A stretch of 64,000 bases of DNA, taken from NCBI GenBank assembly GCA_003574785.1, contig QORU01000004.1, forward strand, positions 62,001 through 126,000. Reading direction: 5' to 3'. Each line of letters starts with the position of its first letter. Positions within the stretch are counted from its first letter, which is position 1. Source of the DNA: Taklimakanibacter deserti. Lineage in GTDB: Bacteria; Pseudomonadota; Alphaproteobacteria; Rhizobiales; Aestuariivirgaceae. Under the pieces are notes generated by a model that saw nothing but the letters and a program-made list of their open reading frames with translations, was not told where the DNA came from and searched no databases. Of this stretch, positions 1-64,000 are shown in pieces. The position numbers and the translations under genes were made by a program.

Positions 1-2
1 AT

Positions 3-200
3 GCGTCGAGCTTCGCCTCCCACATTCTCCGGGCCGGCCTGGCCGTCGTCGCGAGTGATGCCTTCGCGGTGGAGCAACCTGCCCCGCAGGCGGTGCGCGT
101 CTCGCTGGGTGCTGCGCGCAACCGCGCCGAACTCGCCCAGGCTCTGGAGCTTCTCGCTGCCGCGGTGACTTCGCCACCTGCAATGGATCAGATCGTATAG
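3..200 (+). CDS. MocR-like GntR/aminotransferase-fold regulator, 3' end only
   Basis: This is the last 65 codons of a gene that begins left of the window, read in frame 3. The visible end (LRAGLAVVASDAF, then AVRVSLGAARNRAELAQAL) resembles the C-terminus of MocR-type regulators, which join a GntR winged helix to a PLP-dependent aminotransferase-like domain. In that family this segment carries the 'lGaar-r-el-ral-ll' signature of the small domain. The DNA-binding part is outside the window, so the regulon cannot be inferred. Another fold-type I aminotransferase is the main alternative. Confidence 0.65.
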   Translation, partial: ASSFASHILRAGLAVVASDAFAVEQPAPQAVRVSLGAARNRAELAQALELLAAAVTSPPAMDQIV

Positions 201-414
201 AGCTTAGACCGCGCCGCCGGGCCGCTTTGGCAAGCCGCGGGAGCTGGCTGGCATCGTTGCCATTGGCGGTCATGCCGGCTAGTCTATCTCGCCTCTGCCG
301 CTTCCGATCTCGTCTGCGGCAAGACGCTCCTGATCGGCGGCAGGCTCGCCTCAGACCGCTCCTTGTGATTTTTGCGCCGGCTTCGTTCGACAACTGATTC
401 TCAAGGGTGTTGCA

Positions 415-1359
415 ATGGCCAAGAAAATCAAGCTGAACCGGCTGCGCCTCAAGGAGGCCGGCCGATCGGCCGACAAATACCTTTACTATGACAAGAAGGA
501 TATGACGGTCGCCTGGCCGACGCAGCGTGCGAAGGTCAGGCAGGATATGGTCGAGATATCGACGGCGGCCGATATCGAAGCGATGTCGAAATATGACTGG
601 ATCTGCGACAGCCAGAAAAATGGTCGCCATACCCGCTTTCGGCGGATCATAGGGAATTCCGGATATCATGGACCGCGCCTCGTCAGTGAGGGCGACTCGT
701 GGTTCCTTCACCCGCTCCTCCTCGATGTCATCGACCATCTGCTGCGGGGCAGGAATCCGCTGGCCGTGTGGAGCACCGACTGCGCCGGGGACACGCTGAG
801 CACCATGTGGAAGGATCGCAAGACCCGGGGCGAATATTGGAACCACATCTTCTGGAGCATTCCGCGCCCCACGATCATGCTGCTCAGTGCCGGCGGCAAT
901 GATCTTCTGGGCGGAGGCAAATTATACTTCCTGCTGAATGACTACAGGCGGGGAATGACGGCCGAGGACTTGATCAACAAAACCGAGGTTTCGAAGGTTT
1001 TGCCGCCGATCATGAACCTGTTCTCTGCGGTTCTGTCTGAGCTCGAACGGGACTTCCCGAGGATGCGCCTCATCGCACATGGCTATGACTATCCGCGACC
1101 GATGAACGACTTATGGATCGGTCAACCCATGCAGCGGCGCAGAATTCCCGCCGGCCAGTTGCAGCGCGCCGTGGTCAAGATCCTGATGGATATGTACAAC
1201 ACCACGCTGCAAAACACTCTAGCGAACTTCTCCCACGCCACCTACGTCAATCTGAGAGACGTGGTGCCGGCCAATGAATGGGATGATGAAATACATCCGA
1301 ACGATAACGGCTTCGCAAAAGTCGCCGCGAAGATACGGACAGCCATCAACAATCTCTGA
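415..1359 (+). CDS. SGNH/GDSL-family hydrolase, cytoplasmic
   Basis: A 314-residue protein with the three SGNH landmarks: GDSW at residues 93-96 (nucleophile Ser95), GGND at 160-163 (oxyanion Gly and Asn), and DEIHPN at 291-296 (catalytic Asp291 and His294). These are expected to give an esterase or lipase-type hydrolase; the substrate is unknown. The first 80 residues are basic, and neither a signal peptide nor a membrane segment is seen, so the protein probably stays inside the cell. The ATG is preceded by an AAGG-type ribosome site. A piece of a related gene lies at 10021-10140, so this family has been duplicated here. It stands alone between a regulator fragment and a convergent TerB-like gene. 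Confidence 0.75.
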   Translation: MAKKIKLNRLRLKEAGRSADKYLYYDKKDMTVAWPTQRAKVRQDMVEISTAADIEAMSKYDWICDSQKNGRHTRFRRIIGNSGYHGPRLVSEGDSWFLHPLLLDVIDHLLRGRNPLAVWSTDCAGDTLSTMWKDRKTRGEYWNHIFWSIPRPTIMLLSAGGNDLLGGGKLYFLLNDYRRGMTAEDLINKTEVSKVLPPIMNLFSAVLSELERDFPRMRLIAHGYDYPRPMNDLWIGQPMQRRRIPAGQLQRAVVKILMDMYNTTLQNTLANFSHATYVNLRDVVPANEWDDEIHPNDNGFAKVAAKIRTAINNL

Positions 1360-1412
1360 TCAACGGTGATCGTCGCCAAGGCCGCCGGATACCTTGAGTT
1401 GCCGTAACCGCG

Positions 1413-1892
1413 CTAGTTTGTCTCTCCGGAAGGCTTGATGTCCGTGGCGATATCTCCCAGCGCGCGCTTCCGCGCCAGTCCGCGGTCGCGGTCGGAGACA
1501 TGGATAAGTCCCGCGATCCGGCGCAGCAGCATGTCCTCATGGGGATCGATGACTCCGTCCGAATAAGCGACCTTCCACATCATCTCGATGATGTCGACGC
1601 GCTCGTCGCCGCTCAGGCGGTCATTGATCTGCCTGGTGAAGGAATAATACTGGGTCGATTGTTCGACCGCCCGCTCCGCTGCCTCGACCAGCGAATTGAC
1701 CGCCTGAGGTGCCAGATTGAACTTGTTGGCCAGCAGGCGCTCGATGGTCGCCCGCTCGGCGGCACCGAAATTCTCATCCATGCGTGCCGCTTCGATCAGA
1801 AGGGCCGCCACCGCGTGTTCGATGTCGTCGGTGCCCCGGGCCACCGCAGGCGCTTCGCGGCCGCTGAGAAAATCAAGCAGTCGATCAATCAT
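1413..1892 (-). CDS. TerB-family (tellurite resistance/DUF533-like) protein
   Basis: A 159-residue acidic, helical protein beginning MIDRLLDFLSG. The central ALLIEAARMDENFGAAE and the later EMMWKVAYSDGVIDPHED are the two acidic repeats typical of the TerB fold, where Asp/Glu residues bind metal. TerB proteins are linked to tellurite and stress phenotypes, but single copies outside ter operons have no settled role. I chose the internal ATG at 1892 because GGAG lies about 5 nt before it; an upstream in-frame start would add 24 residues of no clear character. It converges with the SGNH gene. Confidence 0.75.
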   Translation of the reverse strand: MIDRLLDFLSGREAPAVARGTDDIEHAVAALLIEAARMDENFGAAERATIERLLANKFNLAPQAVNSLVEAAERAVEQSTQYYSFTRQINDRLSGDERVDIIEMMWKVAYSDGVIDPHEDMLLRRIAGLIHVSDRDRGLARKRALGDIATDIKPSGETN

Positions 1893-2003
1893 ATGGTCTC
1901 CAATGACATGCCGGACGGTAATCCCTGATGTGGAGAAAATTGGGACGGCGGGAGGTCCGCGCAAGCTTCATTACGGATTTTTTATGGGAAAGGCCGGGTA
2001 ATG

Positions 2004-2825
2004 TCACCCGCCCTTCACGGCGCCAGCCGTCAGTCCGGCGACGATCTGCCGCTGCGCGAACATGGTCAATACCAGGACCGGCAGCGTCACGACCAGGGCG
2101 GCGGCAGCCAGCGGCCCCCAGCTCACCTGCTCATAGGAGAGCATGTTGTAGACCGCGACTGGCAAGGTCCGCGTTTCGCGATTGGCGAGCACCACTCCGA
2201 AGACGAAATTGTTCCAGGAGAAGATGATGGCCAAGATCAGCGCCACCACGATCCCGGGCTTCGCGATTGGCAGCGCAACCAGGCGGAACACCTGCCAGCT
2301 ATTGGCGCCATCGATGCTTGCGGCTTCCTCCAGTTCCATCGGCGTCGTCTCGAAATAGCCGATCATGACCCAGACGACGATGGGGACGGTCACCACCAGA
2401 TGGATGATGATCTGCGGCCAGATCGTGCCGACGAGCCCTATCCACTGGAACAACAGATAGAGCGGTATGAGGTAGGACAGGCCCGGCGTCATGCGGGCGA
2501 TCATCACGACGATCGCGGCCTTTTGGGCTTTCAGCCGGGCGATCCCATAGCCCGCAGGCACGCCGATCAGCAGAGCCAGAGCGGTCGCGGCCCCTGTGAC
2601 GATGATGGAATTCCACAGATAGAGGAGGAAATTGTTCTCGCGGAACACTTGCGCATAATTCGACCAGGCGAAACGTTCAGGGATCAGGATCGGTGGATAA
2701 GCTCCATTGTCGATCTCGAATTTCAGCGACAGCGAGAGCATCCAGAGGAAGAACAGGACGGCCGGCGACACGACGACGAGCGCCAGGAAAAGCAGTCCGA
2801 TGCGGTTGAACACGCGGTTGGTCAT
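2004..2825 (-). CDS. ABC sugar-type importer permease (MalG/CarB class)
   Basis: A 273-residue inner-membrane protein with six predicted helices. The cytoplasmic EAA loop is visible (ELEEAASIDGANSW, then LPIAKPG) and docks onto the ATPase in this family. The ATG at 2825 overlaps the stop of the partner permease in an ATGA junction, so the two are translationally coupled. It is the last gene of the operon that starts at 9717. The longer open frame upstream is read-through of the partner gene in another frame. No ATP-binding subunit is encoded in this operon. Confidence 0.9.
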   Translation of the reverse strand: MTNRVFNRIGLLFLALVVVSPAVLFFLWMLSLSLKFEIDNGAYPPILIPERFAWSNYAQVFRENNFLLYLWNSIIVTGAATALALLIGVPAGYGIARLKAQKAAIVVMIARMTPGLSYLIPLYLLFQWIGLVGTIWPQIIIHLVVTVPIVVWVMIGYFETTPMELEEAASIDGANSWQVFRLVALPIAKPGIVVALILAIIFSWNNFVFGVVLANRETRTLPVAVYNMLSYEQVSWGPLAAAALVVTLPVLVLTMFAQRQIVAGLTAGAVKGG

Positions 2826-3754
2826 CTCCCTTCGGCCTCCGACCATTGCAGGCGCTGGCGCAGCATCAGGAGGATCAAGGAAAGCGCCACGATGATGACG
2901 AAGAAGATGATCGCCATCGCCGATGAGTAGCCGATGTCGTAGTAGGCAAAGGCGGTGTTGTAGAGGTAGATGTTGATCGTCTCGGACGCCGTTCCGGGGC
3001 CGCCTTGGGTCATCGCATAGATGATGTCGAAGCTCTTCAGGGCATCGATGGTGCGGATGATCGCCGCGACCATGATGAAAGGCGCGATCATCGGCAGTGT
3101 CAGGTGATAGAATTTCTGCCAGGCATTCGCGCCGTCGATTTCGGCGCTCTCGTAGGGCTCGCGCGGCAGAGAGGCAAGGCCACCCAGCACGATCAGCATG
3201 ACCAGCGGCGTCCATTGCCATGTCTCCACCGCAACGAGCGAGGGGATGACGGTCGCGGGATTGAAGATCCACTCCTGCGCCGGGATGCCAACGAGCGACA
3301 GCAGGTAGTTGAGAACGCCGAGCTGGGGATGGAACATCATCGTCCAGACCAGCGCGATGGCGACGGGCGTTGCCATCATCGGCATGACGAAGATGCCGCG
3401 CAGGAAGCCGCGCCAGGGAAACTTCGCATCGAAGATGAGCGCGGCCAGCGTGCCGAGAAGCAAGGGCATGACCACCGAGAGCAGCGTGTACCATAGCGTA
3501 TGGCCAAGCGACTCCCAGAACCTCGCATCACCCCAGAGGCGCAGATAGTTGATCGTCCCGACGAAGCTTCTGGGCTGGCCGAGCGTCCATTCATTGCCGC
3601 TCATCCAGATGGTGAAGGCCCACGGAAAGACGATGACCGCCAGCACCACGATCAAGGCCGGCATCACGAAGGGCCAGTAATTGGGAGCCAGCCTTGTCGG
3701 CCGGCGCCCCTGCTCGTAGGCGGCGATATCCGCCGTCCGGATGGCCCCCGCCAT
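2822..3754 (-). CDS. ABC sugar-type importer permease (MalF/UgpA class)
   Basis: A 310-residue membrane protein with a hydrophilic N-terminus of about 28 residues and six predicted transmembrane helices. The EAA loop reads SAEIDGANAWQKF followed by LPMIAPF. It would form the translocation pore with the permease encoded just downstream. Its start codon shares one base with the stop of the binding protein (TGATG), so expression is coupled to that gene. The family transports sugars, polyols or sugar phosphates; the sequence does not fix the substrate. Confidence 0.9.
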   Translation of the reverse strand: MAGAIRTADIAAYEQGRRPTRLAPNYWPFVMPALIVVLAVIVFPWAFTIWMSGNEWTLGQPRSFVGTINYLRLWGDARFWESLGHTLWYTLLSVVMPLLLGTLAALIFDAKFPWRGFLRGIFVMPMMATPVAIALVWTMMFHPQLGVLNYLLSLVGIPAQEWIFNPATVIPSLVAVETWQWTPLVMLIVLGGLASLPREPYESAEIDGANAWQKFYHLTLPMIAPFIMVAAIIRTIDALKSFDIIYAMTQGGPGTASETINIYLYNTAFAYYDIGYSSAMAIIFFVIIVALSLILLMLRQRLQWSEAEGR

Positions 3755-5088
3755 CAGGTCTTTTCGCTCTTCTCGAGCACCGGCTTGAACGCTTCGGTCG
3801 CCTTCTTCAGCTCCTCCGCCGGGTCTCCGCCGGCGATGAGGTTGGTCAGCGCCACGCCGAAGGTGTCGCGGAACTCGGTGACCGGCACGATGACCGGCAA
3901 GGCCAGGCGGCTGATGTCACCCGAGCCCGCGACCGCATCGACCCACTCGCCCGGCATGGTGACGCCGGAGCGAACCTTCTGATCGCCGAGGACCGACTTG
4001 CGGAAGGGAACGCCGGCGCCCGCCTGCAGGAGCCTCGCGCCCATGAGCGGCGAGACGGCCCACTGGCAGAACAGATAGGCGGCCTCCTTCTTCTCGCTGG
4101 CGGCAGTGACGGCGATGCCGTCGCCAAACGTGCCGGAAGCATGGGCCTTCGGACCCTTGGGCATGACGCCATAGCCGACCTTGCCGACCACACGCGACTT
4201 GTCCGGATTCTCGAGCGGCGGCGCAAAGCCGACACCGTCGAACCACATGCCGATCTTGCCCTGCAGAAACGCCGACTGCGATTCGGCCCAGTTGAAGCCG
4301 GCGACGCCGGGCGGTGCCGAAGTGGTCATCAACCGCTTGTAGAGTGCTGCCGCCTCGATTGCCTCGGGCGTTGTCGTCTGCAACTCACCCTTGTCGACCG
4401 CATATTTGTCGAAGCCCAGGAGAAGCGATGTCCACACCGGCACATTGGCATTCTTGAGGCCGCGCGCGACAAATCCGAAGGTGCCGGCATCCTTGTCGGT
4501 CAAGGCTTCGGCGGCCTTGGCCATGTCTTCGAAAGTTGCCGGATATGCGAGACCCTTGGCCTGGAAGAGGTCCTTGTTCCAGTAGATGATCCAGTAGTCG
4601 ACCGAGAACGGCAGCGAATGCAGTGTCCCATCGGCGTTCTTGGCGAAGGCGAGGCCGGCATCGGCAAAGTCGCCCTCCGTCGTGGCCGCGTCGGTGAGCG
4701 AGGGATCCTTCAGGAAGCCACCGATATCGGCGAGCCACCCGCCCTTCTCGAACTGCCTTTTCTGCACGTGGTAGGAAAGATGGACGACGTCGAAGCTGGG
4801 CTTCCCGGAGGAGAGCTCGATGACCGTCTTCTGCCGCTGCTGTTGCTCGGGCGTAGCCTCGGCATTGACCTTGATGCCGGTCAATTCCTCGAACTCGGGC
4901 AGATATTTGAGCAGCGTGTCGCTGCGCGGACTTTTGACCAGATTGACCTCGAGCGTCTGGCCGGAGAACCTCTTCCAGTCGACTTCCGCAGAAAAGACCG
5001 GGCGAACCCCGATGACGCCGGCCGCGCCGAGGCCCGCTGCTCCGCCAAGAAAGTCGCGCCGTGTCGGCCTGAATGTTTTGATTGTCAT
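3754..5088 (-). CDS. ABC importer extracellular solute-binding protein (family 1), Tat signal
   Basis: A 444-residue periplasmic binding protein of the sugar-binding family 1. The N-terminus carries a twin-arginine signal (R10-R11 in PTRRDFLGGAAG), so it is probably exported folded. Later blocks such as FDVVHLSYHV and YWIIYWNKDLF are typical of this family. The start at 5088 was chosen because GGAGGA lies 6 nt upstream; the ATG 12 nt earlier overlaps that ribosome site. It follows the TRAP gene dctM by only 30 nt, which places an ABC binding protein and permeases in the same transcript as a TRAP transporter. Confidence 0.9.
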   Translation of the reverse strand: MTIKTFRPTRRDFLGGAAGLGAAGVIGVRPVFSAEVDWKRFSGQTLEVNLVKSPRSDTLLKYLPEFEELTGIKVNAEATPEQQQRQKTVIELSSGKPSFDVVHLSYHVQKRQFEKGGWLADIGGFLKDPSLTDAATTEGDFADAGLAFAKNADGTLHSLPFSVDYWIIYWNKDLFQAKGLAYPATFEDMAKAAEALTDKDAGTFGFVARGLKNANVPVWTSLLLGFDKYAVDKGELQTTTPEAIEAAALYKRLMTTSAPPGVAGFNWAESQSAFLQGKIGMWFDGVGFAPPLENPDKSRVVGKVGYGVMPKGPKAHASGTFGDGIAVTAASEKKEAAYLFCQWAVSPLMGARLLQAGAGVPFRKSVLGDQKVRSGVTMPGEWVDAVAGSGDISRLALPVIVPVTEFRDTFGVALTNLIAGGDPAEELKKATEAFKPVLEKSEKT

Positions 5089-5118
5089 TTTTTCCTCCAT
5101 CTATCTTCGCAATTGATG

Positions 5119-6405
5119 TTACTGCCCCAGGAAATAGTTCGGAAGCGCCGTCGTCAGCGGCGGCCAGAGCGAAATCGCGGCAAGGACGACCAGCAGCGGG
5201 ATGAGCCAGGGCACGATCGCCCGCGACATGGCCTCGAAGCTTATCCCGGCGATCTTCGAAGTGATGAAGAGCACGACCCCGACCGGCGGCGTGATGGTGC
5301 CGATCATCAGGTTGAGGACGAAAATCAGCCCGAACTGTATGGGATCGATGCCAAGCGTCGCCGCGACCGGCGTCAGGATCGGAATGAGGATCAGCATCGC
5401 CGCCAGCGCTTCCATGAAGCAGCCAATGAACAGCAGCAGCAGGTTGACGATCAGCAGGAAGAGCAGCGGATTGCCGAGATTGTCCGCGAACAATGGCGTG
5501 ACCAGCTGCGGAATGCGGGCGATCGACAGGCACCAGGCCATGGCCGCCGCGGTCATCACCAGCGCCAGCACCGTCCCCGTCGTCTCGACCGTGTCGACGA
5601 CGAGCTTCGGCAATTCACGGATGTCGAACTCGCGATAGACGAAAAGACCGAGGATGAGCGCGTAGACGGTGGCGACAGCGGCGGCTTCCGTCGGCGTCAT
5701 GATGCCGGCCATCATGCCGCCGAACAGGATGACCGGCGTCATCAGGGCCCAATGGGCACGGCGGTAAGCGATCCAGAAGTCACGGAAACCGGGAAAGGCA
5801 TGCTTGGGCATATCGCGCCTGATGGCCACGACACTCACCATTGCTGCCAGGGTGAGGGCCATTAGCAGGCCCGGAAGGACCCCGGCCAGGAACAGGCCAC
5901 CAATGGAGACATCGGCGCTGACCCCATAGATGACCATAGGCAGCGACGGCGGAATGATCGGGCCGATCGTCGCCGAAGCCGCGGTAATGGCGGCCGCCGT
6001 CTCGGCGTCGTAGCCCTCGTTTTTCATCGCGCGGATCTCGAGCGAGCCCACCCCTCCCGCATCCGCTACCGCCGATCCCGACATGCCGGCGAAAATGACG
6101 CTCGCCAGGATATTGGCGTGGCACAGGCCGCCGCGCACCCAGCCGACGCAAGCCGTGGCGAAAGCAAAGATCCGGTCGGTGATGCCGGCCGAATTCATGA
6201 TATTGCCCATGAGTACGAAAAGCGGTGCCGCCAGCAGCGGGAAGGAATTGACCGATTGCGCGATCTTCTGGGGCACGATGTCGACCGGCATGCCGGCGAG
6301 TGCCACGAAGGCGAAGGCCGCGAGCCCCATCGAGGCGAACATCGGCAGGCCTAGCATCAGTGCCGCGAGCCACACCACGAGGATTGTCAGCATGAGCTCC
6401 GTCAT
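5119..6405 (-). CDS. dctM: TRAP transporter large permease, DctM subunit
   Basis: A 428-residue integral membrane protein with about 12 hydrophobic helices. Family blocks seen include MSGSAVADAGGVG, ITAASATIGPIIPPS and TPPVGVVLF. DctM is the transport subunit of Na+-driven TRAP importers, working with DctQ and the periplasmic DctP, both encoded just upstream. The ATG at 6405 overlaps the dctQ stop (ATGA). TRAP systems carry carboxylic or sugar acids, which fits the aldolase/lyase encoded first in this operon. The symbol denotes the subunit class, not C4-dicarboxylate specificity. Confidence 0.93.
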   Translation of the reverse strand: MTELMLTILVVWLAALMLGLPMFASMGLAAFAFVALAGMPVDIVPQKIAQSVNSFPLLAAPLFVLMGNIMNSAGITDRIFAFATACVGWVRGGLCHANILASVIFAGMSGSAVADAGGVGSLEIRAMKNEGYDAETAAAITAASATIGPIIPPSLPMVIYGVSADVSIGGLFLAGVLPGLLMALTLAAMVSVVAIRRDMPKHAFPGFRDFWIAYRRAHWALMTPVILFGGMMAGIMTPTEAAAVATVYALILGLFVYREFDIRELPKLVVDTVETTGTVLALVMTAAAMAWCLSIARIPQLVTPLFADNLGNPLLFLLIVNLLLLFIGCFMEALAAMLILIPILTPVAATLGIDPIQFGLIFVLNLMIGTITPPVGVVLFITSKIAGISFEAMSRAIVPWLIPLLVVLAAISLWPPLTTALPNYFLGQ

Positions 6406-6899
6406 AGCGGCACCTCCGTCGCGACGACGAATCTGTGCTTGCCTTTGATCACCTCGATGATCTGCACGAGAGCCTGGAGGATGACGGCAAGACCCGCAAT
6501 CGGCATGGGAATGTAGACGAGCGAGACCGACAGAGGCAGGCTCACCCATTCGACATCGATATTGCGTTGGATGAGCCCAAAACTCTTGACGAGCAGGATC
6601 ATGCCCAACAGCGCCACCAGCACCTGGGCCGCGATCTCGGCCGCTTGCCGCGCGCGCCCCTTGAGACGGTCGATGATCAATCCGATGCGGATATGCGCGC
6701 GGCTGCGGCTGGCGATGATCCAGCCGACGAAGGCCGTCCAGACCAGTAGATACTGGGCAGCCTCATCCGACCAAGCGAGCGGCTCGCCGACCAGACGAAA
6801 GACCACCCCCAGAAAGACCGCGGCGAGCATGGCCAGCAGCAGCAGCACTGCTGCAGCTTCTATCACACGATCCGACCATTTCGACAAAGTGTTCAGCAC
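6402..6899 (-). CDS. dctQ: TRAP transporter small permease, DctQ subunit
   Basis: A protein of about 165 residues with four hydrophobic segments and the family blocks WSDEAAQYLLVWTAFVG and RSRAHIRI. It joins DctM in the membrane part of the TRAP importer. I chose a GTG start at 6899 (VLNTLSKWSDR) because TTGGAGAG lies just upstream. A longer frame from 6935 would be coded by the palindromic repeat that separates this gene from dctP, so those 12 residues are unlikely to be real. The stop overlaps dctM. Confidence 0.9.
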   Translation of the reverse strand: MLNTLSKWSDRVIEAAAVLLLLAMLAAVFLGVVFRLVGEPLAWSDEAAQYLLVWTAFVGWIIASRSRAHIRIGLIIDRLKGRARQAAEIAAQVLVALLGMILLVKSFGLIQRNIDVEWVSLPLSVSLVYIPMPIAGLAVILQALVQIIEVIKGKHRFVVATEVPL

Positions 6900-6916
6900 C
6901 TTTCTCTCCAAGATTC

Positions 6917-7078
6917 CCCTTCTCCCGCGCGGCACGCGTGGGAGAAGGTGGCCGAAGGCCGGATGAGGGCTCTTTCGCGCAATGTGCTCTGATCGCGACG
7001 AGTATTCCTAGCTGAGACAAAGAGCCCTCACCCGCCCTTCGGGCACCCTCTCCCATTGCTTCGCAACGGGAGAGGGGA
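6917..7078. repeat. Inverted pair of REP-like palindromic elements
   Basis: Two copies of a roughly 55-bp element face each other around a 50-nt spacer. Each copy has a hairpin CTYCCC...GGGAGARG followed by a GCC-GAAG-GGC hairpin and GTGAGGGCT/GATGAGGGCT. The pair sits between dctP and dctQ inside the operon. It may stabilise the dctP message or attenuate downstream expression, so that the binding protein is made in excess. A related arrangement is at 25419-25638. Confidence 0.75.
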
Positions 7079-7109
7079 AATATGGGGACGGCCCTCTCGT
7101 TAAGATCGA

Positions 7110-8105
7110 TCAGAGGGCCGCGAGGGAGTCCCAGGTGCCCTTGCCCCACTTCTCCTCGAATTTCGGCGGCAGCTGCTCGAGTACCGGCTTGCGGAAGCTT
7201 TCCACATCCGGCTCGATCACCGTCATGCCGGCATCCTTGAGCTTGCCGAGGAGCGTGCCTTCCTGGCTCGCGAGCTCCGCGTCCTGCCATTTGACGCCCT
7301 CGGCAATGGCCTCATCGAGTATGGCGCGGTCGGCCGGATCGAGCGCCGTGAGCGCCGCTTCATTCGCAATGATGAGGCGCGGCGTGATGATATGGCCGGT
7401 CAGCACCAGATATTTCTGCACCTCGTTGAGCTTGGCCGTGGCGATGGTCGGCAGCGGGTTCTCCTGGCCGTCGACGGCGCCCTGGCTCAGCGCCAGATAG
7501 AGCTCGTTGAAGTTGATGGGCGTCGCCTTGGCGCCCCAGGCTTCGGCCATGGCCCGGAAGGTGTCGACCGGCGGCACGCGTAGCTTGAAGCCTGCCATGT
7601 CGGCTGCCGTCTTCACGTCCTTCTTGCCGGTGGTGAGATGCCGCTTGCCGTAATAAGTGACGGCGAGCATCCGCAAGCCGCGCTTCTTGACGAGGTCGTC
7701 ATTCATGCCGGCGAATTGCGGCGATGCGCCGACCTTGGCCATTTGCGCCGCATCTTTCCACAGATAGGGCGCCTCGATGACCGAGAGCTGGGGCAACAGC
7801 GCGCCCAAGGCAGCGGCACCGTCCGTCGTGAAGGCCAGCGCGCCCGAGACGACCGCATCCATCATGTCCTTGCCGGAGCCGAGCTGACCATTGGGGAAGG
7901 ATTGGATGTCGATGCGTCCGGACGATTTTTCCTTGGCAATGGCGGCGATCTTGTCGATCATCTGCACCTGCGGATGCGTGGTGGCCAGCATGTCCCCCCA
8001 GCGGATGACCGTCTGCTGCGCCCGCAATAGGGTTGGCGCAAATACCGAGGCCGCCGCTGACACGGCCGCACCTGCCATCAATCCACGTCTTGTCGGCTTG
8101 TACAT
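7110..8105 (-). CDS. dctP: TRAP transporter substrate-binding protein, DctP subunit
   Basis: A 331-residue periplasmic protein. The N-terminus (YKPTRRGLMAGAAVSAAAS) is a signal peptide with a twin-Arg pattern. The conserved Arg that binds the substrate carboxylate is R176 in FKLRVPPVDTF, and ELYLALSQGAVDGQENPL is the family's signature block. The start at 8105 has GGAGGAG 8 nt upstream; the ATG 39 nt earlier does not. It delivers a carboxylated ligand to DctQM. Its place behind an FCD regulator and a DHDPS-like enzyme suggests a sugar acid or keto acid, but this is inference. Confidence 0.92.
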   Translation of the reverse strand: MYKPTRRGLMAGAAVSAAASVFAPTLLRAQQTVIRWGDMLATTHPQVQMIDKIAAIAKEKSSGRIDIQSFPNGQLGSGKDMMDAVVSGALAFTTDGAAALGALLPQLSVIEAPYLWKDAAQMAKVGASPQFAGMNDDLVKKRGLRMLAVTYYGKRHLTTGKKDVKTAADMAGFKLRVPPVDTFRAMAEAWGAKATPINFNELYLALSQGAVDGQENPLPTIATAKLNEVQKYLVLTGHIITPRLIIANEAALTALDPADRAILDEAIAEGVKWQDAELASQEGTLLGKLKDAGMTVIEPDVESFRKPVLEQLPPKFEEKWGKGTWDSLAAL

Positions 8106-8140
8106 GTTGAGACTCCTCCCATTAGACTTCACGCTTTTTT

Positions 8141-8800
8141 TCAAATACTCAGGGCGCGCTGGCGTGCGATGCCGATATGCTCCGCCATGGCGTGCGCTGC
8201 TGCGTCTTCGTCATGGCGTTCGATCGCGTCGATGATCTTCATATGCTCGCCGATCACCTGTGGAATCATCCTCACATAGAGGCGCGTCTCCGCCAGCCGG
8301 ATCAGCTTGATCTTGATCCAGTTGACCCGATAGGCATTGGAGATGATCTCATTGTTGAGATGATCGATCACCGCCTCGTGCAGCATGAGGTCGGTCGCTT
8401 CCGCCTCCTCCATCAGGCCCTGGTCTTCACCCGCATTGTGACGGGCAAGGATCGCCTCGTGCTTCAGCCTTATGTCGGCGATGAGATCGGATGAAGCGCT
8501 GCGGGCGAAAATGCGCACCGCTGATTCTTCAAGAAACAATCTGAACTGGAAGGCGTTGCGGACCAACTGGATGTCGACCTGCGGCACTTGCATGCCGCGA
8601 TGCGGCGCGGTGCGGATCAGCCCTTCCGCTTCGAGCCGCGGCACCAATTCGCGAATGGCTCCGAGCGGCAACCCGGTGATGGCGACGAGTTGGCGCTGGG
8701 TGATGAACTGTCCCGGCTTGATCTTGTTGGCGAGCAGGCTCCGCGTATAGCCGACATAGGCCTGCTCGCGCAGTTTCAATGCTTCATGGCCCTCGCTCAT
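8141..8800 (-). CDS. GntR-family regulator with FCD effector domain
   Basis: A 219-residue protein: a winged helix at about residues 12-72 (SLLANKIKPGQFITQRQLVAI, then LEAEGLI) and an FCD helical ligand domain at about 80-215. The FCD domain has an acidic/histidine metal set (D152, H156, then H205 in AEHI near the end). FCD regulators are mostly repressors relieved by organic or sugar acids. The gene sits second in the operon it probably controls, overlapping the aldolase stop by 4 nt (ATGA), so it is likely autoregulated. I could not define a convincing operator upstream of 9717. Confidence 0.88.
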   Translation of the reverse strand: MSEGHEALKLREQAYVGYTRSLLANKIKPGQFITQRQLVAITGLPLGAIRELVPRLEAEGLIRTAPHRGMQVPQVDIQLVRNAFQFRLFLEESAVRIFARSASSDLIADIRLKHEAILARHNAGEDQGLMEEAEATDLMLHEAVIDHLNNEIISNAYRVNWIKIKLIRLAETRLYVRMIPQVIGEHMKIIDAIERHDEDAAAHAMAEHIGIARQRALSI

Positions 8801-9717
8801 GCGCGTCTTCGATCCTGATCCGGGGCAAGGAGCGCCTCATAGGAGCGCGTGAGCGTGCTTCGCTCAGGAGCCGAAAGATCGACCAGCGGCGCCCGCATCC
8901 GGGCATAGGCGTCATCGCCATGCATATGCGCGACGAGCGCTTTCACCGCCGGCAAAACCGGATAGGAGGTTATCAGATTGACGACCGGCACGATCAGGGG
9001 GTTGTCATTGCGGTCATGGATCACGTCGCGCAGGAGCCAGGGCGCGAGATTCGCCAGGCCGCAGATCGATCCTTGCGCTCCCTTGCGCATCGCTTCGGCG
9101 AGATATCGCTCCTCACCGACGAGGATCGCCAATTCGCCATGCGCGGCGAGGAAGGTCTCAGTCGTGGCCTTGTCGCCGGAAGAATCCTTGATCCCGGCAA
9201 CCACGCCGGGAAAGGCTCGTTTCAGGCGGCCAACGAGATCGACCGACAGCGGGACGGCCGTTTGTCCTGGAATGTGATAGAGGATGATGCCGCGGGCGTC
9301 GCCGCCGATGCCCTCGATCACGCGCGAGAACCAGGCAAAAAGCCCGTCCTCGTCCGGCCCTTTGAAGTAATAAGGTGGTGCCAGCAGGAGGCCGCGCGCG
9401 CCGAAATCCAAAGCCAGCCGCGCCTGAGCGACGGCATCGACCAGCGTCGTCGCCGACACGCCGGCATAAAGCTGCTCGCCCGTCACACCGCTGCCGATCA
9501 TCCCGCCCAACATGCGGGCGCGTTCATCGATGCCGATCGAGAAGCCTTCGCCGGTCGTGCCAAAGAGGGTGATGCTGTCTGAGCCCTTGGCGAGGACGTG
9601 GTGTGCATGGCGCAAGAGGCGCGCCAGGTCGACCGATCCTTCCGCGTTGAAGGGTGTGATGAGGGCGGTGGAAAGACCGAAGATGTCTTGCTTTTTCATG
9701 TGTAACTGCATAGTCAT
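8797..9717 (-). CDS. Dihydrodipicolinate synthase/N-acetylneuraminate lyase family aldolase
   Basis: A 306-residue class I aldolase-type TIM barrel. It contains GTTGEG at 53-58, Tyr147 in LYHIPG and the Schiff-base Lys177 in AGIKDSSGD. The family condenses or cleaves pyruvate with aldehydes, or dehydrates keto-deoxy sugar acids. Being first in an operon with an acid-type TRAP importer and an FCD regulator favours catabolic cleavage of a 2-keto-3-deoxy acid over lysine biosynthesis. The start is uncertain: three in-frame ATGs occur within 7 codons and none has a strong ribosome site. Confidence 0.85.
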   Translation of the reverse strand: MTMQLHMKKQDIFGLSTALITPFNAEGSVDLARLLRHAHHVLAKGSDSITLFGTTGEGFSIGIDERARMLGGMIGSGVTGEQLYAGVSATTLVDAVAQARLALDFGARGLLLAPPYYFKGPDEDGLFAWFSRVIEGIGGDARGIILYHIPGQTAVPLSVDLVGRLKRAFPGVVAGIKDSSGDKATTETFLAAHGELAILVGEERYLAEAMRKGAQGSICGLANLAPWLLRDVIHDRNDNPLIVPVVNLITSYPVLPAVKALVAHMHGDDAYARMRAPLVDLSAPERSTLTRSYEALLAPDQDRRRA

Positions 9718-10020
9718 AACTTACTAACATGTTGCTCAGTTTTCTAGCTAAGGTCAAGTACCGAAACCTAAATTTGGAAGGTTTTCAACTGGACGCCTCG
9801 GGCGACCCGGTTCGGTGGTGTGCTCCGTCACGAGGCCGAGTTTACCCCTTCTGTTCAACTGCGACCTCTTCGTAGGCAGCCCCTTTGCCCACACACTGCC
9901 GAGCAGACAGGTGGGCCTGTCAGCGCCGTCCTCGAGAGCGATCAGGCCGACATGTTCGTTTCGCTTCCGTGCTGGCGACCAAGGCTTGTCATGGCAGCAG
10001 TGTCGCCGGAATATGCGATA
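9718..10020. other. Intergenic region without recognisable gene
   Basis: About 300 bp upstream of the aldolase operon and before the SGNH gene remnant. Small open frames here do not resemble any protein and lack ribosome sites. The operon promoter for the minus strand should lie in the AT-richer part at about 9718-9775, but no clear -35/-10 pair or palindrome could be assigned. Confidence 0.5.
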
Positions 10021-10140
10021 TACGGCGCCACCAATATCAATCTGCGCAACGTGGTGCCCGCTGACGATTGGCATGACGAGATACATCCCAATGACCGCGG
10101 CTTCGGAAAAACTGCCGCGAAATTGCGAGCGGCCATCTAG
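10021..10140 (+). pseudogene. 3' remnant of an SGNH hydrolase gene
   Basis: The 39 codons before the TAG at 10138 encode ATNINLRNVVPADDW, HDEIHPNDRGF and GKTAAKLRAAI. They match the C-terminus of the SGNH hydrolase at 415-1359 (NLRDVVPANEW, DDEIHPNDNGF) almost residue for residue. The catalytic block V is kept, but the nucleophile and oxyanion blocks are absent and the upstream sequence in any frame is unrelated. This is a decayed or truncated paralogue. The open frame reaching back to 9820 has no similarity before about 10021. Confidence 0.8.
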
Positions 10141-10150
10141 TATTTGCGAG

Positions 10151-10804
10151 TCATCGCGGGTTCGCCGCTAGCCGGCGCTCCAGGCGGCGCGACAGATCGG
10201 TCAAGGGATAGCATATGGCGAAATAGATCAGCGCCACCATCCCGTAGACCAGGAAGGGCTGGAAAGTCGCATTGGTCACGATCTGGGCGGTCCTTGTCAA
10301 CTCATGGTAGCCGACAATCGAGGCAAGGGCCGTGCTCTTGACCAGTTGGACGAGGAAACCCACGGTGGGCGGTATGGCGATGCGCAGGGCTTGCGGCAGG
10401 ATGACGAGGCGCAACTGCGCCAGGTAATGCAGCCCGAGGCTGGAGCTGCCGTCCCATTGGCCGCGCGGTATGGACTCGACGGCGCCGCGCCAGATGTCGG
10501 TGAGGAACGCGCTCGAATAGAAGGTCAGGCAGACCGCGGCGGCAAGCCAGGCCGAAACATCGATGCCGAGCCGCGGCAGGCCGAAATAGACCAGGAAAAG
10601 CTGCATCAGCAGCGGCGTGCTCTGGAACAGCTCGACATAGAGAGCGATGGTCCTTTGGACCCATTTGCCGAAGCCGAAGCGAAGCACGAGCAGGACCAGC
10701 GCCAGGATCCCGCCCCCGGCAAAGGCAATCGCCGAAAGCAGCAGGGTCCAGCGCCCGGCCAGCAGGAGATTGCGCGCTATGTCCCAGAGCGTGAAGTCGT
10801 TCAT
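10151..10804 (-). CDS. Polar amino acid ABC transporter permease (HisM/GlnP class)
   Basis: A 217-residue membrane protein with about five helices and the typical signatures ELFQSTPLLMQLFLVYFGLP, then GAVESIPRGQWDGSSSLGL and LPQALRIAIPP. These mark the amino acid-type permease family, including the EAA loop that contacts the ATPase. The start overlaps the stop of the companion permease (ATGA at 10801-10804). It is the last gene of its operon, so no ATP-binding protein follows; the ATPase must be supplied from elsewhere. Confidence 0.9.
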   Translation of the reverse strand: MNDFTLWDIARNLLLAGRWTLLLSAIAFAGGGILALVLLVLRFGFGKWVQRTIALYVELFQSTPLLMQLFLVYFGLPRLGIDVSAWLAAAVCLTFYSSAFLTDIWRGAVESIPRGQWDGSSSLGLHYLAQLRLVILPQALRIAIPPTVGFLVQLVKSTALASIVGYHELTRTAQIVTNATFQPFLVYGMVALIYFAICYPLTDLSRRLERRLAANPR

Positions 10805-11469
10805 TGCGTCCGCCCGGCAAACAGGCTGCGTCCGGCGAGCGCCAGCAATCGCCGCAGCAGCAAGGCGAGGATCAGATAGATGACCGTGACGACGAGATAG
10901 GTCTCGAAGCTGCGGAAATTGCGCGACTGGATGAGATCGGCCACATGGGTCAGATCGACGACGGCGATCTGCGAGACCACGGCCGATTCGAGCATGGTGA
11001 TGGTGATTTGCGCGACGAGAGCGGGATAGACAGTCGCCAAGGCCTGCGGCAGCACGATGAGCCCGAACACGCCGAGCCCATGCAGGCCCATGGCCCGGCC
11101 AGCCTCGGCCTGGCCGGGCGGTACCGCGTCCAATCCCGCTCTGATGATTTCGATCGCATAGGCAGTGAGATTGATGATCATCGCCAGGGCCGCGGCCGTG
11201 AGAGCGCTGAGCCTCAGGCCCAGACTCGGCAGGCCGAAGAAGATGAAGAACATCTGCACGATGAACGGCGTGTTGCGGATCAGCTCGACATAACCGGCAA
11301 TCAGCCGCCGCACCCAGTCGTTCTTGCTGCGCGCGGCGGCGGCGCCGACGATGCCCAAGGCAATGCCGGCAACCGATGCAAGAGCCGTCAAGCCCAGCGT
11401 GACCGTCGTGCCTTCCAGGAATAGACCGAGATACTGGACCAGCGCTCCGAAATCGAGCTGATAGCCCAT
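10801..11469 (-). CDS. Polar amino acid ABC transporter permease (HisQ/GlnP class)
   Basis: A 222-residue membrane protein. The signatures are ELIRNTPFIVQMFFIFFGLP, RAGLDAVPPGQAEAGRAMGL and LPQALATVYPAL. It pairs with the permease downstream to form the pore of an amino acid-type importer. It begins 8 nt after the stop of the binding-protein gene and overlaps the next gene by 4 nt, so the three are co-transcribed. Confidence 0.9.
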   Translation of the reverse strand: MGYQLDFGALVQYLGLFLEGTTVTLGLTALASVAGIALGIVGAAAARSKNDWVRRLIAGYVELIRNTPFIVQMFFIFFGLPSLGLRLSALTAAALAMIINLTAYAIEIIRAGLDAVPPGQAEAGRAMGLHGLGVFGLIVLPQALATVYPALVAQITITMLESAVVSQIAVVDLTHVADLIQSRNFRSFETYLVVTVIYLILALLLRRLLALAGRSLFAGRTQ

Positions 11470-11477
11470 GCGCTAGC

Positions 11478-12272
11478 TTAAAGCTCGGGCGGCAGCGGAA
11501 TGAACAGCCATTTCTTGGAAATGCCGTCGAGCGTCCCGTCCTTCTTCATCTGCGCCAGCGCTTCGTCGATTTTGGCCAGCAAGCGGTCCTCGCCCTTGTT
11601 GATGGCCATGGCCGAGGGCGAGTTCAGCAGCTGGAATTTCGATTCCGGTTGGCTGTCCGGCCGCTTGGCCAGGACCGCGGCGCCGACATCGTTGCCGACC
11701 ACCATCAGCTGCACCTGGCCCGAAAGAAACGCCGAGATGACGCCATTGTAGTCGCTGAAGCGCTGGATATCGGTGCCTTGGGGCGCCACTTCGGTCAACG
11801 AAGTGTCCTCGAGCGTGCCGCGGTTGACGGCGACGGACTTGCCCACGAGATCAGGCGGCCCCTTCACCGCCAGCGCCTTGGGGCCGATGACATCGATCGA
11901 ATAGGGCGCATAGGGTGCGGTGAAGGCCACCACCTTCTTGCGCTCGTCGCTCACCCCCACGCTGACCAAAAGGTTGAGCTTGTGCTCGGTGAGCGAGGGG
12001 ATGCGGTTCTGCCCGGTGATGCCGGTGAGCTCAGGCGTCACGCCGAGAGCCTTCGCCAAGGCATTGATCACATCGATGTCATAGCCCTGTGGTTTGAGAT
12101 CGGGGCCCGCCGAGGAGAAAGGTGGAAAGTCCTCGAATATGCCGACCTTGATGACGCCGGCCTTGGTGATGTCGTCGAGCTCGTCAGCCTGGGCGAAAGC
12201 CGCGCTCATGAACTGAACCGCAAGCGTTGCACATGCCATCAGCATGAGACGCCTGTGCAGTGACGCGATCAT
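11478..12272 (-). CDS. Amino acid-type ABC transporter substrate-binding protein (SBP family 3)
   Basis: A 264-residue periplasmic protein with a signal peptide (about residues 1-28, ending AAFAQA). The mature part begins with IKVGIFEDFPPFSS and GYDIDVINALAKALG, the classic family 3 entry blocks, and VGKSVAVNRGTLED belongs to the second lobe. These proteins bind amino acids or small cyclic compounds. A strong GGGGAGGGG ribosome site precedes the ATG. A dispersed repeat lies upstream, separating it from the esterase gene. The neighbouring esterase and SDR dehydrogenase suggest the ligand may be processed by them, but this is inference. Confidence 0.9.
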   Translation of the reverse strand: MIASLHRRLMLMACATLAVQFMSAAFAQADELDDITKAGVIKVGIFEDFPPFSSAGPDLKPQGYDIDVINALAKALGVTPELTGITGQNRIPSLTEHKLNLLVSVGVSDERKKVVAFTAPYAPYSIDVIGPKALAVKGPPDLVGKSVAVNRGTLEDTSLTEVAPQGTDIQRFSDYNGVISAFLSGQVQLMVVGNDVGAAVLAKRPDSQPESKFQLLNSPSAMAINKGEDRLLAKIDEALAQMKKDGTLDGISKKWLFIPLPPEL

Positions 12273-12365
12273 AAATCCCCTCCCCTGTTTGTATATTTGT
12301 TGGTTCGCCAGTCGTCGACCGGCTTACTCGACGTTACACCATTTCGGGTGGGATGTAAGTATCTC

Positions 12366-12467
12366 GAGCATCGGCCCGAAAAGTGCGTGCGGTTTTCGGG
12401 CAAGCCGATGCGCAAAAACAAAGAGATAGAGCGCCGGGACGATTCCTTGTGAACGTCCGGCGCTCTA
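12366..12467. repeat. 102-bp dispersed repeat, copy 1
   Basis: This 102-bp block recurs in the same orientation at 28556-28657 with six mismatches. It has two parts: a hairpin with CCGAAAA...TTTTCGG arms and a distal hairpin with AGAGCGCCGG/CCGGCGCTCT arms. The last three bases (cta) form the TAG stop of the minus-strand esterase gene. The distal hairpin lies right after that stop and may terminate or protect the message. Confidence 0.85.
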
Positions 12468-13352
12468 CGGCAACCAGCGGTTCATGAACTCGCCCGCTTG
12501 CGCCAGCGCTTTGCGTCCGTCCGCGAGCTTGGCATTCCAGAGCGGCCATGCATGGATCATCTGCGGCCAGACTTCCAAAGTGACCGCAACGTCGGCAAGG
12601 GCCAGCGCCGCCGTGAGGCGTGTCGCATCATCGAGCAGCGTCTCCGCCGAACCCACCTGGATCAGCGTCGGTGGAAAACCGCGCAGCTCCGAAAACAAGG
12701 GCGAGATTTTGGGATCGCTGCGGCTGGTCCCGGCCGGAACATAGGCCGCCGCCAATTCTTCGAGGTAACCCTTATGGATGATCGGATCGACCGCATCCTT
12801 GAGCGCAAGCGAGGGACCGGACATGGTCAGATCCGTCCAGGGCGAGATGAGCCAGGCGCATGAAGGCTGGGCCTCACCGGCGGCGCGCAGACGGTTGATC
12901 AGCGCGATCGTGAGATTGCCGCCGGCACTGTCGCCGCCGACGACGATTTGTCCGGGCGCAACGCCCTGCGCGATGAGATACCGCCAGGCCGTCATGGCGT
13001 CCTCATGGGCGGCGGGAAACGGATGGTCCGGCGCCAGCCGATAGCCGACCGCCAATGTGCGCATCCGCGCGGCCCGACCCGCTTCGGTCACCAGGCGGCG
13101 ATGGCTCGAGATCGAGCCTGAGCAATAGCCGCCGCCATGGAAGAACAGGAGGACGCGGGAAGGATCGCTGCCGGGCGCCGTCGAAAACTCGCAGGCCAAC
13201 CCGCCGAGGTCGACGGCCTCGAGCTTTGCGTCATCGGCGATCGGCCAGACCGAGCCGACTTCATCGAGCCTTTGCCGTCTTTCGGCCCAGCCCACCGGGC
13301 GCGGCTTCGAGCTCAGCAACGTGCGGATCGCGTCGATCTCATGATGTGCCAA
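12465..13352 (-). CDS. HSL-family alpha/beta hydrolase (esterase/lipase)
   Basis: A 295-residue hormone-sensitive-lipase-type hydrolase. HGGG at 72-75 forms the oxyanion hole. GDSAGG holds the nucleophile Ser142, followed by Asp241 or Asp242 (ETLLDD) and His267 (QMIHAW). It should cleave small carboxylic esters in the cytoplasm. The frame opens with TTG at 13352; no better start exists without cutting into the fold. The stop codon is contributed by the dispersed repeat at 12366-12467. It lies 28 nt after an SDR gene on the same strand and before an amino acid-type importer. Confidence 0.88.
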   Translation of the reverse strand: MAHHEIDAIRTLLSSKPRPVGWAERRQRLDEVGSVWPIADDAKLEAVDLGGLACEFSTAPGSDPSRVLLFFHGGGYCSGSISSHRRLVTEAGRAARMRTLAVGYRLAPDHPFPAAHEDAMTAWRYLIAQGVAPGQIVVGGDSAGGNLTIALINRLRAAGEAQPSCAWLISPWTDLTMSGPSLALKDAVDPIIHKGYLEELAAAYVPAGTSRSDPKISPLFSELRGFPPTLIQVGSAETLLDDATRLTAALALADVAVTLEVWPQMIHAWPLWNAKLADGRKALAQAGEFMNRWLP

Positions 13353-13380
13353 AGGATTGCCGCTCCCTGCTCAGTTGCAC

Positions 13381-14130
13381 TCAGTACGTCGCCCTTCCCC
13401 CCGAGACGTCGAATACGGCACCCGTCGAGAAGGAACATTCTTCGCTGGCGAGCCAGGTGACAAGGCTTGCCACCTCATCGACGAGGCCGAAGCGCCCCAT
13501 CGGGATCTTCGACAGCATGAAGTCGATATGGGCTTGGGTCATCTGGTCGAAGATCGGCGTCTTGACCGCCGCCGGCGTCACGCAATTGGCCGTGATCCTC
13601 GTCTTCGCCAGTTCCTTGCCGAGCGATTTGGTCAAGCCGATCACTGCCGCCTTCGATGTCGAATAGGCCGGCGCATTGGGATTGCCCTCCTTGCCGGCGA
13701 TGGAGGCGATGTTGACGATGCGGCCATACTTCTGTGCTTGCATATACGGCACGATGGCCCGGCAGCAATAGTAGACGCCGTTCACATTGATATCGATCAC
13801 CTGGCGCCATTTCTCCGGCGGATAATCCCAGGTCGTCGCATTGGGTCCGGTGATGGCGGCACTCGTCACCAGCACGTCGATATGCCCGAAGGCCTTCACG
13901 GTCTGGGCCACGGCCTGGTTCACGCTGGTCTCGTCGCTGACATCGACTGCGACGGCAAGGGCGTTCCTGCCGAGCTTAGCTGCGGCATCCGACCCCGCTT
14001 TCGCATCCACGTCCCAGATCGCGGCCGCACCACCTTCTCCGAGGATGCGTTCGGCCACGGCGAACCCGATGCCGGAAGCACCCCCGGTGATGACGGCGAC
14101 GCGCCCCTTGAATCTATCGGCAAACTGCAT
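13381..14130 (-). CDS. Short-chain dehydrogenase/reductase (SDR)
   Basis: A 249-residue classical SDR. The cofactor motif TGGASGIG is at about 15-22, the active-site Ser143 in NIASIAG, and the YxxxK pair is Tyr156 and Lys160 in AYSTSKAAV. Asp40 after the second strand points to NAD(H) preference. It would oxidise an alcohol or reduce a ketone of unknown identity. The ATG at 14130 is preceded by GAGGGG, better placed than the ATG 21 nt upstream. It heads the operon that continues with the esterase and the amino acid-type importer. Confidence 0.9.
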   Translation of the reverse strand: MQFADRFKGRVAVITGGASGIGFAVAERILGEGGAAAIWDVDAKAGSDAAAKLGRNALAVAVDVSDETSVNQAVAQTVKAFGHIDVLVTSAAITGPNATTWDYPPEKWRQVIDINVNGVYYCCRAIVPYMQAQKYGRIVNIASIAGKEGNPNAPAYSTSKAAVIGLTKSLGKELAKTRITANCVTPAAVKTPIFDQMTQAHIDFMLSKIPMGRFGLVDEVASLVTWLASEECSFSTGAVFDVSGGRATY

Positions 14131-14260
14131 GCTACCCCTCGTCTTATGCAAGTGGCCGGGACAATTTCACGTGGCCGCCGGCAGTGCAAGTGATTAAACG
14201 CGTGACCGGCATTCCGGAATATGAGAAGCTGGCGATAAGTATGACAATTGGGAGGATCAC

Positions 14261-15013
14261 ATGAACAAGCCCGTTCACCCGGCACCCGCCGCCGATGCCA
14301 ACGTCATCCGCGTCCAACAGTTCGAATCCCCGGCCGGCGTGCCTTTGCTTTCCACGCAGATGCTCGCCACCGCCGATGGCGAGCTCAATCGCGAGCTCAA
14401 CCGCTTCCTGTTCGACCCGCCTTCCGATTCGACACTCCTCAAAGGCAAGCGGATCGCCATTTGCTGCACCAATGGGGTGGAAGAGGTCGAGATCCTGGGC
14501 GCCCACAGGTGGCTCTCCGAGCATGGCGCAACCGTCCATATCGTGGCGCCCAAGGCCGGTCCCTTGCCGCCGAGCTATGGCGTGAAGATGCCGCCCATTG
14601 CCGAGACTCATGTGCTCGCCATCCGCCTCATGGAGAATGGCGGCTGGCTCAAGATCGACCGCTATGTCAGCGAGGCCAAGGCGTCTGACTATGATGCCGT
14701 CATCCTGCCGGGCGGCTGCTGGAATCCGGACTTCCTGCGCGCCGACAAGGACGCCATCGCCTTCGTCCAGGCCATGCACGCGGCGGCGAAGCCCGTCTGC
14801 GGCATCTGCCACGGCCCCTGGGTGCTGATCAGCGCCAAGCTCCTCAAGGGCAAGAAGGCGACAGCGGTGTGGAACATCCACATTGATCTCGAGAATGCCG
14901 GCGCCACGGTGATCGACGAGCCCGTGGTCGTCGACGGCAATCTCATCACCGCACGCTTCCCCTATGACCTGCCGCGCATGGTCGATGCGCTGGTGAAGCA
15001 GCTGGTGAAGTAG
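14261..15013 (+). CDS. DJ-1/PfpI (class I glutamine amidotransferase-like) family protein
   Basis: A 250-residue protein with the DJ-1/PfpI nucleophile elbow VCGICHGPW, which places Cys183 and His184 in the active site. Glu77 in the EEVEILG block is the expected acidic partner. It is longer than the usual 170-190 residues because of an N-terminal extension of about 60 residues and an insertion at about 100-135. The family includes glyoxalases, deglycases and chaperone-like hydrolases, so the role remains open. GGGAGG precedes the ATG. It is divergent from the SDR operon, so the promoters share 14131-14260. Confidence 0.85.
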   Translation: MNKPVHPAPAADANVIRVQQFESPAGVPLLSTQMLATADGELNRELNRFLFDPPSDSTLLKGKRIAICCTNGVEEVEILGAHRWLSEHGATVHIVAPKAGPLPPSYGVKMPPIAETHVLAIRLMENGGWLKIDRYVSEAKASDYDAVILPGGCWNPDFLRADKDAIAFVQAMHAAAKPVCGICHGPWVLISAKLLKGKKATAVWNIHIDLENAGATVIDEPVVVDGNLITARFPYDLPRMVDALVKQLVK

Positions 15014-15025
15014 TTTCCGAACGAA

Positions 15026-15126
15026 CGTCATCCCGGCGAAAGCCGGGACCCATTGAATAAGCGCAAGCGGGCGGCGCCGATCGCGTGGATGGAATTTAGT
15101 CGGCCCCGACTTTCGTCGGGGTGACG
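15026..15126. repeat. Inverted pair of 27-bp palindromic repeats between convergent genes
   Basis: The units CGTCATCCCGGCGAAAGCC (15026 onward) and, inverted, CGTCACCCCGACGAAAGTC (ending at 15100) differ at few positions. Each forms its own CCCGGC-GAAA-GCCGGG type hairpin, and the pair can fold over the 47-nt spacer. It lies between the 3' ends of the DJ-1-like gene and the PfkB kinase gene, where it could act as a two-way terminator. Similar units are common in rhizobial genomes. Confidence 0.75.
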
Positions 15127-15137
15127 GGATTTGCTAC

Positions 15138-16082
15138 CTATCCCTTCACCTTCCACGTCTTCATCACGTCGAGCGTATGCGCAAAAGAGTGGATGCCGGC
15201 ATCGGAGCCGAGGCCCGTGGCCACCAGCCCGGCGGCGGCCTGGGCGAACCGCAAGGCCGTCTCGAGGTCCATCTTGTGATGAAGGGCGGTGATGAAGCCC
15301 GCATCGAAGGCATCGCCGCAGCCGGTCGTATCCACTACCTTGACCTCATAGGCGGGTGATTTGAGACGTGTTCCGTCCTTATGCGCATAGAAAGCGCCGT
15401 CGCCGCCCAGCGTGAAGACGCAAGCCTCAGCCCCACGATCGAGATAGAAGCGGGCGCAGTCTTCAGCCGTAGACTGGCCCGACATGTCGTGCGCCTCTTC
15501 GATCGAAGGCATGAAATAATCGATGTAAGGCAAGAGCGGTCCGACGATGGCGAGCGTCTCAGGCGACGCCGCGATGAGATCGAAGGTGACGGTCCGCCCG
15601 CGCCTTTTCGCTTCCTTGAGCAAGGTGAGGCTCGCCGGCCCGTCGAGCTTCTTGAGGAGCCCGGTGCCGCCCAGATGGATGATCGGCGCGTCGAACACCT
15701 GGTCATAGGCTGACGCCGGGACGTCGAAATGATCGGAAGCGCCCCTCACATGGAGCGCCGGCCGCTCGCCATTCGGCCTCACATTGAGGATGGTCGCGGA
15801 TGTGGGAATGCCGGGCAGCCGCTGCATGGCCGAGACATCGGCGCCATGCTTCTCGAGTGTCAGCAGCACCCAGTCGGCCTTCTCGTCGTCGCCGACGGCG
15901 CCCACCGCCAGGCTCTTGAGGCCGAGCTTCGCCGTATCGATGACCGTGCCGCCCGCGGTGCCGGCGACGGTCAGCCTGATCTCCTCGATGAAATCGACAT
16001 TGCCGCGCTCGGGGATGCGGCTGACCGGGCGGCCCAATATATCGAGGATATAGAGCCCGATGACGGAGACGTCGTAGCGCAT
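15138..16082 (-). CDS. PfkB-family carbohydrate kinase
   Basis: A 314-residue ribokinase-like kinase. The second PfkB signature DTTGCGDAFDAGF is at 251-263 with the catalytic base Asp257 and the anion hole GCG. An N-terminal AGTAGGTVIDTAKLG block contacts the sugar. The family phosphorylates sugars, sugar acids or nucleosides with ATP. It begins directly after the stop of the small membrane protein gene and is the last gene of the importer operon that starts at 22282, so it probably phosphorylates the imported sugar or a product made from it. Confidence 0.92.
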   Translation of the reverse strand: MRYDVSVIGLYILDILGRPVSRIPERGNVDFIEEIRLTVAGTAGGTVIDTAKLGLKSLAVGAVGDDEKADWVLLTLEKHGADVSAMQRLPGIPTSATILNVRPNGERPALHVRGASDHFDVPASAYDQVFDAPIIHLGGTGLLKKLDGPASLTLLKEAKRRGRTVTFDLIAASPETLAIVGPLLPYIDYFMPSIEEAHDMSGQSTAEDCARFYLDRGAEACVFTLGGDGAFYAHKDGTRLKSPAYEVKVVDTTGCGDAFDAGFITALHHKMDLETALRFAQAAAGLVATGLGSDAGIHSFAHTLDVMKTWKVKG

Positions 16083-16523
16083 CTATTTGCGGCGGCCGAG
16101 CCAGGTGACGCCTGCGGCGAAGCACAAAGCGGCGACCGCCAGGGCCCAGACGAGCGGCTGCAAGTAGAAAGGCGGCGTCGCGAGCTGGACCTTGCCGGCG
16201 GTGGTGGCGGGATCGGGCGGCTTCAGAAAGAACACGCCATAGAGATGCGCGGCCGCAATCGAGATGAGGAGGACGATGCAGAAGATCATCGCCACCACCA
16301 GCGCCACGGTGATGATGGTCTTGATCTTCGTGCCGGGCTTCGCCAGCGGCAGCAGATTGTTGACGAGCCCGGCCAGGACAACGAGGCCCGATCCGATGGC
16401 GAAGAGTTTTAGGCTCAGCGGCTGGAAGATCAGGATCAGCGCCAATATGCCGAGCCCGATGATGAAGGCTTCGAGCCGCAAGGCGCCCGCGGGGCTCAAG
16501 ATCTTGTCCGGCGTCCCGCTCAT
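16083..16523 (-). CDS. Small four-helix membrane protein of the importer operon
   Basis: A 146-residue protein with four hydrophobic segments at about 20-36, 38-58, 68-92 and 120-143. I do not recognise a named domain. Its ATG overlaps the stop of the ATPase gene (ATGA) and its stop abuts the kinase start, so it belongs to the importer operon. Rhizobial glycerol importers (glpSTPQUV) also encode a small membrane protein beside two ATPases and two permeases, which makes an accessory subunit a reasonable guess. That comparison comes from family knowledge, not from an alignment done here. Confidence 0.7.
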   Translation of the reverse strand: MSGTPDKILSPAGALRLEAFIIGLGILALILIFQPLSLKLFAIGSGLVVLAGLVNNLLPLAKPGTKIKTIITVALVVAMIFCIVLLISIAAAHLYGVFFLKPPDPATTAGKVQLATPPFYLQPLVWALAVAALCFAAGVTWLGRRK

Positions 16524-17608
16524 CCCCTCACCGCCTTTCCGTCTTCGCCGAAAATATGCGTCTGGCTCGGATCGGCGCGCAGATGGAGCTTCTCGCCGAT
16601 CTTGAATTTGACGTCGCGCGGCACCACGACCCTTATATCGGAGGCATCCGGCGTGCGCGCATGGACGAGCGTCTCCGCCCCCATGGGCTCGATCAGCTCG
16701 GCATGGGCGATGATCGTGTCCCGGGCGCCCTGCCCCACCGGCGTGAAGGCCCGGGGCCTAATGCCCAGCGTCACTTGCGACGGCTTGAGCTTGGAAACCG
16801 CGGGATTGACTTCGAGCTCGACCCGCTCGCCGCCGAACTGGATCGTCGCCTTGGCGCCGGCGACGCCTTCGAGCTTGCCCTTGACCAGGTTCATTTGCGG
16901 CGTGCCGATGAAGCTCGCCACGAAGACATTGTTGGGCTTGGTGAACACCTGATGCGGCGTGCCGATCTGCTCGATGACCCCGTCGCGCATGATGGCGATG
17001 CGATCGGCCATGGTGAGGGCCTCGAGTTGGTCATGCGTCACGATGACGGTCGCCTTGGAGAGGCCCGACAGCACTTCCTTGATCTGGCCGCGCATCGAAT
17101 GGCGCAATTCGACATCGAGCCGCGACAGGGGCTCGTCGAACAGGAAGCAGTTCGGATCGCGCACGATCGCGCGGGCCACGGCGATGCGCTGCTTCTCGCC
17201 TTCCGACACCTGCCCCGGCATACGCTCGAGAACGTCGGTCAGATGCAGGATCTCCGCCACCTTCTTGACCCGCCGGTCGCGATCGGGCTTGGCGAGTTTC
17301 TCGTAATGCAGCGGCATGGCGATGTTCTCGCCGACCGAGAGGGCCGGATAGAGCGCATAGAACTGGAAAACCATCGCGATGTCGCGCTTTTCCGGCGGCA
17401 ATTCGTTCATGCGCTTGCCGGCGATGATGATGTCGCCGGCGGTCACTCTTTCGAGACCGGCGATCATGCGCAGGGTCGTCGTCTTGCCGCAGCCCGAGGG
17501 GCCGAGGAGGCAAACGACCTCACCGGCGGCGACACTGAGATCGGCATCCTTGACGGCGGTGAAATCGCCGAACCGCTTGGTGATCTTGCGGGCTTCGATG
17601 GTCGACAT
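16520..17608 (-). CDS. MalK-like ABC ATPase, subunit B (degenerate signature motif)
   Basis: A 362-residue ATPase with a C-terminal OB-fold (TOBE-like) domain. Walker A is GPSGCGKTT with Lys42, the Q-loop is Gln82, Walker B ends FDEP with Glu159, and the H-loop His192 is in VTHDQ. The signature is VSEGE at 134-138 instead of LSGGQ: the second Gly is Glu. In an ABC dimer this motif completes the partner's nucleotide site, so the partner's site should be weak while this subunit's own Walker A/B/His set is intact. It differs clearly from the ATPase at 21194-22282 in the same operon. Confidence 0.92.
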   Translation of the reverse strand: MSTIEARKITKRFGDFTAVKDADLSVAAGEVVCLLGPSGCGKTTTLRMIAGLERVTAGDIIIAGKRMNELPPEKRDIAMVFQFYALYPALSVGENIAMPLHYEKLAKPDRDRRVKKVAEILHLTDVLERMPGQVSEGEKQRIAVARAIVRDPNCFLFDEPLSRLDVELRHSMRGQIKEVLSGLSKATVIVTHDQLEALTMADRIAIMRDGVIEQIGTPHQVFTKPNNVFVASFIGTPQMNLVKGKLEGVAGAKATIQFGGERVELEVNPAVSKLKPSQVTLGIRPRAFTPVGQGARDTIIAHAELIEPMGAETLVHARTPDASDIRVVVPRDVKFKIGEKLHLRADPSQTHIFGEDGKAVRG

Positions 17609-17612
17609 GCGT

Positions 17613-18557
17613 CTATCTCTTCACGGTGCCGAAGGTGACGCCGCGCAGCAGGTGGTTCTGCAGGAAGAAGGTCACCAGGAAGACGGGGATGAGGAACAGC
17701 GTTTCGATCGCCGCGAGTAGCCCCCACAGCACGCCGATGCCGCCGCCCGCCACCGCCTGGTTCATGGCGACCGGCACGGTGCGGGTGTCGACGCCGGTCA
17801 AGAGCAGCGCGAACAGGAACTCGTTCCAGGTGAGGATGAGGCCGAAGACGAAGGTCGCGGCGAGGCCCGCCAGCACTTGCGGCAGGCAGATCTTGAAGAA
17901 CACCTTGACCTCGCTCGACCCGTCGATCCGTGCCGCATCCTCGACATCGGGCGACAATTCATCGAAGAAGCTCTTCATCATCCAGATCGTGAACGGCAGG
18001 TTGAAGGCCGTATAGAGCAGGATGATGCCGATATAGGAGCCGGCAAGGCCGGTGACCCGGAACATCAGGATGATCGGGATGATCACCACGATCGCCGGCA
18101 GCATGCGGGTGGTGAGGATGATGAAGAGATAGGTGTCGTTGCCCTTCAGCGCATAGCGCGAGAAGCCATAGGCCGCGAGCGTGCCGATCACCAAGGCGAG
18201 CAGCACCGAGGTGCCGGCGATGAAGATCGAATTGAAGAAGAACCGGTCGAAGCCGGTGCTCTCGACGGCGCCGCCCGTGGTGTAGGCGCGGGAAAAGACC
18301 GACGTGAAATTCTCCAATGTCGGCGTGAAGACATATTGCTCGGGGATGAGGCCGAAGAAGCTCGTCGGGAAGAACCGCGGCGGCACCGCCAGCGCTTCCG
18401 TCTGCAGCTTGAAGGAGGTGATGATGATGAGGAGCACGGGCAGGAAGTAGATCAGGCTGATGATCGCGGTGAGGAGCGTGTGGCCCCAGCCCGCCTCGCC
18501 CACGCCCGATGCCTTGCGGAAGCCCAGCCTTTCCCAGATCGAAGTCACATCAGCCAT
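17613..18557 (-). CDS. ABC carbohydrate importer permease (MalG class)
   Basis: A 314-residue membrane protein with six predicted helices after a cytoplasmic N-terminus of about 28 residues. The EAA loop is VEDAARIDGSSEVKVFF followed by LPQVLAG, and it couples the pore to an ATPase. It starts 3 nt after the preceding permease stop and is followed after 4 nt by ATPase B. It belongs to the importer of an unassigned carbohydrate whose catabolic genes are encoded divergently. Confidence 0.92.
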   Translation of the reverse strand: MADVTSIWERLGFRKASGVGEAGWGHTLLTAIISLIYFLPVLLIIITSFKLQTEALAVPPRFFPTSFFGLIPEQYVFTPTLENFTSVFSRAYTTGGAVESTGFDRFFFNSIFIAGTSVLLALVIGTLAAYGFSRYALKGNDTYLFIILTTRMLPAIVVIIPIILMFRVTGLAGSYIGIILLYTAFNLPFTIWMMKSFFDELSPDVEDAARIDGSSEVKVFFKICLPQVLAGLAATFVFGLILTWNEFLFALLLTGVDTRTVPVAMNQAVAGGGIGVLWGLLAAIETLFLIPVFLVTFFLQNHLLRGVTFGTVKR

Positions 18558-18560
18558 CGT

Positions 18561-19622
18561 TCAATTCCCCTGGGCGCGCCGGTTGGCGATATAGAGATAG
18601 AGATTGGTGAGCACGATCACCACGAAGAGCAGCAGATAGGAAAGTGCCGCACCCTCGCTGGTCTTGTTCTGCTCATTGGCAATGCGGATGACATGGTAGG
18701 AAATCGTCATCGTGTCATTGCCGCCCTTGGTCAGCAGGATGACGAGATCGGCGAGCTTGAAGGCCTCGATGGTGCGGAACAGCAGCGCCAGCATCAGGAG
18801 GCCGCGTATATAGGGGAAGGTGATCGTCCAGAAGCGCCGCCAGCTCGAGACCCGGTCGATGGCCGCTGCCTCATAGAGATATTTGGGCACCGAGACGAGA
18901 CCGGCCAGCACCAGCAGCATGACGAAGGGCGACCACATCCAGGCATCGGCGAAGACGATGCCGGCGACGGCGCCTGCCTTGGTCGACATCAAGATGAACT
19001 GCTCGCCGTTCCAGGCCTTGATCGCCTGGCTGAGGAGGCCGAAGGTCGGGTCATAGTAATAAGAGAAGAACACGCCGACCGCGACCACCGAGAGCATCAT
19101 CGGGGTGAGCACCAGGATGAGCAGGTATTTGCGCAACGGGAACTGCTTGGCGAAGAGCACGGCGAGCAGGAAGCCGACGATCATCTGGGCCGAGACGGTG
19201 AGCACCACGAACATCGCGGTATTGGTGAGATTGGCCCACAGTTCCGGCGCCTTGAGGTCGTTGGTGAGGAGCTGCTCGTAGTTCCTGAGGCCCACGAAGC
19301 GGATCGTCTGCTGGTTGCTCTGATAGGCGAAGAAGGAGAGGCCGAGCGACCACAGCAGCGGAAAGATGTTCATGACGAACAGCACCGCGATCGCCGGCGA
19401 AACCAGGAGGCCACCATAATAATGGCGGCGATAGGCATTGACGACGAAGGCGGCCGCGACCATCGCCGCCATGGCGCCCGTCACCCAGAAGGCGGCATTG
19501 GCCGGCAGGGCCAGTATGGCGAGGATGGACACGGCAAGGCCCACCGCGATCGCGAGCTTCCAATTGTCGGGAGCGATCGTCGTGAACTGCGGCGGCGGCC
19601 GGTCTATGGCAACAGTCGTCAT
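18561..19622 (-). CDS. ABC carbohydrate importer permease (MalF class)
   Basis: A 353-residue membrane protein with more hydrophobic segments at the N-terminus than a minimal permease (about eight in total). Its EAA loop, YEAAAIDRVSSWRRFWTITFP, has Arg where most members have Gly (IDG). This could reflect docking onto a non-identical ATPase subunit, though that is only a suggestion. It lies between the binding-protein gene and the MalG-class permease. Confidence 0.92.
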   Translation of the reverse strand: MTTVAIDRPPPQFTTIAPDNWKLAIAVGLAVSILAILALPANAAFWVTGAMAAMVAAAFVVNAYRRHYYGGLLVSPAIAVLFVMNIFPLLWSLGLSFFAYQSNQQTIRFVGLRNYEQLLTNDLKAPELWANLTNTAMFVVLTVSAQMIVGFLLAVLFAKQFPLRKYLLILVLTPMMLSVVAVGVFFSYYYDPTFGLLSQAIKAWNGEQFILMSTKAGAVAGIVFADAWMWSPFVMLLVLAGLVSVPKYLYEAAAIDRVSSWRRFWTITFPYIRGLLMLALLFRTIEAFKLADLVILLTKGGNDTMTISYHVIRIANEQNKTSEGAALSYLLLFVVIVLTNLYLYIANRRAQGN

Positions 19623-19699
19623 CTAAAATTATGCCTGCTGAATCCGTGAGACAAAGAGGACGCCCGCAGTTTCCTGCGCGCGTCCCCTGAGGCGTTTCG

Positions 19700-21133
19700 T
19701 TACTGGATCAGGCCCGCTTCCGAGAGCAGGTTCTGCTGGAACTTCGCTATGTTGTCGAGCGTCGTCTTGGCGTCCTGCTTGCCGGTGATGGCGAGATCGA
19801 ACTGGTCCTGCTGCTGGGTGAGCAGCTCGAAGAACTGCGGCACGTGCCACACGTCCTTCTGCCAGTCGAGGCTCCCCGCCCAGGCGCGGTTCCATGGCCG
19901 GAAGGTCACATAGGCCGGATCGCTATAGACCGACTTGATCGCCGACTGTCCGCCCTTCGAGGCATATTCCGTCTGCACCGGCTTCGACAGCCACCATTTC
20001 ACGAAGTCGAGCGCTTCCTTGGTCTGCGTGTCGGTGTTCCAGGTCATCAGCACGAAGGGCTGGCCGCCGATATTCGACCAGCGGATGATCTTGCCGTCGG
20101 CGCCGCGGGTTCCCGGCATCAGGCCGAAAGCGATCTTGTCGGAGACTTTCGATGTCTTGGGATCGAGCGAGGCTTCGCCGAGACCGATCCAGTCGATATT
20201 GATGGCGACCTTGCCTTCGCGGAACAACTCGTCGGACTTGAAGATGTCCATCGTTCCGGTCTTGGCGACGGGCGGCATATACTGGATGAGGCGCAGATAG
20301 TGATCGAGCGCCTTGACCGCTTCCGGCGAATTGACCACGCCTTCCGCTTGGCCCTTGGGCGCCTGGGTTTCGTCCCAGACATTGCCACCCTCCTGCCAGA
20401 TGAAGCCGTTGATCTGCATCGAGGAGAAGTCGTAGCCCTTGCCGGCCTGGTAGGCGATGCCGTAGAAATCGTCATCCGCCGGCTTGCCGGCTAGGTTCTC
20501 GCCCTTCTTGCGCTGGAAGAACTGGCCGATATTCTCGAACATCTCCCAGTCCATGTCGTCGAGCTCTTCCGGCGTGCACGGCAGCTTCTTGTTGAACTTC
20601 GCCTGGAAGTTCTTCTGCTCTTCCTCGTTGCACAGGATGTCCTTGCGCGCGAAGCTCACCAGCACGTCCGGGAACTGCGGGAAGCCGTAATAGTTCGGCG
20701 TCTTGTGCGGATAAGTCGAATAGGCATTGAGCGGGGCCGGATGCATGTCGTCCATCGCCGCCTTCAGGCCCGGATCGGCATCGATGAACTCGTTGAGCTT
20801 CTTGTAATAGCCGCCTTCGACGAAGGCGCCGAGCCACTGCGAGTCCGACACTGCCATGTTGTATTTCTGCTCGCCTGAGGTGAGCGAGGCGTTGAGGCGG
20901 GTGTAGTAGTCGGGCCACGGGATGAAGTCGATGTCGAGCTTCACCGTGTTGCCTGACGGCGCTTTATACTGCTTGTCGAACATGTCCTTCATGATGCGGG
21001 TCGGCGGCCAGTCCGGCACCGCCATCTTGAGCACCACTTCCTCGGCCGAGGCGGCCCCGAGGAACGTGCCGCTCATCAGGGTCGCGGCAAGCGCGGCCCC
21101 GGCAAAGGACGTCAACTTATACTGCCAACTCAT
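19700..21133 (-). CDS. ABC carbohydrate importer substrate-binding protein
   Basis: A 477-residue periplasmic protein with a Sec signal peptide cleaved near residue 30 (GAASAEEV). Tryptophan-rich stretches such as FIPWPDYYTRLN, GFIWQEGGNVW and WWLSKPVQ are consistent with stacking against sugar rings in family 1 binding proteins. It is encoded 60 nt after ATPase A and before the permeases. The ligand is not determined by sequence; the linked PfkB kinase, epimerase-like enzyme and acid-sugar dehydratase point to a monosaccharide, polyol or sugar acid. Confidence 0.92.
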   Translation of the reverse strand: MSWQYKLTSFAGAALAATLMSGTFLGAASAEEVVLKMAVPDWPPTRIMKDMFDKQYKAPSGNTVKLDIDFIPWPDYYTRLNASLTSGEQKYNMAVSDSQWLGAFVEGGYYKKLNEFIDADPGLKAAMDDMHPAPLNAYSTYPHKTPNYYGFPQFPDVLVSFARKDILCNEEEQKNFQAKFNKKLPCTPEELDDMDWEMFENIGQFFQRKKGENLAGKPADDDFYGIAYQAGKGYDFSSMQINGFIWQEGGNVWDETQAPKGQAEGVVNSPEAVKALDHYLRLIQYMPPVAKTGTMDIFKSDELFREGKVAINIDWIGLGEASLDPKTSKVSDKIAFGLMPGTRGADGKIIRWSNIGGQPFVLMTWNTDTQTKEALDFVKWWLSKPVQTEYASKGGQSAIKSVYSDPAYVTFRPWNRAWAGSLDWQKDVWHVPQFFELLTQQQDQFDLAITGKQDAKTTLDNIAKFQQNLLSEAGLIQ

Positions 21134-21193
21134 GTCCAGTTCTCCTCCCTAGTGGATCTAGGCACTTCTCTTTTCTTCGCGTGCTTGGACGGC

Positions 21194-22282
21194 TCACCTC
21201 AAGGCGATACCGTCCTCGACGCGGAAGACATGGATTTTCCTTGCATCGACCTTGATCGGCAGGCGGTCGCCGAGCTTGATCTCGCTCGCCCGCGATTCCG
21301 GCAGAAGGATCCGCAGATTGTCGGTCTTCTCGCCGAGCGAAACGATGGTGACATCGCCCAACGGCTCGAGCAGCTGCACCGGCGCCGAAAGTTGGACCGC
21401 CTGGCCGGACGCGATTTCGAGATCGGCCGGGCGCACGCCCATGACGACCTTGTCGCCCGCTTTCGCCTTGATCTTACGGGCGAGCTCGAAGCTGCCGAAG
21501 CCGGTCTTCAGCGCTTCGCCGCTTTCGCCCACCGTCGCCTCGAGCAGGTTCATATGCGGCGCGCCGATCTTGGCCGCGACATAGACGTCGTTGGGCTGGT
21601 CATAGAGCTCGTCGGGCGATCCCTTCTGCACCACCGCACCATCGCGCATCACCGCGATGACCTCGCCCATCGACAGGGCCTCGAGCTCATCGGGCGTCGC
21701 GTAGATGATGGTCATGCCGAACTGGCGGTGCAGGCGCTTGAGCTCGGCGCGCATGTCGTGGCGGAGCTTGGCGTCGAGATTGGTCAGGGGCTCGTCGAGC
21801 AGGAGGATATTGGGGCGTCGGATCAAGGATCGTCCGAGCGCCACGCGCTGCTGCTCGCCGCCCGACAGCGTATTGGGCTTGCGCTCGAGCCGGTGCGCGA
21901 GCTTCAGCATCTCGGCCGTCTCCTTGACCCGCTTGTCGATCTCCGGCCGCGCGACATTCGCCTCGCGCAAGGGATAGGCGAAATTCTCGTAGACGGTGAG
22001 ATGCGGATAGAGCGCGAAGGACTGGAACACCATCGACACGCCGCGCGACTTGATCGGCGCATGGGTCGCATCGACGCCATGCAGCGCCACCCTGCCCGTA
22101 TCCGGGATCACGAGGCCGGAGATAGTGCGCATAGTCGTCGTCTTGCCGACCGAGCTCGGCCCGAACAGGGCGAAGAACTGGCCTTCGGCGACATCGAAGG
22201 TCAGCCGGTCGAGCGCTTTCACGCGGCCATAGGCTTTCGACACGCCTTCGAGGCTGACGGCGGAGGCTTTATTGGGGGACAT
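21194..22282 (-). CDS. MalK-like ABC ATPase, subunit A (H-loop His replaced by Pro)
   Basis: A 362-residue ATPase with a C-terminal regulatory OB-type domain. It has Walker A GPSSVGKTT with Lys47, Q-loop Gln87, a complete signature LSGGE at 139-143, and Walker B LLDEP with Glu164. The H-loop position reads YATPDE, so the switch histidine is Pro197. I checked this codon (CCC) on the minus strand. ATP hydrolysis at this subunit's own Walker site should be impaired, whereas its signature can complete the partner's site. I chose the ATG at 22282, preceded by GAGG, over the GTG two codons upstream. It is the first gene of the minus arm. Confidence 0.92.
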   Translation of the reverse strand: MSPNKASAVSLEGVSKAYGRVKALDRLTFDVAEGQFFALFGPSSVGKTTTMRTISGLVIPDTGRVALHGVDATHAPIKSRGVSMVFQSFALYPHLTVYENFAYPLREANVARPEIDKRVKETAEMLKLAHRLERKPNTLSGGEQQRVALGRSLIRRPNILLLDEPLTNLDAKLRHDMRAELKRLHRQFGMTIIYATPDELEALSMGEVIAVMRDGAVVQKGSPDELYDQPNDVYVAAKIGAPHMNLLEATVGESGEALKTGFGSFELARKIKAKAGDKVVMGVRPADLEIASGQAVQLSAPVQLLEPLGDVTIVSLGEKTDNLRILLPESRASEIKLGDRLPIKVDARKIHVFRVEDGIALR

Positions 22283-22384
22283 GGCCACCTCAGCCGATAT
22301 GAGTCGTGCTGGGGCAAACTGGCTTCATCGACGCGAAATCCTCCCATTTACGGCGCTGCGCTGCGCCTTTGTTATTGATCAAAC

Positions 22385-22395
22385 TGGTAGTACCA
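22385..22395. promoter_or_regulatory. Probable FCD-GntR operator (left)
   Basis: The perfect palindrome TGGTAGTACCA lies in the divergent intergenic region, about 100 nt upstream of ATPase A. It fits the TGGTNNNACCA half-site pattern recognised by FadR-subclass GntR regulators such as PdhR. A second site of the same type lies at 22510-22524. Confidence 0.65.
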
Positions 22396-22468
22396 AATTG
22401 ATCCGGGCGCAAGCGTTTGTGTTGGACCTGCACGGCAAAAATGCTGCTGCACTTGCGAAATCCGCCCC

Positions 22469-22497
22469 TTGCGACGGATTTTGACCTGTTCTATGGC
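22469..22497 (+). promoter_or_regulatory. Possible promoter of the epimerase-dehydratase operon
   Basis: TTGCGA and TATGGC are separated by 17 nt. The predicted start would fall at about 22504, immediately before the right operator, a good position for repression. The -35 and -10 boxes each match the consensus only partly. Confidence 0.35.
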
Positions 22498-22509
22498 TAG
22501 GGTAACAAA

Positions 22510-22524
22510 TTTGGTCGGACCAAA
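22510..22524. promoter_or_regulatory. Probable FCD-GntR operator (right)
   Basis: TTTGGTCGGACCAAA is a perfect 15-bp palindrome with the TTGGTNNNACCAA pattern of FadR-subclass regulators. It lies 37 nt before the ATG of the epimerase-like gene. With the left site it suggests that the regulator encoded at 24673 controls both arms of the locus. Confidence 0.75.
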
Positions 22525-22560
22525 ATGGTCGACCCAGATCAGTCCAGGGAGGAACCTTTC

Positions 22561-23448
22561 ATGCATCTTTCGACACATAACTGGATGCGCGCCGAGCCGC
22601 TCGAGACCACTTTGGCTCGCATCAAGAAGTTTGGTTATGAGAGCATCGAAATCTCCGGCGAGCCCACCCAATACAATGTGAACGACACCCGCAAGCTGCT
22701 GAAGCAATATGGCATCCGCTGCTGGGGCTCGGTGACGCTCACCCTCGCCGACCGCAATCTCGCCGCCAGGGACGAAGCCCAGCGCGCCAAGACCGTCGAT
22801 TACATGAAGAGCGTCGTCACCATGGTGAACGAGCTTGACGGCGAGATCATCACCCTCGTGCCGGCGACCGTCGGCAAGATCACGCCCGATGGGACGCCCG
22901 AAGAAGAGTGGCAGTGGCTCATCGAAGGCGTGACCGAGGTCTATCAGCACGGCAAGAAAAAAGGCGTGCGCATCGCCATCGAGCCGCTCAACCGTTTCGA
23001 GACCTATATCCTGAACCGCGCCGACCAGGCTTTGGCGCTGGCCGAAGCGGTCGGGCCTGATTGCGGCGTGTGCATCGACGCCTTCCATCTCAATATCGAG
23101 GACGCCGACATGTTCGCCTCGATCAAGAAGGCGGGAAAACGCCTCTATGACTTCCACATCGCCGACAACAACCGCATGGCGCCGGGCCAGGGGGCGCTCG
23201 ACTGGCCGAAGATCGTGAAAACCTTGAAGGAGGCGGGCTATGACGGAGCACTGACCGTCGAGTTCGTGGCGCCGGTCGACCGGACGCCGGCCACCAAATA
23301 TCCCGATGCCGTCGAGAAGAACCCGGTCGATATCTCGCCCGAGCAGTTGAAGTTTATCCAGGATCACGGCTCGAGCCTGTTGAGCGAGGAATTCTACACC
23401 ATGCTCGTCAAGAAATCGGCCGAAACGATTCTGCCGTTGATCAAATGA
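22561..23448 (+). CDS. Xylose isomerase-like TIM-barrel epimerase (tagatose/psicose 3-epimerase type)
   Basis: A 295-residue TIM-barrel enzyme. Glu141 (IEPLNRFE), Asp173 (CIDAFH), His199 (DFHIADN) and Glu234 (VEFVAP) have nearly the spacing of the four metal ligands in D-tagatose/D-psicose 3-epimerases, and GQGALDW is also typical. It would shift a ketose or related sugar between epimers using a divalent metal. The start at 22561 has AGGGAGGA at the right distance; the ATG 36 nt upstream does not. It is the first gene of the plus arm, divergent from the importer. Confidence 0.85.
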   Translation: MHLSTHNWMRAEPLETTLARIKKFGYESIEISGEPTQYNVNDTRKLLKQYGIRCWGSVTLTLADRNLAARDEAQRAKTVDYMKSVVTMVNELDGEIITLVPATVGKITPDGTPEEEWQWLIEGVTEVYQHGKKKGVRIAIEPLNRFETYILNRADQALALAEAVGPDCGVCIDAFHLNIEDADMFASIKKAGKRLYDFHIADNNRMAPGQGALDWPKIVKTLKEAGYDGALTVEFVAPVDRTPATKYPDAVEKNPVDISPEQLKFIQDHGSSLLSEEFYTMLVKKSAETILPLIK

Positions 23449-23500
23449 CCGGCCGAGCGGGCCCGCATCGGGCGAGCCCGCTCGTAACGGCCGGGAGAAC

Positions 23501-24676
23501 ATGATGAAGATCGAACGGATCGAAGCCACCTGGGTGTCCATACCGATCGCTCAAGATCGTCAGCACAGAAGCGATTTCGGGCAGATCAGGACGTTTGATT
23601 CGGCGATCCTGCGCATCGACACCGATGCCGGCATCACCGGCTGGGGCGAAGGCAAGAACGCCGCCGGCAGTGCCGGCACCTATGCCGGGCTCGTCACCCT
23701 CATCAACAAGGAATTCGCCCCGCGCCTGATCGGCAAGGACGCGCGGGACATTTCCGTGATCTGGGATTCGCTTTACAACGGCGTGCGCGCCCATCATGCG
23801 ACGGCGCGCGGACATTCGATGCCCGACATGGCGCGGCGCGGCCAGACCATCGCCGCGATCAGCGCCATCGACATCGCCCTCTGGGACATCGCCGGAAAAT
23901 CCATGAACGCCCCGGTCTGGCGCCTGCTCGGCGGACGCAAGGCCGAAGCCATGCCGGCCTATGCCTCGGGCGGCTGGGCCGATGCCCAGACCATTGGCGA
24001 TCAGCTCTCGGGCTATGTGAAGCAAGGCGGCTTCAAGGCGGTGAAGATGCGCGTCGGCGCCATGGATGGGGCGCCGCAGGTCAGCGCCGAGCGCGTCAAG
24101 GCGGCGCGCGCGGCCTTAGGGCCCGACATCGAGATCATGGTCGATTCGCACGGCACCTTCACCGTGGCCGAGGCCAAGCGCTTCGCCCATCTGGTCGCCG
24201 ACTGCAATCTCGCCTGGTTCGAGGAGCCGGTGACCGCCGATGACAAGGCCGGCATCGCCGAAGTGCGCGCCTCGGCCATGATCCCAATCGCCGCCGGCGA
24301 AAGCGAGTTCACCCGCTTCGATTTCCGCGACCTCATCACCCAGCGCGCCGTCGACATATTGCAGCCCGATCTCGCTATATGCGGCGGCATCACCGAGGCG
24401 CGCCGCATCGATGCGCTGGCGGCCGCGTTCAATCTGCGGCTGGCGCCGCATCTGTGGGCCGGGGCCCCCGCCTTCTTTGCCGGGCTCCATCTCGCCGCCG
24501 CGAGCCCGTCGAGCTATATTCTCGAATATTCGCTCGGCGCCAATCCGATGCTGCATGATCTCATCGAGGAGAAGGTCGAGGTGAAGGACGGCATGATCAC
24601 GATCCCCGATCGGCCGGGCCTGGGAATCACGCCGCGCGAGGACATTATCGCCAAACATGCGGTGCATTTCGGATGA
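23501..24676 (+). CDS. Mandelate racemase/muconate lactonising enzyme family, probable acid-sugar dehydratase
   Basis: A 391-residue enolase-superfamily enzyme. The metal ligands are Asp215 (VDSHG), Glu241 (WFEEP) and Glu267 (AAGES). Lys179 and Lys182 form the KxxK base motif (FKAVKMRVG), and His317 in APHLWAG pairs with Asp290. That set matches the mandelate racemase subgroup, in which most members dehydrate acid sugars to 2-keto-3-deoxy acids. The exact sugar is not predictable. Two adjacent ATGs occur; the second, at 23504, is better spaced from GGGAG. Its stop overlaps the regulator start (ATGA). Confidence 0.88.
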   Translation: MMKIERIEATWVSIPIAQDRQHRSDFGQIRTFDSAILRIDTDAGITGWGEGKNAAGSAGTYAGLVTLINKEFAPRLIGKDARDISVIWDSLYNGVRAHHATARGHSMPDMARRGQTIAAISAIDIALWDIAGKSMNAPVWRLLGGRKAEAMPAYASGGWADAQTIGDQLSGYVKQGGFKAVKMRVGAMDGAPQVSAERVKAARAALGPDIEIMVDSHGTFTVAEAKRFAHLVADCNLAWFEEPVTADDKAGIAEVRASAMIPIAAGESEFTRFDFRDLITQRAVDILQPDLAICGGITEARRIDALAAAFNLRLAPHLWAGAPAFFAGLHLAAASPSSYILEYSLGANPMLHDLIEEKVEVKDGMITIPDRPGLGITPREDIIAKHAVHFG

Positions 24677-25410
24677 ACGAGCATCGCGACCTGGTTTCGG
24701 AACTGGCGCTCTTCTTCCTGCAGAGGAAATACGAGCCGGGCGAGCGCGTGCCGTCGGAACGCGAGCTTGCCGAAAGGTTCAAGGCTGGCCGCGGCCTGGT
24801 GCGCGAGGCCTTGGCCTATCTCGAGGCGCTGAGGGTCATCGACCGGCGCGCCAAATCCGGCATCTATATGTCGAGCGATTCGGCGAGCGTCGAGGCCTTG
24901 GCCCTCTTCGCCCAGATCGGCGTGCCGCTGCAGGCCGAAGAGGTGCGCCAGTCGAACGAGATGCGCCGCATCCACGAGATCACCGCGGTCAGGCTCGCTT
25001 GCGAGCGCGCGACGCTGGAGAATTTCGACCGTATGCGCGCGGTCCTCGCCTCGTCCCTCAAGCGCATCGAAGCGCAAGAGCCGATCGACATCGAGGACCG
25101 CGATTTCCATCTCGAGATCGTCAATGCCACGCAGAACAATGTCTTCTACCGCATCGTGCGCATCTTCTACCTGATGACGGCCGAGCGCCGGCGCATCTAT
25201 TTCCAGCGCCCCGAACGCTGCCGCGAGTCGCATAATGAGCATATCCGCATCTTCGAGGCGATCGCCAGACGCGATCCGGTGGAGGCGATGGGCCTCATGG
25301 ATGCGCATCTCAAAGGTGTCGAGAGCTACTGGACCGGCCTTCTCGACAAACCGCCCTCACCCGAGAAGCCGCAGCCCGAAGCCGCCTGGCTGCGCCATAT
25401 CACGAGCTGA
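24673..25410 (+). CDS. FadR-subclass GntR regulator with FCD domain
   Basis: A 245-residue protein. The winged helix spans about 8-72 (YEPGERVPSERELAERFKAGRGLVREAL) and the FCD domain about 90-225, with the metal-binding pattern D140-H144...H189...H212. Regulators of this subclass bind TGGTNNNACCA palindromes, and two such sites lie in the divergent promoter region at 22385 and 22510. It is therefore the likely repressor of both the importer and the catabolic arm, released by a pathway acid. It is coupled to the dehydratase gene. Confidence 0.9.
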   Translation: MNEHRDLVSELALFFLQRKYEPGERVPSERELAERFKAGRGLVREALAYLEALRVIDRRAKSGIYMSSDSASVEALALFAQIGVPLQAEEVRQSNEMRRIHEITAVRLACERATLENFDRMRAVLASSLKRIEAQEPIDIEDRDFHLEIVNATQNNVFYRIVRIFYLMTAERRRIYFQRPERCRESHNEHIRIFEAIARRDPVEAMGLMDAHLKGVESYWTGLLDKPPSPEKPQPEAAWLRHITS

Positions 25411-25418
25411 TGCCTTAC

Positions 25419-25638
25419 TCTCGCCCCGCTTTAGCGGGGAGAGGGAGGGCCCCATTGCAAAGCAATGGGAGGGTGAGGGGCTGCCGCGGGATTCACACTG
25501 GACTTGCAACCGAGCGTCAAACGAGAGAAGCATCCGCGATACGGCCGAGAAGCGATTGATATGCCCATGCCCCTCACCCTTTCCGCCGCTTCGCGTCGGG
25601 CCCCTTCCCTCTCCCCGCTGCGCTCCGCTTGCGGGGCG
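25419..25638. repeat. Inverted pair of REP-like elements
   Basis: The first unit (25419-25480) has a CCCCGC-TTTA-GCGGGG hairpin, GAGAGGGAGGG, and a CCCATTGC...GCAATGGG hairpin followed by GTGAGGGG. A related unit in inverse orientation (25569-25638) has CCCCTCACCC and ends in GCGGGG. A non-repeated spacer of about 90 nt separates them. The pair fills the space between the regulator and the 2-hydroxyacid dehydrogenase. It is related to, but not identical with, the pair at 6917-7078. Confidence 0.7.
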
Positions 25639-25667
25639 AAGGCAATCGAGTTTCGTGGAGGGCGGTC

Positions 25668-26651
25668 ATGACCAGCGACCGGCCCATCGTCTACTCGACG
25701 CATCCCTTGCATCCCAATGCCGCGAGGCTGCTCGACGGCGCGGCCGAGCTCGTCGTCGCATCCGATCTCAAAGCCGACACCCTCACCCGCGAGGCCGCGG
25801 CCGCCGACATCGTCATCGTGCGCGCCAATCTGCCGGAATCACTCTTTGCCGGCGCCAAGAAGCTCAAGGCCGCCATCCGCCACGGCGCCGGCCTCGACAT
25901 GATCCCGGTCGAGGCGGCAACGGAAGCGGGCGTGCTCGTCGCCAATGTGCCGGGCGTCAATGCCCGTTCCGTCGCCGAGCATGTGATCTTCGTCGCTCTG
26001 GCGCTGGCCCGGCGTTTCCGCGCCATCGATTCCGATCTGCGCCACAAGGGCTGGCTCGCCGGCCGCGCTCATTCGCTCGCCGCCCGCGAGCTCCAGGGCG
26101 CTACGATGGGCATCATCGGCATGGGCCATCTCGGCCGCGCCATCGCCAATATCGCCGGACCGGGCTTCGGCATGCGGATCCTGGGCTCGACGCGGCGCAA
26201 TGCCGGCTTTCCGGAAGGCGTCGAGCCGGTCGCCCGCGACCAGCTCCTCCGGCGCAGCGACTATGTCGTTCTCGCCTGCCCGCTCTCGCCTGAGACCCGC
26301 GGCATGATTGCCGCCCGCGAGCTCGCCCTGATGCGCAAGGGCAGCTTTCTGATCAATGTCGCGAGAGGCGCCGTCACCAATGAGGACGATGTCGTCGCGG
26401 CCCTGGAGAGCGGGCATCTCGGCGGTGCCGCGATCGACGTCTTTGCCGAGCAGCCGCTGCCGGCGGATCATCCCTTCTTCAGCCTCGGCAATGTGATCCT
26501 GACCCCGCATCTCGCCGGCATCACCGAGGAGAGCATGGAGCGGATGGGCATTGGCGCGGTCGAAGAAACCTTGCGCGTGCTCAAGGGAGATCTGCCGGTC
26601 AATCTTGTCAACCCGTCCGTCGTTGCGCAATATCGCCGGCGGTTTCTCTAA
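25668..26651 (+). CDS. D-isomer-specific 2-hydroxyacid dehydrogenase
   Basis: A 327-residue NAD(P)-dependent dehydrogenase. The Rossmann motif GMGHLG is at 151-156, the substrate-binding Arg233 in INVARGAV, the general acid His281 in LTPHLAG, and Glu262 is the likely partner. It reduces a 2-keto acid or oxidises the D-hydroxy acid. GGAGG precedes the ATG at 25668; the frame upstream of it is coded by the repeat. It is probably the last gene of the plus arm and could act on a keto acid produced by the dehydratase, though the order of steps is inferred. Confidence 0.88.
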   Translation: MTSDRPIVYSTHPLHPNAARLLDGAAELVVASDLKADTLTREAAAADIVIVRANLPESLFAGAKKLKAAIRHGAGLDMIPVEAATEAGVLVANVPGVNARSVAEHVIFVALALARRFRAIDSDLRHKGWLAGRAHSLAARELQGATMGIIGMGHLGRAIANIAGPGFGMRILGSTRRNAGFPEGVEPVARDQLLRRSDYVVLACPLSPETRGMIAARELALMRKGSFLINVARGAVTNEDDVVAALESGHLGGAAIDVFAEQPLPADHPFFSLGNVILTPHLAGITEESMERMGIGAVEETLRVLKGDLPVNLVNPSVVAQYRRRFL

Positions 26652-26722
26652 TATCCTCGCCCGAAACGAGCGGCAGCGCGCTGGCATGCGGAATGTTTTC
26701 GGCCCAAAACTCCAGGTAGAGA

Positions 26723-27319
26723 ATGCGAAAAATCCTGTTCCTGCCCGGCGCCGGCGGCTCACCCGAATTTTGGCGGCCCGTAGCGATGCTCTTGCCGACC
26801 GAGCGCGAGAAGGTGCTTTTTGGCTGGCCTGGCCTCGGCAGTCAGCCGCACGATCCCAGGATCAACGGCATCGACGATCTCGTTCGGCTCGTCGAGGACA
26901 GGATTGATGGTCCGGTCGATGTGGTGGCCCAGTCCATGGGCGGCGTCATCGCGGCGCGAATAGCTCTCGCCCGGCCAACCATGGTCCACCGGCTCGTCCT
27001 GACGGCCACCTCGGGTGGTGTGAACATGGAACGATTTGGCGCCTCCGATTGGAGAGCGGAGTACCGAAGTCAATTTCCGCAGGCAGCCGACTGGATCATG
27101 CAGCGTAGCACGGCTGCGGCGCTCCCGGTTGAGCTCATCGCGGCGCCGACGCTTTTGATTTGGGGAGACTCCGATCCGATCAGCCCAGTTTCCATCGGAC
27201 TCCACCTCGAGCGCCGCATGCCGAACGCTAAGCTGCATGTCGTACCCGGTGGCGACCACAGCCTCGCATCCGACAAGGCGGAAGTCGTTGCCCCGCTCAT
27301 TGCCGAGCATTTGAAATAG
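26723..27319 (+). CDS. Alpha/beta-fold hydrolase
   Basis: A compact 198-residue hydrolase, short for the family because the cap domain is reduced. The nucleophile is Ser71 in VAQSMGG, followed by Asp151 (IWGDSDPI) and His179 (GGDHSL). The oxyanion segment is FLPGAGGS near residue 10. AGGTAGAG precedes the ATG. The substrate is unknown; esterase, lactonase or C-C hydrolase activity are all possible. It stands 71 nt after the dehydrogenase on the same strand, so co-transcription is possible. Confidence 0.85.
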   Translation: MRKILFLPGAGGSPEFWRPVAMLLPTEREKVLFGWPGLGSQPHDPRINGIDDLVRLVEDRIDGPVDVVAQSMGGVIAARIALARPTMVHRLVLTATSGGVNMERFGASDWRAEYRSQFPQAADWIMQRSTAAALPVELIAAPTLLIWGDSDPISPVSIGLHLERRMPNAKLHVVPGGDHSLASDKAEVVAPLIAEHLK

Positions 27320-27407
27320 AGGTTGGGCCTTAAGGCACCCGATCAGCGGCGCGCCGAAGCGGCCCGTCGCTAACGGCTGCTGACACATATGGACAATAAT
27401 TGGGAAT

Positions 27408-28556
27408 ATGAGGCAGACGAAGATCTCGGACCATCGAATCCGGACGCCACACGTGGATCGCCGCGAAACGCCTAGTCTGGAGCAGCTTCGCCGCTATGCG
27501 ATCGCGCGCAGCCTGTTCAAACCGACCAGCCTGCCGCGGGCCATTGCGCGTTTGGGCTTTGTGCAGGCGGACCCGATGCGAGCGCCGGCTCGCGCCCAGG
27601 ATCTGATCCTCGCGCAGCGCGTCAAGAACTACCGTGTCGGCGAGTTGGAACGCCGCTACCCTCGTCTGGCGATCGAAGAGGACTTCTTCATCAACTATGG
27701 TTTCGTGCAGCGCGAGACCGTGGCTTTGCTGCATCCGCGCGGGGAGCCGCCCGCCTGGGACGCCTGGGACACCGGCATGCAGGCGCGCGCCGAGGAGGTG
27801 CTGGCCTTTGCCCGCCGGCATAGACGCACCCACGGCAAGCATGTGCAGGCGCATTTCGACCATGGCCGCATGAAACGCTGGGGCTCCAATCTCAATGTCG
27901 GCGCGCATCTGCTGGACGGCCTGCATTATCGCGGGCTGCTCCGGGTGGAGCGGCGTGAGGCCGGCACCCGGATCTACCAGGCGATCGAGCATCCACCGCA
28001 GGACGACAGTCCCGCGTCCCGGCTCATGCGCGCCGGCCGGTTGCTGGACATGGTGGTGCAGCTTTACGCGCCGCTGCCCGCAACCAGCTTGCGCTATCTG
28101 TGTAGACTGCTGTCCTCTGGCGTGTCGCACCTCGCCGCCGAGATAAGGCAGCTCCACGAGCGCGCCAAATCCCGTTATGCCCATGCGGAGGTCGACGGCC
28201 TGCTGTGGTTCTGGCCGCAGGGCGAGAAGCCCGCCGCCGCGCGGCACCGGGTCGATGACAGGCTGCGCTTCCTCGCGCCTTTCGATCCGGTGGTCTGGGA
28301 CCGGCGACGCTTTCAGTTGCTCTGGGGCTGGGAATACAAGCTTGAGGCCTATGTCCCCGCGCACAAGCGCCGCATGGGTCACTACGCGATGCCCATGCTC
28401 TGGGGCGAGCATATGCTGGGCTGGGCCAATTTGAAGGCGGTCGATGGCCGGCTGCAGCACGAGCTCGGCTTTGCCGGCCAACGGCCCCGCAGTCGCGCCT
28501 TCAAGCTGGCGTTGGATGAAGCGCTGCAGCAGATGCACGAGTTTCTCGACCTTTAG
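27408..28556 (+). CDS. YcaQ/AlkZ-like winged-helix DNA glycosylase
   Basis: A 382-residue protein of the HTH_42 (AlkZ/YcaQ) family. The conserved block GFVQADPMRAPARAQDLIL contains Gln53-Ala-Asp55, the QxD catalytic motif of the YcaQ branch, as opposed to QxQ in AlkZ. RFLAPFDPVVWDRRR and EAYVPAHKR are further family blocks. Members unhook interstrand crosslinks or remove bulky alkylated bases. The stop codon TAG lies at the edge of the dispersed repeat at 28556-28657. No partner repair gene is adjacent. Confidence 0.85.
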   Translation: MRQTKISDHRIRTPHVDRRETPSLEQLRRYAIARSLFKPTSLPRAIARLGFVQADPMRAPARAQDLILAQRVKNYRVGELERRYPRLAIEEDFFINYGFVQRETVALLHPRGEPPAWDAWDTGMQARAEEVLAFARRHRRTHGKHVQAHFDHGRMKRWGSNLNVGAHLLDGLHYRGLLRVERREAGTRIYQAIEHPPQDDSPASRLMRAGRLLDMVVQLYAPLPATSLRYLCRLLSSGVSHLAAEIRQLHERAKSRYAHAEVDGLLWFWPQGEKPAAARHRVDDRLRFLAPFDPVVWDRRRFQLLWGWEYKLEAYVPAHKRRMGHYAMPMLWGEHMLGWANLKAVDGRLQHELGFAGQRPRSRAFKLALDEALQQMHEFLDL

Positions 28557-28657
28557 AGCATCAGCCCGAAAAGTGCGTGCGGTTTTCGGATAAGCCGATG
28601 CGCAAAAACAAAGAGATAGAGCGCCGGGACGATTCCATGAGAGCGTCCGGCGCTCTA
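28556..28657. repeat. 102-bp dispersed repeat, copy 2
   Basis: This copy matches 12366-12467 in the same orientation at 96 of 102 positions. It starts at the last base of the glycosylase stop codon and contains the same two hairpins (CCGAAAA...TTTTCGG and AGAGCGCCGG...CCGGCGCTCT). It may terminate or stabilise the upstream message. Confidence 0.85.
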
Positions 28658-28724
28658 GAGCATCGAGCTCGAGAAAGACCGCGTAAGCGATCCGTATGCT
28701 CACATTCGCTAGTTTCCGCGTCGC

Positions 28725-28748
28725 GCCTGATCGACTTTCCGATCAGGC
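28725..28748. repeat. Perfect 9-bp hairpin
   Basis: GCCTGATCG and CGATCAGGC are separated by 6 nt, between the glycosylase and lectin genes. No T-run follows on either strand, so a regulatory or structural role is as likely as termination. Confidence 0.5.
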
Positions 28749-28792
28749 AGTGATCTCACGGCGCCATTGCCGTCGAGAAAATGGAGGCTGCT

Positions 28793-29425
28793 ATGTCAAG
28801 ACCGCTAGTCACAAACCTGCCTAAGGATGTCCAGCACATTAGAAAAAGGTCTCGATTATCCTGGCGGACCATACTCCCGATGGCGCTCGGCCTGCTGGCG
28901 TCAAACACTGCCGGCGCTGCAGAGCCCTATTCCATCGTGAATCACTACACCGGGATGGTGGTCGACGTATGGCAAGGACAAATCGCCAACACGCATACAG
29001 TGCTCTGGCCAGATTGGGGTGGGCCGAACCAACGGTTCGACATCGTGCGCGTCGATCCGAACAACCCGCACTCTGATTTCCAGATCAAGGCGCGACATGC
29101 GGCCAAATGCCTTGATGTCAATGGTGCAAGCGGGGCAGACGGCGCCATCGTCCAGACATTCGACTGCCACGGCGGCCCCAGCCAACTCTGGTTCGCGGAA
29201 TTTGTCACTGACCCTTATGTCCAGTGTCAACCCATGACGTTCTGCGACAATGCAAGAATCATAGTCCGGGCCCGGCATTCCGGAAAATGCCTGGATGCAC
29301 ATAACCCTGGCCCGTCCCTGGCAAATCGGCCGAAGCAGGGTGCTATCCTTCAGCAATGGAGATGCCATAACAACCTCAACCAGTTCTGGGATTTCAACGG
29401 TGGCCCTCCTCCAGTAATAAATTAG
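28793..29425 (+). CDS. Secreted ricin-type beta-trefoil lectin-domain protein
   Basis: A 210-residue protein with a hydrophobic export signal at about 24-43 (ending NTAGAAEP) after a basic N-terminus. The rest is one beta-trefoil: three subdomains ending in Q-x-W/F motifs (NQRFD, SQLWF, NQFWDF), with CLDVNGAS and CLDAHNPG repeats. Such domains bind galactose-type sugars and usually accompany a catalytic domain, but none is present here. Cys pairs suggest disulfides in the envelope. ATGGAGG lies just upstream of the ATG at 28793, favouring it over the earlier in-frame ATG. Confidence 0.85.
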   Translation: MSRPLVTNLPKDVQHIRKRSRLSWRTILPMALGLLASNTAGAAEPYSIVNHYTGMVVDVWQGQIANTHTVLWPDWGGPNQRFDIVRVDPNNPHSDFQIKARHAAKCLDVNGASGADGAIVQTFDCHGGPSQLWFAEFVTDPYVQCQPMTFCDNARIIVRARHSGKCLDAHNPGPSLANRPKQGAILQQWRCHNNLNQFWDFNGGPPPVIN

Positions 29426-29534
29426 GCAGCCTAGATATTAGCTATGGTATCTCGGCGATCTGATTTTTCGAATTGCATGATACTCCCGTATCCGTACGGT
29501 CCGGGCCGCGTTGTCATCGAGGAGCTGAGCGAAG

Positions 29535-29692
29535 ACACTGTGCGTATGAATGCTCGTACGCACAGTGCTGGACGGCCGGAGATCGTGGAGGCTGGGCCAC
29601 TCCTCCGGAGCTTCAGCGAAGGAGCGCATCCTGCTTCGCTCTTCGAGCTTCGCAGGATCTGAAAAGCCCTCCGAAGCTTTAGCGAAGGAGGG
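29535..29692. repeat. Cluster of inverted repeats in a gene-free stretch
   Basis: The stretch 29426-29961 holds no convincing gene. It contains CACTGTGCGTA/TACGCACAGTG (29535-29566, 10-nt loop), CTCC...GGAG around CTTCAGCGAAG (29603-29624), ATCCTGC/GCAGGAT (29628-29658) and CCCTCC/GGAGGG around GAAGCTTTAGCGAA (29667-29692). The repeated GAAGCTT(T/C)AGCGAAGGAG unit looks like a dispersed intergenic element of the kind found in rhizobia. Confidence 0.6.
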
Positions 29693-29706
29693 TCCAAACC
29701 GAGGAT

Positions 29707-29734
29707 CCGGGTCCAATCCCTGGTGCGGGTGCCA
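29707..29734 (+). other. tRNA 3'-end-like fragment (T-arm, acceptor strand, CCA)
   Basis: CCGGG, the loop TCCAATC and CCTGG form a five-pair T-arm with one G-U pair. They are followed by a 7-nt acceptor strand TGCGGGT, a discriminator G and CCA. Only T-loop position 55 (C instead of T) breaks the usual rule. No matching 5' acceptor strand or anticodon arm lies upstream, so this is not a complete tRNA. It could be a remnant of integration at a tRNA gene, or a chance match. Confidence 0.45.
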
Positions 29735-29961
29735 GCCTTTTTCGGCTTCATCTGGATGATTTCGGCAGTTCAGTTCCGCTCAGGCGGCATGAATTTTCAC
29801 CTGGCTCCAATATGGAAGGAACCGCCATGCCTCTGCGTAAATAAACTTGCAGAAAGGCTCGGGCATCCATACCATCCCGTCGGGAAATCCGCTCAGGGTA
29901 GCGGCGAATACCCGCCGGATTTTGACCCCTATATGCCCAGCGCAAGACACGGAGAATGCAT

Positions 29962-30519
29962 ATGGCTTCCGAAGCTAAAGCCGACAATGGCGTCAACGTT
30001 GATGCACTGCTTGAGGCCCGCGAGGCGCTGAAGGGTGCCCCCGAGGCCGCCAACTTCAAATGGCGGGCAACCTGCAACTGGGAAAACGGCACGCACAGCC
30101 ACTCGACCGTCGAGGGCTTTTATGGCCTTGGTGGAGAGCAGAAGCACAAGACCACCTTTACTTTCGATGCCGATCACCCCGAGGTCTTTGCCTCGGAAGA
30201 CCATGGCGCGACACCGGTCGAAATCGTCCTCGTCGGCCTCGCCAGCTGCCTGACGGCCGGCGTCGCCGCCGTGGCCCAGAACCGGGGCATTCAGCTGCGC
30301 TCGGTCACGGCGACGCTCGAAGGTGACATGAACCTTTATGGCATCCTCGGCATCGACAAGGACGTCCGTAACGGTTTCGATGGGATCAAGGTAAACTTCA
30401 AGATCGATGCCGACGCGAGCGCAGACGACATCAAGGCGCTAGTGGCGCAATCGCAAAAGCGCTCGGCTGTCTATGACATCGTGACCAACCCGACCAATGT
30501 CACCGTCACCGTGAACTGA
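29962..30519 (+). CDS. OsmC family protein
   Basis: A 185-residue protein of the OsmC/Ohr family. The redox-active motif around Cys96 (LASCLTAGVAAVA) is present. The second Cys of a classic Ohr pair is missing from its usual place; Cys38 is the only other one. It is longer than Ohr and resembles the OsmC-like branch with an N-terminal helical extension. It probably acts in peroxide or thiol stress, or as a small-molecule thiol enzyme. I chose the ATG at 29962, which has GGAG at 7 nt, over the ATG 6 nt earlier. Confidence 0.85.
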   Translation: MASEAKADNGVNVDALLEAREALKGAPEAANFKWRATCNWENGTHSHSTVEGFYGLGGEQKHKTTFTFDADHPEVFASEDHGATPVEIVLVGLASCLTAGVAAVAQNRGIQLRSVTATLEGDMNLYGILGIDKDVRNGFDGIKVNFKIDADASADDIKALVAQSQKRSAVYDIVTNPTNVTVTVN

Positions 30520-30544
30520 TCGGCGCATCTCACGATCTAAAGAG

Positions 30545-31795
30545 TTGAATAGCCTTCGCAACATAGAAACTGTTGTGATCGGCGCCGGTCATGCTGGACT
30601 GGCGATGAGCCGCTGCCTCACCGAACGCTCTATCGACCATGTCGTGATAGAGCGCGGTGAGGTTGCCAATTCGTGGCGTACCGAACGCTGGGACTCGCTT
30701 CGCCTGCTGACACCCAACTGGCAAAGCCGCCTGCCGGGCTTCGGCTATGATGGCGATAATCCCGACGGTTACCGCACGATGCCCGAGATCATTGATTTCC
30801 TCGCTCGCTACGCAAGCGTGATCTCGGCACCCGTCGAGACCAATACGCGGGTGACATCGCTGTCCGCCGCGGACAAAGGCTTCGTCGTGGCCACGGATAG
30901 AGGCACTTGGCGCTGTCGAACCGTCGTGCTCGCGACCGGCGCCTGCAATGTGGCGCGGGTTCCTGCGGTCGCCGCGGCGGTTCCGTCGGGGATCGCAACC
31001 GTTACCTCTATGGAATATCGCAATCCAAGTCAGCTGGATGAGGGTGGCGTACTGGTCGTCGGCGCGTCTGCGACCGGAACCCAGCTGGCGGACGAGATTC
31101 ACCGCTCGGGCCGACCGGTCACGCTGTCCGTCGGCGAGCATGTCCGGGCGCCGCGCGTCTACCGGGGCAAGGATATCCAGTGGTGGATGGATGTCACACG
31201 CCTTCACGACGAGCGCTATGACGAAGTCGATGACATAGACCGGGCACGCCGGGTGCCGTCGGCTCAGCTGGCGGGCTCGACCGAGCGCAAGACTCTGGAC
31301 CTCAACGCCTTGACCAGCATCGGCGTCAAACTCGTCGGGCGGATCGCCGGCATCGCCGAGGGCAAGGCGCAGTTCTCGGGTTCGCTGCACAATAATTGCG
31401 CGATGGCCGATCTCAAGATGAACCGGCTGCTCGGCACGATCGACGAATGGGTGACCAGCAAAGGCCTCGACGGTCAGATCGAAGCGCCGCACCGCCCTCT
31501 TCCCACCGAGGTCGAGAAAGCGCCGCCGCTTGGCATGGATCTCAAGAACGGCAGGATCAGGACCATTCTTTGGGCGACCGGATACCGTCCGGACTATTCC
31601 TGGCTTCAAGTGCCGGTGCTCGATCGCAAGGGCCAAGTGCGTCACGATGGCGGGGTGACCGATTATCCGGGCCTCTATCTGATGGGCATGCAGTTCCTGC
31701 GCCGCCGCAAGTCGGCTTTGATCGACGGCGCCGGCGACGACGCGCGCGACCTCAGCGACCATCTGGCATGCTACCTCAAGCAGATGTCAACCTGA
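30545..31795 (+). CDS. FAD-dependent monooxygenase/NAD(P)-binding oxidoreductase
   Basis: A 416-residue flavoprotein. The FAD motif VVIGAGHAGLA is at about 10-20, a second dinucleotide motif VVGASATG at about 168-175, and ATGYRPDYSWL at about 340-350 is the usual C-terminal ATG motif of class B flavin monooxygenases. The fingerprint ERWDSLRLLTPNWQSRLPG near residue 50 is typical of such enzymes. The only available start is TTG at 30545, because an in-frame stop lies 6 nt upstream; the ribosome site is poor. It follows osmC by 25 nt and may be coupled to it. Confidence 0.85.
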   Translation: MNSLRNIETVVIGAGHAGLAMSRCLTERSIDHVVIERGEVANSWRTERWDSLRLLTPNWQSRLPGFGYDGDNPDGYRTMPEIIDFLARYASVISAPVETNTRVTSLSAADKGFVVATDRGTWRCRTVVLATGACNVARVPAVAAAVPSGIATVTSMEYRNPSQLDEGGVLVVGASATGTQLADEIHRSGRPVTLSVGEHVRAPRVYRGKDIQWWMDVTRLHDERYDEVDDIDRARRVPSAQLAGSTERKTLDLNALTSIGVKLVGRIAGIAEGKAQFSGSLHNNCAMADLKMNRLLGTIDEWVTSKGLDGQIEAPHRPLPTEVEKAPPLGMDLKNGRIRTILWATGYRPDYSWLQVPVLDRKGQVRHDGGVTDYPGLYLMGMQFLRRRKSALIDGAGDDARDLSDHLACYLKQMST

Positions 31796-31819
31796 CGGCG
31801 GCGGCTTCCCGCCTTCGCC

Positions 31820-32278
31820 TCATATCCCCAAATGCAATTTCGGTTTCCAGAAGGGGCGGAACAGCTCGATCTTGGGGCAGCGGTTCATCACAACCTTGAG
31901 CCCCGCATCCTCCGCCAGGCGGGCGGCGGCATCATCGCGCACGCCGATCTGGCCCCAGAGGACCTTCGCACCGATGGCGATCGCCTCCTCAGCAACCTCC
32001 ATCAGGTCTTCGGAGCGGCGAAAGACCTCGACCATGTCCACCGGCCGGTCGATGGACGCCAATGAAGGATAGACCTTGAGCCCGCGAATTTCCTCGAGAC
32101 CCGGCGTGGGGTTGACCGGGATCATGTCGTAGCCTGTCTCATGCAGCACTCTGAGCACGCCATAGGAGAACTTGGTCTTGTCGGGGCTGGCCCCGACCAT
32201 GGCGATGGTTTTGACCGATTTCAGAATGCCTTGCAGATAGGCCTCCGGATAAGGCTCATCATGATTCATGTGGGTCAT
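31820..32278 (-). CDS. CoA-binding (YccU-like) protein
   Basis: A protein of about 152 residues with the CoA-binding Rossmann fold: TIAMVGASPDKTKFSYGVL at the first loop, then MIPVNPT, and Arg-Cys-Pro-Lys-Ile (MNRCPKIE) at the end. These single-domain proteins resemble the CoA-binding part of succinyl-CoA synthetase. Their role is poorly known, sometimes linked to sulfur or persulfide chemistry. The start at 32278 overlaps the ferredoxin gene by 20 nt; the ATG at 32269 is an alternative. Confidence 0.82.
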   Translation of the reverse strand: MTHMNHDEPYPEAYLQGILKSVKTIAMVGASPDKTKFSYGVLRVLHETGYDMIPVNPTPGLEEIRGLKVYPSLASIDRPVDMVEVFRRSEDLMEVAEEAIAIGAKVLWGQIGVRDDAAARLAEDAGLKVVMNRCPKIELFRPFWKPKLHLGI

Positions 32279-32645
32279 TTCGTTTTTCCAGCGGGATAGC
32301 AATATCGGCCTTCAGCTCATGCGGGGCCAGTGGGTCGAGGAAGGGGTTGCGGTAGAGCTTGTCATGGCTCTCGACGCCGACCTCGAGCGTGCAGTCGCTC
32401 ATCGGGCGGGCGACGCACAATATCACGTAGCCATTGTTGATCTGGCGGTTGTTCAGCGCCACCTGCGCCCGCTGATCCACTTTTCCGCTGATCAGCCTGG
32501 CGGCACAGCTTATGCAGCCGCCATACTGGCACCCATAGGGCAGATCGACCCCCTGCTCGCGCAAGCTCGTCAGCAGCGGTTTGCGGTGATCGACCTTGAA
32601 GGCGGCACCGCCGCGATTGGCGAGAATGATGGTGTGGAGCGTCAA
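32259..32645 (-). CDS. 2Fe-2S plant-type ferredoxin
   Basis: A protein of about 128 residues with the 2Fe-2S pattern CxxxxCxxC...C: GCQYGGCISC and ILCVARP about 29 residues later. The start is a TTG at 32645 whose bases overlap the TGA of the methanethiol oxidase gene (TTGA), so it depends on translation of that gene. The product would pass single electrons. Its link to the upstream oxidase suggests a role in that reaction or in maturation of the enzyme, which is an inference from position. Confidence 0.82.
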   Translation of the reverse strand: MTLHTIILANRGGAAFKVDHRKPLLTSLREQGVDLPYGCQYGGCISCAARLISGKVDQRAQVALNNRQINNGYVILCVARPMSDCTLEVGVESHDKLYRNPFLDPLAPHELKADIAIPLEKRNDPHES

Positions 32646-33997
32646 AGCCAGATATCGCTTGTGCAGTCGCCGCCGGGATAGCGGGTTTCGTGGCAGCGGC
32701 TCGGTCCGTTCGGCTCCTTGCCGAAATCGACGACGAAACGCGGATCGATCTCCATGCCGCCCTTTTCCGTATCGCAATTGACCATCAGCATGCATCCGCC
32801 ATTGGTGCGGATCTCGGGATAGAACTGATTGTCCCACGTCGAGAACAGCGAGGTCGTCACATAGAGCCGCTTGCCGTCGAGGCTGAGCTGGATCATCTGA
32901 GGTCCGCCGGTGACCTTCACGCCATTGACCTCGGGCGCGCGGTTGAGAAGGCCCCCCATCCACACCTGACCGGTGAGCTTCGCCTTGTGCGGATCGGAGA
33001 TATCGTATTGCCGGATGTCGCCATGCAGCCAGTTGCAGAGGTAGAGATACTTGTCGTCCATGCTGATGAGGATGACCGAGATGACGCCCGGTATCGGGAT
33101 GGGCCACTCCGGATGCGGCTCGTTTTCGACGTCCACGATTTTCTCCCACTGCCATTCACCCGCCGCATCCTTCCACCAATGGATGATATTGGCCGAAAGG
33201 GCGGCGCCGACAAAGCCGTGGCTGCTGTCGGGATCGTGATGGAAGCGCACTTCGAGCGGGATCAAGCCGTCTTCGCCGAGATAGAATGTCTGTCTCGGCT
33301 CCTTCTTCTTGAAATCCCAGAGATGGATTTCCCTTCCGTATTTGAGATGGCCCACCTCTTCGAGATCGAAGCCCGGCATGAAGGTATTGGGCGCCGCCCA
33401 TTCGGAGCTCACCATCACATTGTGGCGCGGCTGGTACCAGAAGTCGTAGCCGAACTTGATCTTGCCCATGGAGTTTTCCCAGCGGCCGATGATCTCGAAA
33501 TCCTTGTCGAGATGGAGATAGCCGCCGGGCGCGTTTCCCTGGGCGTCGCCGAGCATGGAGATGATGATCTCGGAGCCCAGGCAATGCACGGTGTGCGGCG
33601 CCGAGAGGTTGGTTTTGGCCTTGATCTCCGCACCTTCGATGACCTTGAACAGCCTCGGATTGCGTGGATCGGTGCCGCAGTCGACGATATGCAGATTGGT
33701 CGAGCGCACGCCCGGCACGATCAGATACTTCCGCTCCATCCCCGGATCGCCATGGCAGGACGAGCAGGCATTCCACCCCATATGGTGCAGCTCATCGCCG
33801 ATGCCCGGCACCTCCAGACGCGAGATCACCTGGCTGTAGGTCGGGCTCTCGGGATCAGCATCGATGGTGCACAGATAGTCCGGCTTTTGGATGCCCGTCC
33901 CGGTATAGATGGCAATCGTATAGAGCACCTTTTCGCGCGGCGCCCGCATCGCCTCGGCGGGAGAAGCATAGCCAGGTCCACAGCACTCATGGGTCAT
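32642..33997 (-). CDS. mtoX: SBP56-family selenium-binding protein/methanethiol oxidase
   Basis: A 451-residue protein of the SBP56 family. In Hyphomicrobium the homologue is the copper-dependent methanethiol oxidase, which converts methanethiol to formaldehyde, H2S and H2O2. The conserved CSSC motif is at residues 78-81 (NACSSCHGDPG), and histidine-rich blocks (HHMGW, APHTVHC, RFHHDPDSSHGF) are candidate metal ligands. The ATG at 33997 has GGGA at 6 nt; a GTG lies 6 nt earlier. No clear signal peptide is seen, although some relatives are periplasmic. The mtoX symbol is by family, not activity. Confidence 0.85.
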   Translation of the reverse strand: MTHECCGPGYASPAEAMRAPREKVLYTIAIYTGTGIQKPDYLCTIDADPESPTYSQVISRLEVPGIGDELHHMGWNACSSCHGDPGMERKYLIVPGVRSTNLHIVDCGTDPRNPRLFKVIEGAEIKAKTNLSAPHTVHCLGSEIIISMLGDAQGNAPGGYLHLDKDFEIIGRWENSMGKIKFGYDFWYQPRHNVMVSSEWAAPNTFMPGFDLEEVGHLKYGREIHLWDFKKKEPRQTFYLGEDGLIPLEVRFHHDPDSSHGFVGAALSANIIHWWKDAAGEWQWEKIVDVENEPHPEWPIPIPGVISVILISMDDKYLYLCNWLHGDIRQYDISDPHKAKLTGQVWMGGLLNRAPEVNGVKVTGGPQMIQLSLDGKRLYVTTSLFSTWDNQFYPEIRTNGGCMLMVNCDTEKGGMEIDPRFVVDFGKEPNGPSRCHETRYPGGDCTSDIWL

Positions 33998-34215
33998 AGG
34001 CACTCCCTTATATGGGTAAATCAGGGAAAGGTTAAACCCTTACGCCGCTCTTGCAAACGTCACTCGCTGATATTGGTGAGACCATGACTTGGCCGCTTGT
34101 TTCGCTCCTATCCCATTCATTCTGCACCGGATGCCTGGCCGTTTACCTAATCGAAAGCATCTCCATCCATCCTCTAGAGCAGTGGACGGATGCCAGATCG
34201 TAGGGGAGTATCTCT

Positions 34216-34752
34216 ATGGCTTCGTTCCTTGCTCGCTTCACCACCGCCAAGACCCAGCCGGTTCCCGACGTCATTCCCGAGCCCGCCGGCGCCGATGCTC
34301 GCGCGCTACAGGCGAAGCTTACCGCAGCGCTTGGTGACCTTGAGCGATCATCCGATGCCGATGCCGATGCCGATCTCCTTGCCCTCTACGGGCAATACCG
34401 GGAGGCCCGGAAGGACATGCACAAGGTGTTTGCCGAACGCGTGGATTCTGATGCCGAGGCCGATCTGATCGTGGGCCGCCGCGATGCCCTTCTGAGAGAG
34501 ATCGCAAAAATGCCCGCCAAAACCCTGCGCGGCTTCGGCGCCAAGATGGAGGTCCTGCGGAGCTGCGAATGCCCGGCTTTGGAAAAAGCTTGCCCGCAGG
34601 AACCTGATGCCATCCTTCTGCAATCGATCGTGGCGGACAGTTACTGGCTGTTCAGCGCCGAAGAGACGACAAAGCCAAGGAAGGAAGCCAAGGATGACGC
34701 CTCAACGGATCATGTTGATAACAGGTCCAATGCCGTCGTCACCGGCAGATAG
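34216..34752 (+). CDS. Hypothetical helical protein with Asp-Ala repeat
   Basis: A 178-residue, charged, mostly helical protein that I do not recognise. It has a DADADADL stretch coded by tandem GATGCC units at about residue 47, a likely coiled coil from 50 to 105, and a CECP...C cysteine group at 117-127 that could bind metal. GGGGAG lies 9 nt before the ATG. Its last 43 nt overlap the 3' end of the convergent toxin gene. It has no linked partner genes. Confidence 0.6.
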   Translation: MASFLARFTTAKTQPVPDVIPEPAGADARALQAKLTAALGDLERSSDADADADLLALYGQYREARKDMHKVFAERVDSDAEADLIVGRRDALLREIAKMPAKTLRGFGAKMEVLRSCECPALEKACPQEPDAILLQSIVADSYWLFSAEETTKPRKEAKDDASTDHVDNRSNAVVTGR

Positions 34753-35216
34753 AGCCTGCGTGGCCGCTCGATCAGAGACACGAAGCCGAAGGCCGCATAG
34801 AATGATGCGGCCTTGTCGTCGATAGCATCGGCAAAGATGGCATGCGCTCCGACGGGCGCAGTCGCGACGGTCTTGATGGCGTCGAACAGCAAAATCTCTC
34901 CGAGTCCTTGGCCGGCATAATCGCGATGCCGGCCAAGCCAGCCGATGAGGACGGCCGGAACTGAAGGATAGCGCGGCAGTTTCTTTGCCAGCGGCTCCGG
35001 AACCTCATTTAGAGGCACATTGCTGGACGACAGGGTGTAAAAGCCGGCCACTCGATCTGTCGCGATTTCTCTCGCGACGAAGCAAGTCGCGTATTTGCGC
35101 TTCACGTCCTGCGACACAACCTCGTGGAAATAGCTGTCGATCCGGTCGTTGCCGCAGGAGAAGTCTGTCCGCCTATGTTTTTTCCCCAGAGGCTCGATGA
35201 TGAAGCGGGCACTCAC
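34710..35216 (-). CDS. GNAT acetyltransferase toxin (TacT/AtaT-like)
   Basis: A 168-residue GNAT-fold protein. The acetyl-CoA loop is RDYAGQGLGEILL, and FYAAFGF near the end carries the conserved catalytic Tyr region. CGNDRIDSYF and YPSVPAVLIGWLGR are blocks shared by TacT-type toxins, which acetylate the amino group of charged tRNAs and stop translation. It starts with GTG, overlapping the antitoxin stop in GTGA, so it is produced only after antitoxin translation. The pair is read as a type II toxin-antitoxin module. Confidence 0.87.
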   Translation of the reverse strand: MSARFIIEPLGKKHRRTDFSCGNDRIDSYFHEVVSQDVKRKYATCFVAREIATDRVAGFYTLSSSNVPLNEVPEPLAKKLPRYPSVPAVLIGWLGRHRDYAGQGLGEILLFDAIKTVATAPVGAHAIFADAIDDKAASFYAAFGFVSLIERPRRLYLPVTTALDLLST

Positions 35217-35503
35217 CGACGCTCGATCAGTTCGGCGTGCCGCTTCGCGGCGCGTCTTAGCCGCTTATTCGGCTTGGGCGGATCGATCAACGCATTGGCA
35301 AAGCGGATCTGATCGGCGCGCGCCAGGCGCATGATTTCGGCATCCTCGACAACGCGCCGTGCGTCCTCGCCAGCAGTGGCGATGAGATAGCCTGTCAGGG
35401 TCATGCCGCGCAGGCGAGCGGCGCGCTGCATCTGGTCATAGATTTGGACCGGGATGCGCGCTTCCAGCCGGGCGGTGTCGGTTTCGGCAATGGGCTTGGG
35501 CAT
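35213..35503 (-). CDS. DUF1778 ribbon-helix-helix antitoxin (TacA-like)
   Basis: A 96-residue protein with an N-terminal ribbon-helix-helix (ARLEARIPVQIYDQMQRAARL) and a C-terminal tail that should wrap the toxin. It pairs with the GNAT toxin immediately downstream. I chose the ATG at 35503 because AGGAG lies 8 nt upstream; the ATG 6 nt earlier is too close to it. The perfect palindrome at 35527-35545 is the likely operator for autoregulation. Confidence 0.87.
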   Translation of the reverse strand: MPKPIAETDTARLEARIPVQIYDQMQRAARLRGMTLTGYLIATAGEDARRVVEDAEIMRLARADQIRFANALIDPPKPNKRLRRAAKRHAELIERR

Positions 35504-35526
35504 GGGCATAACTCCTTTTGCCTCAT

Positions 35527-35545
35527 ATACGGCAAAATGCCGTAT
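35527..35545. promoter_or_regulatory. Palindromic operator of the toxin-antitoxin operon
   Basis: ATACGGCA-AAA-TGCCGTAT is a perfect inverted repeat with 8-bp arms, 24 nt upstream of the antitoxin start. Ribbon-helix-helix antitoxins bind such sites to repress their own operon. No other palindrome is seen between the operon and its neighbour. Confidence 0.75.
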
Positions 35546-35581
35546 CGTTCAAGAACATGAACTTGACGCCCTTAAGAGTAA

Positions 35582-35698
35582 TTTTCCCTGCTCCAAAAAA
35601 AGCTTGCACCTTCGCGTAAAGCCATGACGCGGCGTGAAAACCCTCGTTCTGTCGCGTTCCGAAACGGCGCTTTTCGCATTTTCCCTGCTTTTTCCCTG
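35582..35698. repeat. Intergenic stretch with three TTTTCCCTG units
   Basis: TTTTCCCTG occurs at 35582, 35679 and 35690 between the toxin-antitoxin promoter and the oxidoreductase 3' end. This CCCTG-rich sequence recalls a dispersed repeat common in Hyphomicrobiales. No gene, terminator or att-like structure was recognised in it. Confidence 0.35.
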
Positions 35699-35715
35699 TA
35701 TCCGCGACGCCGCCT

Positions 35716-36870
35716 CTATTCCAGCGCCACCCAGCTGCCGTCGGCCAGGCTGGATTTGAGCACCGCTTCGACAAAAGCCAGGGCATCGACGCCATCGGCG
35801 CCGGTGGGCGCGAGCAGGCTCAACGGATCGGGCGCCCGCTTCTCGCGCCTGGCCTCGATCTGCTCGGCATAATCGCCATAGAGATTGGCGAAGGCTTCGA
35901 CAAAGCCTTCCGGCAGGCCGGTGACCAGGCGTGTCGCGCGTTTCGCCTGGGGCGAAAGCTTGCCGCCGCGATTGAGCGTCTGGTCGGTGCCGTCGAGCAT
36001 CCGCAGATGAAGCTGATCGGGAAAGGCCTCGTCCCAGGCGACATGGCCCGTCTCGCCATAAACCCTGAGCCTAAAGCCGACACTCTCGCCCGCCGCCACC
36101 ATGCTCGCCCACAACATGCCGCGCGCGCCATCCTTGAAGCGCAGCAGGATGTTGGCATTGTCCTCGAGCTGGCGCCCCTGAACCATGGTCGCAAGATCGG
36201 CGGCGAGCGTCTGGACCTCGAGCCCGGTGACGAAGCGCATCAGATGATAGGCATGCGTCCCGATATCGGCGACGACGCCGCTCGGTCCCGCTTCCTTGGG
36301 ATCGACGCGCCAGGCCTGCTTGACGCCTTCCTGCTCGAGGGGTGCCGCAAGCCAGCCCAGCGCGAATTCGACCTGCACCAGGCGGATCTTGCCGATGACC
36401 CCCTCGGCGATCAGGCTCTTCGCATGGCGGATCATCGGATAGCCGGAATAATTGTAGGTGACGCCCAACAGCCGCTGCGCCTTGGCGGCCCGCCCGACCA
36501 GGTCCTGGCCGTCCGCGACGCTGACGGCGAGCGGCTTGTCGCAGATCACCGCAATGCCCTGATCGAGGAAGGCGGCAGCGATCGCGTGATGCGACGCATT
36601 GGGCGTGACGATGGTGACCGCTTCGATACCGTCGTTGCGGGCCGCTTCCGCCTTCGCCATCTCGCGATAGTCGGCATAGGTCCGTTCCGGTGCGATGAAG
36701 CACTGCGCTGCCGACTGCCGCGCCCGCTCCGGATCGGAGGAGAGGGCGCCGGCGATGAGGTTGAACTTGCCGTCGAGCCTCGCCGCCATGCGATGCGCCT
36801 CGCCGATGAAGCCGCCAATGCCGCCCCCCACCATGCCCCAGCGGATCGGCCGTCTGATCCTGTCGTTCAT
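35716..36870 (-). CDS. Gfo/Idh/MocA-family oxidoreductase
   Basis: A 384-residue NAD(P)-dependent sugar oxidoreductase. The Rossmann motif is MVGGGIGGFIG near residue 15. CDKPLAV holds the family's catalytic Lys, and DIGTHAYHL the conserved catalytic Asp and His. The start at 36870 overlaps the NUDIX gene stop (ATGA), so it is the last member of the glycogen operon. The family oxidises or isomerises sugars and polyols; a link to glycogen-derived glucose is possible but unproven. Confidence 0.88.
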   Translation of the reverse strand: MNDRIRRPIRWGMVGGGIGGFIGEAHRMAARLDGKFNLIAGALSSDPERARQSAAQCFIAPERTYADYREMAKAEAARNDGIEAVTIVTPNASHHAIAAAFLDQGIAVICDKPLAVSVADGQDLVGRAAKAQRLLGVTYNYSGYPMIRHAKSLIAEGVIGKIRLVQVEFALGWLAAPLEQEGVKQAWRVDPKEAGPSGVVADIGTHAYHLMRFVTGLEVQTLAADLATMVQGRQLEDNANILLRFKDGARGMLWASMVAAGESVGFRLRVYGETGHVAWDEAFPDQLHLRMLDGTDQTLNRGGKLSPQAKRATRLVTGLPEGFVEAFANLYGDYAEQIEARREKRAPDPLSLLAPTGADGVDALAFVEAVLKSSLADGSWVALE

Positions 36871-37457
36871 GCCGTCTTTTCCTGCGTCGCTATCCACAGA
36901 TGCTGCAGCAGAATGATGGTCTTTGCATCAGCAATTTCATCGCTCGCGACGCGCCGCATCGCCTCCGCGAGCGCCATCTCCAGGACCTCGATATCCTCGT
37001 CCTCGCCGTCCTTGCCGCCGCCTTCGCCGATGCGGTCGGCCGGCGAATAATCGGCCAGGAACAGCCAGATGCTCTCGGTCACGGCACCGGGCGTTCCCCA
37101 GATGCGGCCGCAGGCTTTGAGATTGTGGATGCGATAGCCAAGCTCCTCTTCCGCCTCGCGGATCGCGCAGGCCTTCGGCTCATCGCCGTCGAGCAGGCCG
37201 GCGCAGGCCTCGATCATCATGCCGTCGGTACCGGTAAGATAGGGCGGCAAGCGGAATTGGCGGGCGAGCAGCACGGTCCCGCGCTCGGCGTCATAGGGCA
37301 GGACGGCGGCGCCATGGCCGTGGTCATGCACCTCGCGCACCGCGCTCAGCGTGCCGCCGTCACGCTTTTCGATGTCGAGGCGGTAGCGGGTGAGCGTCGC
37401 CCAGCCGGAATGGACGAGTTCGGCCGAGGTGATCACGATCTTGGGTACAAAAGTCAA
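36867..37457 (-). CDS. NudK/AdpP-family NUDIX nucleotide-sugar pyrophosphatase
   Basis: A 196-residue NUDIX hydrolase. The box is GLLDGDEPKACAIREAEEEL at about 87-106, with the same spacing as E. coli NudK (GDP-mannose hydrolase), and TPGAVTE plus EDEDIEVLE also match that branch. It starts with a TTG overlapping the glgX-malQ stop (TTGA). Its place in a glycogen operon makes ADP-glucose or another sugar nucleotide a reasonable substrate. Hydrolysing ADP-glucose would oppose GlgC and GlgA and so limit synthesis. This last step is inference. Confidence 0.82.
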   Translation of the reverse strand: MTFVPKIVITSAELVHSGWATLTRYRLDIEKRDGGTLSAVREVHDHGHGAAVLPYDAERGTVLLARQFRLPPYLTGTDGMMIEACAGLLDGDEPKACAIREAEEELGYRIHNLKACGRIWGTPGAVTESIWLFLADYSPADRIGEGGGKDGEDEDIEVLEMALAEAMRRVASDEIADAKTIILLQHLWIATQEKTA

Positions 37458-40400
37458 AATAGGCTCCGTTCTTTGCGTAGGATATCGAGGATCGCCGTCG
37501 CCCGTGGTTCATTTAGGAGGTCGCCGACCGGGCGGGCGTTGCGCCGCCGCCAGTTCGGATATTCGCGATCGGTGCCCGGCACATTGAGCTGATCGACCTC
37601 ACCGAAAAGATCGTCGACCTGGACGAAGGCGACCGCCGATCCGGTCCGCGCCAGGAAAAGATGCGCCGCCTTCATCAGATCACCGGTGCCGATTTGGGCC
37701 TTGTCGAAAGCGGCAAGCAGGGCCTTGCGCTCGATCTCGTAGTCGCGCCGCTGCTTTGCTTCGTCCGGATTGCGCTTGAGCCTGTGGTCGAGCTCGAGAT
37801 GGGCGCCTTGCGCCCAGCCCGCGAAAGTCGGCAGGTCATGCGAGCCGAGGCAGGCGAGCGACAGATAGGGATAGGCTTTGGGCGCTCGGAAAGCCTGATC
37901 GTCGCGCTCGAACCACAGGACCTTGTAGGAGAGGAAATTGGCGCGGGCGAGCCGCTCGCGCAAGCCGTCGGGCACGGTGCCGAGGTCCTCGCCGACCACC
38001 ATGCAGTGATGCGCCACACTCTCTTCCGCGACGAGGCGCAACAGCGCGTCCATTGGGAAGTTGACATAGGCGCCGTCCTTTCCTTCCGCCCCGCGCGGCA
38101 CCCAGAATTGCCGCATGAGACCCAGCACATGATCGATCCGCAGCATGCCGGCATGGCGCATATTTGCGCTGAGGATCTGGCGATAGGGCTCGAGCCTGCG
38201 TTCGAGCAGCACATGCGGCTGGAAGGGCGCCAGGTTCCATACCTGGCCGAGAGCAGAGAACGGATCGGGCGGCGCGCCCAGCGACACTGTCGATGCAAAA
38301 AGGCCGGGATCGGCCCAGATCTCGCCGCCGTCAAAGGCCGTGCCGAGGGCGAGGTCGCCGTAGATCGGGCTGCCGCGACGTGCATTCTGCACGAGCTGGA
38401 GGTGGCAGAGCCATTGCAGCCATTTGCGGAACATCACGTCTCTTTGATGTGCATCGGCAAAGCGTGCGACCTCGGCCGAGCCCACATCACGCAGCCCTTC
38501 CGGCCATTTCTTCCGATCGACGCTGCCAGCCTGGTCCGCAATCGTTTCGAAGACGGCATGAAGATGCAGCGCCTCTCCCCCATCGGCACAGAAATCCTTG
38601 AAGGTCTGCGTATCTTTGCCGGACCGGACGGCATCGAAGGCGGCGCCAAGGGCCGTCTTGCTCGCCTGCCACGCCGCTTCATAGTCGACATGGCGAAGCT
38701 TGCTGAGCACCGTGATGGCGTCATGCGTCTTGCGATGCCCGGCTTCCTGCACGGCATCGATGTCGATATAGATCGGATCGATGAAGCGCCGGTCGGAGGG
38801 CTGATAGGGGCTGGCCCGGCTGCGATCGGTCGGGAAGAGATGATGCAGCGGGTTGATGCCGGCGAAAGCTGCGCCTGCTTCAGCCGTGGTGGCGCTGAAC
38901 TCGCCGAGCGTGGCGAAATTCCCCAAGGCCGAAGGCTTGCTGCCGCGCAAGGCATAAAGGTGGGCGGCAAGGCCGAATATCTTCCTGCCTTCGTCGATAG
39001 CCGGAGAAAGGAAGCATTTCTCCTCATCGGCTCGGGCTTTCACAATCCTTTGCAGCCGGTCGAGGCTTAAAGCGACATCTCCACCCGATGAGAATCCAAG
39101 CCCCATCGCCGTGAGAAGCGCCCGCTTCGTGTCGAGGCTGACATCGTGCCTTTCCCCGGCGACCGTCCACCATACGGGCTGGATGCCGGCTGCCTCGGCG
39201 AGTTCGTTCACCAGACGGTCGTTCGGCGCAGCGCTCTGGCGCGCCTTCATCTTCTCGGCAAAGACGATGACGGAGCGTGCCGCTATCGAGGCTTCGTCAC
39301 TGACGGGCAAATCGGCGGCGCCGTCGCGATCGAGCATCATCCGCCAGCTTCCACCCGCGCGCGAAGGCAGAAGCCTCACGCGCTCCGGCGCCCGTCCGGC
39401 ATTGAGCCAGACGAGCGTGCGGTCGCCGCTCGCGAAATCATAGAAGGCCGCTCCCAGCAGATGTTTGTCGGGATTGTTCCAGTCCTCCTCGCGCATGGCC
39501 GCACCATCGGCCCTGAGCCAGGTCACATCGGCAAGGTCCGTTTCGTCCGCCGGCTGACCGGTCAGGAAGCGGTCGCGGCTGAGCGAGGGATGAGCGCGGC
39601 GCAAGGCTATGGCCGAGCGCACGAATTCCATCAGCGGCACGTCGGCCTTCTCCCAGTCGAGCCAGGTCAGCTCATTGTCCTGGGCATAGGCATTGTTGTT
39701 GCCCTTCTGGCTGCGGCCGAATTCATCGCCGGCGGTGAGCATGACCGTGCCGCGCGACACCAGGAGGCTTGCGAGCATCGCGCGGAGATCGCGGGCGCGC
39801 GCCGCCTCAATGGCGGGATCGTCCGTCTCTCCCTCGACGCCGTTGTTCCAGGAGAAATTATTGCCGGTGCCGTCGCGGTTGTTCTCGCCATTGGCTTCAT
39901 TGTGCTTGGCCGTATAGGAGACGAGGTCGCGCAAGGTGAAGCCGTCATGGGCGGCGAGGAAGTTGACGCCGCTCGAAGGTTTGCGCCGGTCCGGCGTGAA
40001 GATGTCCGATGACCCGGCGAGCCGCGTCGCCAATGTCCCCACCATGCCGCGGTCGCCGCGCCAGAAGCGGCGCAGATCGTCGCGATAGCGGTCGTTCCAT
40101 TCGCGCCAATGCGGCGGAAATTGCCCGAGCCGATAGCCTTCCGGCCCGACGTCCCAGGGCTCGGCGATCATGACGAGATCCTTGAGCAGCGGATCCCGCT
40201 CGACGCCGGCGAAGAACGGCGCATCGCGCGAGAAGCCCTGCGGGCCGCGGCCAAGGATGGTGGCGAGATCGAAACGAAAACCGTCGATGCCGGTTTCCGT
40301 GACCCACAGCCGCATGGCATCGAGAATGAGCTTCAAAGCGGGCTCGGTCTCGGCCGCGATGGTGTTGCCGCAGCCCGTGTCGTTGATGAGGCGGAAGCTG

Positions 40401-41218
40401 CCGTCATGTCGGTAGTAGCTCGCTTCATCGAGGCCCCGGAGCGACAAGGTCGTGCCTTGCACGTCGCTTTCGCCGGTATGGTTGTAGACGACGTCGAGGA
40501 TGACATTGAGGCCGGCGGCCTGCAGGCTCTTCACCGCTGCACGGATCTCGGCAAACCCCCCGGGTGCCAGCCGCGGGTCGGGCGCCATGAAGGTGACCGG
40601 ATTGTAACCCCAGGCATTATGCAAGCCGAGCGCCGGCAAATGGCGCTCATCGATCGAGGCCGCGAGCGGCATCAATTCCACCGTGTCGATGCCGAGTTCC
40701 TTGAGATGCTCGATCACCACGGGATGGCCGAGGGCGGCAACCGTGCCGCGCAGATCTTCCGGTATTTGCGGATGGCGCTTGGTGAAAGCCCTGACCGCGA
40801 TCTCATAGATGATCCCGGGCGGCCTGGCGGGTCTCCATTCCCCGCCCAGGCCGCGCTTTTCGATAATCGCCTTGGGCACCAGGGCTGCCGTATCGACGCC
40901 TCTGGCCATCAGCTCAGGGCGATGGACGAAAGCCCGGTCGAGCCGGCGCGCATAAGGATCGATCAGCAGCTTTGCCGGATCAAAGCGGTGCCCATGCTCA
41001 GGCGCCCAGGGACCCTCGGCGCGCAAGCCATAGCGCTGGCCCTCGCTGACGTCCGGCAGGAAACCTTGATGCACATCGCCTTCCCGCGCCAGCGTGACGC
41101 GCCGCGTCTCCCGGTCGTTCTCGTCAAACAGGCAAACATCGATCCGCGTGGCATGACGGGAAAAGACGGCGATGGTGGCGCCGCCTTTGGCCAATGTCAC
41201 ACCGAGCAGGTTCGCCAT
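37454..41218 (-). CDS. Fused glycogen debranching enzyme GlgX and 4-alpha-glucanotransferase MalQ
   Basis: One 1254-residue protein with two complete GH domains. Residues 1 to about 655 are GlgX/isoamylase-like (GH13): N-terminal CBM48-type domain, region I DVVYNHT at 242-248, nucleophile Asp317 (GFRFDL), acid Glu353 (IAEPWD) and Asp425 (AAHDGF). Residues from about 665 are MalQ-like (GH77): Asp1029 (RIDHVLG), Glu1077 (VGEDLGTVP) and Asp1128 (GSHDLP). A short Ala/Gln-rich linker joins them. The enzyme would remove limit branches and recycle the maltooligosaccharides, like the bifunctional eukaryotic debranching enzyme but from different families. It starts 2 nt after the pgm stop. Confidence 0.92.
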   Translation of the reverse strand: MANLLGVTLAKGGATIAVFSRHATRIDVCLFDENDRETRRVTLAREGDVHQGFLPDVSEGQRYGLRAEGPWAPEHGHRFDPAKLLIDPYARRLDRAFVHRPELMARGVDTAALVPKAIIEKRGLGGEWRPARPPGIIYEIAVRAFTKRHPQIPEDLRGTVAALGHPVVIEHLKELGIDTVELMPLAASIDERHLPALGLHNAWGYNPVTFMAPDPRLAPGGFAEIRAAVKSLQAAGLNVILDVVYNHTGESDVQGTTLSLRGLDEASYYRHDGSFRLINDTGCGNTIAAETEPALKLILDAMRLWVTETGIDGFRFDLATILGRGPQGFSRDAPFFAGVERDPLLKDLVMIAEPWDVGPEGYRLGQFPPHWREWNDRYRDDLRRFWRGDRGMVGTLATRLAGSSDIFTPDRRKPSSGVNFLAAHDGFTLRDLVSYTAKHNEANGENNRDGTGNNFSWNNGVEGETDDPAIEAARARDLRAMLASLLVSRGTVMLTAGDEFGRSQKGNNNAYAQDNELTWLDWEKADVPLMEFVRSAIALRRAHPSLSRDRFLTGQPADETDLADVTWLRADGAAMREEDWNNPDKHLLGAAFYDFASGDRTLVWLNAGRAPERVRLLPSRAGGSWRMMLDRDGAADLPVSDEASIAARSVIVFAEKMKARQSAAPNDRLVNELAEAAGIQPVWWTVAGERHDVSLDTKRALLTAMGLGFSSGGDVALSLDRLQRIVKARADEEKCFLSPAIDEGRKIFGLAAHLYALRGSKPSALGNFATLGEFSATTAEAGAAFAGINPLHHLFPTDRSRASPYQPSDRRFIDPIYIDIDAVQEAGHRKTHDAITVLSKLRHVDYEAAWQASKTALGAAFDAVRSGKDTQTFKDFCADGGEALHLHAVFETIADQAGSVDRKKWPEGLRDVGSAEVARFADAHQRDVMFRKWLQWLCHLQLVQNARRGSPIYGDLALGTAFDGGEIWADPGLFASTVSLGAPPDPFSALGQVWNLAPFQPHVLLERRLEPYRQILSANMRHAGMLRIDHVLGLMRQFWVPRGAEGKDGAYVNFPMDALLRLVAEESVAHHCMVVGEDLGTVPDGLRERLARANFLSYKVLWFERDDQAFRAPKAYPYLSLACLGSHDLPTFAGWAQGAHLELDHRLKRNPDEAKQRRDYEIERKALLAAFDKAQIGTGDLMKAAHLFLARTGSAVAFVQVDDLFGEVDQLNVPGTDREYPNWRRRNARPVGDLLNEPRATAILDILRKERSLF

Positions 41219-41220
41219 TC

Positions 41221-44306
<3,086 letters not shown>

Positions 44307-44315
44307 GTGCCCAAC

Positions 44316-45587
44316 TCATTTCTGCGCGACGAGCCGGTCGATCATGGGCTGGGTGATGAGGCAGATGCCGTTGTCGGTGCGCCGAAAGCGCTTGCCGTCG
44401 AGCACCGGATCCTCGCCGACCACGAGACCTTCGGGGATCTCGACGCCACGGTCGATGACGACGCGCTTGAGCCGGGCGCCGCGGCCGACATTGACATAGG
44501 GCAGTACCACGGCGTGTTCCATGCGCGAATAGGAATTGACCCTGACGCCGGTGAAGAGCAGCGAGTTCTTGACGCCGGCGCCCGAGATGATGCAGCCGCC
44601 GGCGACCAGCGAGCTCACCGCCTTGCCGCGGCGCCCGTCCTCGTCATGGACGAACTTGGCCGGCGGCACCAGTTCCGAATAGGTCCAGATCGGCCAGTTG
44701 TGATCAAAGAGATCGAGCGCCGGCACGGTGTCGGTGAGATCGATATTCGCCTCCCAATAGGCATCGACGGTGCCGACGTCGCGCCAATAGGACTGGCTTT
44801 CATTCTCCGAGCGCACGCAGGAGCGCGGGAAACGATGCGCATAGGCTTTGCCATGCTCGACGAGATAGGGAACGATGTCCTTGCCGAAGTCGCGCGCCGA
44901 TCCCTTTTCCGCCGCGTCGCGCCGCAATTGCTCGAACAGGAACTTGGTCTGGAACACATAGATGCCCATCGAGGCCAGCGCCATGTCGGGCTTGTCCGGC
45001 ATGCCGGGCGGATCCTTCGGCTTCTCGATGAAGCTGATGATGCGGTCCTTGTCGTCGATATGCATGACGCCGAAGCCCACCGCTTCCATGCGCGGCACTT
45101 CCAGGCATCCGACCGTCACGTCCGCACCCATATCGACATGCTGCTGCAGCATCAGCTCATAGTCCATCTTGTAGACGTGATCGCCCGCCAGGATGATCAT
45201 ATATTCGGGAGCATAGCTCTCGATGATATCGATGTTCTGATAGACGGCGTCCGCCGTGCCGGCATACCACTGGTCCTCGGAGACGCGCTGGCTGGCGGGC
45301 AGGATGTCGAAGCTCTCGTTGCGTTCGGGCCTGAGGAAGTTCCAGCCGCGCTGCAGATGGCGGATCAGGCTGTGCGCCTTGTATTGGGTGGCGACGCCGA
45401 TGCGGCGGATGCCGGAATTGATCGCATTGGCGAGGGCGAAATCGATGATGCGCGTCTTGCCGCCGAAATAGACGGCGGGCTTCGCCCTCTTGTCGGTCAG
45501 CTCCATCAGCCGTGAGCCGCGCCCGCCGGCGAGCACATAGGCCATGGCATCGCGCGCCAGAGGTGCGTATCTGCGTCTTTCTGCCAT
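44316..45587 (-). CDS. glgC: Glucose-1-phosphate adenylyltransferase
   Basis: A 423-residue ADP-glucose pyrophosphorylase. The ATP loop is [22 protein letters not shown] follows, and the C-terminal left-handed beta-helix has the hexapeptide pattern ([12 protein letters not shown]). It makes ADP-glucose from ATP and glucose-1-phosphate, the committed step, normally controlled by glycolytic intermediates. It starts 13 nt after glgB. Confidence 0.96.
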
Positions 45588-45600
45588 GCTTTCCCTCCCC

Positions 45601-47796
45601 CTATCCCTCGTGCTCGAGGATCAGCGTCGCCAGAGGCGGCAAGGTTACGCGCGCGCTGGCAGGCTGTCCGTGCGATCCTTGTTCTTGTCCCATGATGACA
45701 CCAAAATTGCCTTGCCCGCTACCGCCATAATTTGTCGCGTCGGTATTGATCCGTTCACGCCAGTGCCCGGCAAGGGGCAGCGGCAGCACATAGTCATGCC
45801 GCGGCACCGGTGTAAAATTGGAAACGGCCACCACGGGCCTATGGTTCCCGCCCGACTTGCGCATCCAGGCGAAGACGGAATTGTCCCGGTCATCGGCGAT
45901 CAGCCATTCGAAGCCGTCGCCCTCGCAATCGCGCGCGTGAAGCTGCGGCAGCGCTCGGTAGAGCGCATTGAGATCGCGTACCAGGCTGCGCACGCCGCCA
46001 TGCGAGGGATATTGCAACAGCTCCCAGTCGAGGCCGCGGGCCTCGCTCCATTCGTCGCGCTGGGCGAACTCCTGCCCCATGAACAAGAGCTTCTTGCCAG
46101 GATAGGCCCACATGAAGGCGTAATAGGCCCGCAAGTTCGCGAATTTCTGCCAGTCGTCGCCCGCCATCTTGGTGAGGAGCGAGCCTTTGCCATGCACCAC
46201 CTCGTCATGCGACAGCGGCAGCACGAAATTCTCCGAGAAGGCATAGAGCAGCCCGAAGGTCAGGTCGTTGTGGTGATGCTTGCGGTGGATGGGCTCGTGC
46301 GACATGTAGCGCAGCGTGTCGTGCATGAAACCCATGTTCCATTTGAAGCCGAAGCCTAGGCCGCCCACATGGGTGGGCTGCGAGACGCCGGGCCAGGCGG
46401 TCGACTCTTCGGCGACCGTGACGATGCCGGGATGGGTGCCATAGGCCGTTGCATTCATGCGCTTGAGGAAGGCGATGGCTTCCTGGTTTTCGCGCCCGCC
46501 CTCCGGATTCGGGATCCATTCGCCTTCCTTGCGGGAATAATCGAGATAGAGCATCGAGGCGACGGCATCGACGCGCAAGCCGTCGGCATGGAAACGCTCC
46601 ATCCAATAGAGTGCATTGTTGATGAGGAAGGTCGAAACTTCGGTGCGCCCGAAATTATAGATGGCGGTGTTCCAATCGGGATGGAAGCCGCGGCGTGGAT
46701 CCTGATGCTCGTAGAGAGCCGTGCCGTCGAAATGCGCAAGCCCATGCTCATCGGTCGGGAAATGCGCCGGCACCCAGTCGAGGATGACACCGAGGCCAAG
46801 CGCATGGGCCCGGTCCATGAAATAGGCGAAATCTCGGGGGCTGCCGAAGCGGGCGGTCGGCGCGTAAAGCCCGGTCGGCTGATAGCCCCAGGACGGATCG
46901 AAGGGATGCTCGCTCACCGGCAGGAGCTCGATATGGGTGAAGCCCATATCGGCGGCATAGGGCAAGAGATCGTCCGCGAGCTCGCGATAGCTGAAGAAGC
47001 GCCCGTCGCCATGGCGCTTCCATGAGCCGAGATGCACTTCATAAATGGTCATCGGGCTGCGGCGATGGTCCTTTTGGGCTCTTGCTTTCAGATAATCCGC
47101 ATCGCTCCAGGTGAAAGCTTCGGGTGCTGCGATGACGGAGGCGGTCTTGGGCCGCATCTCCGACTGGAAGGCGAGCGGATCGGCCTTGAGCGGCAGAAGT
47201 CTGTCCTGGGCGCCGATGATCTCGAATTTGTAGACCGTCTTCGGCTCGAGCTCGGGGATGAAGATTTCCCACAAGCCCGCGCCCTTGCGATGGCGCATCA
47301 CATGCCGCCGTCCGTCCCAGCGGTTGAAATCGCCGACCACCGAGACGCGCTTGGCATTGGGCGCCCAGACCGCGAAGAGCACGCCGGCGATGCCCTCATG
47401 CGTGATCGCGTGGGCGCCGAGCTTGTCGTAAAGCCTCAGATGCGTGCCCTGGGCGACATAATAATCGTCCATGGGGCCGAGGATGGGACCGAAGGAGTAA
47501 GGATCGACGACCGTCCACTGTCCGGTCGCGTTCTTGGCATCGTAGAAAACCGGGGACTGGTTTTTGAGCGCGACCTTGCCTTCGAAATAGCCCGGTCCCT
47601 GCCCGGCTTCGAGCTCGCCCAGCGCCGTGCCGTCGAGGGTGAAGGCGGCCACCGTCTCGGCATCCGGAATGACGGCGCGGGCGACATAGTGGGATCCCGC
47701 TTTGTGCACACCGAGCTTCGCGAACGGATCGCCATGGGTCCCCGAAACAAGTGCGGCGATCTCCGCCGCCTCGAGTTGCCATCGCGCTTCCGTCAT
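45601..47796 (-). CDS. glgB: 1,4-alpha-glucan branching enzyme
   Basis: A 731-residue GH13 branching enzyme with an N-terminal CBM48 module. The nucleophile is Asp410 ([12 protein letters not shown]), the acid Glu463 (VAEEST) and the third carboxylate Asp531 ([13 protein letters not shown]). It cuts alpha-1,4 chains and re-attaches them as alpha-1,6 branches. It begins 6 nt after glgP. Confidence 0.96.
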
Positions 47797-47802
47797 TCGA
47801 CC

Positions 47803-50274
47803 TCACATGGATGGCACGGTCCAGATTTCCCGCGCATAGTCACGGATCGTCCGGTCGGCTGAGAACCACGCCATATTGGCGGTGTTGCGGATGGCCTTGT
47901 CATGCCAGCGCGGCGGCGTGCTCCACAAGGCATCGATCTCGCGCTGCGCCTTGGCGTAGGCGGCGAAATCGGCGGCCACCATGAACCAGTCGCTCGAGGT
48001 CAGGAGATCGATCAATCCCTTGTAGCGATCGGGCTCGCCCGGCGAAAACACACCTGATCCCATCATATCGAGTACATCCCGCAATTCCGGCGTCGCCTCG
48101 ATGACGGCGCGCGGATCGTATCCGGACGCCCGGCGGGCCGCAACTTCCTCGGCGGTCATGCCGAAGATCACGATATTGTCGGCGCCGACCCGGTCGCGGA
48201 TCTCCACATTGGCACCATCGAGCGTGCCGATGGTGAGTGCCCCATTCAACGCGAATTTCATGTTGCCGGTTCCCGACGCTTCCATGCCGGCGGTCGAGAT
48301 CTGCTCGGAAAGGTCGGCCGCCGGGATGATGAGCTCGGCCAGGCTCACATTGTAATTGGGGACGAAGACGATCTTGATGAGACCGCGCACGGAAGGGTCG
48401 GAATTGACCACGCGCGCGACGTCATTGATGAGCCTTATGATCAGCTTCGCCTGCCAATAGCTCGCCGCCGACTTGCCGCCGAAGATCTTGACCCTGGGTA
48501 CCCATCCCTTCTCCGGATGCGAGCGGATCTGGTTATAGACCGAGATCGCCTCCAGGATATTGAGAAGCTGGCGCTTATATTCGTGGATGCGCTTCACCTG
48601 CACGTCGAACATGGCGGCGGGATCGACCCTGACGCCCATGCGCTGGATCTCTCGCGCCAGCCTCTCCTTGTTGGCGCGCTTGATCCCGGCAAAGCGTTCC
48701 TGGAAGGCGCTGTCGCCGGCGAATTTGTTGAGATCGGCGAGCAGCTCGAGGTCATCGAGCACGTCGATGCCGATGGTGTCGCAGATGAGGCGCGTGAGGC
48801 CTTCATTGGCCTGGAACAGCCAGCGCCTTGGCGTGATGCCGTTGGTCTTGTTGGTGATGCGGCCGGGAAAGGCCTCGTTCAGGTCCTTGAAGACGGTGGT
48901 CTTCATGAGCTCCGTATGCAGGCCCGACACGCCATTGACCTTGTGGGAGCCCGCGAAAGCGAGCTGCCCCATGCGCACCCGCCGCCCATTATGCTCATCG
49001 ATGAGCGAGATCGCCGATAGCACGGCATCGCTGGCCGATCGTCCACGCGCCTCCTGCAGGAGCTTGGCGTTGATCGCATAGATGATCTGCATGTGCCGCG
49101 GCAGCAGTCGCTCGAAGAGATGGAGCGGCCACGTCTCGAGCGCCTCCGGCAGGAGCGTATGGTTGGTGTAGGAAATGCAAGCGCGGGTCAGCTCCCAGGC
49201 ATGGTCCCAGTCGAGATCGTGCCGGTCGACCAGGATGCGCATGAGCTCGGCCACAGCGACCGCCGGATGCGTGTCGTTGAGCTGGATCGCCACCTTGTCG
49301 GGCAGGCTTGCGAGCGAACCGAACTGCTTGATGTGGCGCCGGATGAGATCCCTGAGCGAGGCCGAGACGAAGAAATATTCCTGCCTGAGGCGCAGTTCCT
49401 GTCCGGCGAGCGTGCTGTCGGAGGGATAGAGCACTTGCGTGATGGTTTCGGCGCGCGCCTGCTCGGTAAGCGCCCCCAGATGATCGCCGCGATTGAAGGC
49501 ATCGAGCCGGATCGGGTCGAGCGCCTGGGCGCCCCACAGCCGCAGCGTATTCACCCTCTTGCCGCGCCAGCCGGCGATCGGTGTGTCGAAGGCGACCGCC
49601 TGCACCGTCTCGCTCGGGATCCAGGTGTGCTTGAGCGAATTGTCCTCCATCTCCACCGTCTCGACGGTGCCGCCGAAGCCGATCTCATAGGCCGCTTCCT
49701 GGCGCTCGAACTCCCAGGGATTGCCATGGGCGAGCCAGTCTTCCGGCACTTCGATCTGCTGGCCGTCCTTGATCTTCTGCTTGAACAGGCCATGCTGGTA
49801 GCGGATGCCATAGCCATAGGCCGGGATGTCGACGCTCGCCATGCTCTCCATGAAGCAGGCGGCGAGCCTGCCGAGGCCGCCATTGCCGAGCGCCGCATCG
49901 GCTTCGAGCGCCTCGATCAGATCGAGCTCGACATTGAGGCTCTTCAGCGCCTGGGTGACGGGCTCGACGAGACCCAGATTGCTCATCGCATCGCGCAACA
50001 GGCGGCCGATGAGGAATTCGAGCGACAGATAATAGACGCGCTTGGCGTTCTTGGCATAGGCATCGCGCGTCGAATTCATCCAGTGGTCGATGATGCGGTC
50101 GCGCACCGCATGGATGGTGGCGGCGAGCCAGTCATGGTTGCGCGCGACGAGCGGGTCCTTGCCCACCGTATAAGCGAGCTTCTCCAGGATTTCGGCCCGA
50201 AGCGTTGCGGCATCGGTGCGCCTGGGCGCCGGCTTCGGCGCTTCGGGGTGGATTTGCGTGACAGTTTGAACCAT
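47803..50274 (-). CDS. glgP: Glycogen/starch/alpha-glucan phosphorylase
   Basis: An 823-residue GT35 phosphorylase. Lys673 in GTGNMKFALNG carries the PLP cofactor, and LGNGGLGRLAACFMES is the N-terminal family block. It releases glucose-1-phosphate from chain ends using phosphate. It is the first gene of an eight-gene minus-strand operon that runs to 35716. A TATAAT box lies on the minus strand at 50307-50302, about 28 nt before the start, with a poor -35. Confidence 0.96.
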   Translation of the reverse strand: MVQTVTQIHPEAPKPAPRRTDAATLRAEILEKLAYTVGKDPLVARNHDWLAATIHAVRDRIIDHWMNSTRDAYAKNAKRVYYLSLEFLIGRLLRDAMSNLGLVEPVTQALKSLNVELDLIEALEADAALGNGGLGRLAACFMESMASVDIPAYGYGIRYQHGLFKQKIKDGQQIEVPEDWLAHGNPWEFERQEAAYEIGFGGTVETVEMEDNSLKHTWIPSETVQAVAFDTPIAGWRGKRVNTLRLWGAQALDPIRLDAFNRGDHLGALTEQARAETITQVLYPSDSTLAGQELRLRQEYFFVSASLRDLIRRHIKQFGSLASLPDKVAIQLNDTHPAVAVAELMRILVDRHDLDWDHAWELTRACISYTNHTLLPEALETWPLHLFERLLPRHMQIIYAINAKLLQEARGRSASDAVLSAISLIDEHNGRRVRMGQLAFAGSHKVNGVSGLHTELMKTTVFKDLNEAFPGRITNKTNGITPRRWLFQANEGLTRLICDTIGIDVLDDLELLADLNKFAGDSAFQERFAGIKRANKERLAREIQRMGVRVDPAAMFDVQVKRIHEYKRQLLNILEAISVYNQIRSHPEKGWVPRVKIFGGKSAASYWQAKLIIRLINDVARVVNSDPSVRGLIKIVFVPNYNVSLAELIIPAADLSEQISTAGMEASGTGNMKFALNGALTIGTLDGANVEIRDRVGADNIVIFGMTAEEVAARRASGYDPRAVIEATPELRDVLDMMGSGVFSPGEPDRYKGLIDLLTSSDWFMVAADFAAYAKAQREIDALWSTPPRWHDKAIRNTANMAWFSADRTIRDYAREIWTVPSM

Positions 50275-50301
50275 GGGCCCTCGGCAAGTTTATGCTCCCG
50301 T

Positions 50302-50307
50302 ATTATA
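50302..50307 (-). promoter_or_regulatory. Possible -10 box of the glycogen operon
   Basis: TATAAT on the minus strand lies 28 nt before the glgP ATG in the 66-bp gap between glgP and the divergent isomerase gene. The sequence 17 nt upstream (TCAAAT) is a weak -35, so an activator or another sigma factor may be needed. Confidence 0.35.
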
Positions 50308-50340
50308 GGGTGAACAGCAAGACTATTTGACGGGGTTAAG

Positions 50341-51138
50341 ATGCCGCGCTTCGCTGCAAATTTGAGCATGATGTTCCCGGAAATCCCCTTTCTGGAGCGC
50401 TTCGCGGCGGCCCGCAAAGCCGGCTTTACGGGCGTGGAATTCCTCTTTCCCTACACTTTCGCCAAGGCCGACATCCTTGCCCGGCGGAAGGAGGCAGGAC
50501 TTGCCCAAATTTTGTTCAATACCCCGCCGGGGAATTGGGAGGCCGGCGAGCGTGGCTTCGCCGCCCTTCCCCGCAAACAGGACGCCTTCCGGCGCACGTT
50601 CGAACAGGCGCTGGATTATGCCGTCGCTCTCGAAAATCCGCGCATTCACGTAATGGCAGGAATCCCCGCGGCCGACGATGACCTCGAGGCCTGCGCCGCC
50701 TGCTTTGTCGAGAATCTGAGCTGGGCCGCGAGCCTCGCCGGACCTCAGATCATCACCCTCCTCATCGAGCCCCTCAATCCGGTCGACATGCCAGGCTACT
50801 TCCTGAAATCGGCCGACCAGGCGGCCGAGATCCTGAAGCGCGTCGGCGCCCCGAATGTGAAACTGCAATATGACCTCTATCATCAGCAGATGAGCCGCGG
50901 CGCCGTCGCAGAGACCTTGCGCAGGCATTTGGGGATCATCGGCCATATCCAGGTCGCGGGCGTCCCCGGCCGCAACGAGCCCGATGCCGGACAGGAGCTC
51001 AATGTGTCCTATCTCTTCAAGCTCATCGACGAGCTTGGCTATGACGGCTGGATCGGTTGCGAGTATCGCCCGCGCAATGGGACCGACGCGGGCCTAACCT
51101 GGCTGCGACCCTACGGCATCGGTCAGCTGGATAGATGA
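50341..51138 (+). CDS. hyi: Hydroxypyruvate isomerase family TIM barrel
   Basis: A 265-residue xylose isomerase-like barrel. LIEPLNPVDMPGYF and YDLYHQQ match hydroxypyruvate isomerases (Hyi/OtnI), as do HIQVAGVPGRNEPD and GCEYRPR. These provide the Glu, Asp, His and Glu metal site. The enzyme interconverts hydroxypyruvate and tartronate semialdehyde, or a related 2-oxo acid as in the OtnI branch. It is divergent from glgP and overlaps the FMO gene by 4 nt. No glyoxylate carboligase or reductase is nearby. Confidence 0.85.
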   Translation: MPRFAANLSMMFPEIPFLERFAAARKAGFTGVEFLFPYTFAKADILARRKEAGLAQILFNTPPGNWEAGERGFAALPRKQDAFRRTFEQALDYAVALENPRIHVMAGIPAADDDLEACAACFVENLSWAASLAGPQIITLLIEPLNPVDMPGYFLKSADQAAEILKRVGAPNVKLQYDLYHQQMSRGAVAETLRRHLGIIGHIQVAGVPGRNEPDAGQELNVSYLFKLIDELGYDGWIGCEYRPRNGTDAGLTWLRPYGIGQLDR

Positions 51139-52709
51139 CGGGCGATAACCGGCGCGTTGCTATTGTCGGCGCCGGCCCCGCGGGCCTCGTCGGCGCGCGC
51201 TTCCTCAAGTCCCGAGGATTCGAACCGGTCCTGTTCGACCGGGGCCGGCGGGTCGGCGGTCAATGGGATCACACCGCGCCGATGAGTGGCGTCTGGCCGG
51301 ACATGCGGGCCAATACGAGCCTGATCCTGACCCGCTTCAGCGATCTCGACTACGCTCGGGGCACCGCCGCATTTCCGCATAATGAACAGGTCCGCGCCTA
51401 TCTCGAAGCCTATGCGGCGCGGTTCGACCTCTTGCCCGCGATCCGGCTCGCCACGATCGTCGATGAGATTGCTCGCGCGCCGGATGGCGGATACAGGCTC
51501 ACGGCGACTGACGCCAACGGAGCTGAGATCGTAGAGACCTTCCCTCGCGTCGTGATCGCATCGGGCCGCTACAACCTTCCGGCGACGCCGGATATCGAGG
51601 GACTCTCCTCCTTTGCGGGTCGGGCCGGCCTGCGTCACGCCTTCGACTATGACGGACCGGATGAATTTCAGGGCGCCAGGGTGCTCGTCGCCGGCGGCAG
51701 CAACAGCGCCCTCGAGATCGCCTGCGACCTGGCGCGTCTCGGCGCAGCCAGCGTCACGATTGCGATGCGACGGCAGCGCTATGTCGTCCCGAAGCTCATC
51801 GCCGGCGTGCCTGTCGACAATATCGGCCTGACGCGCTTTGCGGCACTCGCCGCCGAGACCTTCCCGCCCGAGGTCACCGCGGCGGCGCTCAAGGCCTTCA
51901 TCCTCGAAGCCTCGGGCAATCCCGCCATCTACGGCGCCCCGCCCCCGGCAGAGAACCTGCTTGAGGCAAGGGTCGCTCTGAATCAGGACTACGTGCCCCT
52001 CCTCGCCGAGGGCCGGCTCACGACGCGACCGTGGATCACGCGCATGGAAGGCCGGACCGTGTGGTTCGAGGACGGCACGTCGGCGGCGTTCGACGCGGTC
52101 GTCATGTGCACCGGCTACAAGCTGTCGCTGCCCTTTCTGTCCCGGGAGATCAGGGAAATCCTCGCCACCGACGATACCCATATCGACCTCGCGGATTCCA
52201 CCTTCCATCCTGATCTCGACGGTTTGGCCTTTCTCGGCCTCTATCCGCTCATCGGTCCCTACTTTCCCGTCCTTGAGCTCCAGGCGCGCTATCTCGCCTA
52301 TGCCTGGAACGGGGCGATACCTCGCCCGGCACGCGCGCAGCTCATGGCGGAAGTCGCGGCCTATCGAAAGAGGCGCGGAGGACCGCAGGGGCGAATGATG
52401 CATGCCATGGCGATCCGTTTCGCACGGCTCGCGGGCGTCGAGCCTCAACCGGCGGAGACGCCTCAAATCGCCCGCGCCCTGATGTTCGGACCATTGACGG
52501 CTAACTCGTTCCGTCTCGTCGGGCCCGACGCGCTTGACGGCGCAGCCGGCATCATCGCCGGTGACGCTGCCCGATATGGCGCTGTGTCTGAGCCGGACTT
52601 CACGGATTCAGAGCGCGACCGCCTCGCTGGGCTGGCTGGCACGCGAAACGATTCCGGGCTGGCACGCCTCGCTCAAAAAGCGGGAGTCCCGAAAGGACTC
52701 CCGAAGTAA
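51135..52709 (+). CDS. Flavin-containing monooxygenase
   Basis: A 524-residue class B flavin monooxygenase. The FAD motif VGAGPAGL is near residue 11, GGQWDH follows it, and a second Rossmann motif AGGSNSALE lies at about 190-198. The C-terminal MCTGYKLSLPF corresponds to the ATG-type motif. It would oxygenate N- or S-containing substrates with NADPH and O2. Its ATG overlaps the hyi stop (ATGA). The last codons contain a strong hairpin that serves as the terminator of the opposite-strand gene. Confidence 0.87.
   Translation: MTGDNRRVAIVGAGPAGLVGARFLKSRGFEPVLFDRGRRVGGQWDHTAPMSGVWPDMRANTSLILTRFSDLDYARGTAAFPHNEQVRAYLEAYAARFDLLPAIRLATIVDEIARAPDGGYRLTATDANGAEIVETFPRVVIASGRYNLPATPDIEGLSSFAGRAGLRHAFDYDGPDEFQGARVLVAGGSNSALEIACDLARLGAASVTIAMRRQRYVVPKLIAGVPVDNIGLTRFAALAAETFPPEVTAAALKAFILEASGNPAIYGAPPPAENLLEARVALNQDYVPLLAEGRLTTRPWITRMEGRTVWFEDGTSAAFDAVVMCTGYKLSLPFLSREIREILATDDTHIDLADSTFHPDLDGLAFLGLYPLIGPYFPVLELQARYLAYAWNGAIPRPARAQLMAEVAAYRKRRGGPQGRMMHAMAIRFARLAGVEPQPAETPQIARALMFGPLTANSFRLVGPDALDGAAGIIAGDAARYGAVSEPDFTDSERDRLAGLAGTRNDSGLARLAQKAGVPKGLPK
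52675..52703 (-). terminator. Rho-independent terminator inside the FMO 3' end
   Basis: CGGGAGTCC and GGACTCCCG form a perfect 9-bp stem with a 5-nt loop. Read on the minus strand the stem is followed by CTTTTT, so it should terminate the transcript of the secreted-protein gene ending at 52735. The same bases encode the final residues of the FMO on the plus strand. Confidence 0.7.
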
Positions 52710-52734
52710 CGCACGAGACTAACCCCGGCGCAGC

Positions 52735-53028
52735 TCAAGGCTCCGGCGCGACCACGATATAATCGCCATCGTCATCATAATCGTCATAATCACGGTCACG
52801 GACGACATAGTCATCCTCATAAACGTGATAGGTGCGACGGACACGAGGATAGGCATAGGCATCATACCATCCATAGTCCTCGTAATAGCGATAACGCGGA
52901 CTGACCTGATACGTGTAGAACGGAACGCCGAAATGGACCTCGACATCCGTGTCGGCCGCTGCCGGCATTGTTCCGATCAGGCCGATCGGAAGAGCGATGG
53001 AACATGCAAATAATGCTTTCCTGAACAT
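52735..53028 (-). CDS. Small secreted Tyr/Asp-rich protein, unknown
   Basis: A 97-residue protein with a clear signal peptide (FRKALFACSIALPIGLIG, cleavage near AAADT). The mature part is rich in Tyr, Asp and Arg, ending in a run of DRDYDDYDDDGDY and APEP. The acidic tail could bind cations at the cell surface. No family was recognised. GGAGG lies 6 nt before the ATG at 53028, and a terminator follows at 52703-52675. Confidence 0.7.
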   Translation of the reverse strand: MFRKALFACSIALPIGLIGTMPAAADTDVEVHFGVPFYTYQVSPRYRYYEDYGWYDAYAYPRVRRTYHVYEDDYVVRDRDYDDYDDDGDYIVVAPEP

Positions 53029-53140
53029 ATTCACCTCCGTGATGAATCTGTGATGGGAAAACGATGCGTATCTGCCGCTGTTCCTACACGATAGATTACC
53101 GTTTGTTACGGGATGCGGCGATCGCGTCACGCTTCTGCCG

Positions 53141-54418
53141 CTATTTGCCCGTCAGCAGGTCGAGATCGACGGCATCGGCCATCGCCTTGTATCCGGCATC
53201 ATTGGGATGGAGATGGTCGCCGCAATCATAGTCCGCCCGGATATGGCCGGGCTTGGCCGGATCCTCGGTCGCCTTATCGAAATCGATGACGCCGTCGAAG
53301 GCCCCGCTCGAGCGGATCCACGCATTGACCGCCTGCCTGACCTTCTCTTTCTCCGGCGTGTAGTAGCCTTCCATGGGCGTGCCCTTGAACGTGTCGGTGA
53401 AGGGTGTCAGCGTCGCACCCACCACGCGGATTCCCTGCGCCTGGGCGCGGTCGATGATCTGCTTGTAGCCGAGGATGATCTCGTCCTGCGCGCGCTGTTT
53501 TTCCTCCGGTGTGACACTTTTCTCGCCCGGCCAGCCGATATCGTTGATCCCTTCCATAATCACCAGCGTGGCGACGCGCGGATGGCTCAGCACATCGGCG
53601 TTGAGACGGGAGAGCGCATTGATGCCCATGCCGTCGCTCAAGATCCTGTTGCCCGAGATCGCTTCATTGACGACTGCGATATTGGCATGGCCCGCGGCCT
53701 GCAGCCGCTCGGCGATATGGTCCGGCCAGCGATTGTTCTGATCCGGCGTCGAGCAGTTGCCGTCGGTGATCGAGTCGCCGAAGAACACGATGGCCTTGGC
53801 ATCGCTTGGCGCATCGACCAGTATCCGTGTGAGGAACAGGCGCGACTTGAGCGTGCTCTCGGGCTTGAAGCCGGGGTCCTTGGTGAAATCGCCCGGGCCC
53901 GAGATATAGGCCGTCTGCACGCCGTCCCAATGAACCGTGGACAGCGCCGTCTTCTTCGGGAGATAGATGCTGACCGACAGGCTCGCCAGCGCATTGACCG
54001 GAAGCTCGACCGGATCGCTGACGATCGGCGCCTTGGGCGGCACGCTGACGGAGCTCTGCCCGTTCCAGGTAAGCGCCTTTGCGCTGCCTTTCTCGACCGC
54101 CCCGTCTTCCGCTGCAATGGCGATCGTCGCTGCACCGATGGTGAGCGGCCTCGCGCCATATTCATTGGAGAGCACGACCCGGATGCGGTTGCCGCCAATA
54201 CTGACCCGCGCCGTCTGGCGGATTGTCTGATTGTCCACGGCTTCCGCGATGCCCATGGGCGCCGGCAGCTCGTCATTCCAGCGCGCTTGCGGACTTGCCG
54301 CCCAGCTGGTGATCCAGCTTCCGGCATCCGCAGCACGGCTCGGACCGGCGGATATATTCACAACTATGATGGCGAAAAGGGCGGAAGCAGCGGCACGCAG
54401 GCTGAAGAGCTGAGACAT
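53141..54418 (-). CDS. Secreted SGNH/GDSL hydrolase
   Basis: A 425-residue protein with a signal peptide (residues 1-29) and a beta-rich N-terminal domain (about 35-200) before the SGNH domain. Block I is FFGDSITDG with Ser216, block III is GIND, and the C-terminal DHLHPND supplies Asp401 and His404. The layout is typical of secreted GDSL enzymes that cleave acyl or acetyl groups from polysaccharides. It is unrelated in length and domain plan to the cytoplasmic SGNH protein at 415-1359. Confidence 0.88.
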   Translation of the reverse strand: MSQLFSLRAAASALFAIIVVNISAGPSRAADAGSWITSWAASPQARWNDELPAPMGIAEAVDNQTIRQTARVSIGGNRIRVVLSNEYGARPLTIGAATIAIAAEDGAVEKGSAKALTWNGQSSVSVPPKAPIVSDPVELPVNALASLSVSIYLPKKTALSTVHWDGVQTAYISGPGDFTKDPGFKPESTLKSRLFLTRILVDAPSDAKAIVFFGDSITDGNCSTPDQNNRWPDHIAERLQAAGHANIAVVNEAISGNRILSDGMGINALSRLNADVLSHPRVATLVIMEGINDIGWPGEKSVTPEEKQRAQDEIILGYKQIIDRAQAQGIRVVGATLTPFTDTFKGTPMEGYYTPEKEKVRQAVNAWIRSSGAFDGVIDFDKATEDPAKPGHIRADYDCGDHLHPNDAGYKAMADAVDLDLLTGK

Positions 54419-54549
54419 CGTGACACCCGGTTGGCACAGAGGTTCAGTGCTCTAACAGACTATTGACCATGCGCTTCAGGCACAATTCAACTTGCGTAGC
54501 ACCGCTCTTCCCTTTGGTCACACCAAGGAGTGTCACTGACGAGAGATCC

Positions 54550-54577
54550 ATGAGGGAGCTTGTGTGAGCTCCCTCAT
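54550..54577. terminator. Perfect 11-bp hairpin, possible terminator
   Basis: ATGAGGGAGCT and AGCTCCCTCAT are separated by 6 nt, just after the stop of the minus-strand gene ending at 54591. No U-run follows on the minus strand, so termination would be partial or Rho-dependent, or the hairpin may protect the 3' end. Confidence 0.5.
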
Positions 54578-54590
54578 GTTTGTCGCTAGG

Positions 54591-54905
54591 TCATCCGCGC
54601 GTGATGCGCCCACTTTCTCGGTCGACGCGCAAATGGACCCTGTGGCCATTGCGGTCGGCGCGGAACGAATAGGTCTCGCCGTTGCAATCGCGGGCCTTGA
54701 CGTCTTGATAACCCTCCTCGCGCACGATCTTGCGCGCGGTGACGCAGTCCAGCGGACCATGATGGACGACGCCGGCCTTGTCGATGGGAATGGCATGTTT
54801 TGGAACATAGTCCTGCTCCGTCGCCGGCATCGCCGCCGACGCGGACAGGATCGGCAGGCCGAAGGGCAGCGCCACTGCGCTTGCCAGGATCACTTGACGC
54901 AACAT
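54591..54905 (-). CDS. Small secreted PepSY-like protein
   Basis: A 104-residue protein with a signal peptide (RQVILASAVALPFGLPIL, cleaved near SASAA). The mature part ARKIVREEGYQDVKARDCNGETYSF and VHLRVDRESGRITRG looks like a single PepSY-type alpha-beta unit, a domain that often inhibits or regulates extracytoplasmic enzymes. Two Cys may form a disulfide. No partner gene is obvious nearby. Confidence 0.7.
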   Translation of the reverse strand: MLRQVILASAVALPFGLPILSASAAMPATEQDYVPKHAIPIDKAGVVHHGPLDCVTARKIVREEGYQDVKARDCNGETYSFRADRNGHRVHLRVDRESGRITRG

Positions 54906-55054
54906 GGCACACCTCCATGATGTTGTTGCGTATCCACAACCATGGATCGGGCCAATTGTTCTCGTTACGGCAGATTAAACTTTGTTCATCGCCCCGGCGC
55001 CTTGCCCAAAGTCATGTCATGTACTTTCGGCAATTCTTTCGGCGGGTGCGCTGA

Positions 55055-56167
55055 TCATCCCCCCACTTGCGCCTTGATCAGCGCATTGACCTTGCCTGCC
55101 TGCTCCATTTGCGGCATGTGGCCGGCACCCTCGATCACCTCGACCTTGGCGCCCGTCACGCCCTTCGCGTGCGCCAGGGGAATGATCTTGTCCTCGGCGC
55201 CGGCGATGACCAGCACCGGCACGCCGGCCGATTTGAGCGCATTGCTCAAATTCGTCGCCTGCTTGCCGTTGGTGAAGATTCCCTCGCGCAAGGCGGTGAG
55301 CGCATCGCCGACGCCGTCGAGTCGCTTGTATTTCAAGAGATCGTCGACCATCTGCCGGCTCACCAGCGATCCGTCGGCGAACAGGTTCTCGAGTGCCGGC
55401 TTCAAGTCGCGCCGCGACGTCGAGGAGATAAAGCCGTCGATATAGTCCATATTGATGTCGGGTCCGAGGCCGGCGGAATTGATCAAGGTGAGCGACTTCA
55501 CCCTGCCCTTGGCCTCGCGTGCGACCTCGATCGCGACGCCACCGCCCAGCGAATGGCCGACCAGATGCGCCTTGTCGATCTTGACCGTGTCCATGAAGGC
55601 GAGGACCGCTTTGGCGAGGCCGGCGACCGTCGGCTCCGGGACCGATTTCGTCGACTGCCCATGGCCCGGAAGATCGAGCGCATAGACCGTCGCATTTTCG
55701 CTGAGCGCCTCGGCGTTGAACAGCCAGTTGTCGAGATCGCCGCCAAAGCCATGGATGAGCAGCACGGCATTGTCCGCCGTGCCGCGCTTGGTGTAGCGCA
55801 GGCGCCCCACCGCGGTGTCGGCGAACTCATAGCGCGGGCCCGCCTCCTCCTCGCCCTCTTCCGCCGCGGGCACGACATAGGAGCTGACAAAGACATCGAT
55901 ATCGGCATCCGGCACATCGGGGTCGGCAACGACACCGATCAAAGTCTTGATCGGATAGACCGTATCCTCCTGTCCGATGCGCCGGCGCAGGATGCCGGCA
56001 TCGCTGGCTTCCACCGTGCCGGCGATCTTGTCGGTTTCCACCTCCAGAATCTGATCGCCGATTGTGACCTTGTCGCCGTCCTTCATCAGCCATGACGTCA
56101 GTTTGCCCTCGGACATCGAGAGGCCCCACTTCGGCATGACGATGGGAATGATCCTGTTGTCCGACAT
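55055..56167 (-). CDS. acoC: Acetoin dehydrogenase E2 component (lipoyl domain plus alpha/beta hydrolase)
   Basis: A protein of about 370 residues. An N-terminal lipoyl domain carries the acceptor Lys47 in VETDKIAGTVEA. After a linker at about 105-125 comes an alpha/beta-hydrolase domain (HGFGGDLDNWLF, GHSLGGG, GAGHMPQ) instead of the usual acyltransferase. That architecture is characteristic of AcoC in acetoin-cleaving complexes, where it takes the acetaldehyde-derived unit to CoA. GGAGGG precedes two adjacent ATGs; I chose the second. Confidence 0.92.
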   Translation of the reverse strand: MSDNRIIPIVMPKWGLSMSEGKLTSWLMKDGDKVTIGDQILEVETDKIAGTVEASDAGILRRRIGQEDTVYPIKTLIGVVADPDVPDADIDVFVSSYVVPAAEEGEEEAGPRYEFADTAVGRLRYTKRGTADNAVLLIHGFGGDLDNWLFNAEALSENATVYALDLPGHGQSTKSVPEPTVAGLAKAVLAFMDTVKIDKAHLVGHSLGGGVAIEVAREAKGRVKSLTLINSAGLGPDINMDYIDGFISSTSRRDLKPALENLFADGSLVSRQMVDDLLKYKRLDGVGDALTALREGIFTNGKQATNLSNALKSAGVPVLVIAGAEDKIIPLAHAKGVTGAKVEVIEGAGHMPQMEQAGKVNALIKAQVGG

Positions 56168-56176
56168 CATCCCTCC

Positions 56177-57184
56177 TCAATTGGCCATGGTCTTGCGCAC
56201 GGCGGCGGCGATCTTGTCGGCGCTCGGCAGATAGAGATCCTCGAGTGCGGACGAGAACGGCACCGGCGTGTGCGGCGCGGTCACCATCTGGATGCCCGCC
56301 TTCAGCGCCTTGAACGCGTCCTGCGAGACTTTCGCCGCAACATCGCTTGCGATCGAGCAGCGCGGATGCGCCTCATCGACACAGACGAGCCGCCCGGTGT
56401 TCTCGACGCTTTCCAGCACCGTGTCCCAATCGATCGGCGACAGCGTTCTGAGATCGATCACCTCGCAGTCGACCTTGTCCTTGGCGAGCGCTGCCGCGGC
56501 ATCCATGGCGCGATGCACCATCATGCCATAGGTCACAATGGTCACATTCTTGCCTTCGCGCACCACATTCGCCTCCCCGAACGGGATCGCATAGGATTCC
56601 TGCGGCACGTCCGTTTCCAGGCCATAGAGGTTCTTGTGCTCGCAGAAGATCACCGGATCATTGTCGCGGATCGACTGGATGAGCAGCCCCTTGGCGTCAT
56701 AGGCATTGGAGGGGCAGACGACCTTGAGCCCCGGAATATGGGTGAAGAGCGGGGTCAGGATCTGCGAATGCTGGGCCGCCGCCCGGAACCCGCCGCCGAT
56801 CATGGTGCGGATGACCACCGGCGTCTGCGCCTTGCCGCCGAACATGTAGCGGAATTTCGCCGCCTGGTTGAAGATCTCGTCGAAGCACACCCCCATGAAG
56901 TCGATGAACATGAGCTCGGCTACCGGGCGCATGCCGCAGGCCGCCGCCCCCACCGCGGCGCCGATATAGGCCGACTCCGAGAGCGGCGTGTCGAGCAGCC
57001 GCTCGCCATATTTCGAATAGAGGCCCTTGGTGACGCCGAGCACCCCGCCCCAGGCGTCCTTCTCGCCCTCGCCCCCCATGCCCCCCACGATGTCCTCGCC
57101 CATGACGATCACCGAAGGATCGCGTGCCATCTCCTGGTCGAGCGCCTCGTTCAAGGCCTGCCGCATGCTGATCTTGCGTGCCAT
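56177..57184 (-). CDS. acoB: Acetoin dehydrogenase E1 beta subunit
   Basis: A 335-residue transketolase-like beta subunit. The blocks MGEDIVGG, FIDFMGVCFDEIFNQAAK and CVDEAHPRCSIASD are typical. With the alpha subunit it forms the TPP-dependent E1 that splits acetoin into acetaldehyde and an acetyl-level fragment. It lies between acoA (13 nt) and acoC (9 nt). Confidence 0.93.
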   Translation of the reverse strand: MARKISMRQALNEALDQEMARDPSVIVMGEDIVGGMGGEGEKDAWGGVLGVTKGLYSKYGERLLDTPLSESAYIGAAVGAAACGMRPVAELMFIDFMGVCFDEIFNQAAKFRYMFGGKAQTPVVIRTMIGGGFRAAAQHSQILTPLFTHIPGLKVVCPSNAYDAKGLLIQSIRDNDPVIFCEHKNLYGLETDVPQESYAIPFGEANVVREGKNVTIVTYGMMVHRAMDAAAALAKDKVDCEVIDLRTLSPIDWDTVLESVENTGRLVCVDEAHPRCSIASDVAAKVSQDAFKALKAGIQMVTAPHTPVPFSSALEDLYLPSADKIAAAVRKTMAN

Positions 57185-57197
57185 GTTCTGTCCCCTC

Positions 57198-58181
57198 TCA
57201 ATAAGTCACATAGACGTCGGTCAACAGGTCCTTGGCGGTCGGCAGCGGTGCCGCCTTCGCCGCCGCCACCGCGGCATCGATCTCGGCCAGCACTTCCTTG
57301 TCGATGGCCTCGAGCTCCGCCTTCTTGACCACGCCCGCATCCAGGATCTTCGCGCTGTAGAGTTTGATGCAATCGCGATGCGCCCGGATCTGCTCGACCT
57401 CGCCCTTGCCGCGATAGGTTTGCTGGTCGCCTTCGAAATGGCCGAAGAAGCGGATCATCTTGCATTCGAGCAAGGCCGGGCCGCCGCCTTCGCGCGCCCG
57501 CTTGATGATCTCGCCCGCCGCCTCATAGACGGCGAAGAAGTCGGTGCCGTCGACGGTGACGCCCGGCAGGCCGAAGCCCGCCGCGCGGTCGACATAGGAA
57601 TCGACCGCCACCGCATAGTCGCGCGAGGTCGATTCGGCATAGCCGTTGTTCTCGACCACGAAGATCGCCGGCAGGTTCCACACCGCCGCGAGATTGAGGC
57701 TTTCCAGGAACATGCCCTGGTTCGAGGCGCCATCGCCCACGAAGCTGATGCCGACCCCGCCGTCGCCGCGATACTTGGCGGCGAGCGCCGCACCGCAGGC
57801 GAGCGGCGCTCCCGCACCCAGGATGCCATTGGCCCCCATCATGCCCTTGGAGAGATCGGCGATATGCATCGACCCGCCCTTGCCGCGGCACGATCCCATC
57901 GCCTTGCCATAGATCTCGCCCATCATCTCCTTCACATCGACGCCCTTGGCGATGCAATGGCCGTGGCCGCGATGGGTCGAGGCGATACGGTCGCGGTCGT
58001 TGAGATGCATCATGATGCCGGTGCCCGAGGCTTCTTCGCCGGCATAGAGATGGACGAAGCCCGGTATGTCGCCCTTGGCGAACTCATTGTGCAGCCGCTC
58101 CTCGAATTCGCGGATCGTGCGCATCGTGCGGTAGGCCTCGAGCAGGCCTTGCTTGCCCAGCGGAAACGGATTCTTGCTCAT
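57198..58181 (-). CDS. acoA: Acetoin dehydrogenase E1 alpha subunit (TPP-dependent)
   Basis: A 327-residue alpha subunit. The TPP motif runs from GDGASNQG to VVENN. The phosphorylation-loop type segment YGKAMGSCRGKGGSMH, also seen in pyruvate dehydrogenase E1 alpha, is present. Gene order acoX-acoA-acoB-acoC favours acetoin dehydrogenase over pyruvate or branched-chain dehydrogenases. Confidence 0.93.
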   Translation of the reverse strand: MSKNPFPLGKQGLLEAYRTMRTIREFEERLHNEFAKGDIPGFVHLYAGEEASGTGIMMHLNDRDRIASTHRGHGHCIAKGVDVKEMMGEIYGKAMGSCRGKGGSMHIADLSKGMMGANGILGAGAPLACGAALAAKYRGDGGVGISFVGDGASNQGMFLESLNLAAVWNLPAIFVVENNGYAESTSRDYAVAVDSYVDRAAGFGLPGVTVDGTDFFAVYEAAGEIIKRAREGGGPALLECKMIRFFGHFEGDQQTYRGKGEVEQIRAHRDCIKLYSAKILDAGVVKKAELEAIDKEVLAEIDAAVAAAKAAPLPTAKDLLTDVYVTY

Positions 58182-58184
58182 CGT

Positions 58185-59237
58185 CTATCCTCCCATCGAA
58201 ACTTTCTTCTCAACGATACCGGCCCGCCGCATCAGCCCGTGGCACGCTGCGTAGTTCATGACGGCGGCGACATTGACGGTGCGGAACGCATTCTCCTCGA
58301 GCGCAACGGACACGCGGTCGTGCTCGGAAAAGGAGAGTTCGCGCTCGCCGTCGAGCGCGATGGTGCCGGCCTGGATTTGAGGCCCATAGGCCTTGCCGGG
58401 CTTGAGCCTTTGCCATGAGACGATGCCGATCTCCCGCATATAGCCGGGCGCGATCGGCACGCTGAGCTTGAGCTCGGCCTCATCGGGTGGGGCAAGCAGC
58501 ACATGCAGGCCTTGCGGCTCGCTGCGCTTGACCGGCTCGAGGAGGCCAGCAATCGCCGACATGCCGATGCATTCAGGGTCGGCGAAGGTGACGAACAGCT
58601 CGCGGAAGGTCTCGGTGCGCCACAAAGCCCTGGCCCCCACCACGCGCTCGGTGACCAGCGCCACATCGACAAGCGCGATCTCGGCGGCATTGTCATTGAT
58701 GCGCACGCTGAGCTTCTTGTTGGGCGAGAAGGCGATCGCCGGCGGCACCTTGCCCGTGACCGCAAGGCCTACGGCAAGGCCGGTGATCGTCGGCTCACGA
58801 TGTTCGGGGAAGGCATTATTGGTGCCGGTCGAGATGCCGGCGATCGGCACATCGCCCGAGCGCGACACGACGGCGCGATGCGTGCCGTCGCCACCCAGCA
58901 CGACAATGGCATCGATCTTTTTCTGGCGCATGAGATCGGCCGCCCGGATCGTGTCGTCGACCGTGCCGGTGATGGCCATGTCGAGATAGGCGAGGTCGGG
59001 GAACTCATGCTCGCCCAGATTGCGCGAGCGCTCGAGCCCCCGGTGCACATGGTGCCGGATTCCGCCGTTTTCCGGCATCATCACCACCTGGCCGACGCCC
59101 GCAGCCTTGAGGCAGGCCAGCACTCTCAGCACGATATTGGCCCGGTCGGTGATCTGCAGGGCGGTCGCATTGGCGATGACGCGGCGGATGTCGCGCGCCG
59201 AGACGGGATTGGCAATGATGCCCACGGTCGGAGCCAA
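58185..59237 (-). CDS. acoX: AcoX, ATP-NAD kinase-like protein of the acetoin operon
   Basis: A 350-residue protein of the ATP-NAD/diacylglycerol kinase fold with the nucleotide loop VLGGDGTHRAV and TGTNNAFPE. AcoX occurs first in several aco operons; its function is unclear and it is not needed in all of them. It starts with TTG, preceded by GGAGGAGG. No acoR activator gene and no clear sigma-54 box were found upstream. Confidence 0.88.
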   Translation of the reverse strand: MAPTVGIIANPVSARDIRRVIANATALQITDRANIVLRVLACLKAAGVGQVVMMPENGGIRHHVHRGLERSRNLGEHEFPDLAYLDMAITGTVDDTIRAADLMRQKKIDAIVVLGGDGTHRAVVSRSGDVPIAGISTGTNNAFPEHREPTITGLAVGLAVTGKVPPAIAFSPNKKLSVRINDNAAEIALVDVALVTERVVGARALWRTETFRELFVTFADPECIGMSAIAGLLEPVKRSEPQGLHVLLAPPDEAELKLSVPIAPGYMREIGIVSWQRLKPGKAYGPQIQAGTIALDGERELSFSEHDRVSVALEENAFRTVNVAAVMNYAACHGLMRRAGIVEKKVSMGG

Positions 59238-59435
59238 ACGGGTTCCTCCTCCAGCGTTCCCTGCATGTTTTACTTGGTCTCGCGCCGTAGTAGCGACAGT
59301 GGATAACGCTCTTGCGTCACGATGACTCGCAAGGTTTGTTTCGACAAGGGGGAAGCCTAATTACCGCCGCGTCATGGGACCATCGTCGTAAGTCATGGCA
59401 AAGTCATAAGAAATTTATCCTCCCGTGATATGGGT

Positions 59436-59479
59436 GCCCCTTGCCGTCAGCCGCCCCGCCCCTTGCCGTCAGCCGCCCC
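59436..59479. repeat. Tandem 22-bp direct repeat
   Basis: Two identical copies of GCCCCTTGCCGTCAGCCGCC plus CC stand head to tail, about 90 nt upstream of the groESL promoter and about 200 nt upstream of acoX. The flanking region 59238-59524 has no gene. The repeat may be a regulator site or a slipped-strand duplication. Confidence 0.7.
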
Positions 59480-59524
59480 TCTGACCGCTAGACCGGCTTC
59501 TTCAATTATTTCCGGGGCTTCCCC

Positions 59525-59553
59525 TTGACGGTCCGGACGGCCTGCCCTATCTC
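59525..59553 (+). promoter_or_regulatory. groESL promoter (sigma-70/RpoH type)
   Basis: TTGACG and TATCTC are spaced by 17 nt, within CCCCTTGACG...CCCTATCTC. The C-rich surroundings resemble alphaproteobacterial RpoH promoters, so heat-shock sigma factor may also use it. The CIRCE operator lies right after it. Confidence 0.6.
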
Positions 59554-59565
59554 AACCGCCAACTG

Positions 59566-59592
59566 CTGGCACTCCTGATAAATGAGTGCTAA
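59566..59592. promoter_or_regulatory. CIRCE operator (HrcA site)
   Basis: CTGGCACTC, nine bases, then GAGTGCTAA. The inverted repeat matches the CIRCE consensus TTAGCACTC-N9-GAGTGCTAA except at two positions of the left arm. It lies between the promoter and groES, where HrcA represses transcription at normal temperature. Confidence 0.92.
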
Positions 59593-59687
59593 CAGGCGCC
59601 GGAAGGGGGTTGGGAGGCCTCGCTCTCCCCGCACCATGCTCCGGCATCCCCATAATCGAACAATGCGACCAACGAAGGAGACATCGC

Positions 59688-60002
59688 ATGAAGTTCCGTC
59701 CTCTGCACGACCGCGTGGTCGTGCGCCGGGTTGAGGAAGACACCAAGACGAAGGGTGGCATTATCATCCCCGAAACCGCCCAGGAAAAGCCCATGCAGGG
59801 CGAAATCATCGCTGTCGGCCCTGGCGGGCGCGACGAAGCGGGCAAGCTGATCCCGATCGACGTCAAGGCCGGCGACATCGTGCTCTTCGGCAAGTGGTCG
59901 GGCACCGAAGTCAAGATCGACGGCACCGAATATCTGATCATGAAAGAGTCGGACATCATGGGCGTTCTCGAAGGCAAGTCGTCTTCGAAGAAGGCGGCCT
60001 GA
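59688..60002 (+). CDS. groES: Co-chaperonin GroES
   Basis: A 104-residue protein beginning [14 protein letters not shown], slightly longer than the usual 95-97 residues because of a Lys/Ser-rich tail. The mobile loop [12 protein letters not shown] and the roof region are intact. It caps the GroEL ring. AAGGAG lies upstream of the ATG at 59688. Confidence 0.97.
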
Positions 60003-60019
60003 TCAGTTCCGGTCTGTAG

Positions 60020-61687
<1,668 letters not shown>

Positions 61688-61714
61688 TCCAGCCGACCAG
61701 GCGAACCAATCAAG

Positions 61715-61745
61715 AGCCGTCCCGGGAAACCGGGGCGGCTTTTTC
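61715..61745 (+). terminator. Rho-independent terminator of groESL
   Basis: AGCCGTCCCGG, GAAA and CCGGGGCGGCT form a GC-rich stem with one unpaired base, followed by TTTTTC. It separates groEL from the WD40 gene. Confidence 0.88.
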
Positions 61746-61808
61746 TTTGCCATGAGGCTGCCACCAGCGAGCCATGGACTCGGCCGGATTTTCCGGCAAA
61801 GTGACGTA

Positions 61809-64000
61809 ATGGCAAGGACGGCGCCCGTGTCTTCCCGCATCCGCAGCGGACTGCACAGTCTTGCTTTGTGCGTTCTTATGATCTGGGCCGCTCAGGCCAA
61901 GGCCCAGGACACCAAGCCCCCCGTCCAGATCATGCCGCAGCTCGGCCATGCCAATCTCGTGCGCGCGGTCGCCTTTTCGCCCGATGGCCGGCTGGTCCTG
62001 TCCGGCGGCTATGGCACGATCAAGCTCTGGGACAAGGAGACGGGCCGGCTGCTTCGGGTGTTCAGAGGCCATTCGAACTGGGTCACCCACCTTCTGGTCT
62101 CGCCCGATGGATCAAGGATCCTGTCGGGCAGCGCCGACAACACCGTCAAATTGTGGGACGCGGCGTCGGGCCTCCTTCTCAGGGACTTCCGCGGGCACCA
62201 GGGTTGGATCAACGCCGTGGCGATGTCGCCCGATGGCCGCAAGATCTTGTCGACCGCCAACGACCGGACGGCGCGACTGTGGGATGCCGAGACGGGCGGC
62301 ACGATCAACACCATCACCAACGACATCTTCAGTTTTTCGTCTGCCGCCTTTTCCTCCGATGGCCGCTTGTTCCTCTTGAAGGGCGCGTCGGTCACGCTGT
62401 GGGACACCAACGCCGTCCAGATCCTGAAGAACATTCCGGCCCCGCAATTCAACCCCTATTTCGGCAAGGTCGGCTTCTCCGCGGATGATCGTCAGATCCT
62501 GGCGACCGACGGCGTCCAGGTGGTGTCACAATGGGAGGCGGCCTCAGGTAGCCTGCTCAATACCACAAGCCTCGATGGCCCTCCGGATGAGACTCGCACC
62601 ACGATTCTGTCGCCGGACAGCCGCCAGGTTCTGTCGGGGCGGACAAATGGCGTCATCAGTCTCTGGGACTCATCGAGCGGCAAGCCGGTACAGGTCATTT
62701 CCGCCCATTCAGGCGCGGTCGCCGCTTTGGCCTTTTCGCCCGATGGCAGGCAGATCCTGACCGGCGGTGAGGATCGCGCCATCATCCTCTGGGATGCCGG
62801 CACCGGCCAACGGTTGAAGAGCTTTGACGAGCATGCGCGCCAGGTGAGATCGATCGCCCTTTCACCCGATGGCACGGTTTTGATTTCGGGCAGCCATGAC
62901 GCGACTCTCAAATCCTGGGACACGGCTTCGGGCAAGCTGCTCAACGTCTTCAAAGGCCACACCGATGCGGTCCTCTCGGTCGCTTATTCGCCCGATGGCG
63001 GCCATGCCGCTTCGGGCGGCAGGGACCACAACGTCATTCTCTGGGATATTCCTTCGGCCACGCCATCCTGGACTTTCACCGGCCACCCGGGTGCCGTAAA
63101 CGCCGTCGCCTTCTCGCCCGACGGTCGCTACATCCTGTCGGGCGGCGATGGCGGGGTCATCATGCTGTGGGACGCGGCCACCGGCAGCCTGCTGCGCGAC
63201 TTCCAGAGATTCCCGGGCAATGTCAACGCGGTCGCCTTCTCGCCCGACGGCCAAAGGATCCTGACGGGAAATTCCGGCACCGTTCATCTGAGACTATGGG
63301 ACACCGCCTCGGGCACCCTCCTCAGTGAACGTGGCCTTCATCTCGATGGCGTCGAGTCCGTCGCCTTTTCCGCCGACGGAAGGCAGATCCTGTCGGGTGG
63401 CGAAGACGGCAAGATCATGATCTGGGATATTGCCTTGATGAAGCCCAGCACGGTCTTCCAGGGAAACAAGGAAGACCCGGTCTTTCAGTATTTTCCCGGC
63501 GCCGATGAAGCCGCCAAGACCGCGGAAGGACATTATGGACCGGTCTATTCCGTAACCTTCTCGCCCGATGGCCGGCATGTTCTCTCGGGCGGTGGCGACG
63601 GCGAGGTCATTCTCTGGGACATCGCTTCTGCCAAACCCGTGCAGACTTTCAGAGGCCATATGGGTCCGGTTAACGGCGTCGCCTTCTCGGGCGAGCGGAT
63701 CTTTTCCGGCGGCGGCGACACCACCATTAGGGAATGGCGCGCGGATGGCGAGCAGACGGTCCTGCTTGCCGCGGCCGAAGGCAGTGATGATGACTGGCTG
63801 GCGCTGACACCCGCCGGCTTCTTCAATGGGCCGGCGCAAGGGACCGATCTCATCGCCGTCGTCGATACCTTCACGCCCTACGGCATTCATCAGTTCTTTC
63901 AGGCGCTCTATCGCCCCGACCTGGTGGAGGAGTGGCTCAAGGGCGATCCCTTCGGTCGCTATGCCAAGGCAAAGGAAAAGCTCGATCTGCGCAAGCTCAT
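61809..64000 (+). CDS. Secreted protein with 14 WD40-type repeats, cut by the window edge
   Basis: Open from the ATG at 61809 to the right edge (730 complete codons) with no stop. A hydrophobic export signal (SLALCVLMIWAAQAKAQ) ends near residue 38. Fourteen repeats follow, each with an FSPDG-type turn and a WD-type end (KLWDKETG to REWRADGE), enough for two seven-bladed propellers. After them DDWLALTPAGFF and QFFQALYRPDLVEEWL match the linker seen in WD40 proteins that end in a caspase-like (peptidase C14) domain, which would lie beyond the edge. No strong ribosome site is seen. Confidence 0.8.
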   Translation, partial: MARTAPVSSRIRSGLHSLALCVLMIWAAQAKAQDTKPPVQIMPQLGHANLVRAVAFSPDGRLVLSGGYGTIKLWDKETGRLLRVFRGHSNWVTHLLVSPDGSRILSGSADNTVKLWDAASGLLLRDFRGHQGWINAVAMSPDGRKILSTANDRTARLWDAETGGTINTITNDIFSFSSAAFSSDGRLFLLKGASVTLWDTNAVQILKNIPAPQFNPYFGKVGFSADDRQILATDGVQVVSQWEAASGSLLNTTSLDGPPDETRTTILSPDSRQVLSGRTNGVISLWDSSSGKPVQVISAHSGAVAALAFSPDGRQILTGGEDRAIILWDAGTGQRLKSFDEHARQVRSIALSPDGTVLISGSHDATLKSWDTASGKLLNVFKGHTDAVLSVAYSPDGGHAASGGRDHNVILWDIPSATPSWTFTGHPGAVNAVAFSPDGRYILSGGDGGVIMLWDAATGSLLRDFQRFPGNVNAVAFSPDGQRILTGNSGTVHLRLWDTASGTLLSERGLHLDGVESVAFSADGRQILSGGEDGKIMIWDIALMKPSTVFQGNKEDPVFQYFPGADEAAKTAEGHYGPVYSVTFSPDGRHVLSGGGDGEVILWDIASAKPVQTFRGHMGPVNGVAFSGERIFSGGGDTTIREWRADGEQTVLLAAAEGSDDDWLALTPAGFFNGPAQGTDLIAVVDTFTPYGIHQFFQALYRPDLVEEWLKGDPFGRYAKAKEKLDLRKL

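Follow-up and report, generated by a model that had tools for sequence, protein, structure and literature searches.

Does a MalK-type importer whose two ATPases are different proteins run on two ATP sites or on one? The maltose importer is a textbook model of import powered by two identical ATP sites, its ATPase MalK forming a homodimer in which both sites are consensus and alike. Unlike that homodimer, the ATPases A and B of one importer operon in the window (the whole 64,000-nucleotide stretch of Taklimakanibacter deserti DNA analysed here) are the products of two diverged genes. An earlier note on this DNA had placed two different MalK-like ATPases in this operon, and both genes lie where it put them; it had further predicted that they pair into a heterodimer with one complete and one degenerate ATP site.

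An importer operon with two MalK-like ATPases

The genes run on the minus strand in the order A, solute-binding protein, P1, P2, B, small TM protein and PfkB-family kinase (Table 1). Its GTG start extends A to position 22288; the end given previously, 22282, is an internal ATG. A (364 aa) and B (362 aa) are separate genes whose products share 37% identity and the full MalK architecture (ABC_tran, OB_MalK, TOBE_2). Their best matches among solved sequences are MalK-type sugar ATPases, and their best family matches are the CUT1 ATPases MalK and UgpC, which have the same domain architecture; genes annotated simply as UgpC or MalK, after the family that matches best, do not reveal the A/B split. 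With nucleotide-binding domains (NBDs) that carry OB and TOBE domains, two BPD_transp_1 permeases and an SBP_bac_1/8 protein, the operon has the composition of a CUT1 (MalK-type) importer.

The N terminus of the solute-binding protein resembles a signal peptide when read by eye. The 146-aa small protein is also present in the operon's relatives and has no match in Pfam or NCBIfam; as a candidate relative of DUF2160 it was rejected, since a comparison with the DUF2160 protein from one glycerol operon, L091, showed no similarity. The PfkB-family kinase accompanies many of the relatives, not all, and together with neighbouring enzymes it suggests a sugar, polyol or sugar acid as the substrate. 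A second CUT1 set of binding protein, permease and permease lies at 2004-5100, with no MalK-like ATPase gene of its own within the window.

Table 1 Genes of the importer operon and their positions in the window
Feature	Position	Strand	Domain matches
ATPase A, Walker-side-degenerate, GlpS-like role	21194..22288	-	Pfam ABC_tran, OB_MalK, TOBE_2
Periplasmic solute-binding protein	19700..21133	-	SBP_bac_8 / SBP_bac_1
Permease P1, MalF/UgpA-like	18561..19622	-	BPD_transp_1
Permease P2, MalG/UgpE-like	17613..18557	-	BPD_transp_1
ATPase B, signature-side-degenerate, GlpT-like role	16520..17608	-	ABC_tran, OB_MalK, TOBE_2
Small protein, 146 aa, hydrophobic (by eye), probably membrane	16083..16523	-	
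PfkB-family sugar kinase, operon end	15138..16082	-	

Predicted composite ATP sites of A and B

In a head-to-tail dimer, one subunit contributes its Walker A and B motifs and its A-, Q- and H-loops to a composite ATP site and the other subunit its signature, as set out in excerpts of PMC7756269. A carries Walker A GPSSVGKTT, VFQSF, the signature LSGGE, LLLDEP, the D-loop NLDA and the H-loop ATPDE; B carries Walker A GPSGCGKTT, VFQFY, the signature VSEGE, FLFDEP, the D-loop RLDV and the H-loop VTHDQ. In A, the H-loop His is replaced by Pro (Pro199 counted from the GTG, Pro197 from the ATG at 22282) and the catalytic Glu166 is kept; B keeps both its catalytic Glu159 and His192. The earlier note had described the intact LSGGE and lost His of A correctly, as it had His192 and VSEGE in B. 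It had assigned the Glu of VSEGE to the second Gly, but in V134-S-E136-G137-E138 the Glu stands in place of the first Gly, and Gly137 is retained. Two changes were absent from that description: in A, position 4 of GxxGxGK[ST], the ABC consensus for Walker A, is taken by Ser, with the general pattern GxxxxGK[ST] unbroken, and in the D-loop of B an Arg stands instead of Asn.

Judged from sequence, all of these changes fall in one composite site and the other is standard, as had been claimed for the His and signature defects and as now extends to the Walker A Ser and the D-loop Arg. The placement of the D-loop change in the signature's site is less sure, because the contact that supports it, between the D-loop of TM288 and the nucleotide of the degenerate site, is termed atypical in excerpts of PMC7756269. 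An A·B dimer would have one full consensus site and AA or BB dimers none: AA would be without any H-loop His and BB would carry two altered signatures, so that a complete site is expected in A·B only.

One degenerate site has been described for many exporters, with signature and Walker A changes in ABCG5/G8 (parts of PMC7756269), and the heterodimeric exporters TM287/288, TAP, CFTR and ABCG5/G8 resemble A/B in distributing a consensus and a degenerate site across two different NBDs. They differ in that A/B belongs to an importer, its degenerate site keeps the catalytic Glu and its His is replaced by Pro. Loss of the catalytic Glu is named as a hallmark of degenerate exporter sites (PMC7544095, in part); this residue is kept in both A and B, which qualifies the likeness to exporters that had been drawn for this locus. 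The layout had also been called unusual for a sugar importer, which was overstated, since sections of PMC11466899 suggest one degenerate ATP site, from sequence, for the fused importer ATPases RbsA and NupO. These have two NBDs in one chain and have lost a Walker A Lys. In A and B the Lys is kept, and the two MalK-type subunits, each with OB/TOBE domains, are products of separate genes and do not belong to the RbsA type. Degenerate sites are already on record for RbsA-type importers, and the matched, separate-subunit MalK-type form adds to them. Within the portions of open-licence literature that were searched, we came across no mention of a degenerate site for GlpS/GlpT or for any other importer of the MalK type.

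Motif changes among relatives and other two-ATPase families

A genome scan returned 40 loci, 18 of which (L001-L018) contain close relatives of A (63-86% identity). Wider searches of genome sets that overlap one another found matches in 9/150 genomes of the order (E≤1e-90), and in 9/385 of the class and 3/398 of the phylum (E≤1e-85); one of the three phylum matches, in G150 (L070/L086, 43%), has intact motifs and was set aside as an ordinary ATPase and no orthologue of A. B lies in the operon of A in all 28 relative loci with a long enough contig, the contigs of L010, L015, L016, L073 and L079 ending too early to show it.

An initial count over 96 two-ATPase pairs named families by their motifs. 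Because this is circular for motif counts, we recounted with subunits assigned from sequence score alone (best match of at least 200 bits and at least 25% above the next, motifs not consulted; final sets of 232 records), and the result was unchanged. Pro occupies the His position in all 34 A-type genes, and all 29 B-type genes have the signature xxEGE and retain the His, counts that, like those below, come from non-independent samples because the loci were found by similarity to A, GlpS, LSVN-family S or DhaK-family S. Across the 29 A/B pairs (window included; pair limit 4.5 kb; looser gap limits would add a pair in L012 and L018, where a further ATPase lies upstream of A), the A signature is LSGGE in 27 and ASGGE in 2, and the Walker A Gly of A is replaced by Ser in 19 and by Ala in 10; in B, the signature Ser is Ala or Gly in 7, and Walker A and His are kept. 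With the D-loop counted, the A/B pairs have four changes in one site and none in the other, and in 29/29 one composite site holds the changes and the other is fully consensus. The supposition that the placement is non-random is borne out to the extent that, in every one of these motif-blind pairs, the subunit with the changed His is not the one with the changed signature.

Larger samples gave the same picture: Pro with an intact signature in 120/120 of the best A-like sequences out of 4522 passing relatives, and the signature Glu with a retained His in 120/120 of the best B-like out of 7934. Two of these 240 best-listed relatives have an extra Walker A change, PPSSVGKTT (A-like) and GPSGCCKTT (B-like). 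The A/B motif pattern is fixed in the sampled relatives, and dN/dS against four of them indicates purifying selection on both subunits (A, 0.14-0.19; B, 0.105-0.125).

Among the closest known systems is GlpSTPQV of rhizobia and their relatives, which likewise has two MalK-like ATPases with a Walker/His change and a signature change on opposite subunits. We assigned 46 GlpS/GlpT pairs by sequence score, 45 of them fully readable. GlpS has Thr or Ser for His in 45/45, an intact LSGGQ signature and a replaced Walker A Gly in 43/45; GlpT keeps Walker A and His, has the signature LTADx, LSADx or LxPDx in 45/45 and the D-loop VIDP. In this comparison, which the earlier note had singled out, all 45 fully readable pairs combine a lost His in S with a lost signature in T. 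The window importer resembles GlpSTPQV in this paired S/T asymmetry yet, by sequence and gene content, does not belong to it. A and B share only 35% identity with GlpS and GlpT of R. etli, the GlpSTPQV permeases form a clade separate from those of the A/B family, and six neighbouring genes (12465-15013, 22525-25410) contain no match to glpD or glpK. Gene order differs as well: S-T-P-Q-DUF2160-V in L091-L093 and L095, with the solute-binding protein first in L094, against A-SBP-P1-P2-B-TM in the window. Genes for glycerol kinase and glycerol-3-phosphate dehydrogenase flank four annotated plasmid glp loci, whereas in L094 DUF2160 is the only such marker; the remaining GlpS/GlpT loci were assigned by sequence. 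The glp genes are reported for glycerol transport in sections of PMC11223650 and PMC7186790, which do not discuss the ATP sites.

Three further families of ATPase pairs put this asymmetry in perspective. In the LSVN family (4 pairs), the His is kept and the changes always lie within one composite site, in graded fashion: the signature alone in L113, the signature and the partner's Walker A in L114, and in L090 and L096 these two with the D-loop and a catalytic Glu to Asp change. The DhaK-linked family (13 pairs; Ruegeria, Agrobacterium and Alloyangia loci) has an intact S subunit in 13/13 and a T signature of LSGGD in 7, LAGGD in 4 and LSSGD or LTSGD in 2; signature glycines and the other scored motifs are intact in 11/13 pairs (4 of the 11 with Ala for Ser), so two ATPase genes alone are no sign of a degenerate site. 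The FGGY-kinase-linked family (L217 and L230, 2 pairs) is changed in both sites, 4 versus 3 and 3 versus 3, one subunit having a Q-loop Glu and QLEP and the other LSNGQ, DDP, VTQDY and NVDA; it is a counter-example by which confinement to a single site is not universal. The asymmetry of A/B belongs to a wider two-ATPase pattern with one exception family. For a family with four changes, the probability of finding them all in the same site is 1/8; with the index family omitted, the product over two families is 1/64, or about 1/16 without the D-loop. The contrary L217/L230 family lies outside this product, and we regard these placement statistics as suggestive only.

The adjacent, motif-intact ATPase pairs of L129-L131 were scored as 'other' pairs. 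Judging by the flanking genes, the pair in L130 is split between two transporters that lie side by side, and L129 and L131, with similar spacing, were read likewise. As controls we took 46 MalK-like ATPases without a second one in the stretch examined, which spans at least 4.5 kb on both sides in only 4/46, so a more distant partner is possible. They comprise 4 A orthologues on short contigs, one GlpT-type (L227) and 41 others, 40 of which are unchanged at all scored positions, including L169, a DhaK-family T subunit with LAGGD whose signature position 2 is unscored; the remaining one, L199, has a Q-loop change.

In an ATPase tree of 107 chosen rows with motif columns removed, a single branch separates each S group and each T group from the rest, the one exception being the DhaK-family T group, which has L169 inside it. 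The deep order in this tree is too weakly supported to carry a claim on single or multiple origin: GlpS and GlpT come together with support of only about 50, and AU tests left A+GlpS, B+GlpT, A+B and all-S each unrejected (p 0.52-0.63). The F and G permease trees, used instead, were built from 56 chosen loci (54 and 49 rows) and carry SH-aLRT support only and long-branch warnings. A/B-family permeases join those of the DhaK-linked family in the F tree (99) and in the G tree (92, a join named in the long-branch warning), making these importers, with two MalK-like ATPases and mostly intact signature glycines, the nearest to the A/B family by permease. In the F tree, the glycerol family lies outside this pair, in the next larger group (84), and the LSVN family joins the permease of a locus labelled single (98). 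Because of these groupings and the intact Walker A in L113, the quick, warning-laden permease trees hint that degeneration may have arisen more than once.

A predicted one-site cycle and its alternatives

We propose, with good confidence, that A and B form an obligate head-to-tail heterodimer of a CUT1-type importer, with a degenerate site 1 and a consensus site 2 that would drive the cycle; the sequence tests fit the heterodimer put forward in the earlier note. Site 1 would comprise the Walker motifs and H-loop of A with the signature and probably the D-loop of B. ATP is probably still bound there, given the retained Lys, Thr, Gln, Asp and Glu and an aromatic residue in the A-loop, and would be hydrolysed slowly or not at all, with no H-loop His and VSEGE opposite; slow hydrolysis is possible given the intact catalytic Glu166 and GxxxxGK[ST] in A. 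Site 2, predicted to be fully consensus from the Walker motifs and His192 of B and the LSGGE of A, would power the cycle, and we infer that hydrolysis takes place at this site only. By analogy with exporters, in whose degenerate site ATP is likened to glue (excerpts of PMC7756269), site 1 may serve as a hinge, leaving hydrolysis to site 2.

Both composite sites might instead hydrolyse ATP, the changes being tolerated or compensated and the asymmetry of little mechanistic effect. The catalytic Glu, Walker Lys, Q-loop Gln and Walker B Asp are indeed kept in both subunits, and in the heterodimeric importer DppD/DppF of E. coli, according to portions of PMC12136057, both subunits hydrolyse with DppA present, single Glu mutants retain ATPase activity and the motifs are termed functional. 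We nevertheless judge this improbable for A/B, where the changes are invariant in 29/29 pairs and matched on opposite subunits, as they are in the 45 readable GlpS/GlpT pairs, and where 40 of the 41 other MalK-like ATPases that are partnerless in the stretch examined keep every scored motif. It is very improbable that A and B do not pair at all and form AA and BB homodimers, as alternative or shared ATPases that perhaps serve the transporter at 2004-5100. That transporter's want of its own MalK-like ATPase gene in the window would suit such sharing, as would the wealth of MalK-like ATPases in relatives, two genomes of which have 32 and 17 matches to OB_MalK; the co-occurrence of A and B in 28/28 loci with enough contig argues against it, as does the prediction that neither homodimer has a complete site.

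A degenerate site could also lack any special function, MalK having been duplicated and matched neutral decay having acted as a ratchet that fixed the heterodimer. The graded states of L113, L114 and L090/L096 resemble stepwise loss, and A-type sequences are less alike than B-type in 369/406 comparisons, as GlpS is less alike than GlpT in 941/990, with dN/dS also higher in A. Free decay should vary, however, and the replacements are frozen, as the Pro and the Glu are in all 120 best-listed relatives on each side; in the DhaK-linked family it is the S subunit that is better conserved (S lower in 0/78 comparisons). We consider neutral decay rather unlikely as the explanation. The predicted one-site mechanism would be unaltered by it.

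Taking the one-site heterodimer as the preferred reading of A/B, a broader proposal can be made, which we hold tentatively and count as plausible rather than probable: that two-ATPase CUT1 importers form a broad class in which the MalK homodimer has turned repeatedly, at least three times (A/B, GlpS/GlpT and LSVN), into a one-site heterodimer, perhaps spending one ATP per transported molecule. If so, the intact and graded families would represent intermediate stages, and it would become directly testable what import costs and what a silent ATP site does. A matched, frozen change of one site so near to MalK would reveal whether ATP has to be hydrolysed twice in each import cycle, with GlpS/GlpT and the graded and intact families as natural comparisons.

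Graded and two-sided changes in related ATPases

The changes at the ATP sites occur in graded states within one family of two-ATPase importers (the LSVN family; loci L113, L114, L090 and L096 from other genomes), which we order as alteration of the signature alone, then addition of a changed Walker A in the partner subunit, and then addition of a catalytic Glu to Asp substitution together with a changed D-loop. In the FGGY-kinase-linked two-ATPase importer (L230 and L217), both composite sites, each formed by the Walker motifs and H-loop of one subunit and the signature of its partner, are changed: one subunit has Glu in place of the Q-loop Gln, and the other carries LSNGQ, DDP and VTQDY. The MalK-like ATPase of L199 also has Glu for Gln in the Q-loop (VFENY), with the remaining scored motifs intact.

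Other genes in the window

Features of the window and of comparison loci
Locus	Coordinates	Strand	Feature
Window	2004-5100	-	Second CUT1 transporter: binding protein, two permeases
Window	16083-16523	-	Small hydrophobic protein
Window	55055-59237	-	E1 dehydrogenase component, transketolase-like beta subunit, lipoyl-domain alpha/beta hydrolase, NAD-kinase-like protein
L199	2702-3799	-	MalK-like ATPase
L230	7948-10889		FGGY-kinase-linked two-ATPase importer

The small hydrophobic protein, present in relatives of the operon encoding the ATPases A and B, has no Pfam or NCBIfam match. Small extra proteins are also found in the glycerol and DhaK-linked operons (DUF2160 and hypothetical proteins of ~60–70 amino acids); a single comparison of the window's small protein with DUF2160 revealed no similarity. 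The dehydrogenase cluster resembles an acetoin dehydrogenase operon. For the second CUT1 transporter, no dedicated MalK-like ATPase gene lies in the window, in which an HMM scan recovered A and B only; the transporter may use a borrowed ATPase, or its own may be encoded beyond the window.
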